Source: Ruminiclostridium herbifermentans
GTDB lineage: Bacteria > Bacillota > Clostridia > Acetivibrionales > DSM-1351
Assembly: GCF_005473905.2 (NCBI RefSeq)
Contig: NZ_CP061336.1
Coordinates: 3,340,501-3,404,500 of the forward strand
DNA: 64,000 bases
Reading direction: 5' to 3'
Both the position numbers and the translations under genes were made by a program. Shown one piece after another: positions 1-64,000 of the stretch. Numbering within the stretch: the stretch's first letter is position 1; each line of letters starts with the position of its first letter. The notes under the pieces were generated by a model that searched no databases, was not told the origin of the DNA, and saw nothing but the letters and a program-made list of their open reading frames with translations.

Positions 1-372
1 GAAATATCAATAATAAATGTAAAAAATAGAAGGAAAGTTGTCAGATGTTGAGTCCTTATAACTAAGTAATAGGTTCTCGCTTACGAAAGCGTAAACTACA
101 TTAGTTTTCCCCTTTAAAGGGGAGCAGAAATCAAACTCAATCACATTGGAAGGACTGAGTTTAGAAGTGAATTTAACACCTTTCTAAATTTCCATATAAA
201 TTAATCAAATACAGACTATCTGAACCTCAAATTAGAGTTTCAGGTATAAGGGGTATAGGGTATATTATTTGAACGGTTTAAAGTGTGTTTTAGGGTTGAT
301 TATAAGAGAAAAAAGAACCTTTTCGATTTTATCGGCAAGGCTCTTAATTGGATACGGTTATTTGGCTCTTTG
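1..372. other. Non-coding end of integrated element
   Basis: No convincing gene. It contains a perfect 14-bp palindrome (CCCCTTTAAAGGGG, 109-122) and a small hairpin around 81-94 (TTACG/CGTAA arms). The open frame at 283-471 is antisense to the tail of the broken integrase and has no ribosome binding site, so I leave it out. If the neighbouring integrase marks an island, this stretch lies inside the island, which would extend beyond the left edge. Confidence 0.4.
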
Positions 373-1303
373 TTACTTTTTAAACATATTCTTCTTCGTT
401 TGACTCTTTGGTGCAATCTCGTCAATTATAATTGCTATATCCTTAGTATTAGCATTATAGTACGTATTTAACTCCTTGAGTGTACTATGTCCTGTGAGTT
501 TTTAAAGTAGGAGAGCATTTGTATTATTATTTACAGCATTAGTTATAAATGTGTGCCTATATTTGTGAATTCCTGTCTGTAGCACTCCCCTAGACCTATT
601 ATATTTTTTTAATTCCTTATTGATTGTACTAGTGCTTAACCTATTGTTATATACTGTACAAAACAAATACTCATCAGGGTTGTCAAATTTTCTGATACTT
701 AAATATTCTTCAAGTACTTCATATAGTGAACTAGATACTGGAATATACCTTTTTGTTTTTTGTATGATTTAAAGCTATTACTCTGTTGACCATATCAACA
801 TTCATAACCTTGAGATTAATTAATTCTGTACGCCTAATAGCTGTACTGGCAAATACCCAAACTATACACCAATTGCGTATTGATACAAAATCCTTCTGTT
901 TAGGTGGTTTTAACAATAGATTCATTTCTTGTTCAGTATAGATATCCTTGAATGTCTTTTGAACTTTTAATTCAATTATTTCGACTTTTGGTAAATACCC
1001 TTTACTATGTCCATAATTAAAAATAGGAGACAATTTTCGAATATATGAGTTAATTGTAGTATCTTTAAAACCGTTCTTTTTTAAGTAAAGAATATACATG
1101 TTAACAGTGACTGAATTAATAGGACTATCTCCATTAAACTCGTTAAAATACTTTAATGCATATTTGTATCCCTTAATCGTAATTTCAGATGTACCTCGTA
1201 TAGTACATAAATTATAGTATTTTTCAGCTACTTCACCCAAACTTTTTTCTTTACTTTTTTGTGTCCGAAATGCTTGTTTACCATATGTTTTCCCCTTTAG
1301 CAT
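373..1303 (-). pseudogene. Tyrosine recombinase (phage-type integrase), disrupted
   Basis: Site-specific recombinase of the tyrosine family, which would have excised or inserted a mobile element. The intact part (731-1303) has the SAM-like core-binding domain and the first catalytic segment (A-I-R-R-T-E-L, containing the first arginine). It starts at the ATG at 1301-1303 behind GGAAGGGAAGAG; an upstream in-frame ATG at 1351 has no good ribosome site. The frame is lost at an A-rich run near 748-755. In the next frame the rest reads on: YIPVSSSLYE, then KYRHTF (the His-x-x-Arg box), a TAA nonsense codon at 502-504 where CAA would be expected, then LTGHSTLKELNTYY with the nucleophilic Tyr region, ending at 373. 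One frameshift and one nonsense codon make it a dead gene. It lies immediately downstream of guaA, a recognised island insertion site. Confidence 0.85.
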
Positions 1304-1340
1304 AATTACTCTTCCCTTCCTTATTATTTTTGACGTGTCT

Positions 1341-1424
1341 ACATCATACACACGTTAAAAACCATCAAAAAATGGTAAAAAAAGTGTGTACAATATACTA
1401 TTTTTATAGCAACATCATACACAC
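1341..1424. promoter_or_regulatory. Repeated ACATCATACACAC sites upstream of integrase
   Basis: Two identical 13-bp copies of ACATCATACACAC lie at 1341-1353 and 1412-1424, with the related inverted sequence GTGTGTA at 1384-1390 between them. They sit just upstream of the integrase start. Such iterated half-sites resemble repressor operators or integrase arm-type sites. The function is inferred from position only. Confidence 0.4.
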
Positions 1425-1596
1425 TTTTATTATTTATTTTATTTAAATTAAATACTCAGACCCTTTATTACAGCGTTTCGGCATCACTATTGTACCTGGC
1501 TTGCTGCATAGTCGCCCTGCTCACCTACGTTCCCATTGCTCCTTGCGCTGCGCAATAAACGCCTCGCTTCTTCTGCCTTTGTGCAGCGCTTGGCGT

Positions 1597-1620
1597 TTAC
1601 TCCCACTCAATAGTTGAAGG
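1597..1620. other. Candidate integration (att) site at guaA 3' end
   Basis: The last codons of guaA (..STIEWE-stop) form the side facing the broken integrase. The 3' end of guaA is a known target of tyrosine integrases that rebuild the gene end on insertion. The second att copy would lie left of the window, and no duplicate of the guaA end is seen within positions 1-1596. This is an inference from gene order. Confidence 0.35.
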
Positions 1621-3132
1621 TGGCTTACTGGTGATATCATACACTACTCTGTTTATGTTTTTGCACTCGTTGACAATGCGGTTTGAGATTTTTTCCAGCA
1701 AGTCATATGGAATTCTCGCCCAGTCAGCTGTCATGAAGTCAGTTGTTGTTACTGCGCGAAGTGCTAATGTATAGTCATAAGTTCTTTCATCGCCCATAAC
1801 ACCAACGCTCCTCATGTTTGTAAGTACTGTGAAGTATTGATTTATGTCTCTTGATATACCTGCTGCCTTTATTTCCTCACGGAAGATGTAGTCTGTATCT
1901 CTAAGTAAATCAAGCTTTTCCTTTGTCAAATCGCCAATAACTCTGATAGCAAGTCCTGGACCTGGGAATGGCTGTCTCCAAACTAAATCCTCTGGTATTC
2001 CAAGCTCTTCTCCAGCTTTTCTTACTTCATCCTTAAATAGATTTCTTAATGGCTCAATAATTTCCTTAAAATCAACATAGTCAGGAAGTCCGCCTACATT
2101 GTGATGGCTCTTTATTACAGCTGCATCACCGTGTCCGCTTTCTATAACATCAGGATAAATTGTTCCCTGAACTAAGAAGTCCACAGTTCCAATTTTCTTT
2201 GCTTCTTCCTCGAAAACTCTTATAAATTCTTCACCAATAATCTTTCTCTTTCTTTCTGGATCAGATACTCCAGCAAGCTTTGCTAAAAATCTATCTTCGC
2301 AATTTACACGAATCAAATTAATATCAAACTGCTTTCTGAATATATTTTCAACCTCGTCGCCTTCATTCTTTCTTAAAAGACCATGGTCAACAAATATACA
2401 TGTAAGCTGCTTTCCTACTGCCTTGCTTATAAGTACAGCTGCTACAGATGAATCAACACCGCCTGATAATGCACAAAGTACCTTTTTGTCTCCAACCTTT
2501 TCCTTTATTGCCTTAATAGAATTCTCAACAAATGCAGACATCTTCCAGTCACCCTTGCAGCCACAAATGCTGTACAGGAAGTTTCGTAGCATTTCCTTTC
2601 CCTTTGGTGTATGCATAACTTCAGGGTGGAATTGAACTGCATAAAATTTCTTTTCTTCATTCTGCATTGCTGCTGTTGGACAGTTTGCTGAAGTTGCAGT
2701 AACCTTAAAGCCCTCTGGTGCATTATCAACATAATATGTGTGGCTCATCCAGCAAGTAGTATTTTCATCAACATCCTTGAAGAATGGCTGTGATTTATCG
2801 ACATTAATATCAACTTTACCATATTCTCTCTGGGTTGCTGCTGCAACACTTCCGCCAAGCATAACACTCATTAATTGCATACCATAGCAAATTCCAAGTA
2901 CAGGAACTCCTAATTCAAAAACACCTGGGTCACATTTTGGTGCACCCTCATCTAATACAGAAGCAGGCCCACCGGTAAAAATAATTCCTTTAGGATTGTA
3001 TGACTTTATACGTTCTATTGAAGCACTGTATGGAATAACCTCACAGTAAACGTTTGCTTCTCTGACACGGCGAGCAATCAATTGATTATATTGACCGCCG
3101 AAATCAATTACCAAAACCATTTCATTGTTCAA
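1597..3132 (-). CDS. guaA: GMP synthase (glutamine-hydrolysing)
   Basis: Converts XMP to GMP with ATP and glutamine, the last step of guanine nucleotide synthesis in the cytosol. The 511 residues match the usual length. An N-terminal class I glutamine amidotransferase carries the catalytic Cys82 (GICYG) and the AVQFHPE His/Glu segment. The ATP pyrophosphatase domain follows with the PP-loop ALSGGVDSS, and the protein ends in the family's conserved [10 protein letters not shown]. The start is taken as TTG at 3130-3132, because AGAGGAG lies 9 nt upstream of it, whereas the ATG four codons in (3118-3120) is poorly spaced. It is monocistronic, and no purine riboswitch motif is visible in the 370-base leader. 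The gene end may be the attachment site of the decayed element to the left. Confidence 0.97.
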
Positions 3133-3505
3133 CTTTCACAGCTCCTCTTTGTAAATATTAATTTTATTATAATTGTAAAATAAAAGAATATGTACACTCT
3201 TTTACATAAAACAACATTTGAATAAGTCTTCAATATATTATAACGAATTTTATTAATTGTGCATAGCATAAAGATGTGTTTTTTTATTAATCTACTTACC
3301 CACACACCCACACAAAAACTATCTGCGCTGAAACTTTACAAAAACAAAAGAAGCTACTCAGTTACGAGAACTTTTTAAGAAAATTGAAAAATTCATATAT
3401 AACAAAGAAGAGTATAAAAAATTGCCTCAACCCAAAATTGGCTACGCTTAAATACAGTTGACATCGGCTTTTAAAAATATCTCTTCCCCACAAAGTTTTT
3501 AAGAT
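3133..3505. other. Intergenic region, nothing recognised
   Basis: AT-rich spacer upstream of guaA and downstream of the radical SAM gene. I looked for a guanine riboswitch core, T-box motif or tRNA and saw none. The open frames crossing it have no ribosome binding sites or recognisable protein features. Confidence 0.4.
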
Positions 3506-4459
3506 TTATTTAGTGGAATACCCACCCATTCCCCTCTCACCATTCAAATAATTAAAGCGCTTTCCCTGAAAACTCCCAATCTCAGTCATTTTCATTTCAA
3601 TTGCATCTTGAATTTTCCACCAGCTAGTACTCCAGTTACAAAAAACCGTTCTATCAGCTGGAGCTCGTCCAATTAATCTTTGAATAACAATATCAGGATT
3701 GAGATGCTCCAAAAAGGCTATTGTTCTATCAACAAATTCATCCATAGTTATAGGCAAAGCTTCTCCTCGCAAATACTGTTTTTCAAGTTCTGTGTCCTTC
3801 AATATAAATAGGGAATGGCACTTAACCTGCGAAACACCAAGGGCAGAGAGAATTTTAGCACCTTCAACTACATCGTCTATATTTTCCATTGGCAAATCAG
3901 TTATGTAATGGGCGCACACCTCAAGCTGATATTTCTTTATTCTAGTCACCGCATCAATAAATTCAGCCAAAGTATGCCCTCTATTAAGCTTTTTTAAGGT
4001 ATGATAGTTAACGGTCTGCAAACCAAGTTCAATAACAATATCTATAACCTTCTCACCTTTAAGCTTTGCCAAAAATTCCATATACCTGTCAGAAATACAA
4101 TCAGGTCTGGTAGAAATATAAATAGCTACAATGTCATCAGCGCAAGCTTCTTCGATATTTTTAACAAACAATTCAAATGGTAAATATGTATTTGAATAAT
4201 TTTGAAAATAAGCGATAAACTTTTGGCTTGAATAATTCTTTCCTATATATTTGGCGTTTTGCTTAAGCTGCTCTGAAACAGACATTTCACAAGAAAGGTT
4301 TTCAAAGCCTGCACCCTCTTCACCGCAAAAAATACAGCCAGCTTTGCTGATATTCCCATCTCTGTTTGGGCAAGTTACAGGAAGATTTAATGGAAGCTTG
4401 TATACCTTTGTACCATATTTATTTCGTAAATAATCAGAAAATTTATTGTATAGCAACAC
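3506..4459 (-). CDS. Radical SAM protein, TIGR01212/YtqA type
   Basis: A member of the small radical SAM family typified by Bacillus YtqA, related in sequence to the Elp3 radical SAM core; the substrate is not settled for this group. The iron-sulfur ligands are visible as Cys30, Cys42 and Cys45 (TCPNRDG...GCIFC, spacing C-x11-C-x2-C). The downstream stretch IYISTRPDCIS and the LELGLQTVN motif fit the SAM-binding barrel. At 317 residues it is of normal family length. Its start codon lies inside the end of larC (17-nt overlap), so it is probably translationally coupled as the last gene of a larB-larC-radical SAM unit. Whether it helps make the nickel-pincer cofactor is only a suggestion from gene order; a tRNA or other RNA modification role is an alternative. 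Confidence 0.85.
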   Translation of the reverse strand: MLLYNKFSDYLRNKYGTKVYKLPLNLPVTCPNRDGNISKAGCIFCGEEGAGFENLSCEMSVSEQLKQNAKYIGKNYSSQKFIAYFQNYSNTYLPFELFVKNIEEACADDIVAIYISTRPDCISDRYMEFLAKLKGEKVIDIVIELGLQTVNYHTLKKLNRGHTLAEFIDAVTRIKKYQLEVCAHYITDLPMENIDDVVEGAKILSALGVSQVKCHSLFILKDTELEKQYLRGEALPITMDEFVDRTIAFLEHLNPDIVIQRLIGRAPADRTVFCNWSTSWWKIQDAIEMKMTEIGSFQGKRFNYLNGERGMGGYSTK

Positions 4460-5834
4460 AATTACCTTCTCGTTTATATTTTTCGCTTACCAACTCATAC
4501 ACCTTGTTAATAGGCATACCAGTTTTCATTGCAATATTTTTACAATCCTCATACTCTGGAGCAAATTTCATTATATCATCACTGCTTGCCACCTTAACCC
4601 TAACAGCACCATATTGGGTATCTACTTTAACCAATTCCCTGTTCATACAATATCTCTGAGAATGGCTGATTCTAACACCCAATGTAGATGTCTCTTTAAA
4701 AATGATATCAGTGAACTTCTTCTCGTCACCACATTTAGCTAATACAGTAAGCACTACTGAAGGTCGGCTTTTTTTCATGTAAATAGGTGTATAATATACG
4801 TCTAACGCTCCGCTGTCAAAAAGTTTTTCCATTGTATAACCTAATATTTCAGGCGACATGTTATCTATATTGGTTTCAAGAATTGATATTTCATCATTAG
4901 GAATAGAATCATGCTCATAAAGCGTTCCAACCACTGCTCTTAATGCATTAAAACGACCAGTATCACGCTTTCCCATGCCATATCCTGTACGTTCTATTGA
5001 TAATGGAGGCATTTTCCCAAAGCTTGAGCAGGTAACCTTCAAAATAGCCATTCCTGTTGGAGTTACCATCTCGCAGGGTACATCTTCAGTAACTAGTGGA
5101 ATATTACTTTCACAAAGCATTTCCATAACAGCTGGTACTGGTACAGGCATCAGCCCATGGGCACATTTTACAAAACCTTTTCCATCATGAAGTTCTGAAG
5201 CATAGATTCTTTCCACACCAAGCATATCAATACATATGCAAGCGCCTATAATATCAACAATAGAATCTACTGCACCAACCTCATGAAAGTGTATTTCATT
5301 AATTCCCTTGCCATGAACCTTTGCCTCTGCTCTTGCTAGTTCTCTAAAAATCTTTGTGCTCATAGCTTTAACTCTAGGCTTCAAATCACTCATATTTATA
5401 ATATTTTCAATATCCGCAAGGTTTCTCTCAGGCTGTGAGTGAGAGTGGTGAGAATGAGAGTGAGTTTGTCCGGAGCACTTCTCTATATGTGAGTGTGAAT
5501 GAGTTTTTTCATGATGACAACCGTTGCTATTTTCATTATTATTTATAAACTGGTTTTCATATACCTTCTCATAGTCAATAAATTCTATAGCCTTATGATC
5601 TTCATTTTCATGACAATGCATATGACCTGATTCCTCATCATCGAGTATTACTACTACATCAGTACCAGAAATCCCATTTTTGACAACCTTCCTGATTTCT
5701 ATTGAATATCCAGTTAGATTTAGTTTCTTAAGTTCATTAAGAAAAACGTCTTGCTCTAAGCCCAAATCAAGCAACGCACCTAAAGTCATATCACCACTAA
5801 TTCCAGAAAAGCAGTCAAAATATAATACTCTCAT
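4443..5834 (-). CDS. larC: Nickel insertion protein LarC
   Basis: CTP-dependent nickel chelatase that inserts Ni into pyridinium-3,5-bisthiocarboxylate mononucleotide, the pincer cofactor of LarA-type racemases. The N-terminus (MRVLYFDCFSGISGDM) is the family signature. A His-rich insert (roughly residues 75-140, many HSHSH and HHE blocks) probably stores or delivers nickel. Here LarC is one continuous frame, unlike Lactobacillus plantarum where LarC1 and LarC2 are joined by frameshifting. The start is placed at the ATG at 5832-5834, 5 nt after GGAGG, rather than an in-frame ATG four codons upstream. larB lies 71 nt upstream on the same strand. larA and larE are absent from the window, so the final enzyme must be elsewhere. 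Confidence 0.93.
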   Translation of the reverse strand: MRVLYFDCFSGISGDMTLGALLDLGLEQDVFLNELKKLNLTGYSIEIRKVVKNGISGTDVVVILDDEESGHMHCHENEDHKAIEFIDYEKVYENQFINNNENSNGCHHEKTHSHSHIEKCSGQTHSHSHHSHSQPERNLADIENIINMSDLKPRVKAMSTKIFRELARAEAKVHGKGINEIHFHEVGAVDSIVDIIGACICIDMLGVERIYASELHDGKGFVKCAHGLMPVPVPAVMEMLCESNIPLVTEDVPCEMVTPTGMAILKVTCSSFGKMPPLSIERTGYGMGKRDTGRFNALRAVVGTLYEHDSIPNDEISILETNIDNMSPEILGYTMEKLFDSGALDVYYTPIYMKKSRPSVVLTVLAKCGDEKKFTDIIFKETSTLGVRISHSQRYCMNRELVKVDTQYGAVRVKVASSDDIMKFAPEYEDCKNIAMKTGMPINKVYELVSEKYKREGNCVAIQ

Positions 5835-5905
5835 TACATCCTCCATTTAAACAGTTGTTTCCATTAATCCTATTTCTATTTAAAGCTTCTATTTAAATTT
5901 TCTAT

Positions 5906-6652
5906 TTAAAGCTTGTTTATATTACTCGCCAAATATCCTGCCCCAAAACCGTTGTCAATATTCACTACCCCAATTCCACTAGCGCAGCTATTTAGCATTG
6001 TCAAAAGTGCCGCCAAGCCGCCAAAGCTTGCTCCATAACCAACGCTTGTAGGAACTGCAATTACCGGCTTATCCACTAATCCACCAACAACACTTGCTAG
6101 TGCACCTTCCATACCAGCAACTACAATTATTACATTTGCCTCAGAAATAATATCCATTTTTGATAATAGTCTATGAATTCCAGCAACTCCTACATCATAT
6201 ATTCTAGTAACTCTATTGCCTAGCACCTCAGCCGTTACAGCTGCTTCCTCAGCCACAGGAATGTCAGAAGTTCCTGCAGTAATAACTGCAATTTGCTTCT
6301 CTGTAATAATAATTTCTTTTCTTTTGACAACAACAATCCTTGCATCCCGATGATATTCTGCATCAGAAGTCAATTGACATATTGCATCATATACCTCCTG
6401 AGAAGCCCTTGTAGCTAGTATATTATTGTTCTTCTGCATTAGCCTCTTAACAATTTCTACAACCTGACTACTTGTTTTACCTTCACAATAAATAACCTCT
6501 GGATATCCATTTCTAATGGTTCTGTGATGATCAACCTTAGCAAAGCCCAAATCCTCATAAGGCAGAGCCTTTATCTCCTTGTATGCCTGTTCTACCTCAA
6601 CAGAGCCATTTTTCACATCCTCAAGCAGCTTCTTTAGCTCCTTTGAATTCAT
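5906..6652 (-). CDS. larB: LarB, pyridinium-3,5-biscarboxylate mononucleotide synthase
   Basis: Carboxylates and hydrolyses nicotinic acid adenine dinucleotide in the first step of the nickel-pincer cofactor pathway. The C-terminal half is PurE-like (AIR carboxylase fold), with [16 protein letters not shown] and the ending [15 protein letters not shown] typical of LarB. About 248 residues, the normal size. The ATG at 6650-6652 is preferred because GGAGG sits 5 nt upstream; a GTG four codons earlier is possible. Transcribed toward larC, with which it forms an operon. A hairpin (6661-6703) directly abuts its ribosome binding site. Confidence 0.93.
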
Positions 6653-6654
6653 AC

Positions 6655-6834
6655 TAACCTCCACGCCAACTAAAGTACTGAATTAATAGTTCAGTGCTCG
6701 TGGCGGTACGCAATTAATTTGGTAAATTCTCTATCATACTTTCAAAAATTCTTTTTGTTTTGGAAACTAGAAAATGCTCCATGTAGGCAGAAATTTTACT
6801 TCTATTTCTAGCCGCTAACCTCCACGCCAACCAT
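6655..6834. repeat. 17-bp direct repeat carrying a ribosome site
   Basis: The sequence CTAACCTCCACGCCAAC occurs at 6655-6671 (as the larB ribosome binding region) and again at 6818-6834, just beyond the prfB stop. The second copy reads on the minus strand as an ATG followed by eight codons, with no real gene behind it. It looks like a relic of a local duplication between prfB and larB. Confidence 0.5.
6661..6703 (-). promoter_or_regulatory. Hairpin abutting the larB ribosome binding site
   Basis: Read on the minus strand, CCACG pairs with CGTGG and, inside it, ACTGAA pairs with TTCAGT around a 7-nt loop. The 3' arm runs directly into the GGAGG of larB, so folding could limit ribosome access. 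This is a prediction from complementarity only. Confidence 0.35.
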
Positions 6835-6838
6835 AGCA

Positions 6839-7955
6839 CTATGCCTTACCTTCTTTTTTGTCCATTGAAAGATACGCATTTATAAAGCCATCGAGGTCTC
6901 CGTCCATAACTGCATCAACATTTCCATTTTCATAATTAGTACGATGGTCTTTTACTAGTGTATATGGACAAAAAACGTAAGAGCGTATTTGGCTTCCCCA
7001 AGCAATATCCATTTGAACGCCCTTTAAATCCTCAATTTTTTCCTTCTGCTCTCGTTCCTTTATATCAAAAAGCTTTGCTTTAAGCATTTTCATTGCAGTT
7101 TCTTTATTTTGAAATTGAGAGCGCTGTGTTTGACATGCAACAACAACACCTGTTGGAATATGAGTAAGTCTAACAGCAGAACTGGTTTTATTAATATGCT
7201 GTCCTCCAGCTCCACTAGCTCTATAAACATCCATTTTAATATCTTCAGGATTAATATCAATTTCAATTGATTCATCAATTTCTGGCATAACATCTAAAGA
7301 TGCAAAGGAAGTATGTCTTCTTCCAGACGCATCAAAGGGAGAAATTCTAACTAATCGGTGAACTCCTTTTTCCGACTTCATATATCCATAAGCATTTTCG
7401 CCAATAATTTGTAATGTTACACTTTTTATTCCTGCTTCATCGCCATCAAGGTAATCTAAAATTTCAACCTGATAGCCTTTATTTTCTGCCCATCTCGTAA
7501 ACATTCTGAGCAGCATCTGTACCCAATCCTGCGCTTCTGTTCCACCTGCTCCTGCATGAAGTGTTAAAATAGCGTTATTTTTGTCATATGGGCCGGTAAG
7601 AAGAGTTTCTAATCTAAGTGTTTCAAGACGCTTTTTTACTTTTTGGAGCCCTTCTCCAACTTCAGGAATAATACTCTCATCCTGCTCCTCTAAACCCATG
7701 TCAGATAATGTAAGCAAATCCTCCCAAAGAGAACTTATTTCTTCAAAATTATCAATTTTTGATTTCAAGGTTTTTATTCTCTGTAATATCTTCTGAGATT
7801 TTTCCATGTCATTCCAAAAATCTGGCTCAGAAGCTTTATGCTCTAACTCCACTATCTCATCGTTTAATCTAGCGATGTCAAAGTGAAGCCCTCATTTCAT
7901 CTAAATTGCTTTTCAGACCCAGTAGTTCTAGTCTGTATTGTTCTAACTCAAGCAC
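6839..7955 (-). CDS. prfB: Peptide chain release factor 2 with programmed +1 frameshift
   Basis: Releases nascent peptides at UGA and UAA codons. The long frame (6839-7879) shows the RF2 tripeptide SPF (ISPFDASGRRHTS) and the catalytic GGQ (SGAGGQHINKTSS). The first 25 codons lie in another frame, beginning with GTG at 7953-7955 behind AGGG (MLELEQYRLELLG..). They run into an in-frame UGA at codon 26 within CTT-TGA-C; a +1 slip joins the two parts to give about 371 residues. This is the well-known RF2 autoregulation: when RF2 is scarce, slow termination favours the shift. secA, often next to prfB, is not present. The duplicated larB ribosome site lies just downstream. Confidence 0.95.
7877..7892 (-). 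promoter_or_regulatory. RF2 frameshift site
   Basis: On the minus strand an internal Shine-Dalgarno-like AGGG (7889-7892) is followed, after the short spacer CTTCA, by CTT TGA C (7877-7883). UGA is exactly codon 26 counted from the GTG start, the canonical position in bacterial prfB. Confidence 0.92.
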
Positions 7956-7988
7956 ATAATCATCCCTTTCAAATATTTATTTTATTAT

Positions 7989-8215
7989 TAATGCCTAAAT
8001 TCAAAATGAAATTCTTATTCTTAATGTTTTCTTTTATTTATTTCTTTCAGTTATTTCTTTCAATTATAGAATAATTTACAGAATAAATTTCACTAGAATC
8101 AGCAGCCTTTATGGAGACGAGAAATTATCTCACCGTCTGAAAACCAAATAAGTATTCACCACTAATAGAAGTAAGTAAATTATCTTGCCGCTTTATATTC
8201 CTATTATAGCTAACA
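7989..8215. repeat. Dispersed intergenic repeat, copy A (diverged)
   Basis: Begins AATGCCTAAATTCAAAATGA and carries the inner block GAAATTATCTCACCGTCTGA before a TCTTGCCGCTTTAT end. These blocks recur in the same order in the copies near 21.6-21.8 kb and 33.7-34.1 kb. It fills the gap between prfB and the HAD phosphatase. It is the least conserved copy and its boundaries are approximate. Confidence 0.5.
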
Positions 8216-8258
8216 TTAAGTATTTTTTCATCCATTCAAAATTTATTTCATGCTAAAT

Positions 8259-9083
8259 TTACTTATTTAAAATAAACCTTTCAATTGCCAAAGCTACACC
8301 ATCATCATTATTAGAAGCTGTAACATACTGGGCTGCTTCCTTGGCAAAATCTTCACCATTTTCCATTGCAACACTCAAGCCTGCATATTTGAACATTGAT
8401 ATATCGTTCTCATTGTCACCTATAGCAATCATTTCAGAAGGCGGAATATTCAAATACTCTGACAACCTCTTTAAAGCATCACCTTTATTAACACCTTTTT
8501 GCAACACCTCAAAATTGTCATAGTTTGAGCTCATAACATCAACATCTTTTAATTGCTCTATTTCATATCTGGCTATTTTAAGCAGTTCTCTATTATCAGA
8601 AACTGCCACAAATTTAAGCACCTTTCCAGATATACTTTTAAGCTTGGCGGCCATATCCTTGACTACCTCAATATCAACTCTGTCTTCTTCTGGCAGTGTT
8701 TTATTTTTTTCAAAATATTTAAGAGAGGTAAAAGCCAACTTTTCAGTATACATTGTATCACCAGCATAAACATGAAAATACAAATCATGCTTATGAAATA
8801 TATCATTTATCCTTAGACAAGCTTCAGTATGTAAATAATTTGAGTAAATAATTCTTCCATCTATTTTTTCAGTAATAACGGCTCCATTGCATGCAATTAT
8901 TGGATCCTTTGAGCCAATCTGTTTTGCATATAGCCTTGCACCAGAGTAAACTCTTCCTGAACAAATTACAATCTTTACTCCCTTCTCAATAGCTGAAGCA
9001 ATTGCTTTTTTATTCCTGGCAGAAATCTCTTTTGTTGAGTCCAGCAATGTTCCATCTAAATCTATTGCCACTAATTTGTACAT
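8259..9083 (-). CDS. Cof-type HAD-IIB phosphatase
   Basis: Cytosolic haloacid dehalogenase superfamily phosphatase of the Cof subfamily, usually acting on sugar phosphates or flavin/PLP phosphates; the substrate cannot be read from sequence. Motif I is DLDGTLLDST (nucleophile Asp8, acid Asp10), motif II is ICSGRV, motif III uses the Lys in NKGDALKRL, and motif IV is GDNENDISMF. The 274 residues include the IIB cap domain between motifs II and III. The start ATG has GGAGG at good spacing. It stands alone between the aminotransferase and prfB. Confidence 0.92.
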   Translation of the reverse strand: MYKLVAIDLDGTLLDSTKEISARNKKAIASAIEKGVKIVICSGRVYSGARLYAKQIGSKDPIIACNGAVITEKIDGRIIYSNYLHTEACLRINDIFHKHDLYFHVYAGDTMYTEKLAFTSLKYFEKNKTLPEEDRVDIEVVKDMAAKLKSISGKVLKFVAVSDNRELLKIARYEIEQLKDVDVMSSNYDNFEVLQKGVNKGDALKRLSEYLNIPPSEMIAIGDNENDISMFKYAGLSVAMENGEDFAKEAAQYVTASNNDDGVALAIERFILNK

Positions 9084-9287
9084 TTATTCCTCCAAACATG
9101 CCTAAATGCAAATAATAATTAACACTATATAAATATATCTTGATGAACTTTTTACATGTTAACAACAAACATAAATATTTATACCTGCAAGCTTCTTTCT
9201 TCCTCAATAGTTGTTGTAAGAAGCCGCCGGGGAAATACAATCACAAACACAACAGAACACACTAGTTGATGTTAAATGGTTCTTTGC

Positions 9288-10457
9288 TTATCTTTTAGCC
9301 AAACTATCTGAAAAAGCTTTAATTCTCCGCATAGCTTCATTTATGTTTTCCATTGATGCAGCGTAACATGCACGTACATATCCTTCTCCACATTTTCCAA
9401 ATGCAGTTCCAGGTACAACAAGCACTTTATACTCAACAAGAAGTCTCTCGCAAAATTCCTCAGAACTTAGTCCAGAACTTTTTATACATGGGAAAACATA
9501 AAAAGCTCCTTTGGGTTCAAAGCATGAAAAACCAGCTTTTCTAAAGCCATCTATTGTAACCCTTCTTCTTCTGTTATATTCTTTCCCCATCATCTTTACA
9601 TCTTCGTCACTATTCCTTAATGCTTCTATAGCAGCATCCTGTGCCACAGTTGGAGCACACATTATTGCATACTGATGAATTTTTTTCATCTCATTTATAA
9701 CATCTTTATGCCCACATGCATAGCCCAAACGCCATCCTGTCATTGCATAGGATTTTGAAAATCCATTAATAACAATAGTACGGTCTCTCATCTCAGGAAA
9801 GCTTGCAATAGATGTGTGCTGACCTTCGTATGTCAGTTCACAATAAATCTCATCTGATATAACAACAATGTTTTTATCTCTCAGAACCTTGACAAGCTCA
9901 TAAAGTTCATCCTTAGTCATTATTGCGCCTGTAGGATTATTAGGAAACGGAATTATTAGCACCTTTGTTTTATCGGTAATTGCCGCCTCCAACTCACCTG
10001 CAGTAAGTTTAAAGTTATTTTCTTCTTTTAGTGAAATGGTAACTGGGGTTGCCCCTGTAAATTGTGTACAGCCTTGGTATGCTACGAAACTTGGCTCTGG
10101 TATAATAACCTCATCTCCTGGCCCAACGAGAGCCCTTAAAGCAGCATCTATTCCTTCACTTCCACCTACTGTAACTAAAATTTCATCAACAGGATTGTAA
10201 TCAAGTGAAAACTTCTTCAAGTACTTGCTTATTTCTTCTCTAAGTTCAATAAAGCCTGCATTTGAGGAATAATTTGTATGCCCATTTTCTAATGAATATA
10301 TACCTGCTTCTCTAATATTCCATGGCGTAATGAAATCAGGCTCTCCAACACCTAATGAAATAGCATCCTTCATTTCATTAATCAAATCAAAATATTTTCT
10401 TATACCAGATGGAGGCACATTTTTAATTCTATCTAATATCATATCCTTCATTATCAT
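9288..10457 (-). CDS. PLP-dependent class I/II aminotransferase
   Basis: Fold-type I aminotransferase (389 residues), close in pattern to the Bacillus PatA / aromatic and alanine aminotransferase group. The PLP lysine is in NGFSKSYAMTGWRLGYACG; the substrate-side motif FPNNPTGA and the C-terminal VVPGTAFGKCGEGYVRACYA arginine are present. Its start overlaps the stop of the Lrp-like regulator by 4 nt (ATGA), so the two are translated as a pair. Both lie behind a T-box leader, which implies control by an uncharged tRNA and so a role in synthesis or turnover of one amino acid. Which amino acid is uncertain (see the T-box entry). Confidence 0.9.
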   Translation of the reverse strand: MIMKDMILDRIKNVPPSGIRKYFDLINEMKDAISLGVGEPDFITPWNIREAGIYSLENGHTNYSSNAGFIELREEISKYLKKFSLDYNPVDEILVTVGGSEGIDAALRALVGPGDEVIIPEPSFVAYQGCTQFTGATPVTISLKEENNFKLTAGELEAAITDKTKVLIIPFPNNPTGAIMTKDELYELVKVLRDKNIVVISDEIYCELTYEGQHTSIASFPEMRDRTIVINGFSKSYAMTGWRLGYACGHKDVINEMKKIHQYAIMCAPTVAQDAAIEALRNSDEDVKMMGKEYNRRRRVTIDGFRKAGFSCFEPKGAFYVFPCIKSSGLSSEEFCERLLVEYKVLVVPGTAFGKCGEGYVRACYAASMENINEAMRRIKAFSDSLAKR

Positions 10458-10933
10458 ATAAATATCGGCTCCCTTCTGTCCGTTGGTTTCTCTTCAAAAA
10501 TAATACCTTTATCTTTGAATTTTTTCAGTACAAAATGTGTTGATGTGCTGAGAACTGATTCTAATGGTGCCAACTTTTCAGAAACAAACAAAGCCACCTC
10601 TTTCATTGTTTTCCCCTCAATGATAACAGTCAAATCAAAGCCTCCAGACATCAAATAACATGCTGTAACTTCGGGATATTTGTAGATTCTGTCTGCAATC
10701 TTATCAAAGCCCAGACCTCTCTGTGGTGTAACCTTTACTTCAATAAGAGCAGTAACCTTTTCCCTTTCTGTTTTGTCCCAATTTATTAAAGTACTGTAAC
10801 CAACAATAACATTTTCTGCTTCGTATTTTTTTATAGCAGCCTCTATCTCTTCTACAGGCTTTCCTAGCATTACTGCAATCTCAGCAGCAGTCGTCTTACT
10901 ATTTTTTTCTAATATTTCTAAAATCTCATCCAT
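10454..10933 (-). CDS. Lrp/AsnC-family transcriptional regulator
   Basis: 159 residues with an N-terminal winged helix (ILEKNSKTTAAEIAVMLGKPVEEIEAAIKKYEAENVI) and a C-terminal RAM/AsnC ligand-binding domain (VTALIEVKV...ACYLMSGGFDLTVIIEGKT). Such proteins bind amino acids and regulate related genes. It is co-transcribed with the aminotransferase and likely senses its substrate or product. The start has AGGGAGAG upstream. The T-box terminator ends about 50 nt before the gene. Confidence 0.9.
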   Translation of the reverse strand: MDEILEILEKNSKTTAAEIAVMLGKPVEEIEAAIKKYEAENVIVGYSTLINWDKTEREKVTALIEVKVTPQRGLGFDKIADRIYKYPEVTACYLMSGGFDLTVIIEGKTMKEVALFVSEKLAPLESVLSTSTHFVLKKFKDKGIIFEEKPTDRREPIFI

Positions 10934-10984
10934 TATCCATCTCTCCCTTTCTGCTTAATCACAAAATTAATAGCATAAAAAATT

Positions 10985-11336
10985 ATAACAAAAAAACCTT
11001 AGTCCTCCTAAACAGGGACGAAGGTTTCCGCGGTACCACCCTAATTAATGCATATGCATTCTCTCAACAATAATGCGACATTAAATAATGCTTACATTAC
11101 TCGCCTGTAACGTGGCGTGACGTTTTTCTCTACTAAGGAATTTTTTTGGGAATTATTTATTCGGAATTGACTACCCGAATTTAAATATCCGAATTTGATT
11201 ATCCGTTCGAAAAAACTGCTCCTAGGCTGCATTCAATAAAAATCAGTATCGGCTTTCCACCAAGAGCAACATCCACAAAAACTCTTTAACCGACTCTCTA
11301 AAACTGATTACTTATTTACTCTTCCTATTCACTGCA
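10985..11336 (-). ncRNA. T-box leader riboswitch
   Basis: tRNA-sensing transcription attenuator for the Lrp-aminotransferase operon. The near-invariant T-box AGGGTGGTACCGCG lies at 11029-11042 on the minus strand. Stem I shows AGAGAGTCGG, GGTGGAAAGCCGA, an ATCAGT/ACTGAT helix and a basal TAGG/CCTA helix. Between them the specifier loop has AAGAGTA on one side and GAATGCAG on the other. By the usual position after GAA, the specifier reads TGC (Cys). However, the T-box bulge TGGT predicts a tRNA with discriminator A, whereas tRNA-Cys normally has U. Readings shifted by one base, ATG (Met) or GCA (Ala), fit the discriminator better. Identity as a T-box is firm; specificity is open. Confidence 0.93.
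10990..11026 (-). terminator. T-box attenuator terminator
   Basis: On the minus strand AAACCTT-C-GTCC pairs with GGAC-T-AAGGTTT (one internal mismatch), followed by a run of seven T. It competes with the antiterminator formed by the T-box sequence just upstream. Confidence 0.9.
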
Positions 11337-11702
11337 TTTACCAATGTAATATGTCTTACAATGAACTATAATGTAAAACTGATACATTAACTATCAATAT
11401 ATAATATTATTTTGAATCAAATTGATTACAAAAATTACAAAACTATTATGTAAATTATAAATTAGTTTGCTTAATTATTCAAGTATTATTCTTCTTTCAA
11501 ATGTATTTATTGTTATTCTTTATTATATTCCTTTCGTAGCTTTCAGACTAATAATAATTTAACTTAGTCGATGGGGATTTCAACCTTATTAATGTTTTTT
11601 CCATAATATTTATAAAATGTTATTTTGCAGTAAACAAACATGATATATGGCTAACACCACAATCAATGAAATAGGTTTAATTGTGGTGCAATAAAGGTGC
11701 CG
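11337..11702. other. Intergenic region with one inverted repeat
   Basis: AT-rich, presumably containing the T-box operon promoter. The clearest structure is a perfect 9-bp inverted repeat, CACCACAAT (11655-11663) and ATTGTGGTG (11680-11688), separated by 16 nt with no T-run. No gene recognised. Confidence 0.45.
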
Positions 11703-11816
11703 TTAAAGGTCGTAAGTGGATTGGTGATGCCAATTCCATGCAGCACTGCTCCAAATATATGTTTTCAATGTAGCCTCTTCTGCAACAATTTCGAGCCTGC
11801 TGATATTGTTCCCCAT
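11703..11816 (-). CDS. Possible 37-residue peptide after divIVA-like gene
   Basis: A short frame (MGNNISRLEIVAEEATLKTY...) starts 7 nt after the stop of the DivIVA-like gene on the same strand. It has only weak purine-rich sequence (AAAAGAG) before its ATG. The residue composition is protein-like (charged N-terminal half, then Trp/His-rich), but no family is recognised. It may be a real small protein or a remnant; coding status is unproven. Confidence 0.25.
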   Translation of the reverse strand: MGNNISRLEIVAEEATLKTYIWSSAAWNWHHQSTYDL

Positions 11817-11823
11817 ATCTCTT

Positions 11824-12255
11824 TTATTCTTCAATAATATTTGAAAGCTCACCCTCATATTTTTTTAGCTTGTCCACAACCTCATATTTTAATCCCTTAA
11901 GTTCCTGTTTAATATCCACCAGCTTTTCTTTTTCCTCTTCCACCTGCTGTTCAAGCCTTTTCTTTTCATCAATTGCTTGTCGTCTAGCTTCATCTATTAT
12001 AGCTTCTGCCTTCTCCTGAGCTGTAATTATAGCATCTGCTATCTTCTTTCTGTCTTCCTGCAATTGATTGATATTTGCATTAAGTTCATCATATTTACTC
12101 TTTATATCTCGGTACTGTGCCTTGATATCAGCAATTTCTTTCTCTTTATGTCTTATCTTTTCCTCATATTCTCTGTTCATCTTTTCTAAATAAGAATTAA
12201 CGTCTCTCTTCTTAAATCCGAAAAGAGATGTGGAAAATATCTTCTCACCTGCCAT
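11824..12255 (-). CDS. DivIVA-domain coiled-coil protein
   Basis: 143 residues. The N-terminus FGFKKRDVNSYLEKMNREY matches the DivIVA/GpsB membrane-targeting start, which in full-length proteins binds curved membranes. The rest (about residues 25-140) is a continuous charged coiled coil. It is shorter than classical DivIVA, so it may be a GpsB-like or accessory scaffold in division or polar organisation. The start ATG has GGAGG upstream (CATATTAACCTCC on the plus strand). It stands next to a long gene-free stretch and is not in an obvious operon. Confidence 0.8.
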   Translation of the reverse strand: MAGEKIFSTSLFGFKKRDVNSYLEKMNREYEEKIRHKEKEIADIKAQYRDIKSKYDELNANINQLQEDRKKIADAIITAQEKAEAIIDEARRQAIDEKKRLEQQVEEEKEKLVDIKQELKGLKYEVVDKLKKYEGELSNIIEE

Positions 12256-13016
12256 ATTAACCTCCTACGCCCCATTTAGTCTAAAAATTTATTAAACACC
12301 TCAGTAGAAAATCTCTGCTTTTTGATGTACAACATTTTCAGCACATTCAAAATACATCATTAAGCCATTTGTCTCTTATACTCTTTATATGTCCATATGT
12401 CCTACATCAGAATACATCGTTTAGCCATTTGTGATTTCAGTTCTCAGAAATACACCTTTTTCACAAAATATTTCTCGAAAATCAAATCAAAGAGAATAAC
12501 AAATGTACGAAATATAAACCTCTCATTTTGAAAGCTTACCTCCACTTTCACCTCTTTAGTAAAAGTATATTTAATATAAGCTGCTGCTAATTTCTTTCTG
12601 CTATATCCTATTCATAAGTTTTACTACAAATCACACTATAGGAATGCTTATTGAACAGAAAGTGTATTTTACTGCTGCATTCAACATTTTGCTAATTGCA
12701 AGCCACACACTATCAGTTTATATAGTTGGCATATCATATGTTCTGCATCACTCTTTATACAAGAAACTGCAATCAAAAATCTGAAATCTAAAATGCCAAA
12801 TTTAACAATCATTTAGAAGAATTTATTGAAATAACGCTTTTCTAGTTTATTATATTATATCACTCTTAATTACATTTTTGTATAATATTATCATTATTAA
12901 CAATTAATTAAATCTTTTATATTTATACTAATATCTCATAAGATAGTTTAGGATCAAACCTTAATAATTATCAGCTGAAGGACAAAATATCCGCAAATAA
13001 AAATTTTATTATATAC
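12256..13016. other. Gene-free AT-rich stretch with direct repeats
   Basis: No gene recognised. Two imperfect 22-bp copies (20 of 22 matching; AATACATCrTTwAGCCATTTGT) lie at 12351-12372 and 12411-12432, exactly 60 bp apart. Otherwise low-complexity A/T sequence. Confidence 0.45.
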
Positions 13017-13157
13017 TTATACGTACAGAACATTACTCACCGGAGAGTTAATTGAGTTACTCACCTTCTCTAAATCCACATTGTTTGCTTTGCTGCACCC
13101 ATTTAAAATAAAAATGAAAAATAAAATAATACAAAATAATTTTCTCGTTGCTTTCAC
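13017..13157 (-). CDS. Small putative lipoprotein, 46 aa (perhaps truncated)
   Basis: A GTG-initiated frame with GGAAGG about 10 nt upstream encodes MKATRKLFC, then a hydrophobic stretch (IILFFIFI) and the lipobox LNGC at Cys21, followed by a polar tail of 25 residues. This is a well-formed lipoprotein signal peptide, so the protein would be lipidated and anchored on the outer face of the membrane. The mature part is very short, so the gene may be the surviving 5' end of a larger lipoprotein gene or a genuine small lipoprotein. Nothing homologous is recognised downstream in other frames. Confidence 0.5.
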   Translation of the reverse strand: MKATRKLFCIILFFIFILNGCSKANNVDLEKVSNSINSPVSNVLYV

Positions 13158-13600
13158 GCTTTAACAACCTTCCATAATTTACAATATTTTCAATTATATA
13201 ACATAGATTATTATATCTTGATTACATAAACTAATCAATTATATCCATAAACCAGCAACATAAAGTATCATTTATAATGCTAATGACAGAGATAAAATGC
13301 AGAAATATTTTATATATAGCGGCAGCAAAATAACTTTTTATACGCTTCAAATTAATACTTGGAGTAAATAAATATAAACTGGACAGAAGAATATTTTAAT
13401 CCATGAATATAGCAAATTATTTATATTGTATTTCCTTTTTACATATTGTAATATGTAATATATAAATCTTTAATCATAAAAGGAGCTTTCTTGAAAACAC
13501 ATCTTTGGGGTAGTTTTATCTAGATTAATCTTTATTATTATCCTTAAAATCACTCCTAAATATCATTCTAATCAATTATTGAATAAAAACTATATAAATA
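13158..13600. other. Upstream region of the kelch gene
   Basis: No gene recognised. It holds a perfect 9-bp inverted repeat with a 2-nt spacer (TTACATATT-GT-AATATGTAA, 13439-13458). The half-site AATATGTAAT recurs at 13627-13636 over the predicted -10 region of the kelch gene. Confidence 0.5.
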
Positions 13601-13629
13601 TTGTTATAAATTTGCAGCTATTGTATAAT
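13601..13629 (+). promoter_or_regulatory. Sigma-A-type promoter of the kelch gene
   Basis: TTGTTA (13601-13606) and a perfect TATAAT (13624-13629) are separated by 17 nt, about 40 nt before the start codon. Confidence 0.6.
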
Positions 13630-13669
13630 ATGTAATAAATACATTTTTTAAGCAAAGGAGAAAATGCGA

Positions 13670-15487
13670 ATGAAAAAACTAATTTGTTTTATTGTAACTG
13701 CCTTATTATTATTTTCAAGCTTATCCTTGCCATATTCGGTGGTAAATGCTGAAACTACCGGAGAAGAAACAATCACATGGCAGAAGTACACCCATTACCT
13801 CTTAGATCAGGCATATTCCGGTACATATTTAAACGGTGCACTTTCCAACGATCATATAATAATTGACGGAAATAAAATGACCTTTTATGGTTACGGTAAA
13901 CCACAATATGTAGATTATTTGTTTATGGCATATGATAAAAGCAATAAAAAAACTTTCTCTTTTAATCTTAGCGAAAATGGAATCAATTATCACAGCATGT
14001 ATGGAGGCGGATATTTGTTTAATGGAAAAATAGAAAACAATATTCTGACATCATATATGATATTATACGAAGAAGGCGGTATAGGATTATATAAAGTTGG
14101 TCCTGTAAATGTTACTAGCCTTAATAACGGTACACATACTATGAGTAGAATTGCTTCATTTACAAAAGTAGGTAAAGATCACAACATTATAATAGAAGTT
14201 AATTCAAATACACTTAATTTGTGGGATAATGGTGTACAAAGAATAACTGACTATCAACTAAAAGAAGTTATAGGCAATGGTTTTGGACCAATAGCTGTTT
14301 ATAAAAGCCATGACTGCAGTATTTTATCATACTTTACTTTTAGTGATTTTAAAATGGAAATAGAAGGAGAAGTAGTTGTTATTATTCCTATTCCTGAATT
14401 TACTAATGTAGAAGCAAATATCCCATACCAAATCGATCTATCATGGTCAGATATTGATGAAGCAACAAGCTATGATCTAGAAATTGACGACAAAGTTGTT
14501 AATGTTGGTAAAGTAACAGATTATTCACACCTCAATTTATTACCTGGTACTACCCATAAATATAGAGTTCGTGCCATCACTCCATTAGGAATAGGAGAAT
14601 GGAGCGAAGAAGAATATGCTACTGTTTATAAAAATCCTAATGCATGGACTAAAATGAGTGACATGTTTATTCCTAAAACTAGTGCTGCTTCAGTGAATGT
14701 AAACAACAAAATCTATGTTTTAGGAGGAATAACTAAAGGTAATATAGCTACTAAATCCATAGAAATATATGATCCTCTTACTAACTCATGGACAAAATCA
14801 AATGATATGACTGGTGAACGACATGGAATGGCTGCCGCTTCAATTGGTGAAAAAATATATGTATTTGGAGGAAAGACTGGTACAAATGTTCTTGCTACTA
14901 GTGAAGTGTATGATACTAAAACAGGAACTTGGACTACTTTGCCTAACATGCCAACACCTAGATTTAACACAGCAGCCATTTCAGTAAATGGTAAAATATA
15001 TGTAATTGGCGGTTATAATGGCAATAAGTATATAGATGCAGTAGAAGAATATGATCCTGCAACAAATCAATGGACTGTAAAACAAAAAATGCCTACTAAA
15101 AGAAGTATACATGAACTAGCAGCTATTGATAACACCATATATGTAATTGGTGGCTATAATGGCAACTACTTGAATATTGTAGAGGCTTATAATATCAGCG
15201 AAGATCTTTGGGTGCAAAAACAAAGCATGAACACTGCAAGACGCAGCCTTGGTGTTGAGGTTGTAGGTGGTATGATATATGCTGTTGGTGGAATTAACCA
15301 AAGTGGAGAACTTAAAAAATTAGAAGTTTATGATCCAACAACCGATACTTGGACAGATAAACTTGATATGCCTACTCCACGAGGCTATTTAACTTTTACA
15401 TCTGCATATGATTTAATTTTCTCAATTGGTGGAACATTACAAGGAATCCCATCTTCAGCTGTAGAAATGTATGAAACACCATTTTAA
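13670..15487 (+). CDS. Secreted FN3 and kelch-repeat protein
   Basis: Exported protein of about 605 residues. A signal peptide occupies roughly the first 28 residues (KKLICFIVTALLLFSSLSLPYSVVNA). Residues about 40-235 form an unrecognised, aromatic-rich beta domain, probably a lectin-like jelly roll. About 242-322 is a fibronectin type III module (LSWSDIDEATSYDLEID...YRVRAITPLGIGEWSE). From about 328 to the end run six kelch repeats (e.g. IYVLGG, IYVFGG, IYVIGGYNG) with the usual YDP...W pairs, forming a beta-propeller. There is no dockerin or S-layer domain. The second ATG (13670) is preferred, with AGGAG 9 nt upstream; the first (13664) is too close. Likely an extracellular binding or matrix protein; no catalytic residues are identified. 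Confidence 0.85.
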   Translation: MKKLICFIVTALLLFSSLSLPYSVVNAETTGEETITWQKYTHYLLDQAYSGTYLNGALSNDHIIIDGNKMTFYGYGKPQYVDYLFMAYDKSNKKTFSFNLSENGINYHSMYGGGYLFNGKIENNILTSYMILYEEGGIGLYKVGPVNVTSLNNGTHTMSRIASFTKVGKDHNIIIEVNSNTLNLWDNGVQRITDYQLKEVIGNGFGPIAVYKSHDCSILSYFTFSDFKMEIEGEVVVIIPIPEFTNVEANIPYQIDLSWSDIDEATSYDLEIDDKVVNVGKVTDYSHLNLLPGTTHKYRVRAITPLGIGEWSEEEYATVYKNPNAWTKMSDMFIPKTSAASVNVNNKIYVLGGITKGNIATKSIEIYDPLTNSWTKSNDMTGERHGMAAASIGEKIYVFGGKTGTNVLATSEVYDTKTGTWTTLPNMPTPRFNTAAISVNGKIYVIGGYNGNKYIDAVEEYDPATNQWTVKQKMPTKRSIHELAAIDNTIYVIGGYNGNYLNIVEAYNISEDLWVQKQSMNTARRSLGVEVVGGMIYAVGGINQSGELKKLEVYDPTTDTWTDKLDMPTPRGYLTFTSAYDLIFSIGGTLQGIPSSAVEMYETPF

Positions 15488-15541
15488 TAACTTTATATTA
15501 ACCACACATAGAAAGTAAAGCCAATTCTATGTAGATTAAAA

Positions 15542-15590
15542 GAACCTGTTACTAGCAAAAGTCAAAAAGACACATACTAGTAACAGGTTC
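15542..15590. terminator. Shared terminator between convergent genes
   Basis: A perfect 14-bp inverted repeat (GAACCTGTTACTAG / CTAGTAACAGGTTC) with a 21-nt loop lies between the convergent kelch and tail-fibre-like genes. It is followed by a T-run only on the minus strand. Confidence 0.7.
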
Positions 15591-15773
15591 AAGCTATTTA
15601 TTACCGATGCTTTTTACATTACCATCTTTGCCTCGCCGAAAGTGAAAAAATATTACTTTATACCCTTTATAAATGGGTCCTTTTGTTATTTAAGCTTAGC
15701 ATCCGCCCTAATATCTCGTTATTACTATATACTTATCATTACTTTGTAATAAATTCATTAGGTATATAATTTT

Positions 15774-15962
15774 TTACGATTTTTTCTTTTTTGGCTTACC
15801 AACGGCTAGTTGTAAATTACCATCATCAGAGCCAATAAATAGTTTATGTGTATCAGTGGTAAAACCAAGTTCACCAACTTCTAATTGGTAATCAAACAGT
15901 TCAGATTCAGTTCCTCTTCTTATACATATCAAGGTGCTGTTCTGTTTACCTTTATTTGTCAT
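15774..15962 (-). CDS. Short tail-fibre N-domain-like protein
   Basis: About 62 residues: a single copy of the motif CIRRGTESELFDY...GELGFTTDTHKLFIGSDDG and a lysine-rich end (GKPKKKKS). The motif is the N-terminal domain found on phage receptor-binding or tail-fibre proteins (major-tropism-determinant / hyaluronidase-like N domain). It directly follows the larger gene with the same motif; the ATG at 15960-15962 is 1 nt past that gene's stop and preceded by GGAGG. It could be a duplicated N-domain left from a lost fibre gene. No other phage genes are nearby. Confidence 0.65.
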   Translation of the reverse strand: MTNKGKQNSTLICIRRGTESELFDYQLEVGELGFTTDTHKLFIGSDDGNLQLAVGKPKKKKS

Positions 15963-15963
15963 A

Positions 15964-16989
15964 TTAGAATGTGCCTCCATCAATTACTCCTACTGATAGT
16001 GAATACCCATTATCTTCATCAAACACAATAGAAGTATTGTCAATTTTAACACTAACACCATTAATATCTGCAATAATACCATGATGTGCCTTCACTGACA
16101 CTTCTTTTTCACTTACTGTTATACCATTTCCTTCACCTACTGCCAGAGTTATGACATCACCAGAACCTCCACCAATAAGTCCTCCCTGTGTTTCAATTGT
16201 CTGATTAGCTCCGCCAGTTACAACCCAAGTACCGGAAAGGTTATATGTGTAGTTTTTATTTTCATCTTCAACATATACTGCCCAACCTGTCAATGGAGTA
16301 AAGAAATCCCAACCTGAGCCATTCCAATCAGCTATTTGTCCTTCTTTACCACTAAATATGCCTTCTGCATCAGCAGGTATTAGATATCTGTCATGAAGCT
16401 GAGGATTTTCTGGAACAGACTTAACCTCCTTGCTCTTTACACTGTCCTGCCAGTCCAATCCCCTAATTGCATTAAATATCTCAAGTTTTATTTTCGCTGC
16501 TGACCAAAGTTCGTCATTCCCTGCTCCTGCATCATTAATTTTTCTATGTATCTCAGGATTATCAATGTGCTCTTTGATTTCAGCGGCAGTTTTAACATTT
16601 ATACCATCTGATACTTTGTACACATGTCCATCTATAATATCTTCTGATTTTACCTTTTTGTAATTAACACCGTCAGCAATATCATCCAGCGTACCATTAA
16701 GTTCTTTTAAGGATTCTACACTAATTTTATGCCATACTTTTCCATCATCAAAATAAAGTACGCCTTCTCCTTCTCCTGACTCTACAAAGTAAAATCTACC
16801 ACGTGTGGATGCTTCGGGTCTCTCTGCCAATGTACCCATCATAACTCCACCAACTAAGTGGTTTGTTACACCATCACCAATAAATACTTCTTTGGTGTCT
16901 GTACAAAAACCCAATTCCGCCATCTCTAAAGCGCCATAGTTAATAAATTCACTTTTTGTACCTCTTCTGATTCTGATTGTTTGTGTCAT
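15964..16989 (-). CDS. Phage tail-fibre / receptor-binding-like protein
   Basis: 341 residues. N-terminus TQTIRIRRGTKSEFINYGALEMAELGFCTDTKEVFIGDG is the same tail-fibre N-domain as in the next gene. The middle (about 200-260) resembles the DUF2793-like module of phage fibres (GLDWQDSV...DRYLIPADAEG...WNGSGWDFFTPLTGWAVYVED). The C-terminus is Gly- and Val-rich with repeated beta strands (GEGNGITVSEKEVSVKAHHGI). There is no signal peptide. The ATG has GGAGG upstream. It is isolated from any capsid, tail or lysis gene, so it may be a prophage relic or a co-opted adhesin or defence module. Function is not established. Confidence 0.75.
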   Translation of the reverse strand: MTQTIRIRRGTKSEFINYGALEMAELGFCTDTKEVFIGDGVTNHLVGGVMMGTLAERPEASTRGRFYFVESGEGEGVLYFDDGKVWHKISVESLKELNGTLDDIADGVNYKKVKSEDIIDGHVYKVSDGINVKTAAEIKEHIDNPEIHRKINDAGAGNDELWSAAKIKLEIFNAIRGLDWQDSVKSKEVKSVPENPQLHDRYLIPADAEGIFSGKEGQIADWNGSGWDFFTPLTGWAVYVEDENKNYTYNLSGTWVVTGGANQTIETQGGLIGGGSGDVITLAVGEGNGITVSEKEVSVKAHHGIIADINGVSVKIDNTSIVFDEDNGYSLSVGVIDGGTF

Positions 16990-17335
16990 TGTAAATTCCT
17001 CCTAATAATGTATATTTTGTAAGGCAATAATAAAAGTCAGAAGCTTTTGCATAAGACTTAAAACTCATACTTAGCTACTTTAAAAGTATAATAAGCTATT
17101 TTCTTTATCTAACCTTCTAAAGTTCTAGTTAATTTTAAATTTAAAATAGCATTTGCAGTCGACCTCTTATTGACTTACATAATACATGTAAAAATGGAAA
17201 TAGGATTTACAATCATTTTATGAAAATTTTATCATTTTTAGTTTATATTATAATTTAATAGAAATTTTAACAATAATTGTTTGAATAGTTTAGAAAAATC
17301 TTACCTATTGTTAATTTATGAATTATTTTTACAGT
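16990..17335. other. Intergenic region, nothing recognised
   Basis: AT-rich spacer upstream of the tail-fibre-like genes and downstream of thioredoxin. No repeats, RNA motifs or genes seen. Confidence 0.4.
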
Positions 17336-17380
17336 AAAAAGCACTCATATTATCAGCTTATAGCTAAAAATATAAGTGCT
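17336..17380 (-). terminator. Terminator of trxA
   Basis: On the minus strand AGCACTTATAT pairs with ATATGAGTGCT, followed by TTTTT, about 60 nt after the thioredoxin stop. Confidence 0.75.
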
Positions 17381-17439
17381 ATCAATTCTAATCACAAACC
17401 TAAATATTTATATATACAATAATAAAGAAAAGCAAAAAA

Positions 17440-17766
17440 CTATAACAGCTTATTTATCATATCTGAAAACTCTTCCTTTGATCTAACGCCAACAACCTTT
17501 TCTGCCAACTCACCATTTTTGAAAGTTAAAATAGTAGGTATACTCATTATTTTAAATTTTGCTGCCAATTCACCTTGATCATCAACATTTACCTTTGCAA
17601 TTTGAACCTTACCATCGAAATCTTCTGCTAACTCATCCATTATAGGGCCTACCATTCTGCAAGGTCCGCACCAAGTAGCCCAAAAATCAACAACCACTGG
17701 TTTATCAGATTTTAATACTATTTCATCAAAAGTTTCATTAGTTAAATTTATAATTTTACCTGACAT
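17440..17766 (-). CDS. trxA: Thioredoxin
   Basis: Small cytosolic disulfide reductase of 108 residues. The redox motif WATWCGPCR and the cis-proline segment SIPTILTFKNGE are present, and the overall length is standard. The start is the ATG at 17764-17766, 6 nt after GGAGG, not the ATG seven codons upstream that precedes the ribosome site. It is a single gene with its own terminator; thioredoxin reductase is not adjacent. Confidence 0.95.
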   Translation of the reverse strand: MSGKIINLTNETFDEIVLKSDKPVVVDFWATWCGPCRMVGPIMDELAEDFDGKVQIAKVNVDDQGELAAKFKIMSIPTILTFKNGELAEKVVGVRSKEEFSDMINKLL

Positions 17767-18098
17767 AAGTAATTCCTCCAAAATCATTTTATTATATATA
17801 AAAACTTAATTTAATAATACCCAATTAAAGAACAAATAAAACACTATGTCTAAAATATATTTATTTCTCAACTTTTAAATTACCACATAAAAATTACTAT
17901 TGATATGTGAGAATTATCAATGGTTCGTTGTAGAAAAAAAATACCAACAGCGAACTGATTAAATAATACAACCGAACATTATATATTGCTTGCTCCAGAA
18001 ATTGACGCTGAAATAATTATGGTGCAGAACAAGTTCTTCAGCCGACCGTTTTGCAAAACACCCTGTTTCGTGTTAATATTCACAGCACCTTCAATTTA

Positions 18099-19139
18099 TC
18101 AGTATTCTTTTAAAGATGTAATAAACACCTTATTTTCTTCTTTTGAAACCAGTGCACCCTCTAAAATTTCAATGAATTCTCCTCTATATGAAGCCTTTAG
18201 ACCACTTATAACATTAATTATTTTATTTTCTTCAATATCATTTGTATATATATTTCCATTACCCGATATAATAATATCCTCTACAGCTGTAGCAGCTTTT
18301 AAATCAACCTTCGTCCAATTATCAGTTACCTTATCATCATTAATTTTTTGATGATAAATTTGAGTAACCTTTCCTAGTGAATCAAGTATTCCGATATACA
18401 AAGAATCATTTAAATCAATACCCAAAACCTTTATCTTGTCAGCATCAATAGGTATTTTGTTTTTTACCTTTTTATTACCATCATAAATATATACTGATTT
18501 TTCTTCATTTTGATATACAAGTTTATTAACAAATGAGCACTCTTTTATTATAGCATCTGCTCCCAAATTCATTACATGAGCATATTGGCTCATTACATTA
18601 AAACTAACAATCTTTGACTTTGTATCAGATGTCTTTATTTTAGCATAAACTACATTTGTATATTGGGATAGTTCAATATCCATTATCTGGCTCTTGGCAG
18701 TTAATCCATCAATTTGAGGATATTGTCGTAAAGTTTCCGAATCAGGCTCGTAGGTGGATATTTCAACTATGCCTTTTTGACCATTCTTTGTATCTGATGA
18801 AAATATTACCATATTTCTATCAGGAAGCCATTTAAAATAGGTTATTTTATCATTATCCTTACCTGCAACCTCCCTATCATCTTCTTTATCCACATTGACA
18901 ATATGAAGTACACCGTCCAATATATACGCGCCATATTCAGCATTATAAGACATACTGATACTTTTAGCATTATCAGGAACCTTAAAATCTCCCGTAAATA
19001 CAGATTTACTTTTATTGGCTTCTGTTATACTTACAGTTATATCTGAATTTAAAAAAACATTATTAATATATAATAACACACAAAATTGAAATATAACCGC
19101 TAACAGAATCCATCTATACCACTTAACTAAAGTTTTCAC
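18099..19139 (-). CDS. Membrane-anchored beta-propeller-like protein
   Basis: 346 residues, starting at GTG with GGAG 7 nt upstream. One N-terminal membrane segment (WILLAVIFQFCVLLYINNVFL) anchors an extracytoplasmic domain. That domain shows repeated short blade-like strands (YGAYILDGVLHIVNV, ITYFKWLPDRNMVIFSSD, VSFNVMSQYAHVM), as in TolB/WD-type propellers. I do not recognise a named family. It starts 13 nt after the phosphodiester glycosidase gene, so the pair is likely one operon acting at the cell surface. Confidence 0.6.
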   Translation of the reverse strand: MKTLVKWYRWILLAVIFQFCVLLYINNVFLNSDITVSITEANKSKSVFTGDFKVPDNAKSISMSYNAEYGAYILDGVLHIVNVDKEDDREVAGKDNDKITYFKWLPDRNMVIFSSDTKNGQKGIVEISTYEPDSETLRQYPQIDGLTAKSQIMDIELSQYTNVVYAKIKTSDTKSKIVSFNVMSQYAHVMNLGADAIIKECSFVNKLVYQNEEKSVYIYDGNKKVKNKIPIDADKIKVLGIDLNDSLYIGILDSLGKVTQIYHQKINDDKVTDNWTKVDLKAATAVEDIIISGNGNIYTNDIEENKIINVISGLKASYRGEFIEILEGALVSKEENKVFITSLKEY

Positions 19140-19152
19140 ACAATTTCTCCTT

Positions 19153-20184
19153 CTATGGCATTACCATAAATACTGATGGTACTGATCGTTCACCTAAAGC
19201 ATCAGAAGGCGTATTTATTACTTTGCCATCGTAATACATGGTTGTTGATGAACCACCATCTAAGTTTGCTGCATTTACAGCACCCTTTTCAAGCAATATG
19301 TCCTGAACCTCTTTTAATGTCGCTCCATATGATTTAAGACTTCTTCCGTCAATTACTAAAAACAAGACAGAGCCATCTGCTCTTTGACCAATTGCAGTTC
19401 TAGGAGATATTCCCCAGCCTCCATCCCCGCTTTTTATAGTTGGTTTTCCATTAACAATCAATGGAGGACCGAAGCTTATTGCTTCTTTAACATTATATTT
19501 TTTCAAATCATTTTGTGAATGTTTTCCTACAATAAGCATTCCATCCTCAGTAAATGCAATTGTATCCCTCTTTGTGGTTTTGTCCTTTGACTCTCCGCTT
19601 ATATATTTACCTTCACTTATTATATATCCTAATGGAGCACCACCTGTTCCTGCCCACTTAGTATCAATAAAACCACCACCGTTGATAGCTGCTATAGCTC
19701 CGTATCTTTTAGCGATGCTGCTAGTGGTCTGCCCAGCTCTAGGTATTTGATTTGAGTATCCCACTTTAATTCTTGTAGGATCCTCTATAACTAAAAGTTT
19801 ACCGTTAAAATTACTGCTCTCTATATCAAAAAGTTCTGTTTTATTGGTATGATGTATTCCAAAATTAAGCGGCTTTATATCTTCAGTATTAACATTTGAA
19901 ATAGCATAACCATCACCCAATATATTTGCAATTGCTTTATCTGAAAGAAATGTTCTCGCTACTTCCTTGAGCGTATATGAATTCCATAAAACTCCTGTAA
20001 CAGAGCATTTTACATTCTCAAAAGGCCCATAAAATATAAGCAAAGGTGTTGTCAACGACAAAAATATAAACTCAAATATAAAAAATTCCAATAAACTCTT
20101 AAGCTTACTTTTCTTTTTTTTACCTTTAACTTTTTTTTTGCTATCACCAAGCTCCTTTTTATCTACCAAAGCATTATTACTCAT
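19153..20184 (-). CDS. Phosphodiester glycosidase (NAGPA-domain) protein
   Basis: Membrane-anchored hydrolase of the phosphodiester glycosidase family (the domain of the uncovering enzyme NAGPA, also in Bacillus YngK/YjcM-type exopolysaccharide proteins). After a Lys-rich cytoplasmic start (KKKVKGKKKKSK) and one membrane segment (LLEFFIFEFIFLSLTTPLLIFYG), the domain shows AAINGGGF, ISPRTAIGQRADGSVLFLVIDGR and AANLDGGSSTTMYYDG, the family's conserved core. The ATG at 20182-20184 follows GGGGG; an upstream in-frame ATG lacks a site. It probably trims sugar-1-phosphate or teichoic-type polymers outside the cell; the real substrate is unknown. Confidence 0.85.
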   Translation of the reverse strand: MSNNALVDKKELGDSKKKVKGKKKKSKLKSLLEFFIFEFIFLSLTTPLLIFYGPFENVKCSVTGVLWNSYTLKEVARTFLSDKAIANILGDGYAISNVNTEDIKPLNFGIHHTNKTELFDIESSNFNGKLLVIEDPTRIKVGYSNQIPRAGQTTSSIAKRYGAIAAINGGGFIDTKWAGTGGAPLGYIISEGKYISGESKDKTTKRDTIAFTEDGMLIVGKHSQNDLKKYNVKEAISFGPPLIVNGKPTIKSGDGGWGISPRTAIGQRADGSVLFLVIDGRSLKSYGATLKEVQDILLEKGAVNAANLDGGSSTTMYYDGKVINTPSDALGERSVPSVFMVMP

Positions 20185-20359
20185 TAATCCCCCTGAAGTA
20201 CACAAAACCCAATGATTCTAAATATTAAATGTTCAACTATCCCAGTTGAATATTTTAGTTGTGTGCTTATCAAATGAAAAAAGATTCAGTGTCATTCAAG
20301 TAAAACGCTGAGAATGACCAATTCTTTTTTACAATATCTTATATATCACAATATCCTAT

Positions 20360-20389
20360 AATCAAAATTCATTTAATCAAAATTCATTT
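20360..20389. repeat. 15-bp tandem duplication
   Basis: AATCAAAATTCATTT occurs twice head to tail without mismatch. Confidence 0.85.
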
Positions 20390-20663
20390 TTGTAACAATT
20401 ACAATTTTTTTAAGTTCACCGTTATTGCAGTAAAATCAGCAATAAACCAAATACTAATTCTATAACACCATTAAACTTTTTCATCCCGGATACTGATTAT
20501 TTAATTTAAATAAAAAAGCAAATAAAAAGTATACACGTTTTTTTGTGTATACCTTCAAAAATGATGGTAATTATATTATATTCTGCAAATGCTCTTTTTT
20601 CAATATTTATAAAGTTAGAGAAATTATATGAATTGAAAATTTGAACTGTTAATATAAGCCATT

Positions 20664-20703
20664 ACACTAATTAATTTTTGAACACACTAATTAATTTTTG
20701 AAC
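20664..20703. repeat. 20-bp tandem duplication
   Basis: ACACTAATTAATTTTTGAAC occurs twice head to tail without mismatch, in non-coding sequence. Confidence 0.85.
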
Positions 20704-21009
20704 TGAGTTTAGTAAATTATTTACTGTTACACTAATGCGTACGCGAAAGCAGCTTAGATAACTGGGGTTCTAGATTAAAAATATTTATTTGAACATTTTG
20801 AACATATAGTTAAATAATAGTTTATTTATTACAACGTAGCTATGAAATCATGAATACTGAATGCTGACAGCAGTATAATTAACTATAATTAAAAAAATAT
20901 CTTGTGTAGCCCATTTAGATGAGTTTGTACAGAAGTATCAGTAAGCCAATACTATAATTTTACCATTAAAGCTTATACATTAAAGCTTATAAAGTAATTA
21001 TCACAACCA

Positions 21010-21411
21010 TTAAGTTATCTTTAATCTATCAAATGTGGCATGTACTCTCTCAAATAATATACCCGCGACAAACCAAGCCGGTGCATAATCTAACCTAACA
21101 AGTCCTTCAACAGCAAATTTGCCAAAGTACTGCCAGGGATAGACATTAAGCATTCCAAGCAATATCTTTCCTGTAGAGTATTCTATACCCCAAATTATTA
21201 CAACCCAAATAATACCTCTCAAGACTACATTCCAATCGTGGATTATGTCATGCAGGGGTTCTAAGAATACAGCACATCCATATATAAATAACATCCAGAG
21301 GCTGGTATATGCTTCTAAAGCCATATCACCATTCATTAGTGAATATAGGCCAGTCCAAACTATCTCCATGCTCCAGCCAATAATACCATATAAAAAGAAT
21401 CGTTTAATCAT
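21010..21411 (-). CDS. Small membrane protein, putative ABC-transporter type IV (CmpB-like)
   Basis: 133 residues with about four membrane segments. The sequence (FFLYGIIGWSMEIVWTG, SLWMLFIYGCAVFLEPL, GIIWVVIIWGIEYSTGKIL, YAPAWFVAGILFERVH) fits the Pfam family called putative ABC-transporter type IV, common in clostridia. No ATPase partner is adjacent, so the transporter label is nominal. It is monocistronic and convergent with nothing. Function unknown. Confidence 0.7.
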   Translation of the reverse strand: MIKRFFLYGIIGWSMEIVWTGLYSLMNGDMALEAYTSLWMLFIYGCAVFLEPLHDIIHDWNVVLRGIIWVVIIWGIEYSTGKILLGMLNVYPWQYFGKFAVEGLVRLDYAPAWFVAGILFERVHATFDRLKIT

Positions 21412-21610
21412 AGTATTATTATTTATATATCAAAATATCATTTTTTATTTATAAAGTTTATAAATTTATTTCAGTATTTTTTTCCATAAATGTCATATAA
21501 TATTAACTGCACATCTACTTAAAATTAAATTCGTTGTAAATACTACCAATAATTGCTCTTTTGTGTTATTATAACAAGTAAATCGTATATTTTATTTGAC
21601 ATGTATACTT

Positions 21611-21783
21611 TGTTATAATGCCTAGATTCAAAATGAGATTTTTCTATTACAGAGAGTGCAGAGAAATTTCATTACATTCACCGGCATTAAAGCGAAGCTG
21701 GATATATTCTCACCGCTTCAAAATCAAAGGAACAACCGCCGCTTTTAATAGCGGGAGACATTTTGCTTCGTTATAATGCTTTA
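21611..21783. repeat. Dispersed intergenic repeat, copy B
   Basis: Runs from GTTATAATGCCTAGATTCAAA to a terminal GCTTCGTTATAATGC, with the shared inner block ATTCTCACCGCTTCAAAATC and the CCGCTTTTAATAGCGGG hairpin in the 3' half. Both ends carry TTATAATGC, as in the tandem copies near 34 kb. It lies directly upstream of the glucan phosphorylase gene, so any promoter within it could drive that gene. Confidence 0.65.
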
Positions 21784-21815
21784 TTAAAAATCAAATGAAA
21801 GATAGGAGAATGCAT

Positions 21816-24377
21816 ATGTATTTAGTCGGTAAAATTAATGTAATTTCAGCATTGCCAGAAGAATTTAAAAGACTTAATGATATTGCTTATAATTTATGGT
21901 GGTCATGGAATCCTGAAGCCATTGACCTCTATAGAGAAATCGATTTAGACTTGTGGAAAAAACTGAACAGAAATCCAGTACGTTTCTTACAGGAAGTAAG
22001 TCAAAAAAAGCTCCAATCAAAACTTAATGATGCAGATTTTATGAAAAGGCTAGAAAATGTAGTAAATACATTTGACAATTACATGTCTGAAAAAAACACA
22101 TGGTTTAATAAAACATATCCTCAAAATACAGATAAGATGATTGCATATTTTTCTGCTGAATATGGATTAAATGAAGTATTGCCTATTTATTCAGGAGGTC
22201 TAGGTGTACTTTCAGGAGATCATTGTAAAGCCGCAAGCGATCTTGGTCTTCCATTCACAGCAATAGGTCTGTTCTATAAGCAGGGCTACTTCAGTCAGAG
22301 AATAAATTCAGATGGCTGGCAGCAAACTTGTTTTAATGACCTAAATGTATCACAATTGCCAATTCTACCAGCATTAAATCAAAATGGTGAGCAAGTGCAA
22401 ATTAGTATTACCTTTGCTGGCAGAACAGTGTATGCACAAGTATGGAAGGTTCAGATAGGCAGAATTAATTTATACCTTATGGATACAGATGTTCCACAAA
22501 ACTCTAATAACGATAGATCTCTTACAGCAAGATTATATGGCGGTGATCAAGAAACAAGAATTCAACAGGAAATCTTCCTTGGGATTGGTGGTATAAGGGT
22601 ATTAGACGCATTGGGCATTAATGCAACAGTATATCATATGAACGAAGGTCACTCCGCATTTATGGGATTAGAACTTATTAGAAAGCTTGTTAATGAAAAA
22701 CACATAAGCTTCAGTGAAGCTAAAAAAATTGTTGAGAATTCATCAATATTTACTACTCATACTCCTGTTCCAGCTGGTAATGATGTATTCCCTCTTTATA
22801 TGATGGATAAATACTTCGGAGATTTCTGGGGACAATTAGGGTTAAGCAGATATGATTTCTTGGAACTTGGACTTAAAAAGTCAGAAGATCAAAACTTCAA
22901 TATGACTGTTCTTGCACTAACCCTAGCAGGTAGAAAAAATGGAGTAAGTGAGCTTCATGGAGCTGTTTCAAGAGATATATTTAGCGATGTATGGCCTGGA
23001 GTACCAAAAAATGATATTCCAATTACACATGTAACTAATGGTATTCACACATTAACATGGATTTCACCTAAAATAAAAGCACTTTATGACAAATATCTTG
23101 GTAGTGACTGGACATCTAAAATATACGAAAGTTCTACTTTTGAAGGTATCGATAATATTCCGGACGAAGAATTATGGGAAATTCATAAAGAATTAAAATT
23201 AAAGCTAATTAACTTTGTAAGGGCAAAACTTAAGCAACAAAAGCTAGCAAATGGTGAATCTATGGAAGCTGTAAGACAAGTAGATAATTTCCTTGATCCA
23301 AATGCACTTACTATTGGTTTTGCTAGAAGATTCGCCACATATAAACGTGCAAATCTGATTTTCAGAAATTTAGCCAGAATTCAAAAGATTCTTAACAACC
23401 CAGAAAAACCAATGCAAATTATCTTTGCTGGTAAGGCACATCCTGCTGATGGCCCTGCACATGATGTTATTAAAAACATTAATGATATTGCAAAGCAAGA
23501 AGGTTTTTACGGAAAAGTTATTTTGCTTGAAAACTATAATATGACTGTTGCAAGAAATTTAGTTCAAGGCGTTGATGTATGGATGAACAATCCAAGAAGA
23601 CCTCTTGAAGCCAGCGGAACTAGTGGTCAAAAAGTTTGTATAAATGGTATTATAAACTTTAGTATTTTAGACGGCTGGTGGTGTGAAGGTTATGACGGAG
23701 AAAACGGTTGGGTTATAGGTGATGAGACAGAATTTGACAACGAGTATTCTCAAGATAATATTGACAGCGAATCAATCTATGACACTTTAGAAAGCAAGAT
23801 AGTACCTTTATTCTACAATGTTAATGAAAAAGGTATTCCAACAGAATGGGTTCGCATGATGAAAAACTCCATCAAATCTCTAACTTGGAACTATAGTACT
23901 GATAGAATGGTAAAGGAATATACAGAAAGAATGTATCTTCCTGCAATAAATGGCACCGAAATGGTATGTGCTGATAACTATAGCCTTGCTAAACAGCTTT
24001 CAGCCTTTGAACAGCATATGAAAGCTAATTGGCATCAGGTTCAGTTATTCTCTGAAAAGTTCATGAACAACCTAAAAGATTATAAATCTGACTCTGGACA
24101 TGAAATACACCTGACTGCTTATGCAAAGCTTGGAATTATAGATCCATCAGATGTTATGGTTGAGGTATATTATGGTTCTTTATGCAACGGTATGATAATT
24201 AATGCTCAATCCATAGAAATGAAGTTAGATGGTAAAACTGAGGATGGTTCCTATAAGTACTCCTTAGATCTAAAAATAGAAGATGGCGGCGAATATGCTT
24301 ATACCTTCAGAGCTACACCAAAGAATCCAAACCTTATTAATAGATTTGACACAGGCTTAATTCGTTGGGTTGAATAA
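21816..24377 (+). CDS. glgP: Alpha-glucan phosphorylase
   Basis: Glycosyltransferase family 35 enzyme (853 residues) that phosphorolyses alpha-1,4-glucans to glucose-1-phosphate with PLP as cofactor. It is of the TIGR02094 type: an N-terminal DUF3417 segment (LNDIAYNLWWSWNPEA), then AYFSAEYGLNEVLPIYSGGLGVLSGDH, the NEGHSAF region, and the late PLP-site region EASGTSGQKVCINGIINFSILDGWW. Cytosolic, for glycogen or cellodextrin-derived storage glucan use. The ATG at 21816 is 7 nt after GGAG and preferred over in-frame ATGs at 21795 and 21810. Single gene, with a strong terminator. Confidence 0.93.
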   Translation: MYLVGKINVISALPEEFKRLNDIAYNLWWSWNPEAIDLYREIDLDLWKKLNRNPVRFLQEVSQKKLQSKLNDADFMKRLENVVNTFDNYMSEKNTWFNKTYPQNTDKMIAYFSAEYGLNEVLPIYSGGLGVLSGDHCKAASDLGLPFTAIGLFYKQGYFSQRINSDGWQQTCFNDLNVSQLPILPALNQNGEQVQISITFAGRTVYAQVWKVQIGRINLYLMDTDVPQNSNNDRSLTARLYGGDQETRIQQEIFLGIGGIRVLDALGINATVYHMNEGHSAFMGLELIRKLVNEKHISFSEAKKIVENSSIFTTHTPVPAGNDVFPLYMMDKYFGDFWGQLGLSRYDFLELGLKKSEDQNFNMTVLALTLAGRKNGVSELHGAVSRDIFSDVWPGVPKNDIPITHVTNGIHTLTWISPKIKALYDKYLGSDWTSKIYESSTFEGIDNIPDEELWEIHKELKLKLINFVRAKLKQQKLANGESMEAVRQVDNFLDPNALTIGFARRFATYKRANLIFRNLARIQKILNNPEKPMQIIFAGKAHPADGPAHDVIKNINDIAKQEGFYGKVILLENYNMTVARNLVQGVDVWMNNPRRPLEASGTSGQKVCINGIINFSILDGWWCEGYDGENGWVIGDETEFDNEYSQDNIDSESIYDTLESKIVPLFYNVNEKGIPTEWVRMMKNSIKSLTWNYSTDRMVKEYTERMYLPAINGTEMVCADNYSLAKQLSAFEQHMKANWHQVQLFSEKFMNNLKDYKSDSGHEIHLTAYAKLGIIDPSDVMVEVYYGSLCNGMIINAQSIEMKLDGKTEDGSYKYSLDLKIEDGGEYAYTFRATPKNPNLINRFDTGLIRWVE

Positions 24378-24416
24378 TTTTATAGCTGTCAAATAAATAT
24401 TATTTAGTTAAAACAT

Positions 24417-24469
24417 AGCCACCTTTTCATCAAACAGTAAAGCTCTATTTGGTGAAGAGGTGGCTTTTT
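24417..24469 (+). terminator. Terminator of glgP
   Basis: AGCCACCTTTTCATCAAA pairs with TTTGGTGAAGAGGTGGCT across a 13-nt loop and is followed by TTTTT. Confidence 0.92.
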
Positions 24470-24504
24470 GAGTTTATAGTAGTTCTTACGTATTTAATCT
24501 CATA

Positions 24505-24591
24505 ATGGGGCTTGGAATTTTAGGGGTCATTGTTATTGTAGTTATATTAGTCTCAAAATATTTCTATTTGCTTATTTTTATTTGTATTTAA
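24505..24591 (+). CDS. Possible 28-residue hydrophobic peptide
   Basis: ATG frame of 28 codons: MGLGILGVIVIVVILVSK followed by YFYLLIFICI, i.e. one strong membrane segment. No ribosome binding site is visible. It could be a remnant of a membrane protein gene or chance in T-rich DNA. Confidence 0.15.
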   Translation: MGLGILGVIVIVVILVSKYFYLLIFICI

Positions 24592-24653
24592 AATGAATAA
24601 TCAAATTATAAATAGTTCAAAAGCAACATTAGTGTAAAGTTCGCAAATAAGTG

Positions 24654-26126
24654 CTATTTCAATACTGGAATATCCCAATCAACCCACATATTTTTGTCAA
24701 ATGTAATTCCACCATCTTGCTTCATGTAATTTGTATTAACAGAGTTGTCTCCTAATAAGAATTTCTTAATAAATGCTTCTACTTCAGGGAATTGAGAAGA
24801 TGGAAGTACACAATGGTCAGGATGTCCCACTGAAGAATAACCCATATTGCTTGGTACTCCAAGTGCTTCATATATCATATTTGTTGTTTTTCCTGTTGCA
24901 AAACAGCTAACATTTCCTAACCATTCCATTGATGTATTTTCTATTATCAATAAACCACGTGGTGCACAAAGTCCTGCAACCAAATGCTGGTCAACTGGCA
25001 GCTTGTTTACTGCATTTCCGAATTGTGCAAATGCACTTCCCTGCCATGGATTTTCTGTTACAATTTGTGCAGCAGTCTGTACATTTTGTCCTCTTGATTT
25101 TTGCCAGTCAGATACTCTCCAGCTAGCAGCTCCACCAGAGCCTGATTCTTGAGGTATAGTTAACTGAATTCTCTCATTAAACGCACCACATGCAAGAGCA
25201 CCCTTTCCGTAACGTGATCCACCTGTTACACCAAGCTTAGCTGCATTAATTCTAGCTTCAGGAGTTGTTTCTAATGCATCTATCAAGCGGTCAACACCCC
25301 AAGCCCAAGCCATCAGTGAACCTGCAGAATGATTTTTGCCATACAAGTCATAGAACTTACCAGTTCCTCTTGAGTTAGCACCTGACTGTGCACCTAACTC
25401 ATCACAAGGGAAGGTAATCAACGCTACACCCATATTCAATATATTTGATGAATTAAGAGTATTCATACCAATACCTATCATTGCAGGATAAGGCGCAGTT
25501 CCTTTTGATGGATACTGTATTGAACAAGTAAATGATATTGTTTTACCATTATCAGTAACAGTTACAGTTATTTTATTGTTACTAAATGAACCTTTTACGC
25601 TATCTGGTGCCTCTGGTTTACTTCCATAAATAAATGCCTGAGCAAGAGCACTAATTTCCTTCTGACGAGCTTTCCATTGAGCCTTTGTAGTAACCTTATC
25701 ACCATTATAGAACTTGAAAGGGTCTGGAAGCTTAGGATTTGCTTGTAATTGTGAGAATGAAGGAATAACTATTGGATGAACATATTCATCCTCACCCTTA
25801 TCAGCTGGGAATTTGTCGATAATCTTTAATAAAAATTGCTTCATAATAGCAAAGTCAAGAGCATCTATTGAGCCGCTTGCATCAACATCACCAGCAGCTT
25901 TCTGTTCACTTGTAAATGTAGTGGTTCCAAGTAAATATTGTTTCATTAGTGCATTGTCTAGAGCATCTACTGCCCCATCACCATTTAGGTCTCCATAAAC
26001 AACTGCTGCCGCCTGTGTTCCACCAGGAACAGCAATAGCACTGGTTATAGAAAAAACGCAGGCTAAAATTGATAAACATAGTAAATACGAGATACTTCTT
26101 CTTAAACCTAAAGACTTAATGAACAT
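24654..26126 (-). CDS. Cellulosomal CE15 glucuronoyl esterase with N-terminal dockerin
   Basis: Exported, cellulosome-attached esterase that cleaves ester links between lignin and glucuronoxylan. Signal peptide about residues 1-40. Type I dockerin about 43-107 with two calcium-loop repeats (DLNGDGAVDALDNALMKQYL and DVDASGSIDALDFAIMKQFL); the 'ALD' recognition residues resemble R. cellulolyticum dockerins rather than C. thermocellum 'ST' types. Catalytic domain about 120-490: nucleophile Ser304 in VTGGSRYGKGA, Glu327 in PQESGSGG and His438 in GHPDHC. The nucleophile elbow reads G-G-S-R, where G-C-S-R is common in the family. The single gene implies a scaffoldin with cohesins elsewhere in the genome. 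Confidence 0.92.
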   Translation of the reverse strand: MFIKSLGLRRSISYLLCLSILACVFSITSAIAVPGGTQAAAVVYGDLNGDGAVDALDNALMKQYLLGTTTFTSEQKAAGDVDASGSIDALDFAIMKQFLLKIIDKFPADKGEDEYVHPIVIPSFSQLQANPKLPDPFKFYNGDKVTTKAQWKARQKEISALAQAFIYGSKPEAPDSVKGSFSNNKITVTVTDNGKTISFTCSIQYPSKGTAPYPAMIGIGMNTLNSSNILNMGVALITFPCDELGAQSGANSRGTGKFYDLYGKNHSAGSLMAWAWGVDRLIDALETTPEARINAAKLGVTGGSRYGKGALACGAFNERIQLTIPQESGSGGAASWRVSDWQKSRGQNVQTAAQIVTENPWQGSAFAQFGNAVNKLPVDQHLVAGLCAPRGLLIIENTSMEWLGNVSCFATGKTTNMIYEALGVPSNMGYSSVGHPDHCVLPSSQFPEVEAFIKKFLLGDNSVNTNYMKQDGGITFDKNMWVDWDIPVLK

Positions 26127-27038
26127 AGTATTTCCCCCTTAAAAATTTTAATTTATCTATTGTAAAGTACCAAAGTCAATTCGGCTGGAATCCCCTTAAT
26201 TTCAGCATTTAAAACCAAGCCCCTTAAGTCTTCAAAACAAACGCATTATGCATATGCTTAGAAGTCAAAGCTTTCAAATATAATTGACTTTAAAGTACCT
26301 TTACACCATACTTAGCAGTGCAATAGCAACACATTTTTGCATTACTTCCAATTTACTTTCTTTCTATATCTTTTAAATACACTTTAATAACTAAGCTTTC
26401 GAATAAAAATTCAAGCTATTCTTAAACTACCGATGTCTTACTGACAAATAAACTAACTTATTTAATAAAATTAGTTAGCCTTTCATTTGATAAGCTTAAG
26501 CACCTACAAATCAACTGTGAAAGTTGAGTCGTTAATTTATATATGAAAATTTTATTTATTGAAATTTTATATTTATTGAAAATCTTTATTACTTTATTGA
26601 AAAATACTTATCGAAAATTACTTTGTTGAAAATTTTAAGCTTAGAAATATATAAAAAACATAGGCTTTCACTAATGTTTTACGCTTTTGAAGAGTTAGCA
26701 TAGAATATAAAATCAATTAAATTATTTATACTCAATATGATATCTTTGCATTAAAATAAGCTATATAACTAGAAATAGCTAAATGATTGAATAAAAAATC
26801 TATTTATATGTTCAAATATGCTTTAAACTTATTTGTCAAGAACACAGTATTATTCAACAATTGAAGATATTTTTCCTTCTGTACATTTGTATATAATTTA
26901 CTTATTTACATATTATGTTTTACTTTTAAAACATCATTTTTCACTATTGCTTGAATAGTTTACATTTCAATAGTCTCTATATGCTTTCATCAGCTATTTT
27001 ATAGCAAAAAATGCTTTTACTAATAATGGAAGGTTGGT
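26127..27038. other. Gene-free AT-rich region upstream of the CE15 gene
   Basis: About 900 bases without a recognisable gene or RNA motif. Between about 26550 and 26640 the motif TTATTGAAAAT recurs in degenerate form five or six times, which may be simple-sequence drift. Confidence 0.4.
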
Positions 27039-27090
27039 AAAAAAAATTGTATGAATTAGTTGGTAGACACCAATACTACTTCATACAATT
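27039..27090 (-). terminator. Terminator of the activase operon
   Basis: On the minus strand AATTGTATGAA pairs with TTCATACAATT, followed by eight T. It lies about 65 nt after the last gene of the activase operon. Confidence 0.88.
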
Positions 27091-27153
27091 ATATACAACA
27101 AAACCATTGTAAGCTTCCTGCATAAATAGACTAAGCGATATTTGATTTGTATT

Positions 27154-28158
27154 CTAAATAGTGAATTCCTCACTTTTCGATATATTATCGCCCTGCTGTC
27201 CGCTCCACTTACCGCACTTATCTCCCCAGCATACAACAGGACTATTATTTAATGAAATTTGAACTATCTCACAGCAATTAGAACATCCTGAACATTCCCT
27301 ACTTACTGCTGTATAATCCCCATTTAATTTATCAAAGCCGTTAAACTTTGATTTACCTGCTCTGTACTGCATCTGTTCTTTTGCCAGTAATGCTACTCCG
27401 TATGCACCCATGACATCAAAATGCTTTGGGATAATTATTTCAAGCCCTAAAGCTTTCTCAAATGCCTTTACAATACCAATATTAGCTGCCACACCACCCT
27501 GAAATACTATTGGTGCCTCCAGTTTTTTACCGTTAGCCAAATTAGCCAGATAGTTTCTAACTAAAGCATCACACAGTCCTCTGATAATATCCTCTCTCAA
27601 ATATCCCATTTGCTGTTTATGTATCATATCACTTTCTGCAAAAACAGCACATCTTCCTGCAATTCGAACAGGTATTTGAGATTTTAATGCATAATGACCA
27701 AAATCTTCTATAGATATACCTATTCGTGAGGCTTGTCTATCAAGAAATGAACCTGTACCTGCAGCACAGACTGTATTCATGGCGAAATCATATACTATTT
27801 TGTTTTTCAGCAAAATAATTTTGGAATCCTGACCTCCAATTTCAATAATTGTTCTTACATCAGGTATAACCTTTTGTGAAGCTATTGCATGAGCGGTAAT
27901 TTCATTCTTTACTACATCTGCACCGATAATTGCCGCAGCTAACTGCCTTCCGCTGCCTGTTGTTCCAACTCCGCATATGGAAACATACATACCCATTCTT
28001 TTATAAATGTCCTTAAGCCCAGCTCTTATTGACTCAATTGGCTGCCCCTCTGTTCTTAAATAAAGTTTTTCAATTACATTTTCCTGTTCATCAATCAGTG
28101 TTATATTTGTGCTGACTGAACCCACATCAATACCCATATAACAGTTTACTTTGCCCAT
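27154..28158 (-). CDS. 2-hydroxyacyl-CoA dehydratase activase-type ATPase
   Basis: BcrA/BadF/HgdC family ATPase (334 residues) that, with a [4Fe-4S] cluster per dimer, pumps single electrons into radical enzymes. ASKHA ATPase motifs are clear: GIDVGSVSTNITLID, GVGTTGSGRQLA, IEIGGQDSK and the cluster-ligand segment NTVCAAGTGSFLDRQ with IAGRCAVFAESDM. A Cys-rich tail (CSGCSNCCEI...CWGDKCGKW) suggests a further metal site. The ATG at 28156-28158 follows GGAG by 9 nt. It overlaps the 3' end of the next gene upstream, so three genes form one operon. No dehydratase alpha/beta subunits are present here. Confidence 0.88.
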   Translation of the reverse strand: MGKVNCYMGIDVGSVSTNITLIDEQENVIEKLYLRTEGQPIESIRAGLKDIYKRMGMYVSICGVGTTGSGRQLAAAIIGADVVKNEITAHAIASQKVIPDVRTIIEIGGQDSKIILLKNKIVYDFAMNTVCAAGTGSFLDRQASRIGISIEDFGHYALKSQIPVRIAGRCAVFAESDMIHKQQMGYLREDIIRGLCDALVRNYLANLANGKKLEAPIVFQGGVAANIGIVKAFEKALGLEIIIPKHFDVMGAYGVALLAKEQMQYRAGKSKFNGFDKLNGDYTAVSRECSGCSNCCEIVQISLNNSPVVCWGDKCGKWSGQQGDNISKSEEFTI

Positions 28159-29242
28159 CAATATTTTCTCCTCTTCTCTTTTTTAGCAAATCAACGAATG
28201 CCTCTAACCTTGTTACAAAACCAGCTTCTCCTGTCATTTCATCTCTTATAATTGTCATAATTGGAATTTGATGATCCTCCTCAATTGCTGGAAGTATTGC
28301 CTGCGAAACTATTTCAGGCATACATCCCAAGGGATATAAGTGTATAATTCCATCATAACCTTCTTGTGCATGAATTACGGAGTTCCCTATTGTATGCTGA
28401 GTATGTCCGCCTACCATCCTTCCAAGATATGCTTTCGAGGCTTTTACATAACTTGAATCCCGTGGAAGATGAAGACCTTTTCTAAACATATCATTTACAA
28501 TCCAATCACTAACAGTTACTTTTCTTTCAACCTCAATGCCCATGTTCCCAAGGATTCTCTCCAATTCAAAATTTGCATAAGGTTCAATTGTTGTATAAAT
28601 CTCTCCAACAACAGCTATTTTTAATGGGTTGGCATTCTCATTTAACTTTATATCATTCAGTTTATTTTCCGTTAGCTTAATATACTCTAGTATATTCTTT
28701 GAGCCTTTAATCTTCATAATATCATTTTTAAAAGCTCTATATATTAAATCAACACTTCCTTTTTCACGTTCTCTAGCTCTTTTTATCCTCATAAGTCTTT
28801 CTAAATTATCTATTTTAATAGCAACATTTTTAGCTGAATTAGCAACCTTTACAACATTAACAAAGCTTGTGTTTCCACTAATTTTCCTTACTCTTGCATT
28901 AAGTTCCTTTAGTCCTTGATCTGGAACCTCTAATGTAATTAGTTCCATATTTATTCCAATATCATCAGCAGTTTTTTGGAGCATTTCCCCAAAATAGCCC
29001 AGCTTACATGGACCACAGCCGCCTGTAATAAGCATGGCATCTGCTCCTAGTTCCGATGCTTGAAGCATATTTCCAACAAATAGCTTAAAAGGAAGACAAT
29101 TAGCTTCTGAACAATACTTTGAACCTATTTCTAATGTTTTATTAGTATTAAAAGGCGGTATGATATATTGAGCATTAAAATCATCCAGAAATGCTTTAGC
29201 TACAATATATGTATTACCTAGATGTGGAAATGTAAAAATCAT
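28127..29242 (-). CDS. Activase-associated protein, dehydratase D-component-like
   Basis: 371 residues related to the 2-hydroxyglutaryl-CoA dehydratase D-component fold. Cysteines fit cluster binding: SKYCSEANCLPFKLFVGN, ITGGCGPCKLGYFGE and the later HLYPLGCMPEIVSQ. In many clostridia this part is fused with the activase and a DUF2229 part in one ~1400-residue protein; here the parts are separate, overlapping genes (29 nt upstream, 32 nt downstream). Cytosolic. The partner radical enzyme or reaction is unknown. Confidence 0.82.
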   Translation of the reverse strand: MIFTFPHLGNTYIVAKAFLDDFNAQYIIPPFNTNKTLEIGSKYCSEANCLPFKLFVGNMLQASELGADAMLITGGCGPCKLGYFGEMLQKTADDIGINMELITLEVPDQGLKELNARVRKISGNTSFVNVVKVANSAKNVAIKIDNLERLMRIKRAREREKGSVDLIYRAFKNDIMKIKGSKNILEYIKLTENKLNDIKLNENANPLKIAVVGEIYTTIEPYANFELERILGNMGIEVERKVTVSDWIVNDMFRKGLHLPRDSSYVKASKAYLGRMVGGHTQHTIGNSVIHAQEGYDGIIHLYPLGCMPEIVSQAILPAIEEDHQIPIMTIIRDEMTGEAGFVTRLEAFVDLLKKRRGENIDGQSKLLYGY

Positions 29243-30206
29243 GCGTTTTCCTCCTAATAATCATGTCTACAAAAGCCTCAAGCCTTGTACAAAAACCTGC
29301 CTCAGCTGAATGTTCATCCAGCACAAGCTTCATAAATGGTATATCACTCTCCATTCTAACTTTTTTCTCTACCAGTTCATCCACAAAGCTATCTACTCCG
29401 CAGCCAAATGATGTAAGTACCAATATTCCATCTACTTGCCCACTTTCAATTAATTGTGAAACACCTCCATATGCTCTTGTACCATAGTCCCAAAAGAGCA
29501 TTTTATCCAATTCCTTACACCTTAACTTTGACTCAAGGTAATCAAGCATATCCAATGTAACTACCCCAAATCCATAGCCTCTTAGCTTATTTATAAGTTC
29601 CATATTTATATAGCTGTCATAGACTGTATAGCAGTGTCCTAAAACAGCGACAGTAAATTGGGTACTTCTTTTTTTTATCATTCTTAAAGTTACGTTGTCC
29701 TGCATAAATTCGTCAGTTAAGACACCTGATTTTAAGATTTGTCTTTCAAAACGATATGCTTCAAGTGCTTTTTTGTAAGCATTTTTAATTTTCCGTCTGT
29801 CACGGGTTATAAACTCACCTATACGAAGAGCTGCCAACCAAGAATTCTTATTTGACTCTCGTAGGTTAATTTCTGTATCAATAATTCTAGGCAGCGACTT
29901 TGTTGAGTTTTTAATCATGTCAGGTACTCCGCAAATCTCAGGACAAATATATTGCTTTTTAGAAATACTTGTAAATCTTGGCATAAAGATAATATCAACT
30001 TTACCTACAAGATTCATAACATGTCCGAAATAAATCTTTATAGGAAGACATGCCTCAGAAATACATGTATTTGCTCCATCAGTCAATAAGTTTTTGTTTG
30101 TTTTATCAGACAGAATCACTTCTGCTCCTAATTCACTAAAAAATGTTTCCCAAAGTTTAGAGTACTTATAGTAATATAGTCCCCTTGGTATACCAACTTT
30201 TATCAT
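29214..30206 (-). CDS. Activase-associated DUF2229 protein
   Basis: 330 residues starting MIKVGIPRGLYYYKYSKLWETFFSELG, the typical N-terminus of DUF2229 acyl-CoA dehydratase activase-related proteins. Conserved cysteines occur in NTCISEACLPIKIYFGH and KKQYICPEICGVP, and in LTSFGCGVDSF near the end. First gene of the three-gene operon. The C-terminus of this protein and of the next repeat a similar ending (AEAGFCTRLEAFVDMI / GEAGFVTRLEAFVDLL), so the two are paralogous. Confidence 0.82.
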   Translation of the reverse strand: MIKVGIPRGLYYYKYSKLWETFFSELGAEVILSDKTNKNLLTDGANTCISEACLPIKIYFGHVMNLVGKVDIIFMPRFTSISKKQYICPEICGVPDMIKNSTKSLPRIIDTEINLRESNKNSWLAALRIGEFITRDRRKIKNAYKKALEAYRFERQILKSGVLTDEFMQDNVTLRMIKKRSTQFTVAVLGHCYTVYDSYINMELINKLRGYGFGVVTLDMLDYLESKLRCKELDKMLFWDYGTRAYGGVSQLIESGQVDGILVLTSFGCGVDSFVDELVEKKVRMESDIPFMKLVLDEHSAEAGFCTRLEAFVDMIIRRKTHDFYISTSR

Positions 30207-30330
30207 ATTTATATCCGTGCCTCACATTCCTTTTTAAATAAGAATACCGAAAAATATCAGCACAGGCTTTAGCCCTCCTTCGTATAATATGTCTAATAAG
30301 GAAATCTGCTTTTAAATAATAAGTAAACGT

Positions 30331-30367
30331 AAAAAAACCATGTCAGTAGAAATTATTGACATGGTTT
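30331..30367 (-). terminator. Terminator of the GHL10-amidase gene
   Basis: On the minus strand AAACCATGTCA pairs with TGACATGGTTT, with seven T at the end. It lies about 180 nt past the stop; the rest of the 30207-30547 gap shows nothing recognisable. Confidence 0.85.
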
Positions 30368-30547
30368 AAATTAGTTATTCAGATATATGTGCTAATTATT
30401 TCATCAACAGTGTAGGGTGAGATTATAGTATTGACTTAGGTACTTCCGTACGTACTTATCTAAATGGGTTACTCACAAGATATTTGTTGAATTAGTATTG
30501 GTTCATAATAGTTAATTTTACCGTCGCTCACATTCAGCATCCCTGCT

Positions 30548-33500
30548 TCATCGTGCATTCTTTATAGCCCAATTTTCTATGGCTTTACCAAGTGAGTTTG
30601 CAATATTCACTTGATTTTCGTAATTTACAAGCCATTCATACTCAGAAGGATTTGACATAAAGCCACATTCTACAAGTATTGCAGGAGCCTGTGTTGGTAT
30701 ACATACTGACAGGCTCTGCCATCTGTAACCATCGTTCTCTCTGCCCAATTCTCTTACCATTTCTTCCTGTATAAAACCAGCTGTTGCCTTAGAGCCTGCT
30801 TGTGAATAAAGCGTTAAAAAGCCCTTATGCTTTGAATAATCAGCTGTCACATCCATAGAATTATTGTGTATTGAAACTGCAATATCTGGTTTTTCTTTTC
30901 TAATTAAATTTGCTCTTTCTGTTAGGCTTACAGTAGTATCACTTGTTCTAGTCATTATAACCGTTGCCCCAAGTGCTTTTAAATATTTTCTTGTATTTAA
31001 TGCAATAGATAAGTTTATATCTTTTTCATAAAGTCCACGATTTCCTAATGGCCCAACAGCACCTGACTCATTTCCTCCATGCCCTGCATCAAGCAGTACC
31101 TTCAAGCCTGTAAGAGGCTTGCTGCTGTTCTTGTCAATTTTAGGGGCATTTTTAAGTGAAAATACCAGTTCACCATTTTTATACTGTGCATAATACCCAA
31201 AATATTTGTCTGCTGCTTTCAGCTTAAATGTATAAACTGCATTGCCAGATATGTTTTGACAAATAACTGACGAATAAATAGAACTACTAGGAGCAGCTGC
31301 ACTAACTTTTATACCTTTAGTATTAAACAATGTCAATGTAACAGTTCCTGATTGTGCTGACACGTCAAATACAGTATTTACAGGCATTTTAAATGCAATA
31401 TCCGTATAATTGCTATTAGCTTTTACTTTAATCGATGATATAGTATTAGTCTTTAATGCTTTATCATTTACAATTTTTACATCGCTTGCTGCTACCCACA
31501 CACCACTCTTCAATAAATAAAAGTTATTTTGTTGACCCACAACATAGTCAGAGGCACCATTTATTAGTGGAGTTACTCTAGAATACGATGAAGCTGGACC
31601 TGAACGGGCTGGTACTTCTGTTTCCTTCGTATTTACAACTGCATATTTTTGATACTTTGAAGATTGTACACTAATTATGTTGCTCAGCGATTTTGTTACC
31701 TTTTTTCCATTGTAATCAAGAACAAATACTGGTTTTCCAAGACTTAAAACCCTTTGATTTCCCTTTACTGCTGGAAATTCAAAGGTACCCGTGTACTTTA
31801 CAGGTGTCAATTCATTTTTATCTATCTTGTTGCTTGATGCGTCAGAATTGTTTGCACCTTCCACGCTTGTCAAATTAACCTTATATGTTCCAATCTCAAC
31901 CCACACCTTTGAACCTTTTGGTGCTTCACAAGAGAAGGTTACCTTCTGACCAGTTTTCATTGTCATAGCTTGAGTAGGTGAAAAGGAATTTGGCTTAAAT
32001 TCCGGCTTTGTCATTTTATAAGGTGCTGCTGTTGTTCCCTTCTTTATTATTTTCAGCACAGTCTCTTTTCCCTTATGCTTGAAAACAAAGCTATTCTCAC
32101 CGTTCTTCAAATCTACAAATACAGTAAGATAACCATCTTCGGAAGTTTCTATTTCGGTATCCTCTAAATATATGGGCTGGTTCGGATCTCCACTTCCAAG
32201 AATACTAACCTTTGAAGCTGAAGTTTCATAACCATTTGAAGGCTGAGATATAATTAGCTGTCTATCCTCAGGAACATTGCTGCCAGGATCTCTTCCCGCT
32301 ACATAAATTCCATGAAGCTTATCTTTTATGCCCAAGCTATTAGCTGCAAGCTTTGCATATCCATAAAATATACTGCCGCTAACAGCATTGCTTTCTCTAT
32401 TTAATGCAATTTGCTTTGGTATTTGTAATGGATCAAGCCATTCATTTGCTTGTGTTGTATCATTTATTTTGTATGCGGCATGTCCCACATACAATTTAAC
32501 ATTTGTTCCGCTGCATACATTTTTCCACCAATCTAATAGCACAGAATAATCTGCTACTTTAAATCCTATGTTCCAATATATTTGAGGTGCTATGTAATCC
32601 AGATATTCTTCTTTAACCCATTTCCTTGAATCTGCATAATAGTCATAATATGTAGAAATACCACCTTGTGTATCTGAGCCTTCAGGATTTCTATCTTTAT
32701 TTGACCATATTGCAAAAGGACTTATACCAAATTGAACCTCTGGTTTTATGCTTTTTACTGTTTCATATGAATTCTTAACAAGGGTGTCTATATTGTTTCT
32801 TCGCCAGTCATCCTTATTTTTAAAATTGCCTTTGTACTTTTTATATGTCTCATCGTCTTTAAAGTCCTCATTATTTTTTGCCTCAGTCTTTGACGGATAG
32901 AAGTAGTCATCAAAATGAATACCATCAACATCATAGTTTTTTACAATTTCGGCAATTCCATCAGTAATAAGCTTAATTGCTTCTGGATATCCGGGATCTA
33001 AGTATAGCTGACCAGTATGTGCTGTAACCACAGCATTAGGTATTTTTTTTGCAGGATGGTTAGCTGACAATACCTTTAAATCTTTGTCAGGTTTACTTGT
33101 TGTACCCATTGAAAGCCTCAAAGGATTAATCCAAGCATGAATCTGGATACCTTTTTTGTGCCCCTGCTCGATAATGTAGGCTAAAGGATCAAAATCTTTG
33201 TCATTTGCTTTTCCTTGTTGACCTGTTAAATATGAAGACCATGGGTAAATTGATGATTTGTATAATGCATCACCCGTTGGACGAACTTGAAAAAATATGG
33301 CATTAAGCCCCATATACTCTGTATTTTCAATAATTTTATCCAGTTCCTTCATTTGTTCTTCTGCAGTCAGGCCTGGCTTTGATGGAAAATTAATGTTACT
33401 AACAGAGGCAATCCATACACCTCGTAAATCCTCATTTAACTGCATATCCTGTGCATTTGAAACATTACCCTCATATGGTTTATCAATGAATACCTTGCTA

Positions 33501-33565
33501 CCAATAATGGGGAAAATCATCAGTACAACCAGCAAAACACAAATTGCTCCAATTTTTTTATTCAT
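30548..33565 (-). CDS. Secreted GHL10 (DigH-like) glycosidase fused to N-acetylmuramoyl-L-alanine amidase
   Basis: 1005-residue cell-wall hydrolase. An N-terminal export or anchor segment (IGAICVLLVVLMIFPIIG) is followed by a GHL10/DUF187 domain at about 45-420 (LRGVWIASVSNINFPSKPG, YDVDGIHFDDYFYP, IAPQIYWNIGF), the family of E. coli DigH, which cuts glycan strands stripped of peptides. The central part (about 430-820) contains beta-rich and SH3-like modules (e.g. TEVPARSGPASSYSRV). The C-terminus (about 821-1005) is an Amidase_3 zinc amidase with His829, Glu847, His900 and Glu966 in VECGF. The combination would strip peptides and then cut the bare glycan. Single gene with its own terminator. 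Confidence 0.9.
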   Translation of the reverse strand: MNKKIGAICVLLVVLMIFPIIGSKVFIDKPYEGNVSNAQDMQLNEDLRGVWIASVSNINFPSKPGLTAEEQMKELDKIIENTEYMGLNAIFFQVRPTGDALYKSSIYPWSSYLTGQQGKANDKDFDPLAYIIEQGHKKGIQIHAWINPLRLSMGTTSKPDKDLKVLSANHPAKKIPNAVVTAHTGQLYLDPGYPEAIKLITDGIAEIVKNYDVDGIHFDDYFYPSKTEAKNNEDFKDDETYKKYKGNFKNKDDWRRNNIDTLVKNSYETVKSIKPEVQFGISPFAIWSNKDRNPEGSDTQGGISTYYDYYADSRKWVKEEYLDYIAPQIYWNIGFKVADYSVLLDWWKNVCSGTNVKLYVGHAAYKINDTTQANEWLDPLQIPKQIALNRESNAVSGSIFYGYAKLAANSLGIKDKLHGIYVAGRDPGSNVPEDRQLIISQPSNGYETSASKVSILGSGDPNQPIYLEDTEIETSEDGYLTVFVDLKNGENSFVFKHKGKETVLKIIKKGTTAAPYKMTKPEFKPNSFSPTQAMTMKTGQKVTFSCEAPKGSKVWVEIGTYKVNLTSVEGANNSDASSNKIDKNELTPVKYTGTFEFPAVKGNQRVLSLGKPVFVLDYNGKKVTKSLSNIISVQSSKYQKYAVVNTKETEVPARSGPASSYSRVTPLINGASDYVVGQQNNFYLLKSGVWVAASDVKIVNDKALKTNTISSIKVKANSNYTDIAFKMPVNTVFDVSAQSGTVTLTLFNTKGIKVSAAAPSSSIYSSVICQNISGNAVYTFKLKAADKYFGYYAQYKNGELVFSLKNAPKIDKNSSKPLTGLKVLLDAGHGGNESGAVGPLGNRGLYEKDINLSIALNTRKYLKALGATVIMTRTSDTTVSLTERANLIRKEKPDIAVSIHNNSMDVTADYSKHKGFLTLYSQAGSKATAGFIQEEMVRELGRENDGYRWQSLSVCIPTQAPAILVECGFMSNPSEYEWLVNYENQVNIANSLGKAIENWAIKNAR

Positions 33566-34262
33566 ATGTATCTTCCTTTCCGCTTACAATAATTGCTTAT
33601 AACTTTCCTGCATAAAGTCAAACGGTATTCAAGCCTACAGTTTTCAACTAGTTACTACTAGGAAAGACAAGGGAATTATTATAAAAACAGGCTAATCTAT
33701 GTTAATACTCAAAAAGACATTTCTTTTTATACTTTATTAAATAACTAGCTCAAAATGAAATTTTTCGATATACAAAATTTATACATCGCCCAATCCACTT
33801 ATGGTGTTTGTGTCTGGAAAATATATCTTATTCGTACATACTTTATTTTCGAGCCATTACATTTAGCGGTATTTCAATAAGGCTAAAAATTTCTCACCAT
33901 TTTAAGGCAAATTTGTTACACGCTACTTTTAGAAGTACATTCACTTTTTCTTGCCTCGTTAAAATACCTAGTATCAATATGAAATTTTTCGATTTTAGAA
34001 AAATTTTATTTTATTAGCGGTATTTCAATGAGGCTAGAAATTTCTCACCTTCTTAAGACAAATATGTTACACATTGCTTTTAAAAGTACAAACTCTTTTT
34101 CTTGCCTCGTTATAATACCTAGCATCAAGAAACAGAAGACATTTTTTTGCCTCGTTCTATTATAAATATAAAGCATTCGACCTATCATAACAATATATGT
34201 CAGTATAATTTAATAATTTTTTAATATAATAATTAACTTTCACACATAATTAGTCTATATGT
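33566..34262. other. Gene-free region holding a tandem repeat
   Basis: About 700 bases between the amidase gene and the IS66 end. It is mostly two head-to-tail copies of the dispersed repeat (33740-34135). The open frame at 33808-34017 lies within the repeat and is not considered coding. Confidence 0.5.
33740..34135. repeat. Dispersed intergenic repeat, tandem copies C and D
   Basis: Two head-to-tail units: C about 33743-33964 (222 bp) and D about 33965-34115 (151 bp). Shared blocks in order are ACCTAGnATCAA, ATGAAATTTTTCGAT, AGCGGTATTTCAATrAGGCT, AAATTTCTCACC, CTTTTArAAGTACA and TTTTCTTGCCTCGTTATAAT. The last block plus ACCTAGCATCAA restarts at 34111, as if a third unit began and was lost. 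The same blocks occur near 8.0 and 21.7 kb. Confidence 0.75.
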
Positions 34263-35760
34263 GTAAGCGTCAAATAGAAAAGCACCTTGACAAAACCTAT
34301 CGAGCAGCACTATTACATGATTCTGGCACGTTAGATGGAAGTAAAAGTTCAAGTGCATTAATATTATTGTGAATATCCCAATTGGGAGCATTTTTGAAAA
34401 TATACACAAGATAAGCATAAGGATTTAAGCCGTTCTCTTTTGCGGTCTCTATGATACTGAAAATTACAGCACTTGCCTTGGCCCCACGAGGTGTATTTGC
34501 AAAAAGGAAGTTTTTTCTGTCTATCACAAACGGCTTGATGGAACGCTCAGCACGGTTGTTGCTAATTTCTAGTCTGCCGTCAAGAAGATAACGCTCCAGA
34601 TATCTACGTTGTTTAATCATATAATGAACTGCCTGTCCCAAACTGGTTTTGGGTGCAGGATTTAAAGATTTTAGCCACGCAAAAAATTCGTCAATCAAAG
34701 GCTTTGCCAGTTCCTGACGTTTTTGAAAGCGCTCATTCGAGTTTAATTTTTGTAAACTGCACTCAATATCAAACAGTCCATCGCAGTACCTCTTACCTTG
34801 GAGGGCTGCAGAGTTTTCCCTATCTTTTGTTGGAAGGACTTTGAGTGCTTCGTCCCATTTGCGTCTTGCGTGTGCCCAACATCCCACAACTGTAATTCCC
34901 TCAGGCAAATTGTGATATCCTTTGTATCCATCGGCATGAAGATATCCGCGGAAACCTTTGAGGAATTCTGCAGGATGCTTGGCTCGTCTATCTGGTTGGT
35001 ATTCATATAACACAATAGGATGCTGTTCTTCACCACTTGTCCTATACATCCACATATAACTCTTGTTTTGAGCTGTCTTTTCAGGTTCGTGTAGTACTTG
35101 AAGCGTAGTCTCATCAGCGTGAAGTACTTCGCGTGTACAGAGTATTTCTCGTAATGCGTTATATACTGGCTCCAGCCAATCCTCGGAACATTTGAGCAGC
35201 CAGTTTGACATGGTTTGCCGTGATAAATATATTCCATTTCTACGAAAATCCTGCTCTTGTCGGTACAGAGGTGCTCCCATAACAAACTTTTGTGTCATTA
35301 TTTGTGCTACAGCTTCTGGTGATGCAAAACTGCCCTTAATAACGGGATTGTCTACAGGTGCTTTAAGGATTGGAACCCCACAAGCATTTTTTTCACAATC
35401 TCGGCAAGCATATGTATACCTAACATGTTCTACAATAACTGCTTTTGCAGGTATCAGCTTTAATTCACGTCGGACATCCTTACCCATAATATGTAGAGCC
35501 TCGCCACATTCTGGACATTTTTGTTTATCCTTCGGAAGAGTATGCTCAACCACTTCCACAGGCAAATCCGGTGGAAGTCTATCGGCATTTTCTTTTGCTT
35601 TTTTGCGGTAATGGCGTTCTATTTCTACAAGCTCTGGCTCTGCCTTTGCTTCATCTGCAGTTGCTTCAGCTTCATTAAATAGGTTGATTTGGTCGTATTG
35701 GCTTTTTTCACTGGAAGCACCAAATTGATGATGTTTTGCAAGGCGCACCTGTTCCATAAA

Positions 35761-35766
35761 CCAGTC
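35761..35766. repeat. Target-site duplication of the IS21 element (left)
   Basis: CCAGTC directly adjoins the left terminus TATAAAG and is repeated at 37943-37948 after the right terminus TTTATA. Confidence 0.8.
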
Positions 35767-35853
35767 TATAAAGTTATAATTAATAATGTACAAATAATAT
35801 TAAATAAAAATGTACAAATGGTATGATTACAGGGTACAAAAGGAGGTACCCTA

Positions 35854-37146
35854 ATGATTATCAAAAGTAGTATCATAACAGATTTAAATATTCAAACTGT
35901 CAAGGATCTTTATAAGTTAAAACCATTTATGGAGGATACAACATTGAAAGTTAATAAAAGCCAGATCGCAAGGGAACTTGATGTCGATAGGCGTACAGTT
36001 GATAAATACATTAATGGCTTTCATAAGGCCAAATCCAGAGAATGCGTGAATTGTATCACTGCTTACTATGACATTATTGCAGAGCTTCTATCTGATAACA
36101 GCCAGCAGATATTTTATTACAGAAGAGTTTTATGGCAATACCTAGTAGACAATCATTCTTATGAAGGGTCTTATGTGAATTTCTGCTACTATCTAAGAAA
36201 ATATCCTGAACTAGACTCATATTTCAAAAAAAGCAGACCTTCAAACGCAAATAACGTAACCATACGTTATGAAACAGGAATGGGTCAACAAGCACAACTA
36301 GACTGGAAAGAGTCTATACGATTTACTCTTTCAACAGGTGAAATAATAGAAGTAAACATATTTGTATTATTGCTGTCATATTCACGTTTTAGAGTGTACA
36401 GGGTATCTCTATCAAAAACACAGGATATATTATTTTCATTCCTTGATGATGCGTTTAACACGTTTGGAGGTGTTCCAAGTGTGATTGTCACCGATAATAT
36501 GAAAACAGTTATGGATGAGCCAAGAACAGAGTATACAGAAGGGAAAATAAATATAAAATTTAAGCAGTTTGCGGATGATTATGGTTTTAAGGTGCACCCT
36601 TGTATTGCAGGAAGACCAAGAACAAAAGCCAAAGTAGAAGCACCAATGAAACTACTTGATGAGATAAGAGCCTACAATGGAAAACTTGATTACAAGGAAC
36701 TTAATGAGTTGGTCACACGAATAAATAACAGAGTAAACATGCAGGTAAATCAAGGTACAGGTCGTATTCCATTAATGTATTTCAACAAGGAAAAAGCTTT
36801 CTTAGGAAGCTTACCAGCCTATACCATAAGAAAGCCTTATCAAATAACTCCACATAAAGTAAAAGTTAATTCATCCAGCATGTTCAACCATAATGGATGC
36901 CAGTATTCTGTACCACCAGAATACGTTGGAAAAACTCTTACTTTACAAGTGTATGATGGTTACATACATGTTTATTATAACATAGAATTAATAACTATCC
37001 ATACCCTTAGTAAAAAGAAACTTAATTACCTTAATGAACACTATACTGCTATAGCAAGAAAATCGCATGCATTTAAGGAAGAAAATATAAATGAGCGGGC
37101 AAAAGAAAACTTACAGGTTATAGGAGAAGTATACAGTTATGAATAA
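35854..37146 (+). CDS. istA: IS21-family transposase IstA
   Basis: 430-residue transposase. An N-terminal helix-turn-helix (KSQIARELDVDRRTVDKYI) binds the element ends. The rve/DDE core follows with the first Asp in AQLDWKES, the second in VIVTDNMKTV and the Glu in KAKVEAPMKLL. The C-terminal part is the Mu-like beta domain (YSVPPEYVGKTLTLQVYDGYIHVY). It is intact, with GGAGG before the ATG, and overlaps istB by 8 nt. Probably active or recently active. Confidence 0.93.
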   Translation: MIIKSSIITDLNIQTVKDLYKLKPFMEDTTLKVNKSQIARELDVDRRTVDKYINGFHKAKSRECVNCITAYYDIIAELLSDNSQQIFYYRRVLWQYLVDNHSYEGSYVNFCYYLRKYPELDSYFKKSRPSNANNVTIRYETGMGQQAQLDWKESIRFTLSTGEIIEVNIFVLLLSYSRFRVYRVSLSKTQDILFSFLDDAFNTFGGVPSVIVTDNMKTVMDEPRTEYTEGKINIKFKQFADDYGFKVHPCIAGRPRTKAKVEAPMKLLDEIRAYNGKLDYKELNELVTRINNRVNMQVNQGTGRIPLMYFNKEKAFLGSLPAYTIRKPYQITPHKVKVNSSSMFNHNGCQYSVPPEYVGKTLTLQVYDGYIHVYYNIELITIHTLSKKKLNYLNEHYTAIARKSHAFKEENINERAKENLQVIGEVYSYE

Positions 37147-37891
37147 CAGTACATACAAACAGTTATGCAGGAATATGGAGATTCTTGGCCTTGGGCAAAT
37201 GGTAATTCATCTTGATGAAATATCTAATTTTGTGACATCCAACAATCTTTCGTTTACAGAAGGACTACTGAGACTTAGTAATTACGAAGTTGATTTTAAG
37301 GAGGCCAAAGCATCTAGATCTATGATTAAAGCAGCAGCATTTCCTTTTGTAAAGGAATTGAAAGATTATGATTTCAATTTTCAGCCGTCAGTAAATCAGC
37401 AAGAAATACAAGAACTTTGCACGCTTGGTTTTCTTGAAAGAAATGAGAATATAGTATTTCTTGGTCCAAGTGGTGTTGGAAAGACTCATCTGGCAACATC
37501 AATAGGAATAGCTGCAGCAAAGAAACGTACTAGCACATATTTTATCAAATGTCATGATTTATTGCAGCAACTAAAGAAAGCAAAACTGGAAAACAGACTT
37601 GATGTAAGACTCAGACACTTCTGCCATTACAGACTACTTATCATTGATGAACTTGGCTACTTACCCATTGATAAAGAAGATTCTAATATGTTTTTTCAGC
37701 TTATAGATATGAGATATGAGAGAAAAAGTACCATTCTTACAACAAACATGAATTTCAACGAATGGGATGGTGTATTCTATGACGCAGTTGTAGCCAATGC
37801 AATACTTGACAGGGTATTGCACCATGCACATGTAATATCTATATCTGGAAAGTCATACAGATTAAAGGATCATATGAAGCAAGGAGAATAG
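37139..37891 (+). CDS. istB: IS21-family helper ATPase IstB
   Basis: 250-residue AAA+ ATPase that assists IstA in target selection. Walker A GPSGVGKTH, Walker B LLIIDELGYLP, and sensor I ILTTNMNF are present. Translationally coupled to istA by an overlapping start. Confidence 0.95.
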   Translation: MNNSTYKQLCRNMEILGLGQMVIHLDEISNFVTSNNLSFTEGLLRLSNYEVDFKEAKASRSMIKAAAFPFVKELKDYDFNFQPSVNQQEIQELCTLGFLERNENIVFLGPSGVGKTHLATSIGIAAAKKRTSTYFIKCHDLLQQLKKAKLENRLDVRLRHFCHYRLLIIDELGYLPIDKEDSNMFFQLIDMRYERKSTILTTNMNFNEWDGVFYDAVVANAILDRVLHHAHVISISGKSYRLKDHMKQGE

Positions 37892-37942
37892 TTGTACATA
37901 ATTATTTAATACTTTTTATACATTTTTCCTTGACAGTTTATA

Positions 37943-37948
37943 CCAGTC
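37943..37948. repeat. Target-site duplication of the IS21 element (right)
   Basis: Second copy of CCAGTC, directly after the right terminus. Confidence 0.8.
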
Positions 37949-38092
37949 TACTTTCTTTGAAAGCTCTGCAATTTGTTCTTTCATTGATATGTATTCAGAT
38001 TTTGAAATTGTAATTTTTTCATCGTTTTTCATGTTCCTATTATATCATGAAAATCCATGAAAATCCATAGTTTCAGCTGTTTTACTCTGTTT

Positions 38093-38446
38093 TTATATAG
38101 CGGTGTTTGCTCTTATTTCCTGTCGCTTTAACTTTTGTGTGAGACGTGGACTTCCTAACAAGTATTCCATTTCTTCAGATGTAAGCATCATAGTTTGCTC
38201 ATCTCCTGCTAATGGCCATTTGAAATGCCCTTTTTCCAATCGCTTAAAGTGCAGCCAAAAGCCATCCCCATCCCATTCTAAAATTTTTAATCTATCTCGA
38301 TTACGATTACAAAATACAAATAGCGCCCTACCAAACGGATCAAGTCTAAAACTACCTTCGACTATTGCCGCTAGTCCGTTTATTGACTTACGCATATCTG
38401 TATATCCACAGGCAAGATATATTCGTTTGTCTCTTGTATTTAACAT
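38093..38446 (-). CDS. tnpB: IS66 accessory protein TnpB (Orf2)
   Basis: 117-residue IS66 Orf2 protein. The typical N-terminus IYLACGYTDMRKSINGLAAIV and centre LFVFCNRNRDRLKILEWDGDGFWLHFKRLE are intact. It is needed with TnpA and TnpC for IS66 transposition; its exact role is unclear. Overlaps tnpA by 7 nt. Confidence 0.93.
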   Translation of the reverse strand: MLNTRDKRIYLACGYTDMRKSINGLAAIVEGSFRLDPFGRALFVFCNRNRDRLKILEWDGDGFWLHFKRLEKGHFKWPLAGDEQTMMLTSEEMEYLLGSPRLTQKLKRQEIRANTAI

Positions 38447-38775
38447 AGTTTCAACACCTTGCAGACACGTATAAATGCCGCTTCATTAAAGTCTACAGGT
38501 ACAATAACTGTAAAGCCGTTAATTTCTACTTGTATTTCAGTATCTGTTGCTAAGGATGTCACTTCTGCCCATTTAGTTTCAACCTTTGTTTTTCTATTCC
38601 GACGAGAATTTTGCTCAGAAAGAAGACCAGCTTTCTTTAACCTACTAATCTTATCTGACATTGTAGAAAGATTAATATTATTCTCTGCACACCACGCTTT
38701 CAGTGTTTGACCACTCATGCGTTGCTGTTCATATAATTTAATCCATTCCTCATTAGTTCGTTTAACTGAGCCCAT
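38440..38775 (-). CDS. tnpA: IS66 accessory protein TnpA (Orf1)
   Basis: 111 residues with an N-terminal helix-turn-helix (EWIKLYEQQRMSGQTLKAWCAENNIN) and a short C-terminal segment (INGFTVIVPVDFNEAAFIRVCKVL) as in IS66 Orf1 proteins. First gene of the IS66 operon, reading away from the right inverted repeat. Confidence 0.9.
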   Translation of the reverse strand: MGSVKRTNEEWIKLYEQQRMSGQTLKAWCAENNINLSTMSDKISRLKKAGLLSEQNSRRNRKTKVETKWAEVTSLATDTEIQVEINGFTVIVPVDFNEAAFIRVCKVLKLC

Positions 38776-38888
38776 ATACTCATACCCCCTTGGGCTCAGT
38801 TTATCATCCCAATACTATCATGTGTAGGTGTCCATTGGTTTGACGCTTACGTAATTACAAATAGAAAATGTGGTATTATTACAATAAT

Positions 38889-38922
38889 AAAGGCCCTCAA
38901 TTTTTACAATTGAGAAGCCTTT
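38889..38922 (-). terminator. Terminator of topB
   Basis: On the minus strand AAGGC-T-TCTCAATT pairs with AATTGAG-G-GCCTT around a short loop, with T-rich sequence after it. It lies 50 nt beyond the topB stop. Confidence 0.8.
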
Positions 38923-38971
38923 TACATCATTAAAAAACTATGAAATTTTATTCCATTTAATACTGCTAAAA

Positions 38972-41140
38972 TCATTTGCCCCACTTTGCCAACGCATCAG
39001 CAAGTGCGGAATTAATTGACTCTTTAGTATCTTGCTGCTTTAAAAATTGAGCTACTTCCTTTTTATTAACCTGTTCGCCCTTGCGTTGTTTGAAGGCGTC
39101 CAGCTTTTCTCTATAACCACATACACAATAGAAGGACTTTTTCTCGCCCTCTCCCCTTATTTCCATCTTTTTATGGCATTCTGGGCATCTTGCATTAGAA
39201 ATAACAGTTACAGTTTTTCTGTATCCACACTCTCTATCAGGGCAAAGGAGCATCTTACCTTTTTTGCCGTTTACATCAAGCATATATTTGCCACACTCAG
39301 GGCACTTCTCTCTAGTTACATTATCATGCCTGAACTGCTCAGAACTAGCTATAACAGCCGAAACCAGCTTTGTAGCATAGTTCTTCATTTCACCTATAAA
39401 TGTACTAGGGTTTACCTTGCCTTTACTAATCAGAGAAAGCTGCTGCTCCCACTTGGCTGTCAGTTCAGGAGATTTTAAATCGTTTGGAACCAAACCTATA
39501 AGCTGAATTCCTTTAGAAGTTGGATAAATTTCCTTTCCTCTTCTCTCAATGTAGAAGGTATTAAACAGCTTTTCTATAATATCAGCTCTTGTTGCTGGAG
39601 TTCCCAATCCACTTGTATTTTCTAAAGTTTCCTTAAGTGCTTTGTTTTCTACAAACTTGCCTGGATGCTCCATAGCAGATAACAGTGTAGCTTCTGTATA
39701 CCTTGCTGGAGGCTTAGTCTTTCCATTAACTGCTTTAGGAGAAATAATCTTTGCCTTCTGCCCCTTTTGAACTTCAGGCAAGGACTGATTATTGTCCTCT
39801 TCCTCATTATCTTCATCTACTTTCCCAAAGCCTTCATAAACAGATTTCCAGCCCCAGGACTTTACAATTTTCCCCCGTGCAGTAAAGCTTTCTCCATTTA
39901 CATTTAGTTTAACTGTGGTCTGCTCATATTCAAAGGCTGGACTTAATACTGAAATAAATCTTTTTACTATTAAATCATATATATTTCTCTCTTCTGAACT
40001 TAAAGCAGATAAGTTTACAAACTGCTCTGTAGGAATAATTGCATGATGGTCTGTAACCTTGCTGTTATCGACAAAACGGTTGGTCACATTTATTCTGTTT
40101 TTTAAAATGTTCTGAACAGGCTTAGCATATGGCCCTATCGCTATGCTCTTCAGCCTTTCAGTCAGCGTCGGAACTATATCAGTAGTAATGTAACGAGAGT
40201 CTGTTCTAGGATATGTTACAAGCTTATGAGTCTCGTATAGCTTTTGCATAATATTTAGGGTTTGCTTTGCAGAGTATGAGTATCTTCTGTTTGCATCCCT
40301 TTGTAGTTCAGTCAAATCATATGCAAGAGGTGAAAGTTCCTTTTTTAATTCCTTTTTAACCTCTATTATCTCACCCACTTGTCCAGTTATCTTTTGAATT
40401 ATACTGTCAGCCTGCTCCTTACTGAAGGTTCTTGTTTGATTTGTTACTTTATCCTGCCACTGTACTGTAAACCCATTAAATTGAGCCTGTACACTCCAAA
40501 AATCCTTAGGAACAAATCTCTTTATCTCCTCTTCTCGAGCCACTATCATTGCAAGAGTTGGTGTCTGAACTCTTCCTGCCGACAGCTGTGCATTATATTT
40601 ACAAGTAAGAGCTCTTGTTACATTTAAGCCTACCAGCCAATCAGCTTCAGACCTGCTTTGGGCCGAATAAAAAAGATTGTCATAATCCTTTGCTGGCTTT
40701 AGATTGGCAAATCCTTCTTTAATTGCCTTATCTGTCTGTGATGAAATCCAAAGACGTTTAATTGGCTTCTTAAATCCTGCTTTCATAATAATCCATCTTG
40801 CGACAAGTTCACCTTCTCGCCCTGCATCTGTAGCTATTACAAGCTGGTCAACATCTGCTCTGTTTAAAAGTCCTTTCACAATGCCAAACTGCTTTGCTGT
40901 TTGCTTTATAACAACAAGCTCCATTTTATTTGGGAGCATTGGCAAATCTTCAATATTCCATGACTTATACTTATTTCCATAAGCCTCAGGGTCAGCAAGA
41001 GTTACTAAATGTCCTAAAGCCCATGTTACGATATATTTAGACCCCATTATATAGCCGTTAGAATTCTGATTACAATTTAGAACCTTAGCTAAGTCCCTTG
41101 CGACAGATGGTTTTTCAGCTAAAACTAATATTTTTCCCAT
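38972..41140 (-). CDS. topB: DNA topoisomerase III
   Basis: Type IA topoisomerase (722 residues) that relaxes and decatenates DNA through a 5'-phosphotyrosyl intermediate. The TOPRIM domain is at the N-terminus (ILVLAEKPSVARDLA, ATDAGREGELVARWI); the nucleophile is Tyr317 in TYPRTDSRYIT. Two C-terminal zinc ribbons (CPECGKYML...CGYRKT and CPECHKKME...CVCGYREK) suggest this copy is the accessory TopB type rather than TopA. It lies between the IS66 element and the NRPS locus without an obvious partner, so it may be a chromosomal gene or part of a mobile region. Confidence 0.93.
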   Translation of the reverse strand: MGKILVLAEKPSVARDLAKVLNCNQNSNGYIMGSKYIVTWALGHLVTLADPEAYGNKYKSWNIEDLPMLPNKMELVVIKQTAKQFGIVKGLLNRADVDQLVIATDAGREGELVARWIIMKAGFKKPIKRLWISSQTDKAIKEGFANLKPAKDYDNLFYSAQSRSEADWLVGLNVTRALTCKYNAQLSAGRVQTPTLAMIVAREEEIKRFVPKDFWSVQAQFNGFTVQWQDKVTNQTRTFSKEQADSIIQKITGQVGEIIEVKKELKKELSPLAYDLTELQRDANRRYSYSAKQTLNIMQKLYETHKLVTYPRTDSRYITTDIVPTLTERLKSIAIGPYAKPVQNILKNRINVTNRFVDNSKVTDHHAIIPTEQFVNLSALSSEERNIYDLIVKRFISVLSPAFEYEQTTVKLNVNGESFTARGKIVKSWGWKSVYEGFGKVDEDNEEEDNNQSLPEVQKGQKAKIISPKAVNGKTKPPARYTEATLLSAMEHPGKFVENKALKETLENTSGLGTPATRADIIEKLFNTFYIERRGKEIYPTSKGIQLIGLVPNDLKSPELTAKWEQQLSLISKGKVNPSTFIGEMKNYATKLVSAVIASSEQFRHDNVTREKCPECGKYMLDVNGKKGKMLLCPDRECGYRKTVTVISNARCPECHKKMEIRGEGEKKSFYCVCGYREKLDAFKQRKGEQVNKKEVAQFLKQQDTKESINSALADALAKWGK

Positions 41141-41310
41141 TAAAATTATGTCTCCTCCAAATGTTTCAATTGAATTATTGCACTATAAATAACATTATGT
41201 TGTGTTTATGAGTTATGCTAATCTCATTAAACTATGAAATTTCTTATAACATAGTAACAACTTCAGGTATGTGGCAATATTCACATAATCAATTAACTCC
41301 AAAAGTTGTA

Positions 41311-41368
41311 TGCTGAGTTCAGCAATAATCAAATAATATATTAAACATAAATACGAAATATATTATTT
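41311..41368. promoter_or_regulatory. Inverted repeats between topB and the NRPS operon
   Basis: TGCTGA-GT-TCAGCA (41311-41324) and a perfect 12-bp inverted repeat AAATAATATATT (41331-41342) / AATATATTATTT (41357-41368). They lie upstream of topB and could be operator or promoter sites; this is a guess from symmetry. Confidence 0.35.
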
Positions 41369-41372
41369 AACT

Positions 41373-41426
41373 CAATTTTACCACATAAAAATCTAAGAGT
41401 GTTTAGACTTCTATGTGGTAAAGTTG
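41373..41426 (-). terminator. Hairpin at the end of the NRPS operon
   Basis: A 15-bp stem with one non-Watson-Crick position (CAATTTTACCACATA / TATGTGGTAAAGTTG), with an inner TCTAA/TTAGA helix, directly after the last stop. There is no T-run on the minus strand, so it may be a terminator of weak type or an mRNA-protecting stem. Confidence 0.6.
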
Positions 41427-41429
41427 ACA

Positions 41430-44400
41430 TTATAACTCGTATTCTATTTTAACATTCTCCCTCTTCAGATCCAACTCTAATTGTCTGTATATTTGCAGCA
41501 GTATGTCATATTCTGTAGCCTTTAGCTTTTTAACCATTTCTATAAAATCTAATATTGAGTTTTTGTTATTTGTGATATCAAGATTTTTATAGGAAAACTC
41601 CAAGCAAACAAGTCTAATAGAATTTGCTAGGCTAACAACTTCAAGATAAGACTCCTTTAACCTTATAATATCACCAGTAAGCTTATTTTTTGATATAATG
41701 TATTCAAGTCTTTTATATATGCCTTTTTTATGCTCTGCTAATAAGTGAATTCCTCTGTAATCAATAACATTCTTACCCTGTAAAAGACTTTCTAAATCTT
41801 TTAATAGTACATCATATACCTTTATTCCGTAAACAACTCTACTGCTGGAGTATTCAAAGGTATATAATCTATCTCCGTCTCCTACAGAGAAAATATAGCT
41901 GCTTAGTTCCCTCATAAATCTTTCATTGCTAAAGGGGTATTCAGCTTCAAAGCTATTAGGCCTTACTATTTGTATTGCAGAGGTATCACACCAAGGACTA
42001 GATTCTTTATAATGTATTTTACCATTATTATAAGCTTCTAAAAACTGAGCATACTCAAAGGTCATCATTGTAAAAAACATATCCTTATTAAAGCCTATTG
42101 CCTTAAGTTCTTCAGTTTCGTTATCATACCCATAAATCAAAGACGAATGCACAAAATGGGTTTTGTTGTATGCCCATTTGTTTGAAAGGTAATACTCATC
42201 TACACTAATTATGAGATAGAAGCCCATATTAATCTTTTCTATAATAAAATCAATTATATTATCCACTTTATCAAGTAAATGATATCCTAGACAAACCATC
42301 TCCATAATCTCACTGCTGCAATCACGAGGTTCTAGATAATTAATTTCTGAAACGCCATTATCATCAGTATATGAGAAAACCTGTATAAATCTGCTGTAGT
42401 ACCATGGCAGATATTTGTCATAAGCAAGAACAACACAAAGTGGTAAACTCCTATGCAGGTAGGTAGTAATATCTGTCTGCATTTCAACCTTTAGTTCTAG
42501 CATCTGAGGATATTCAGTACTTTTATTAAATAGTGAGATATTTGAATTATTAGTACCAATATGACTCATGTATTCTATCTCCATATTCTTTTTTTGCACT
42601 TGTAAAGAATTATCAGTTAATTGGTCTTTTGCATTTAATTCTGAACTCTCATTCAGTAATAAACCTTCAGAAGATTCTATAACCTGTTTTGAATATACGT
42701 ATGCCTCATTCACACAAATATCAAGTGCTTTATTTATTTGCATTTCTTCTTCTATATTTAAATCAAGTACTAATTGTTTATATATTCTAGATAATATGTC
42801 AAAGTCAGCATTCTTGAGTTCTTCTACCAATTGCAATATATTTTCAATGAGATTTTTGAGATTTTCTGATAATCCCTCAGTTCTAATGTTACTATTTTCT
42901 AATTCTAAGCTTTTCAAGCGTAAATTATTTGATAGTTCAACAACCTTTAAGTACTCCTTGTGCAGTCGGGTAATTTCCCCTGTTAAATTGTTTCTAGAAA
43001 TCACATAAGCAATTCTATCATATATACCCTTTTTGTGTTCCCAAATAAAATGCATTGCTCTATAATCTATAGTTGCCTTACCTATAAATAGGTTTTTAAG
43101 ATTTTGAATTGCCGCATCATACACCTTCATTCCAAAAACAGCATGGTGATCTGAATACATAAATGCGTATAGCCTTCTGTAATCACCTTTTGATAAAAGA
43201 TAATCCCTTATTTCACTTAAGAAGTACGCATTACTAAATGGGAACTCCTCATCAAAATTATTTTGCCTTATAAGTGAAATAGCAGACAACTCACACCATG
43301 GTGCTGTTTCCTTATAGTGAATCTTACCACTTTCATATGCTTCTTGAAATTCATCATAATCAAATACTATTCTTTGGAAAATCATATTCTGGTCAAAACC
43401 AATTGCTTTAAGTTGTTTCTTTTCGTTGTCATAGCCATAAATCATAGATGAATGTACAAAGTGTTGCTTCTTGTATGCCCATTTATTAGGGAGATAGTAT
43501 TCATCAACAAATATTGTTAGGCAATAGCCTAAATTTATCTTATCTACAATAAAGTCAATAATATTTTCCCTATGATGTTTTAGTAAATGATACGCCAAAT
43601 TGACCACATGCATTACTTCAATAGGACATCTGCATGGTTCCATAAAGTCAATAAACAGACCTCCACTTCTATCAATAAACCCAAAAATCTGTATAAAACT
43701 ACTATAAAACCATGGCTTGTATTTTTCATATGGCAGTATTGCACAAAGAGGTAAACTCCTATGGAGATATGTGGTAAATTCTCTTTGCAATATAATCTCA
43801 TGTTCCATTGATACGGGATATCCATCTCGCTTGCCACAAACAAGACTTTTATTTTTAGTGTCCACATCAGATGTTTCATCTATCTGTATGTCAAGCTGCT
43901 GCATCTCATCCGAAATATCAACAATCTTATCTTGTTCCGATTCTTCAGTTTTTTCGGTTATGCTTACATTTTCTGTGTATTCATCAATAAACTCAGCTAT
44001 CTCTCTCACTGTAGGATTACTATACAGCTTGCTTGCAGGTAAATCCATATTAAACTCTTGGTTGACAAAGGAAACAACCTGTATTGCCTTAATAGAATCT
44101 CCTCCAAGGTCAAAGAAACGGTCATTTACTCCCACTTTGTCTAGGGCCAATATATCTTGCCAAAGTGATACCAACTTCTCTTCTGTGATATTTGCAGGCG
44201 CAATATATTGAGTGCCTGTTCCAACTGTTCTGTCTGGTTCAGGAAGCGCATTTCTGTCAACTTTCCCATTAGCTGTCATAGGAATACTATCTAGCATTAC
44301 GAAAAATGAAGGAACCATATAGTCAGGAAGTTCTCTGCTTAAATGTTTTTTTAGTTCACTTATATCTGGTTGACTATCTGAAACAATATATGCAGTTAAA

Positions 44401-47400
44401 CTCTTCAATCCGTTATTATCCTCTCTTACAGTAACAACTACATCTTTAACCTGTTCATGCTTTAATAGACAGCTTTCTATTTCTCCAAGTTCAATTCTAT
44501 AACCTCTAATTTTAACCTGGTAATCTTTTCTCCCTGAAAATTCTATATTTCCATCTGGAAGCCATTTTGCAAGGTCACCTGTTCTGTACATACGTTTGTA
44601 TATTTCGCTTGTGCATTGACCGTTAAGGTGTTGGTCATTATTGCTGTCCATATGGCATTCATTATTTGAATAAAATGGATTTAAGACAAACTTTTCAGCT
44701 GTCATCTCAGGGCTGTTGAGATACCCTCTTGCAAGTCCATCTCCTGAAATACAAAGTTCTCCAATAACTCCTGTGGGTACTATATTATTGTCCTTATCCA
44801 AAATATAAATCCTTGTATTTGCAAGCGGCTTACCAATAGGAACATTTTTGCCCACAGGATGGTGTGATTTGTACTTGTAGAATGTTGCACAAATAGTGTC
44901 TTCAGTTGGCCCATAGCCGTTTATAATACTAATTTCCGGATTAAGCTTTATAAATTCCTCCAGAACATAATCTTTTATTCCCTCAACACCTACCAGCATT
45001 TTGTTAAGTTTCACACTATCCTTATTTTTCATAAGCTGCTGTGAAACCTCCCAAAGTATTGTAGGTGGAATGTAAGCAAAGGTTATTTCTTTTTCAATAA
45101 GTGTTCTGCATAAGCTTCTAATATCAGAAACCATCAACTCATCAAATAGCACCAATGTAGCCCCAAAGGCTAAAGGAAGGAAAAGTTCACATACGCTGAC
45201 ATCAAAAGAAATACTTGTGAGGCTTAATCCTTTGTCTTTTGAGCAAATAATAGTATCAAAGGTATTATTTATACAGAACAAGAAATTCATCAAAGAGTGA
45301 TGTTCTACTATTACTCCCTTTGGCTTACCAGTTGAACCTGAGGTATAAATTACATATGCAGCATTTGAAGGATCAACACTTACATCTAGTTTTTCACTAT
45401 TATCTATATACAACTCTTGTTCTTCAAGATTAATAATATCTATTCCTATTTGAAGTTTTTCCAGCCTATCCAAATATTCTGACAGCGTTAATATCATTTT
45501 TGCCCCGCTGTCCTTAATCATATATTCTATTCTCCCATCTGGATTTATGGGATCCATAGGAAGATATGCTGCTCCTGATTTCAATATCCCCATAATTCCA
45601 ATGATTAGTTCTAATGATCTATGTGTACTTATTGCAACAATATCTTCTTTATTTATTCCCTTCTCTCTTAGAATTTTTGCAATGCAGTCAGCCCTTCTGT
45701 TTAACTCATAGTAGCTAATCTTTTTCTCACCAATCTCAACTGCAATTCCATCAGGATTTTTTATCGCATTTTCTTCTAATAATTTATGTATAACAGTATT
45801 CTTTGGATATTCAAAGCTAGTGTTATTAAACGTTGATATCAGTAACTTCTGCTCATTTTCTGACATCATGTTTATGTCTTTAATAAAAATATCAGGATTC
45901 TTTGTAACTATATCAAAAATATTTATAAAATGCTTTACAAGCCTTTCAACAGTTTCTCTTCTAAATAGTTTTGTACAGTATTCCATGTCAAATATAATTT
46001 TCTTACTATTCTCAACTTTCTTACCGTCCTCAAAATCTTGAACTGATATATTTAGGTTTAAATCAAATTTAGATATATTGTTTTCAAACCCTATCTGTCC
46101 AAATTTAAGTCCCTCTGCCTCCAGCTTCAGCTTTTCAGTATTCTGCAGAGTAAGCATAGTGTCAAACAGAGGTGTTCTGCTCATATCTCGTTTTATATTA
46201 ATTTTATTAATTAGGTCTTCAAAAGGATAATCACTGTTTGCAAAAGCCTCAAGAGCAATCTGCTTTACTTCTTGTAAATATTGTACAAATGTTTTTTCTG
46301 AACTTGGATTACTCCATAATACAACTGTATTTACAAACATACCAATAACATTCTGTAGTTCCTCCATTTTTCTATCTGTTATAGGAGAAGCTACAATAAT
46401 TTCATCCTGACCCGTATACTTTGAAAGCAATATCTTATATACACTCATAAGAACCATGTATAAGGTTGTTCCTGTTTTTTCAGCGAGTTTCAGAATTCTT
46501 TCGCTTAAGTCGTTGTCGGCCTCAAAAATAACCCTATCTCCTTCAAAACTCTGTATAGAAGGTCTCTGAAAATCTGTTGGCAGCTCAAGTACTGGTATTT
46601 CTCCCTCAAACTTTTTGAGCCAATATTCTTCCTGCTTTTTCATATTATCTGAATTTAATTGCATATTTTGCCATACAGCATAATCAGCATACTGAACATC
46701 AGGTTCTTTTAATTCTTTGCCAAGATAAAGCTGCACTAATTCCTTGTCAAATATAACAGAAGACATTCCGTCTGTTACAATATGATGCATATCAACAAAT
46801 AATACATGCTTCATATCATTTATTTTTATAATTTTGCTTCTAAAAAGCGGTGCCTTCTGCAGGTCAAAAGGTTTTACAAAGGACTTGAGAAGTGACGGAA
46901 GCTGATCAGGATCACTACATTCAAGTTCATCTATTTCAAAATCAACCTCTTTATCTACTATCATCACAGGTGTATTATCTCTGATATGGAAAGACATTCT
47001 GAAAGCATCATGCCTATTAACAATTTCTTTTACAGCACATTTGAGCCTGCCGATATTGAGACTTCCTTCTATAGATATAGCCATTGGCATATTATAGCTG
47101 TTTCCAATTCCTTCGAATTTATTTATTACGTACATTCTTTTTTGGGCAGAAGAAAGAGGATAATAATCTCTTTCCTCAACTCTTACAATGCTTGGCAATT
47201 GAGTTTCATGACTCTTATTATCATTACTGTCCACAAAAGCAGCAAGTGATGAAATAGTGTAGTGCTCCATAATATTTTCTACATCAATTTTGAATCCAGT
47301 GATTTTCTTGTATTCATTTGCAATTTGAATGGCAATTATTGAATCTCCACCTAATTCATAAAAATCATCATTAATATCAATTTCATCATATCCTAAAGCT

Positions 47401-49526
47401 TTGCACCATATATTTCCCATTAATATCTCAGTATCAGAGTATATGCCATCTTCTTTTCCCAGCAGCTTGAAGCTTTTTTCATCTGCAAAGCCCTCAGCAT
47501 TTTCCTTAGTGTACTCTGTGAATATTTCTTCCCTCTCACCCTTTTGACTGTCAATTAATTTCTTTATCTGCTCCATTAATTTTGAATCCCGCTTCATAGC
47601 TTGAATTATTGTGTCTGTGTCAGCAATACTGCTGTTTTCAGGTACATTAATCCAACACCTTTTTCTCTCAAAGGGGTATTCTGGCAGTCTTATTCTATTA
47701 ACAGTGATGTTTTTATAAATCAAGCTAAAGTCTATCTCATTACCGCTTACGTATTCTTTACATAAATTATTTAAAACACTTCTGTCCATTATAGACGTAT
47801 TATTTAAAGCTTCGATAGTTGAAGCTGCAGCCACTTCATCAAAAGCTAAATGTTCAGATTTTTGCTCTGTTGCTTTTTCTGAAAAATAAATTCCATTTTC
47901 AGCATAAGTTTTAAGCCCTTCGTTAATAAGCTTATTTAACGCTGCTGTCAGTTCCTCCTTATTGTCAAATACAATGGCTAGTCTTATATTATAGTGCCAT
48001 CTTCCAGTGTTTGCACTATAGCACATATCACTAAGATTAATAGCAGTATTTTCTTTAATAAACTCATTGTACTTAATTACCAACTGTTTTAGAGAATTTT
48101 CATTTTTCGCTGATAAAGTTAAAATATTTGATCCAATCTCTTCTGTTTTCTCATAGCTGTCATTTTGCGGAGCTTCTTCAAGGATAATATGACAGTTTGT
48201 TCCACTCAAGCCAAAAGCGCTTACCCCACATCTTCTTGGAAAATCATTATTCCAATCTGAAAGCTTATTATTAACATATACAGGTGACTCTTCAAAATCA
48301 ATTTTTCTGTTAGGTCTCTCAAAATGCAGACTTGGAGGCAATTTTTTATATTTAAGAGATAGTACTGATTTAATAAGTCCAATAATGCCGGAAGCACAAT
48401 CAAGATGTCCAATATTGGTTTTAACAGAACCAATAGCACAAAATTGCTTTTTATCAGTATACTTTCTGAATGCTTTTGTTATCCCATCTATTTCTATAGG
48501 ATCACCTAGTTCAGTACCTGTTCCATGAGCTTCTATGTAGGATACTGTTTCAGCATCTATCCCTGCATCCTCCAATGCCGCAATAATTACGTCTCTCTGA
48601 GCTTGTGCATTGGGCGCAGTAATACCAATACAGTTACCGTCCTGATTTGCAACTGTACCTTTTATTACTGCGTATATATTATCACCATCCCGAAGTGCCC
48701 TGTGTAGTGGTTTTAAAATAACTGCAGCAACCCCTTCACCCATACCTGTTCCGTCTGCGCTGTCATCAAATGTTCTAGCTCTTCCGTCAGAGGATTCAAT
48801 TCCAAGCTTTTTGCTGCTTTTTACTGGAAGTATGTTTATTTTTACACTTCCAGCTATTGCGACATCGCATTCCTTACTTCTTAATGCTTTACACGCCATA
48901 TGTACCGCTACCAGAGATGATGAACAAGCAGTATCAACACATATTGAAGGTCCTTTCAAATCAAGCAAATAAGAAATCCTGCTTGGAATTATAGAAGAAA
49001 GATTTCCCGGGAGTGCATCAATTAGCAATTCAGGATTGACTTTTTCTATAAGCCTTTTATAATCAAATAAAGCATCTGCACTGTATCCAAAATATACACC
49101 TGTACAGCTGCCTTTAAGTTTTCCATTTCCATATCCTGCATCTTCAACAGCCTTCCATACAGTTTCAAGAAATATTCTTTGTTCTGGACTCATCAAACTA
49201 GCTTCCTTAGGCGAAATTCTAAAAAAGCTGTAATCAAATTTGTCTATATCTTCAAAATAGGCTCCAACATTGTATTCCTTGCTCTGCTTATTGATTCCAA
49301 CCAGTTCTGCAAAAACATCTGCATCCTTTTGTCTTGATTTTGGAAAATAGTCAACGCAATCTCTTCCTTCTATCAAGTTATTCCAAAACATTTCAATATT
49401 TTCAGCCATAGGAAGCCTTGCAGCTATTCCAATAACAGCAATATCCTTTGTAGTTTCTTCTTTTATCATATCACTTGCATTGTCAGTATCACCCAGCTGC
49501 TCAAATATTAATGAATCTAAATCCAT
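41430..49526 (-). CDS. Hybrid PKS-NRPS: KS-T-C-A-T with two C-terminal papain-like(?) domains
   Basis: 2698-residue megasynthase. Ketosynthase about 28-455 with Cys201 (DTACSSS), His334 (EAHGTGT) and His374 (KTNIGHLD). There is no acyltransferase; the post-AT linker motif LPEYPFERKRCW (about 614) follows directly. Carrier domain with Ser729 (ELGGDS). Condensation domain about 785-1215 with active MHHIVTDG (914-920). Adenylation domain about 1240-1765 (YTSGSTGKPKG, YRTGDL); pocket residues read D-V-C-Y-L-G-G-I-C-(K), no known code recalled. Carrier with Ser1811. Then two tandem ~360-residue copies (about 1905-2275 and 2340-2698), each with TTYLHRSLPLC, VDEYYL.NKWAY and HFVHSS(L/M)IYGYDNE. Last gene of the operon; needs an AT and a phosphopantetheinyl transferase in trans. 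No thioesterase. Confidence 0.93.
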   Translation of the reverse strand: MDLDSLIFEQLGDTDNASDMIKEETTKDIAVIGIAARLPMAENIEMFWNNLIEGRDCVDYFPKSRQKDADVFAELVGINKQSKEYNVGAYFEDIDKFDYSFFRISPKEASLMSPEQRIFLETVWKAVEDAGYGNGKLKGSCTGVYFGYSADALFDYKRLIEKVNPELLIDALPGNLSSIIPSRISYLLDLKGPSICVDTACSSSLVAVHMACKALRSKECDVAIAGSVKINILPVKSSKKLGIESSDGRARTFDDSADGTGMGEGVAAVILKPLHRALRDGDNIYAVIKGTVANQDGNCIGITAPNAQAQRDVIIAALEDAGIDAETVSYIEAHGTGTELGDPIEIDGITKAFRKYTDKKQFCAIGSVKTNIGHLDCASGIIGLIKSVLSLKYKKLPPSLHFERPNRKIDFEESPVYVNNKLSDWNNDFPRRCGVSAFGLSGTNCHIILEEAPQNDSYEKTEEIGSNILTLSAKNENSLKQLVIKYNEFIKENTAINLSDMCYSANTGRWHYNIRLAIVFDNKEELTAALNKLINEGLKTYAENGIYFSEKATEQKSEHLAFDEVAAASTIEALNNTSIMDRSVLNNLCKEYVSGNEIDFSLIYKNITVNRIRLPEYPFERKRCWINVPENSSIADTDTIIQAMKRDSKLMEQIKKLIDSQKGEREEIFTEYTKENAEGFADEKSFKLLGKEDGIYSDTEILMGNIWCKALGYDEIDINDDFYELGGDSIIAIQIANEYKKITGFKIDVENIMEHYTISSLAAFVDSNDNKSHETQLPSIVRVEERDYYPLSSAQKRMYVINKFEGIGNSYNMPMAISIEGSLNIGRLKCAVKEIVNRHDAFRMSFHIRDNTPVMIVDKEVDFEIDELECSDPDQLPSLLKSFVKPFDLQKAPLFRSKIIKINDMKHVLFVDMHHIVTDGMSSVIFDKELVQLYLGKELKEPDVQYADYAVWQNMQLNSDNMKKQEEYWLKKFEGEIPVLELPTDFQRPSIQSFEGDRVIFEADNDLSERILKLAEKTGTTLYMVLMSVYKILLSKYTGQDEIIVASPITDRKMEELQNVIGMFVNTVVLWSNPSSEKTFVQYLQEVKQIALEAFANSDYPFEDLINKINIKRDMSRTPLFDTMLTLQNTEKLKLEAEGLKFGQIGFENNISKFDLNLNISVQDFEDGKKVENSKKIIFDMEYCTKLFRRETVERLVKHFINIFDIVTKNPDIFIKDINMMSENEQKLLISTFNNTSFEYPKNTVIHKLLEENAIKNPDGIAVEIGEKKISYYELNRRADCIAKILREKGINKEDIVAISTHRSLELIIGIMGILKSGAAYLPMDPINPDGRIEYMIKDSGAKMILTLSEYLDRLEKLQIGIDIINLEEQELYIDNSEKLDVSVDPSNAAYVIYTSGSTGKPKGVIVEHHSLMNFLFCINNTFDTIICSKDKGLSLTSISFDVSVCELFLPLAFGATLVLFDELMVSDIRSLCRTLIEKEITFAYIPPTILWEVSQQLMKNKDSVKLNKMLVGVEGIKDYVLEEFIKLNPEISIINGYGPTEDTICATFYKYKSHHPVGKNVPIGKPLANTRIYILDKDNNIVPTGVIGELCISGDGLARGYLNSPEMTAEKFVLNPFYSNNECHMDSNNDQHLNGQCTSEIYKRMYRTGDLAKWLPDGNIEFSGRKDYQVKIRGYRIELGEIESCLLKHEQVKDVVVTVREDNNGLKSLTAYIVSDSQPDISELKKHLSRELPDYMVPSFFVMLDSIPMTANGKVDRNALPEPDRTVGTGTQYIAPANITEEKLVSLWQDILALDKVGVNDRFFDLGGDSIKAIQVVSFVNQEFNMDLPASKLYSNPTVREIAEFIDEYTENVSITEKTEESEQDKIVDISDEMQQLDIQIDETSDVDTKNKSLVCGKRDGYPVSMEHEIILQREFTTYLHRSLPLCAILPYEKYKPWFYSSFIQIFGFIDRSGGLFIDFMEPCRCPIEVMHVVNLAYHLLKHHRENIIDFIVDKINLGYCLTIFVDEYYLPNKWAYKKQHFVHSSMIYGYDNEKKQLKAIGFDQNMIFQRIVFDYDEFQEAYESGKIHYKETAPWCELSAISLIRQNNFDEEFPFSNAYFLSEIRDYLLSKGDYRRLYAFMYSDHHAVFGMKVYDAAIQNLKNLFIGKATIDYRAMHFIWEHKKGIYDRIAYVISRNNLTGEITRLHKEYLKVVELSNNLRLKSLELENSNIRTEGLSENLKNLIENILQLVEELKNADFDILSRIYKQLVLDLNIEEEMQINKALDICVNEAYVYSKQVIESSEGLLLNESSELNAKDQLTDNSLQVQKKNMEIEYMSHIGTNNSNISLFNKSTEYPQMLELKVEMQTDITTYLHRSLPLCVVLAYDKYLPWYYSRFIQVFSYTDDNGVSEINYLEPRDCSSEIMEMVCLGYHLLDKVDNIIDFIIEKINMGFYLIISVDEYYLSNKWAYNKTHFVHSSLIYGYDNETEELKAIGFNKDMFFTMMTFEYAQFLEAYNNGKIHYKESSPWCDTSAIQIVRPNSFEAEYPFSNERFMRELSSYIFSVGDGDRLYTFEYSSSRVVYGIKVYDVLLKDLESLLQGKNVIDYRGIHLLAEHKKGIYKRLEYIISKNKLTGDIIRLKESYLEVVSLANSIRLVCLEFSYKNLDITNNKNSILDFIEMVKKLKATEYDILLQIYRQLELDLKRENVKIEYEL
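41433..43814 (-). other. Duplicated unrecognised domain at the NRPS C-terminus
   Basis: Copy 1 covers roughly 42702-43814 and copy 2 41433-42509. Aligned Cys1928/Cys2364 in HRSLPLC, Asp2008/Asp2443 in VDEYYL and His2025/His2460 in HFVHSS keep nearly equal spacing (Cys to His 97 and 96). The pattern recalls papain-like C39 and butirosin BtrH-type acyltransferase domains. The last ~100 residues of each copy look helical. The copies differ widely in residues, so the duplication is old. Confidence 0.6.
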
Positions 49527-49553
49527 ATTTATTGCCTCCCTAGTTCATAAAAA

Positions 49554-50885
49554 TCAATTTATACTTTCATTAGCTTGATTAATCAAGTTTATTTCTTCTT
49601 TTTGAAATATTTCAGATTTCAAAAATTCTTTGAATATTTTATTTTTTGATGCTACTATACCAAAGATAAGCAATGCTGCTCCTGAAATCCCTGTAATATA
49701 ATACCATTGAAATTTTTCCATCAATATCCCATACAACCACATACCCGGAGGTGCAGTAATATATAAAGCTGACATAAACACCCCGAAAATTCTCGCCCTC
49801 ATTTCAGCTGGAACCTGTAGTTGGAAATATGTAATCATCGGAATATTCTGAATAGCATTAGCAGCTCCGAATATCAACAAAGTTATTCCAAATACAACAG
49901 TTATAATCCACCTAGATCCATTTTCAAAAACAGATGCTTCTGGGAAAACACACACAGCTACCATTACAGCCTGTATAGAAAATAACACAAAAAATCTCTT
50001 TAATAATGGACTTGTATTCTTGAAGGATGAAACAACCAATGCACCAATTATTGTACCAATAGCACAGGACGCCTGTATAAACGATAGCTGTATACCTGAA
50101 ACCTTCAATATATTGTAATTTATAAAGGGCAATATCATCTGAAGAAAAGGCAATAACACAAAATCAGCACCTGCTGCAAATACTAAGAAGAATGCAATTG
50201 TTCTGTTTTCCACCAAGTATTTGTATGTCATTATTACATCCGAAATATATTTTCTTTTTTCATTTACATCTGTTTTTTCTTCACTTACTTTTTCTTCACT
50301 TACTTTTTCTTCACTTATAAATTTAATAAAAATTTCTGAAACTCCAGAACCGATGAAGAAAACACAGTTAATCAGCATTATATTACTTATACCGATTAAT
50401 CCATATAAAATAGCTCCCAATACAGGCCCTGCTATATCAATTACAGCACTGATTGACTGAAGAGTAGAATTAAGCTTTGGCACTGTTTCATTTTTAACAA
50501 CGCTTGGTATTGATGCATTACAGGCTAGAGCAAATACTGACTGAATTGTCCCAAGCAATAAAACATAAACGCCAAAAATCATAATATTATCTGGAATTAT
50601 TTTAAATACTATAAAGAACATCAGTATAGATAATCCAGTAATAATATCTGTTAATACCATAATCTTTTTCTTATCATGTCTGTCTACAAAAGCTCCAGCC
50701 ACCAAGTTAACTACAATTCTAGGCAATACAGATAAGCCTATAATAAACGAAAACGTAGCTGCACTTCCTGTAACATCAAGAACATAAAGGCTTAGTGCAA
50801 AATGAAATACACTTGAACCAAGGGCAGATACTAATCTTCCCATAGCCAGCAAAATAAAATTTATTTTAAAAGTTTTATTATCCAC
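49554..50885 (-). CDS. MFS transporter (probable lipopeptide exporter)
   Basis: 443 residues with about 12 membrane segments, of the MFS_3 / enterobactin-exporter-like group. The loop 2-3 signature appears as GAFVDRHDKKKIMV. It sits in the operon between the two synthetases (23 and 27 nt gaps), which argues for export of, or self-protection from, the product. The central cytoplasmic loop carries three exact SEEKV repeats at the protein level. Confidence 0.88.
   Translation of the reverse strand: MDNKTFKINFILLAMGRLVSALGSSVFHFALSLYVLDVTGSAATFSFIIGLSVLPRIVVNLVAGAFVDRHDKKKIMVLTDIITGLSILMFFIVFKIIPDNIMIFGVYVLLLGTIQSVFALACNASIPSVVKNETVPKLNSTLQSISAVIDIAGPVLGAILYGLIGISNIMLINCVFFIGSGVSEIFIKFISEEKVSEEKVSEEKTDVNEKRKYISDVIMTYKYLVENRTIAFFLVFAAGADFVLLPFLQMILPFINYNILKVSGIQLSFIQASCAIGTIIGALVVSSFKNTSPLLKRFFVLFSIQAVMVAVCVFPEASVFENGSRWIITVVFGITLLIFGAANAIQNIPMITYFQLQVPAEMRARIFGVFMSALYITAPPGMWLYGILMEKFQWYYITGISGAALLIFGIVASKNKIFKEFLKSEIFQKEEINLINQANESIN
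50274..50318. repeat. 15-bp x3 minisatellite inside the MFS gene
   Basis: TTTTTCTTCACTTAC occurs three times in a row (last base of the third copy differs), in frame, encoding SEEKV repeats in the central loop of the transporter. It can expand or contract without changing the frame. Confidence 0.9.
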
Positions 50886-50908
50886 TTTTCCTCCTACAAT
50901 AAATAACC

Positions 50909-53900
50909 CTATTTTTTCTGCATTATCGCAGCATTTATAAATTTGATATAATTCTCACCTAGCTCTTTTATCTTTGCAGACTTCAAAATAGCATTATTGA
51001 AATCAAAATGTATAACTGGATATCCGTTAATTGTATTAAAATCAATTACTAAATCAAAGTAATCAAGATAGCTTGCTAAATTTGAATTATTATTTACATT
51101 AATAAACAGCAATATTTCATTATTTAATTTTTTAGTATTCATTGTGCTAATATTTCTTAATTGCAAAGTATCAGTGTCCATAGCAGCTTTAACTCTTTTT
51201 GCAAGTTCAGCCAACTGCTTCGCCCCAGAAGTATCTACTTTTACAGGGCACACTTCCTCTCCCTTTCCAATATTAAGGCAAACCACAGACTGTTTCGTAA
51301 TTTGATGAAGAAGATGCACAAGTAATGCTATCAAAATGTGCTCAACCTCATAATCACTGCACCCTTCCAATCTCTTTATGATCTCATACATATCCTTCCT
51401 AAATTGATATCCAAAAGAAGATGCCACCGATTCAACCGATGCTTCGTTTTTAAAGTAATCAGCATTCAGAACAGTTTTAACAGGAGTTACACTTTTCCTG
51501 CTACTATTGCTGCTATCAATAAACTGAGCAAGGCTTGATATTGATGGGTTTGCAAACAGATCAGTTACCTTAATTCCGATTTTATACTCTTCTTCAAGCT
51601 TTGAATGCATACTTACAAGAAGAAGTGAATTCCCACCTAAGTCAAAGAAATTATCATTAATACCAACTGTATCAATGTTCAATAATTCCTTCCACAAAGC
51701 TTCTAACTTCTTCTCTGTTGCAGTATTTGCTGCTACGTACTCTGTACCGGTATTAATTTTGATTCCTTCAGGTTTTGGCAAAGCTTTTCTGTCCGCCTTT
51801 CCATTTGAAGAAAGAGGTATCTTGTCAAGCTTAATGAAATACGCTGGAATCATATATTCTGTTAAATTTTTAGTCAAAAATGCTCTTAATTCATTTACAG
51901 CAAGTTCCTCATCTGATACATAATATGCACATAAATACTTACTGCCATCTTTTTTGTCAAGTGCTGCTACCACCGCCTCCTTAATAGCAGTATGCTTCAA
52001 TAGTTCTGCTTCTATCTCTCCTAGTTCTATTCTGTTTCCTCTGATTTTTACTTGGAAATCAAGTCTTCCAAGATACTGTATATTTCCATCAGGCATCCAC
52101 TTTGCCAAATCACCTGATTTGTACATTAATGGATAATTTGTAATAGAGCTAAATGGATTAGGTACAAACTTTTCAGAGGTAAGCTGTTCTCTGTTCAAAT
52201 AGCCCCTTGCCAATCCATCTCCAGCTATACACAATTCTCCCGGCACTCCAATAGGACAAAGCCTATTATTCTTGTCAATAACATAAAGGTGAATATTGTC
52301 TATTGGTTTTCCAATCGGAATCTCTTCATACTCCTTGTCTATTGAGCAATCAAAATAAGATACATCTATAGAAGCCTCTGTCGGTCCATACAAATTGTGC
52401 AGCTTCGTTCCGTTTTCTCTTAACAAAAGTCTGTTAAATCTCATAACCTGCTGTGCTCCTAATGCCTCTCCACTAGCAAATACCTGCTTTAACGACTTTA
52501 GCCTTTTTAAATCCACTTTTCCGTCTATATATTCTAAAAACATATTGAGCATTGAAGGTACAAAGTGCATAGTTGTTATTTTATGCTCTTCTATTGCTTG
52601 TACTATTGCCTCAGGATCCTTTTCTCCGCCCGGCTCTAAAAAGTGTACAGCTGCTCCGTTCAGTGCCCACCAAAATTGCTCCCACACTGATACATCAAAG
52701 GTATATGGTGTTTTTTGAAGAATTACATCTCCTTCACCAATAGGATACATTTTCTGCATCCAGTTAAGTCTGTTTATTAGTGAATAATGTTCTATAATAA
52801 CACCCTTAGGAGTTCCTGTTGAACCAGAAGTATAAATTATATATGCAGGATTACGTGAATTATTTACACTTTCACAGTCTATAGCATTATCATGACTATA
52901 TAAACTATCATCATTTAAATTAACTAGCTTTTCCTCAGATATAATGTCATGTTCAGTTATCAAGCTTATAAATTTTTCCTGAGTGAGCAACAGCACTGCT
53001 CCACTATCCTCAAGCATAAATTTTATTCTCTCAACTGGATTATCTGGATTTAATGGAAGGTATGCTGCTCCAGATTTCAAAATTGCCATTAACGCTGTAC
53101 TCATATCCAGAGAACGTTCCATCAGCACAGCTACTATCTTTTCAGCACACGCTCCTTTTTCTCTTAAAGTATATGCAAGTTTATCAGACCTTTCATCAAT
53201 TTCTCTGTAAGTCAGACTGCTGCTGCCAAAGGATACAGCTAATTTATTAGGTGTTCTTGCAGCCTGCTGTCTGAAAAGTCTGTTAATTGTTTCTTCCTTT
53301 GGATACTCTGCCTTCGTATCATTAAACACTTTTAATATCCTGTTTTTCTCCACATTAGAAACCATATCAATTTCTTCAATTCTCTTTTTAGGATTTAAAG
53401 CCACAGCTTCAAGTATTCTAATAAAGTGACCAGCCAAACGGATAATAGTTTCTTCTTTAAATAAAGAAGTACTATATTCAATATTCAGCCTTATATCCTC
53501 ATTGTCTTCAACCGCTTCAATTGTCAAATCAAATTTTGAAACGTTGTTTTCAATATTGTATCCGCTAAACTTAAGCCCTTCTATTTCCATACTTGGAATT
53601 CCCATATTTTGCAGAACAAACATGGTATCAAATAGAGGATTTCTGCTTAAATCTTTATTGAGTTTTAGTTTATTCACCAATTCTTCAAAAGGGTAAGCCT
53701 CATTTTCAAATGCTTCTATTGATTTTTCTTTTACCTCAGCAAGAAACTCTTCTATAATCTTTTTGCCCTCTGGCTTATTTCTTATAGCAACTGTGTTTAC
53801 AAACATTCCTATAATATTATCCAAATCAGCATGTTGTCTTCCCGCAGTTGGGCAACCTACAACAATATCCTCCTGGTCGGAATACTTAGAAAGTAATATA

Positions 53901-56900
53901 TTGTAAGCTGCCAGCATTATCATATATAGTGTCAAGCCTGTGTTCTTTTCCAACTCTCTGACCTTCTCTACTACATCAGTTGGAATATTCATGGATATTT
54001 TCTTTCCATTAAATTTTTGAATTGTTGGCCTGATATAGTCAGTTGGCATATTAAGAACAGGTATATTGTCATTAAATTCATTGAGCCAATAAGCTTCTTG
54101 CTTTTTTAACTCACCCTTTTCAAATAGTTCATCCTGCCATTCACTATAATCCTTATATGTAATTTTAAGTTCATCTAAATTTTTATCTGTATATAAATCA
54201 ACGAAGTCCTTAACTAAAATCACTGATGAAAATCCATCCGATACAATATGATGCATATCATACATCAATATATGCTTGTCCTTTGCCAATTTAATCAGCT
54301 GTACTCTAATAAGCGGAGCTTTACTGAGTTCAAAGGGTCTTACAAAAGCCCGTAATATTTCTGGAATCTCATCCTGTTGTGCTTCAAGTACATTAATATC
54401 AAAATCTGTTTCCTCATGTATAGTCTGTACAGGCTGACCGTCAATCATGTGGAAGGATGTTCTGAGAGTCTCATGCCTGTCAATCAGCTTTTTGAACGCA
54501 GTCTTAAATCTGACTAAATCAAGTTCACCTTCAATCATAAGCGCACCAGGCAAGTTATAAGCAGTCCCGCCATCTTCAATTTTATTGAGCAAATAAATTC
54601 TCTTTTGTGAAGGTGAAAGCTTATAATACTCTTTTGGAGTTACCTTTTTAATCTGCTTAAATTCCTTTTGTCCGTTGTTATTAATGTACTCAGCAATACT
54701 TCTGATTGTTGTAAGGCTGAAAATATCCCTTAATTTTATATCAACTCCAAATTCCTTATGAATCTTTGTTTCCAATACAGTTGCTTTTAAGGAATGTCCT
54801 CCTAATTCAAAGAAATCGTCATCTATACCCACTGATTCGACATTGAGTATCTCACCCCATAGTGATGCCAGCCTTTTCTCAACATCTGTTCTAGGCGGTA
54901 CAAAATCTGTACCTGTATTTATTTTTATTCCCTCTGGTTTTGGTAAAGCTTTTCTATCCGCCTTTCCATTTGAAGAAAGTGGTATTTTATCAAGCCTCAC
55001 GAAATATGACGGAATCATATATTCTGCCAAGTTTTTAGCTAAATGTGACCTTAGCATATTTACAGAAAGTTCTACATCTGAGACGTAATATGCACACAAG
55101 TACTTGCTTCCGTCTGTATGGTCGTTTGCTGCTACTACAGCCTCCTTGATGCTCTCATGCTTGAGAAGTTCTGATTCTATTTCCCCTAGTTCAATTCTAT
55201 TGCCTCTAATTTTCACCTGAAAATCAAGTCTTCCAAGATACTGTATATTTCCGTCAGGCATCCACTTTGCCAAGTCACCAGATTTATACATCACCTTATA
55301 ATTTGTATCTGCATAAAATGGATTATCAACAAATTTCTCAGCCTGAAGTTCCGCTCTGTTAAGATATCCTCTTGCAATACCATCACCTGCTATACATAAT
55401 TCTCCCGGTACGCCTATAGGACAAAGCCTGTTATTTTTGTCTAATATATAAAGATTAATATTGTCTATTGGTTTTCCAATTGGAATTTCTTCGTATTCCA
55501 TGCTTGTAGAACAATCAAAATAGGATACATCTATAGTTGCCTCTGTTGGTCCATATAGATTATGAAGTCTTGTTCCGTTCTCTGCTAATAAAAGTCTGTT
55601 AAACCTATTTACCTGCTGTGCTGCTAAGGCTTCTCCGCTGGCATATACCTGCTTTAAACTCTTTAGGCATTTTAAATCAGCTTTGCCATCAATGTACTCT
55701 AAGAATATATTCAGCATGGAAGGTACAAAATGCATAGTTGTAATTTTATGCTGCTCTATTGCTCTAGCTATTGCCTCAGGATCCTTTTCTCCGCCTGGCT
55801 CTAAAAAGTGTACTGCTGCTCCGTTTAGTGCCCACCAGAACTGCTCCCAAACAGATACGTCAAAGGTATACGGTGTCTTCTGCAGAATAATATCTCCTTC
55901 CCCAATTGGGTACATCTTCTGCATCCAGTTAAGTCTATTTACAAGAGAATAATGTTCAATAACAACTCCCTTTGGAATTCCTGTAGAGCCTGATGTATAA
56001 ATCACATATGCAGCATTACGGGCATTGTTTACATTTTCTAAATCAGCATAATAGTCATTTGCATTAATAGAAGCTGAAATATTATCTTCACAGTAAATAT
56101 TAGGGTCATTAAGATTAACTAATTTTTCTTCTGAAATAATATTAAACTCAGATATATTATTCAGAAATTTTTCCTGTGTAATTAAAAGCACTGCTCCGCT
56201 GTCCTTGAGCATAAATTTTATCCTATCTGTAGGATACTCAGGACTTATTGGTAAATATGCTGCTCCTGATTTTAGCACAGCAAAGAGAGCTACACTCATT
56301 GTAAGTGACCGCTCAATCATAACCGCAACTATTTTTTCAGCACATGCACCTTTCTTTCTAAGCATAACCGCTAGTGTATCCGATTTCTGGTCTAATTCTC
56401 TATAGGTTAAGAATTTATCACCATAGGATACAGCTAAAATATCAGGAGTTTTGAAAGCCTGCTGCCTGAAAAGATTATTTATTGTTTCTTCCTTTTGATA
56501 TTCTGTCCTAGTGTTATTAAATCCCCTTAATATTTGATTTCTCTCAGCCTCAGACATCATATCCATTTCTTCAATTAATGTATTTGGATTTGATACTACT
56601 CTATTTAAAATATTTATAAAGTGCTGAGACATCCTATTTATAGTGTCATCTTTAAACAAATTTGTATTATACTCAATAAAACAGTCAAAACCGCCATCTT
56701 CAGCATTGTAAATATCAAGCTTTAAATCTAGCTTTGAAGTATTAGTTTTCAATTGGTACCTATCTATCTTTAAGTCCTTCATTTGCAGATTTAATTGATT
56801 TTCAAACTGGTTATGATAAATAAGCATAGTATCAAAAAATGGATTTCTTGACTTTTCAATTCTGCCGCTAAACTTTTCAACCATTAAATTGTAAGGATAA

Positions 56901-59900
56901 TCTTGATTTTCATAAGCAGCGAAAATAGACTTGGTATTTGCTATTGCGCAGTCAATAAAGCGACTTTGACCTTCTACAGAAATCTTTATTGGTAAGAAAT
57001 TATTAAACATTCCTACCATATTCAAAATATCAGGATGATTTCTGCCCGATACCAGCGAACCTATCATTATATCCTTTTGAGCAGTATATTTATTTATCAT
57101 TACACCATAACAGGACATCAAAACAGAGTTCAAAGTAATGCCTTCCTTTGAAGCTATATCCTGTAATGCCAATGCTGTATTTTTATCAACTGTAAAATGT
57201 ATACTATCTCCATCAAAAGTCCTTTTATCCGTCCTAATATAGTCACAAGGCATATTTAGCACTGGAATTTCTTCGCTTAGAACCTTTTCCCAATAAGCTT
57301 CCTGTTTTTTTGCCTTAGAGGATAAAAGGAATTTATTCTGCCACTGAGCAAAATCCTTATAATGAAGCTTTATTGGCTCTAGGCTCTCTCCATTATATAG
57401 CCTTTCAAATTCCTTCAAAATTGTCATTACCGATATACCATCAGATATTATATGATGCATATCTATTAGCAGCATATACTTGTACTCTGAGAACTTAACA
57501 ATCTGTACTCGCAGCAAAGTTGATTTGCCTAAATCAAATGGACGCACAAAATTTTTAACAATGTCATCTGCGTTCTCCTCTAGGCCTTCACTCAAAACTA
57601 TACTTAAATCTGTGTTTTCTGATATTTTCTGAACTGGTATTCCATCAACCATTTCAAAGTATGTACGTAATGCCTCATGCCTTTTTGCTATTGCTAAAAA
57701 GCTCTTCGAAGCACAATCTGTATCAAGCTGTCCCTCAATTTTCAGTGCAATAGGCATGTTGTAGCTTATACCTATTCCCTCAAACTGCTCTTGTACAAAA
57801 AGCCCTTTTTGTGAAGCTGTCAAAGAGTAGTATTCTTTCCCTTCAGCCTTTGTAACAGCCTGAAATTGTTTTTCCTCAGCTTCAGCTATAATATTTGAAA
57901 TATTCCTTATTGTCTGGGCTTTATAAAATTCCCTAAATGGTATATCTTTATTAAATTCCTTATATATCCTTGATATTATAACAGCAGCCTTTATAGACTG
58001 TCCGCCAAGGTCTGAAAACTTTGCGTCTATGCTTATCCTATCAATTCCTAATATCTCAGTCCAAATTGCTTGAAGCCTTTGCTGAATGTCGTTTTCAGGT
58101 GGTATATATTTTGAAGTACTTGCTACAGCCTTTTCTATTCCAGGCAGCTTATTTTTATCAACCTTACCATTTGCATTGATAGGCAGCTTGTCCACTAGAA
58201 TAAAATAATCAGGCACCATAAATTCAGGAAGTTTCTCAGATAAAAAGGCTTTAACATTGTCATATGAGAATTCACCCTCAAATTCTATGTATGCACAAAG
58301 ATTTTTTCCGCCAATTTCATTTTCCACAATTGTTGCAAATACTTTATTTACACCATCAATTTCTGAAATTGTACTTTCCACTTCACTTAATTCTATTCTG
58401 AAGCCTCTTAGCTTTACCTGATTATCTATTCTATCTAAAAACTCTATATTCCCATCAGGCAGCCATTTAACAAGGTCACCTGTTCTGTACATACGGGTGT
58501 CCTCATATTCAAAATTGAATTGTTTATTTGAACAGAAGGGATTCTGTACAAACTTCTCAGCAGTAAGTTCAGGCCTGTTTAAATAGCCCTTTGCCAAGCC
58601 ATCTCCGGAAATACAGAGTTCACCAGGTACACCAATAGGCTGAAGCTTATTATATTTATCAACAACAAACAGCATTGTATTTGTTATAGGCTTACCAATT
58701 GGAATAGAAACAGCATTACTGTCAACATTGTCTATATTATAATATGTTGCAAAAACTGTACTCTCAGTAGGACCGTATACATGCATAAGCTTTCCTGAGC
58801 CTAAAAATTCCAATGCCTTCTGAACATGGCGAACAGAAACCCTTTCCCCGCCAAAAAGAATTTTTCTTATATTTTTGAGGCTTTCCAGCTTAGTATCAAC
58901 TAAAGTATTGAAAAGAGCCGTAGTTATAAAAAACAGTGTTACCCTATTCCGTTCTATCAATCTAGCAAGTGCATTCATGTCCAATAGCTTTTCCTTGTCT
59001 ACCAAAACTAGCTTTGCCCCGTTCAGCAATGCGCCATAAATATCAAAGGTAGAGCCATCAAAAGCATAATTGGATAACTGAAGCAGTGTATCTTCAGCAG
59101 TAATATCTATATAGTTTGTGTTTTTAACAACTCTAGATATATTATAATGGGTTGTAATATTGCCTTTTGGCTTGCCAGTAGATCCTGATGTATACATAAT
59201 ATAGGCAGGGCTGTCAGAGGTTATTGCATAACCTAAATTTTCTCCATTTTCTTTTTGTGACTGCTCAAGTAAATCCTCTAAATCACAGATACCTGTTTTA
59301 GCACCCTCTGCCAACTCTAAAAGTTCTTTATGAGCAATCAGAATATCCGCATTAGAGTCCTCAAGCATATTTAAAACTCTATCCTTTGGATTTGCTGTAT
59401 CTATAGGAAGATAACAGCAGCCTGCCTTTAAAACTGCAAGTATGGCAGTAATCATATCTATAGACCTATTAATTAAAAGTGCTGCAGTTCCATACTTGCT
59501 TAAGCCCTTTTCACATAGCGTTCTAGCAAGCTTATTGGCTCTTATATTCAATTCACTATATGTAATATAGTCATTTTCAAACACTACTGCAATTCTATCT
59601 GGATTTTCTATAACCTGTTGTTCAAACAGTTCTGATAATGTCTTTTCTTTTGGGAAATCAGTTTTTGATATATTAAAATCATTAAGTAACTGTATTTGCT
59701 CCTCATTTGAAGTAAGTTCTATTTCAGACAGCTTGATTTCTGGATTTTTGAGTATTTCTGAAATAATATTTACAAAATGGGAAGACATTCTTTCTATTGT
59801 TTTTGGGCTAAACAGAGCAGTTTTATACTCTAACTCAAACTCAACAGCTCCGTCTTTTTCTTCAGCCAGCAAGGTTATATCAAACTTAGATATACCCGTT

Positions 59901-62900
59901 TCATATTGATAACTATTAAACTTAAGTCCTTCAATATTAAATTCACCAAGTTCCATGTTTTGTACAGAAAACATTGTATCAAATAATGGATTCCTAGATG
60001 GGTCAACAGAAATATCAAGTTCTTCAATAAGCTTATCATATGGATAATTCTGATTTTTAAAAGCATCAAGAGAACTATTTCTTACGCTATCAAGAAATTC
60101 TATAAAAGTATTCTCGCCCTTTGGATAATTTCTCATTGCCAGGCTGTTTACAAACATACCTGCTACACTGGTTAATTCGGAACGGGGTCTTCCAATCACA
60201 GGTGAACCAACAACAATATCCTGCTGACCTGTGTATTTGTACAATAAAATATTATATGCAGCCAAAAGAATCATATAGCTAGTAGCATTTGTCCTTTGTG
60301 AAAGCTTATCAATTTCCTTTTTAACATCACTAGATAGCTTGAACCTTATTCTTTTTCCTTCATAAGATGGCTGTTTTGGTCTTTTATAATCTGTAGGCAA
60401 ATTCAATACTGTTATTTCATCTGAAAATCTATCTAACCAGTATTTCTTTTGTATTTGAATATGTTCACTGCATAAGTATTCCTTTTCCCATACAGCATAG
60501 TCCTTATAATTAATATTTACTTTAGGCAAATTATTTCCCAGGTACAATTGAGAAAATTCTTTTATCAATATGCCCATTGTAGTTCCGTCAGAAATAATAT
60601 GATGCATGTCAAACATAAGCAAATGCTTATCTTCATTAAATTTAACAAGTTCTACCCTCATTAGCGGAGCCTCTGTAAGATTGAAGGGTCTTATAAATTC
60701 TGAGGCTAATTTATCAATGTTTTCAATATCTCCACTATTACAAGACACAGTAAATTTAACGAACTCGTTAATCTTTTGTACCGGTTCCCCTTCAACAACG
60801 CAAAAAGATGTCCTTAAAGCCTCATGCCTATGAATTATTGTATTGAAAACTTTTTCAACCTTAGCAGCATCAAGCTTACCTTCAACCAGCATAAAGTATG
60901 GCAGATTATAATTTGTATTTGCCCCATCCATTTGGCTTAGAAGATACATTCTTTTTTGAGCAGCAGAAAGAGGATAAAACTCCCTCTTTTCAATTGGTTT
61001 TATGTAATCATATTCTCTTTTTTCAGAATTTTCTATTAGAGCAGATAACTCTTTAATTGTAGAAGCAACAAAAAAATCAGCCATTACAATTTCTGTATTA
61101 AATTCTTCATATATTTTATTTAATAACAGCGCACCCTTTAAAGAATTGCCTCCAAGTTCAAAGAAATCCTCATTTATACCCACAGCTTGCAGCTTAAGCA
61201 AATCCTTCCATATTTCAACCAGCTTTTGCTGAAGTTCATTTTCAGGGTTTTCAATTGTGCGGTTATTGCCATTTTCAAGAAAATACTGATTCAGTTCACT
61301 AACAGTATCTGAGAACTCACCTGCTAAATAGCTTTCACGAAGCTTAAATCTCTGAATTTTGCCACTAGTGGTTTTTGGTATTTTCTTAACAGGAATTACA
61401 AGCACCTCATTAAATCCAAGCTGCTTATTTAGTGCACTCTTTATTTCTAAAGCTTTTGGCACAAAGTCCTTTACACCCTTTTTGAATATAACAAATGCAC
61501 ATACCTGCTCTGTTTTTTCAGAAGCATTATATACCCCACAAACTGCCACAGTTCCAAGTTCTATTCCATCTAAATTATAAATAATTCTTTCTATATCATG
61601 GGCATAAAAATTCTGTCCATTAATAAAAATAATATCCTTTGCCCTGCCTGTTATAATTAAGCGACCGTTTTTAATAAAACCCAAGTCTCCTGTATTCAGC
61701 CATCCATCTTCACTTATTAATTCATTTGTCGCCACTTCGTTATTGTAATAGCCCTTTGTAACATTCTTTCCCTTTATATGGACGTAACCTAAATGCTCTT
61801 CACCTAAAACTTCATTATTGCTATTTAGAATTGCTACTGAACAATCCTTTACGGGATATCCCAAATCCACAAATGTAGTTCCTTCATTGGCAGTTCCTTC
61901 ATTTGTAGTTCTCTCATTACCTGAAGCATATTCTATAAGTTCACCCAAATTAAGTGAACTTCTTTTTACATTATGGGTTAGTATTTGTTCATTTATTGGT
62001 GGGAATGTTACTGCCAAGCTAGCTTCAGCTAAGCCGTAAACGCAGAATAAAACATTTTTTTTGAGTCCAAAGCTGCTCATTTTATCCAAGAATACACTGC
62101 AAAGATGTGCATCTATTGGCTCAGCACCGTTGAAAATTAGTTTAACGCATGATAAATCCCAATTTTTATGTTCTTTAGTTTCTATGTGATCTAAAAGATA
62201 TTTATATCCGAAGTTTGGAGATGACAGAATTGTTGCATTGTATTCAGCTACCTTGTCCATCCATAAAGAAGGCCTTCTAATAAACAGAGCAGTTGGCATA
62301 ATATACTGATCAATGCAAGCATATATAGGTGCAAGGTGGAAACCTATTAATCCCATGTCATGGGTAAGTGGCATCCAGCTAAATGAAGAATCCTCCTGTG
62401 TGCATTTAGTTCCCTCTGCAATAGCATTAATATTAGTAAGTAAATTTTCATGAGAAAGTATAACACCCTTAGGGGTACCTGTTGAACCAGAAGAAAACTG
62501 CAAAAAAGCAGTGTGTTCAAGGTCAGCATCGAATATTTCCCCATACGTTTCACTAAGTTCCTGATTATCAAGCAGGATTATACTCTTCTCTATAGCTTCT
62601 ATATCCTTTGCAAATTCACTTATGTTCTGCATATGAGTTTTAAATCTGTTATAAGCATTAGCTGTTGAAATCATATGCGGTGAAAGCAATGACTGCCATA
62701 CTTTGATAACCTTTAGCCTATGTTCGTCATTGCCTCCCTGTGTCAATGGTACTGGTATAATCCCACCTAAAACACAAGCCCAGAATATATAAATAAAATC
62801 CTCATCATCATCTAATTGTAATATCAGTTGGTCTCCCGCTTTTAATCCATTATTTTGAAGCATAGCAAGAAACTTCTGTGCTTTTTCAAAAAGTTCTTTG

Positions 62901-62995
62901 TAGGTTAGATGGCTTATATCCTGTTCTCCATTTATAAATGTTATTCCCTTTTGTGTGAGTGATGCTCTTTTAAGAATGTCTGCAAGGCTTCTCAT
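50909..62995 (-). CDS. Lipopeptide NRPS: FAAL-T-(C-A-T)x3 plus C-terminal tail
   Basis: 4028-residue synthetase starting a lipopeptide. Residues 1-575 are a fatty acyl-AMP ligase (FSSGSTGTPKGV, VYGLAEASLAV) that loads a fatty acid on carrier Ser618. Three C-A-T modules follow: C domains with active HHxxxDG at 798-804, 1847-1853 and 2915-2921; A domains about 1120-1620, 2165-2695 and 3240-3755; carriers Ser1667, Ser2735 and Ser3790. Pocket residues read D-G-F-F-L-G-V-V-F (near the Ile code), D-V-W-H-Y-S-L-I-D and D-V-W-H-F-S-L-I-D (both near the Ser code DVWHLSLID). No epimerase or thioesterase. A ~190-residue tail (3840-4028) has no recognised motif and may be a half condensation domain or docking segment. 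GGAGG precedes the ATG. First gene of the operon. Confidence 0.96.
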   Translation of the reverse strand: MRSLADILKRASLTQKGITFINGEQDISHLTYKELFEKAQKFLAMLQNNGLKAGDQLILQLDDDEDFIYIFWACVLGGIIPVPLTQGGNDEHRLKVIKVWQSLLSPHMISTANAYNRFKTHMQNISEFAKDIEAIEKSIILLDNQELSETYGEIFDADLEHTAFLQFSSGSTGTPKGVILSHENLLTNINAIAEGTKCTQEDSSFSWMPLTHDMGLIGFHLAPIYACIDQYIMPTALFIRRPSLWMDKVAEYNATILSSPNFGYKYLLDHIETKEHKNWDLSCVKLIFNGAEPIDAHLCSVFLDKMSSFGLKKNVLFCVYGLAEASLAVTFPPINEQILTHNVKRSSLNLGELIEYASGNERTTNEGTANEGTTFVDLGYPVKDCSVAILNSNNEVLGEEHLGYVHIKGKNVTKGYYNNEVATNELISEDGWLNTGDLGFIKNGRLIITGRAKDIIFINGQNFYAHDIERIIYNLDGIELGTVAVCGVYNASEKTEQVCAFVIFKKGVKDFVPKALEIKSALNKQLGFNEVLVIPVKKIPKTTSGKIQRFKLRESYLAGEFSDTVSELNQYFLENGNNRTIENPENELQQKLVEIWKDLLKLQAVGINEDFFELGGNSLKGALLLNKIYEEFNTEIVMADFFVASTIKELSALIENSEKREYDYIKPIEKREFYPLSAAQKRMYLLSQMDGANTNYNLPYFMLVEGKLDAAKVEKVFNTIIHRHEALRTSFCVVEGEPVQKINEFVKFTVSCNSGDIENIDKLASEFIRPFNLTEAPLMRVELVKFNEDKHLLMFDMHHIISDGTTMGILIKEFSQLYLGNNLPKVNINYKDYAVWEKEYLCSEHIQIQKKYWLDRFSDEITVLNLPTDYKRPKQPSYEGKRIRFKLSSDVKKEIDKLSQRTNATSYMILLAAYNILLYKYTGQQDIVVGSPVIGRPRSELTSVAGMFVNSLAMRNYPKGENTFIEFLDSVRNSSLDAFKNQNYPYDKLIEELDISVDPSRNPLFDTMFSVQNMELGEFNIEGLKFNSYQYETGISKFDITLLAEEKDGAVEFELEYKTALFSPKTIERMSSHFVNIISEILKNPEIKLSEIELTSNEEQIQLLNDFNISKTDFPKEKTLSELFEQQVIENPDRIAVVFENDYITYSELNIRANKLARTLCEKGLSKYGTAALLINRSIDMITAILAVLKAGCCYLPIDTANPKDRVLNMLEDSNADILIAHKELLELAEGAKTGICDLEDLLEQSQKENGENLGYAITSDSPAYIMYTSGSTGKPKGNITTHYNISRVVKNTNYIDITAEDTLLQLSNYAFDGSTFDIYGALLNGAKLVLVDKEKLLDMNALARLIERNRVTLFFITTALFNTLVDTKLESLKNIRKILFGGERVSVRHVQKALEFLGSGKLMHVYGPTESTVFATYYNIDNVDSNAVSIPIGKPITNTMLFVVDKYNKLQPIGVPGELCISGDGLAKGYLNRPELTAEKFVQNPFCSNKQFNFEYEDTRMYRTGDLVKWLPDGNIEFLDRIDNQVKLRGFRIELSEVESTISEIDGVNKVFATIVENEIGGKNLCAYIEFEGEFSYDNVKAFLSEKLPEFMVPDYFILVDKLPINANGKVDKNKLPGIEKAVASTSKYIPPENDIQQRLQAIWTEILGIDRISIDAKFSDLGGQSIKAAVIISRIYKEFNKDIPFREFYKAQTIRNISNIIAEAEEKQFQAVTKAEGKEYYSLTASQKGLFVQEQFEGIGISYNMPIALKIEGQLDTDCASKSFLAIAKRHEALRTYFEMVDGIPVQKISENTDLSIVLSEGLEENADDIVKNFVRPFDLGKSTLLRVQIVKFSEYKYMLLIDMHHIISDGISVMTILKEFERLYNGESLEPIKLHYKDFAQWQNKFLLSSKAKKQEAYWEKVLSEEIPVLNMPCDYIRTDKRTFDGDSIHFTVDKNTALALQDIASKEGITLNSVLMSCYGVMINKYTAQKDIMIGSLVSGRNHPDILNMVGMFNNFLPIKISVEGQSRFIDCAIANTKSIFAAYENQDYPYNLMVEKFSGRIEKSRNPFFDTMLIYHNQFENQLNLQMKDLKIDRYQLKTNTSKLDLKLDIYNAEDGGFDCFIEYNTNLFKDDTINRMSQHFINILNRVVSNPNTLIEEMDMMSEAERNQILRGFNNTRTEYQKEETINNLFRQQAFKTPDILAVSYGDKFLTYRELDQKSDTLAVMLRKKGACAEKIVAVMIERSLTMSVALFAVLKSGAAYLPISPEYPTDRIKFMLKDSGAVLLITQEKFLNNISEFNIISEEKLVNLNDPNIYCEDNISASINANDYYADLENVNNARNAAYVIYTSGSTGIPKGVVIEHYSLVNRLNWMQKMYPIGEGDIILQKTPYTFDVSVWEQFWWALNGAAVHFLEPGGEKDPEAIARAIEQHKITTMHFVPSMLNIFLEYIDGKADLKCLKSLKQVYASGEALAAQQVNRFNRLLLAENGTRLHNLYGPTEATIDVSYFDCSTSMEYEEIPIGKPIDNINLYILDKNNRLCPIGVPGELCIAGDGIARGYLNRAELQAEKFVDNPFYADTNYKVMYKSGDLAKWMPDGNIQYLGRLDFQVKIRGNRIELGEIESELLKHESIKEAVVAANDHTDGSKYLCAYYVSDVELSVNMLRSHLAKNLAEYMIPSYFVRLDKIPLSSNGKADRKALPKPEGIKINTGTDFVPPRTDVEKRLASLWGEILNVESVGIDDDFFELGGHSLKATVLETKIHKEFGVDIKLRDIFSLTTIRSIAEYINNNGQKEFKQIKKVTPKEYYKLSPSQKRIYLLNKIEDGGTAYNLPGALMIEGELDLVRFKTAFKKLIDRHETLRTSFHMIDGQPVQTIHEETDFDINVLEAQQDEIPEILRAFVRPFELSKAPLIRVQLIKLAKDKHILMYDMHHIVSDGFSSVILVKDFVDLYTDKNLDELKITYKDYSEWQDELFEKGELKKQEAYWLNEFNDNIPVLNMPTDYIRPTIQKFNGKKISMNIPTDVVEKVRELEKNTGLTLYMIMLAAYNILLSKYSDQEDIVVGCPTAGRQHADLDNIIGMFVNTVAIRNKPEGKKIIEEFLAEVKEKSIEAFENEAYPFEELVNKLKLNKDLSRNPLFDTMFVLQNMGIPSMEIEGLKFSGYNIENNVSKFDLTIEAVEDNEDIRLNIEYSTSLFKEETIIRLAGHFIRILEAVALNPKKRIEEIDMVSNVEKNRILKVFNDTKAEYPKEETINRLFRQQAARTPNKLAVSFGSSSLTYREIDERSDKLAYTLREKGACAEKIVAVLMERSLDMSTALMAILKSGAAYLPLNPDNPVERIKFMLEDSGAVLLLTQEKFISLITEHDIISEEKLVNLNDDSLYSHDNAIDCESVNNSRNPAYIIYTSGSTGTPKGVIIEHYSLINRLNWMQKMYPIGEGDVILQKTPYTFDVSVWEQFWWALNGAAVHFLEPGGEKDPEAIVQAIEEHKITTMHFVPSMLNMFLEYIDGKVDLKRLKSLKQVFASGEALGAQQVMRFNRLLLRENGTKLHNLYGPTEASIDVSYFDCSIDKEYEEIPIGKPIDNIHLYVIDKNNRLCPIGVPGELCIAGDGLARGYLNREQLTSEKFVPNPFSSITNYPLMYKSGDLAKWMPDGNIQYLGRLDFQVKIRGNRIELGEIEAELLKHTAIKEAVVAALDKKDGSKYLCAYYVSDEELAVNELRAFLTKNLTEYMIPAYFIKLDKIPLSSNGKADRKALPKPEGIKINTGTEYVAANTATEKKLEALWKELLNIDTVGINDNFFDLGGNSLLLVSMHSKLEEEYKIGIKVTDLFANPSISSLAQFIDSSNSSRKSVTPVKTVLNADYFKNEASVESVASSFGYQFRKDMYEIIKRLEGCSDYEVEHILIALLVHLLHQITKQSVVCLNIGKGEEVCPVKVDTSGAKQLAELAKRVKAAMDTDTLQLRNISTMNTKKLNNEILLFINVNNNSNLASYLDYFDLVIDFNTINGYPVIHFDFNNAILKSAKIKELGENYIKFINAAIMQKK

Positions 62996-63369
62996 ATATT
63001 TCCTCCATCAAACAGCTAATTTGGACTTGTTGAACGTTAGTAAACATGCAAAAATACAACCTCGCTGTAATAACATTAATGATTACATGTACGGGTTTTA
63101 ATCTTTGCATTTAAAAGGAATATCATAAGTACAACTTAAATAAGCAGCTTGGCTTTTAATCCACTTATTAGTTGTCTTTTACATTTTCCAAATATGTTTC
63201 TCATCGTTAAGTTAGTCCAAATTAAGTATTTTTTATGAAATTTTTATAGAAATGATTTAACTCCTGTAAAATCTATAAAAAGTCTTATATATTGTTAAAT
63301 TGCTGTCCAACACTAATTAGAAATATAAAGACCTAATATATAATGCTTTTGCTAATTTTCAACTATTTA
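62996..63369. other. Upstream region of the NRPS operon
   Basis: About 370 bases with the NRPS ribosome site (GGAGGA, 63001-63006 region, minus strand). It must hold the operon promoter, but I cannot place a convincing -35/-10 pair. No riboswitch or attenuator motif seen. Confidence 0.4.
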
Positions 63370-64000
63370 TTAATTTACTGATATGTCTTGGCTTCTGTCA
63401 ATTGTATTAGTCATTTGAGACTTTTGTTTCCAAAGATAATAGCAACCACTTACTATCATAACAATACTAAATAGGAATACCGGAATCATATAAATATCTC
63501 CGACATCACTTATAACACTCTCGATACCTAGCCTTCTAGAAACAAGCACTCCCAAGGTTGCAACAATATCAATCACATATACTGCAAGTAGTGAGTTTAC
63601 TTGAATATAAACAAAAGTATACAATAGAGCGGCTACAAAACAGAAAGTCATAAGTGGAATATCCATGAATATTACACCGTATAAAAGTGAAGATATCAAT
63701 ACAGATGGTATTAATGGAATTGATTCTTTGAGTTCATTAAAGATTAATCCTCTAAATAAGAACTCTTCAAGAAGTGGTCCGATGATTACTGCCGTTAAAA
63801 TACCGATAATTAAAGAACTGCTTTCATAGTTAAAGGATAGTAAATTATCAAATTGAGGAAAAGCTTTATCTATAAATGATATGTTTATTATAGAAGTATT
63901 AAAAATTAATGCACCTAATCCAATATAAATAGCTATTAAAGTATCCTTAAAGCTTATTTTTTTGAATCTTATATACTCTAAAATACTTTTATTTTTAATT
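63370..64000 (-). CDS. CPBP-family intramembrane protease-like protein (5' end beyond window)
   Basis: The frame stays open to the window edge, so the N-terminus is missing; the visible part is about 209 residues. Several membrane segments are present. The CPBP (Abi) motif 1 is intact as LLEEFLFRGLIF, with the paired Glu and the Arg. Motif 2, usually F-x3-H, reads SSLLYGVIFMDIP with Asp or Met where the zinc- or active-site His is expected, so catalysis may be lost. CPBP proteins process membrane substrates and often sit by bacteriocin or peptide immunity genes. It lies 374 nt upstream of the NRPS operon on the same strand. Confidence 0.7.
   Translation of the reverse strand, partial: IKNKSILEYIRFKKISFKDTLIAIYIGLGALIFNTSIINISFIDKAFPQFDNLLSFNYESSSLIIGILTAVIIGPLLEEFLFRGLIFNELKESIPLIPSVLISSLLYGVIFMDIPLMTFCFVAALLYTFVYIQVNSLLAVYVIDIVATLGVLVSRRLGIESVISDVGDIYMIPVFLFSIVMIVSGCYYLWKQKSQMTNTIDRSQDISVN

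Follow-up and report, generated by a model that had tools for sequence, protein, structure and literature searches.

The 2698-residue synthetase encoded in the 64,000-nucleotide stretch of Ruminiclostridium herbifermentans DNA analysed here (the window; 41430–49526, minus strand, as are all features given below) ends in two tandem copies, X1 and X2, of a domain which according to structure models has the BtrH/CcbD/CtaG-type papain fold, and which probably no longer has the usual catalytic cysteine. We tentatively suggest, at somewhat below an even chance, that X1–X2 is a chain-release unit in which transfer of the chain would be a single step with no acyl-cysteine intermediate, the tandem acting as a CcbD-like pseudo-dimer.

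The gene lies downstream of a gene of the same cluster for a 4028-residue NRPS (50909–62995; four AMP-binding, three Condensation and four PP-binding matches) and of an MFS transporter gene located between both synthetase genes (49554–50885; MFS_1, 3e-31). It is followed in the window by a 722-residue ORF. The 4028-residue protein possesses an N-terminal fatty acyl-AMP ligase-like domain (1.5e-111, under NCBI's full-length cut-off) and then A, C and PCP modules. Because of this first domain a lipopeptide is a plausible product of the line, as a sequence-only reading of this DNA had supposed. Based upon the ORF list and Pfam, the 2698-residue protein is organized as KS-ACP-C-A-PCP-X1-X2, with KS at residues 27–403, C at 786–1229 and A at 1250–1755. 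Two stretches match PP-binding; the better, at 1783–1847 (43986–44180; GGDS at 1808), is the last carrier domain, and the other was placed by its GGDS at 726. Beyond the last carrier lie approximately 850 residues in which no Pfam family scores above its cut-off. Pfam analysis of the cluster genes revealed no thioesterase, reductase or other release domain, which speaks for release by X1–X2. Two separate type II thioesterases encoded elsewhere in the genome could hydrolyse the chain, and this counts against it, as does the fact that no acceptor gene was identified.

X1 comprises residues about 1901–2258 (42753–43826; limits from the X1/X2 alignment, AlphaFold2 and the structural alignment) and X2 residues about 2336–2690 (41457–42521; X1/X2 alignment and structure model). 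Aligned over 353 positions, the copies share 52% identity (2e-138), which rules out chance similarity. The sequence-only reading had described them as two repeats of approximately 360 residues which it could not assign to C, TE, reductase or E domains, and Pfam and NCBIfam agree in that neither copy matches a C, TE, reductase or E model. Among all X copies scanned no Pfam model scored above its cut-off and no relevant NCBIfam model was found. The motifs and Cys–His distances given in that reading (Cys1928–His2025, 97; Cys2364–His2460, 96) were found again in the sequence. BtrH_N [PF14399] matches residues 2421–2472 of the whole protein below threshold (20.4 bits; the cut-off is 29.7), and the single domains X1 and X2 score 13.7 and 15.1 bits; an X-like relative in the genus (G007) attains 29.9 bits, its neighbours in the frame included. 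Peptidase C39 does not match X1 or X2 at E-values up to 1; one BtrH-like domain at the end of another protein (L056, see below) gives a sub-threshold C39 match. Comparison of X1, or of an X profile, with the sequences of the PDB yielded nothing useful.

The kinship of the domain was seen in its predicted structure. AlphaFold2, run on X1 with 37 aligned rows, gave a confident model (pLDDT 92.4, pTM 0.90), for which Foldseek returned at E-values below 0.001 only three chains of AziU3 (best 1e-6) and one of CtaG (5e-4). VIA-align placed CcbD first (Z 20.1, 301 aligned residues, 3.4 Å), a protein absent from the best 50 Foldseek matches by E-value, and then AziU3 (Z 18.6–19.1) and CtaG (Z 15.4–16.2). 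The next rows were helical bundles (10.5), with papain-like peptidases and phytochelatin synthase Alr0975 at 8–9. X1 aligns with CcbD, AziU3 and CtaG over 276–303 residues, that is, over nearly its whole length, including both the papain-like and the C-terminal helical domain. In a 924-residue model of PCP-X1-X2 (pLDDT 70, pTM 0.45) both copies match this fold; the packing of the copies is not readable at that pTM and no pseudo-dimer is visible, a point against that part of our proposal. The papain-like, BtrH-type fold and the kinship to carrier-protein acyltransferases had both been foreseen from the sequence; prediction upholds them, since CcbD, AziU3 and CtaG are all carrier-dependent. The match of the model to these three enzymes, well above the next rows, would favour a release function.

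CcbD, which with LmbD represents the lincosamide condensing enzymes, is described in passages of PMC12945683 as joining carrier-bound proline to an aminosugar through an amide bond, in a ping-pong mechanism with a Cys-His-Glu triad; residues of the next monomer contribute to its pocket, and Asp114 touches the acceptor. It resembles X in its fold over the whole length, its carrier-bound acyl substrate and an Asp–His spacing of 17, but is a separate enzyme possessing the Cys, whereas X is present as two fused copies at the C-terminus, which probably lack that Cys; identity is 8–9%. CtaG, the closthioamide peptidyl transferase from the same genus, is proposed in a portion of PMC6772006 to move acyl groups between carrier proteins. 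Though alike in fold it too is a separate protein, and C11, H128 and D144 are mutated in its deposited structures, while X probably has Tyr at the Cys place. BtrH of the butirosin pathway, the PF14399 protein, is described in PMC10318531 as an acyltransferase, close to C39, which takes acyl groups from an acyl carrier protein to aminoglycosides; an earlier survey (PMC2922099) had already assigned it to the papain fold and suggested that it might be a transacylase. It is family kin to X, which remains sub-threshold, and is likewise a separate protein. The condensation and thioesterase domains of NRPSs share the end-of-line place of X, but their folds are unrelated and Pfam finds neither in X.

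Of 197 related genomes 33, including the source genome, match X1 at 1e-3 or better, the weakest of these matches being partly to BtrH-like proteins rather than to X. The X1 sequence alone found no relative in the genome contigs searched; an alignment query did, giving 36 named loci from Ruminiclostridium, Acetivibrio, Anaerobacterium, Anaerocolumna, Cellulosilyticum, Pseudobacteroides, Paenibacillus, Cohnella and other Bacillota, as well as one Streptomyces and three Candidatus Latescibacterota. A search for the domain behind carriers in other clostridia had been suggested in the sequence-only reading, and X indeed follows a carrier domain within one ORF at 13 of the 36 loci. It also follows a carrier in L057, where the frame is split, comes after a C-type domain at two loci (L048, L049), and is a separate protein at 20, several of which adjoin NRPS genes. 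The terminal place instead of a TE, claimed for the window, thus recurs in other Clostridia and in Paenibacillus.

Together with the window, two stretches from the source genome and 18 further ones, these loci make up 57 stretches, some being the identical or nearly identical cluster, and X is present in 51 of them (58 copies, 55 distinct). Fifty-five of the 58 copies, fragments at a split frame (L057, L134) or a stretch end (L132) included, terminate within 20 residues of the end of the ORF; the other three are X1 of both tandems and one 572-residue protein in L132. In proteins longer than 700 residues 27 of 29 copies are terminal, the remaining two being X1 of the tandems. X as an internal synthetase domain was looked for in the 18 further stretches and none was found. 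The tandem arrangement was seen in two species only, single X domains being common. Two of the eight separate X proteins scanned by Pfam, both from Anaerobacterium chartisolvens, bear TubC_N docking domains (L040, 3e-16; L046, 1e-11).

Such a distribution is what one would expect if the domain worked upon the final carrier, and X1 and X2 are themselves the last domains, after the last carrier, of a protein without TE or reductase. Because of this position, the docking domains and the kinship described above, X1–X2 may be taken to act on the last carrier-bound chain, releasing it by transfer. Thioesterases in the 36 named loci were sought with a single phmmer query, taken from L058, which may miss diverged TEs; one more was found, in L061. 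GT2 glycosyltransferase genes adjoin X or lie in the same gene run in L037, L038, L040, L041 and L102, that is, at five of the seven outside loci with Pfam-scanned neighbours (not L058 or L065); beside the cluster of the window there is none among the genes scanned by Pfam.

The terminal place bears also upon the suggestion that X alters the carrier-bound chain before release, as does AziU3/U2 of the azinomycin pathway, and that a separate thioesterase releases it. AziU3 is the best Foldseek match, the genome has its type II thioesterase genes, and AziU3/U2 is functionally called an aziridine synthase in the passage on it in PMC12559475. Yet in the 29 copies found in large proteins X is last and never between modules, the cluster is devoid of a TE, and AziU3-like proteins keep the Cys (AziU3 itself keeps His and Asp) which X probably does not. 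A tailoring role for X we would call improbable.

In Ruminiclostridium sufflavum (L035) the orthologue, of 2625 residues, likewise carries both X copies in tandem. Its gene is preceded by ORFs of 4024 and 432 residues and followed by one of 730, an order which matches that of the window, these three ORFs being matched by size only. Between the two species identity is 65% for X1 and for X2, 80% for KS and 72% for A, as against 33% and 28% for the linkers. In the tree X1 groups with X1 (100/100), X2 with X2 (95/82), and both pairs together (100/95); therefore the duplication predates the split of the species and both copies were kept. The dN/dS values, which are rough as synonymous sites are near saturation, are 0.158 for X1 and 0.110 for X2, close to those of A (0.116) and T (0.157); KS has a lower value (0.056) and the T-X1 linker a higher one (0.521). 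Judging from the codon comparison purifying selection acts on both copies, in keeping with a release function, and a decaying passenger is ruled out by these values and by the retention of both copies in two species.

The residue which occupies the place of the catalytic Cys deserves closer attention. The sequence-only reading had proposed Cys1928 of X1 (43743–43745) and its counterpart Cys2364 of X2 (42435–42437) as the nucleophiles. We consider it quite probable that the place is instead held by Tyr1920 (43767–43769) and, in X2, by Tyr2356 (42459–42461). In domain numbering Tyr1920 is residue 20 and Cys1928 residue 28 of X1. Helix 1 of the X1 model consists of residues 21–30, so that Tyr20 is just before it and Cys28 is its eighth residue, two turns inside, whereas in solved relatives the Cys is located where helix 1 begins. 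C11 of CtaG and C19 of CcbD, taken as the catalytic Cys from the mutant names in PDB entry titles, fall at model residues 19–21 if the structural alignment is ungapped. The AziU3-like protein of L107, 88% identical to AziU3 over 208 residues, reads SCLHGTL opposite TYLHRSL of X. Spacing points the same way: in 26 Cys-bearing relatives the Cys is 104–134 residues from the His, while in 37 X domains the distance is 101–118 (mode 104) from position 20 and 93–110 (mode 96) from position 28. It lies below 104, the lowest value of the relatives, in two of the 37 for position 20 and in 32 for position 28. None of 55 X copies (three being gapped there) has a Cys at position 20. It is because of the helix limits, the start of the structural alignment, the paired motifs, the His spacing and the lack of a Cys20 that we assign the place to Tyr, and the X domain has in consequence probably lost the usual catalytic Cys.

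The relatives compared here were a Cys-bearing set of 15 proteins hand-picked from 30 loci, of which 14 were aligned (the 536-residue L092 was left out), and AziU3-like proteins from 12 loci read out of 31 matching genomes. The 14 are BtrH-like proteins from the genus, and in them Cys, His and Asp are invariant. When the profiles of the Cys-bearing set and of the AziU3-like proteins are aligned (6e-19), their Cys residues pair. Alignments of these sets with X disagree. Joint MAFFT alignment puts the relatives' Cys on Cys28 in all three modes, as does global hhalign with near-zero local confidence. N-terminal hhalign against the BtrH-like set puts it on Tyr20 (E-values 0.15 and 0.35). Against the AziU3-like proteins hhalign gave a third N-terminal register (full-length 1e-5 with low confidence in that region; N-terminus alone 0.59). 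A gapless profile scan with the 26 Cys-bearing relatives preferred Tyr20 to Cys28 in 36 of 37 domains with the shortest window and in 12 of 37 with the longest, the best offset being mostly at neither.

Were Cys28 the true nucleophile, X1–X2 would be an active thiol acyltransferase in which Cys1928/Cys2364, His2025/His2460 and the Asp/Asn form an acyl-Cys and pass the chain to an amine, as in BtrH and CcbD. This is favoured by the MAFFT and global hhalign alignments, which together with the split gapless scan weigh against our own proposal, by Cys28, the His and Asp/Asn145 each being present in all 25 carrier-fused copies (two of which are one gene), and by related terminal domains bearing Cys-His-Glu/Asp. 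It is opposed by the depth of Cys28 in a confidently modelled helix, by the positions of the CtaG and CcbD Cys and by the short His spacing. Outside the carrier-fused copies, moreover, position 28 is Cys in 16, Ser in nine, Ala in two and Gly in one of 28 readable copies (two are gapped). Only small residues occur there, as for a packed helix position. As nucleophiles the two cysteines have conservation in the carrier-fused copies and two alignments on their side, and helix position, structural alignment and spacing against them. On balance we think a thiol mechanism unlikely.

The rest of the pocket is better kept. The catalytic His (His125 of the alignment; His2025 at 43452–43454 in X1, His2460 at 42147–42149 in X2) is present in all 37 X domains aligned and in all 18 Cys-bearing relatives. 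His125, Asp108 and Glu109 are fixed in the 25 carrier-fused copies, which would support catalysis by the release unit, and Asp108 and His125 are 17 apart, as are Asp114 and His131 in CcbD. The third triad place aligns with Gly143, which is Gly in 29 and Asp in none of 37 domains (in the larger set Asp once and Glu once among 55), and this too counts against our proposal. Two residues beyond the aligned place, Asp/Asn145 (Asp2045/Asn2480) is present in 25 of 25 carrier-fused copies and, judging by the strand limits of the model, would be about opposite the His across a hairpin; a simple loss of the third triad residue is weakened by it. X also has a helix motif of its own, His2159-x3-Glu2163-His2164 in X1 (43035–43052). 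The corresponding His259, Glu263 and His264 occur in all 37 domains of one set, and in the larger set of 55 copies they are kept in 53, 54 and 55 respectively. None of 18 Cys-bearing relatives has His259; depending on the alignment mode, one to three of them have Glu263 and none or one has His264. This helix may lie near where Arg263/Asp264 of CcbD reach the pocket of the partner, a placement good to a few residues as it is based upon number offsets of 6 at the His and 3 at the end of the structural alignment.

A BtrH-like protein or domain also occurs in 13 of the 51 X stretches, some of these being duplicates or near-duplicates of one cluster and two of the matches weak. In 38, including the window and R. 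sufflavum, the stretch read contains no such partner. Pairs of Cys-His-Asp BtrH-like genes are situated beside A-T-X in L036, L037, L041, L042 and L044, and beside A-T-X in L051 the second member of the pair is short. BtrH-like domains at the very end of PKS/NRPS proteins, in the same place as X, retain Cys-His-Glu (L056, L123, L127, L129, L134) or Cys-His-Asp (L128); the Glu recalls the triad of CcbD. L056, L123 and L134 harbour the X form and the Cys form in one stretch. One fold, as far as these comparisons go, occupies the terminal place in both forms, and the presence of Cys-bearing family members behind carriers would support a release role for X. These genes lend themselves also to the idea that X1–X2 is catalytically dead and binds the loaded PCP, recruiting or gating a separate BtrH-like protein or type II thioesterase. 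The probable loss of Cys, the intact pairs beside A-T-X and the type II thioesterase genes would suit such a platform, but its pocket should then hardly have kept His125, Asp108, Glu109 and Asp/Asn145 in every carrier-fused copy, and most X stretches, the window among them, provide no BtrH-like partner. We regard it as rather unlikely.

Since Tyr probably replaces the Cys while the remaining pocket residues are conserved, we favour one-step transfer for the release unit. The last PCP would dock on X1–X2 and present its lipopeptidyl thioester to an acceptor (an amine, an aminosugar or water) in the X pocket. His2025/His2460 would serve as base in a direct transfer without an acyl-enzyme, helped by Asp2045/Asn2480 and by the Asp-Glu pair 2008/2009 (2443/2444 in X2). 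The logic would be nearer to that of a condensation domain, whose chemistry a one-step transfer resembles, than to that of a ping-pong acyltransferase, and the tandem may combine in one chain two protomers such as those which meet in the active site of CcbD.

The fold and its carrier-dependent chemistry are already known; what sets X apart is that it is used as a fused terminal domain, that it occurs here in tandem and that its Cys has probably been lost. The open-licence literature searched yielded no paper describing NRPS carrier domains with a BtrH-type domain fused to them. That X1–X2 represents a new kind of release domain, with a papain fold minus its Cys, a His-Asp/Glu pocket, the His-x3-Glu-His helix, one-step transfer and a built-in dimer, is conceivable though doubtful. 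The release step decides whether the product is an acid, a ring, an amide or a conjugate, and the lines which X terminates, from anaerobic Clostridia and Paenibacillus, are uncharacterised. Should amines or sugars prove to be the acceptors, X would provide a handle to find and redesign conjugates of this kind. If the Cys takes no part in such a transfer, the papain fold would here be used for non-covalent acyl transfer, with the Cys-bearing sister domains available for comparison.

The KS module of the synthetase (residues 27–770 of the protein encoded at 41430–49526, minus strand) lacks an acyltransferase domain according to Pfam, and all three Acyl_transf_1 matches in the genome lie outside the window; the extender unit would therefore have to be loaded in trans. 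Transposase genes of the IS66 and IS21 (IstA/IstB) types occupy 34297–37891, approximately 3.5–7 kb downstream of the synthetase gene. Directly upstream of the cluster, at the window edge and past it, two Rce1-like membrane proteins of the CAAX-protease family are encoded ahead of the NRPS genes (871–3233 of L101, a stretch of the same genome).

A second locus for X, the BtrH-fold family of the terminal domains X1 and X2, lies approximately 1.3 Mb from the window (L102, 7157–9492). It specifies a stand-alone X protein of 398 aa with approximately 53% identity to X1, the gene being followed by one for a GT2 glycosyltransferase; approximately 11 kb away lies a frame of 2859 aa whose product includes an acyltransferase domain.

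Elsewhere X occurs in two-domain carrier-X proteins of 476–477 aa which have no adenylation domain (L125, 6288–7715; L126, 5512–6942; L130, 8346–9776; and L131, 9139–10566), and in L125 and L126 these adjoin an adenylation-carrier-X protein. In Acetivibrio straminisolvens an adenylation-carrier-X gene is split into two frames, the break falling within X (L057, 7754–11075; L134, 11952–15273), which reflects either a sequencing error or a real break.

Ruminiclostridium displays an expansion of BtrH-like proteins: all 11 genomes gave hits, ranging from 2 to 17 per genome (five in the genome studied here). In six stretches another PKS/NRPS protein ends, after a carrier, in a BtrH-like domain which retains Cys-His-Glu (L056, 4811–9610; L123, 5865–8777; L127, 4849–10770; L129, 3040–10320; and L134, 3430–5592) or Cys-His-Asp (L128, 3–10265). 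These domains constitute a type of terminal domain which is probably active and has apparently not been described so far.
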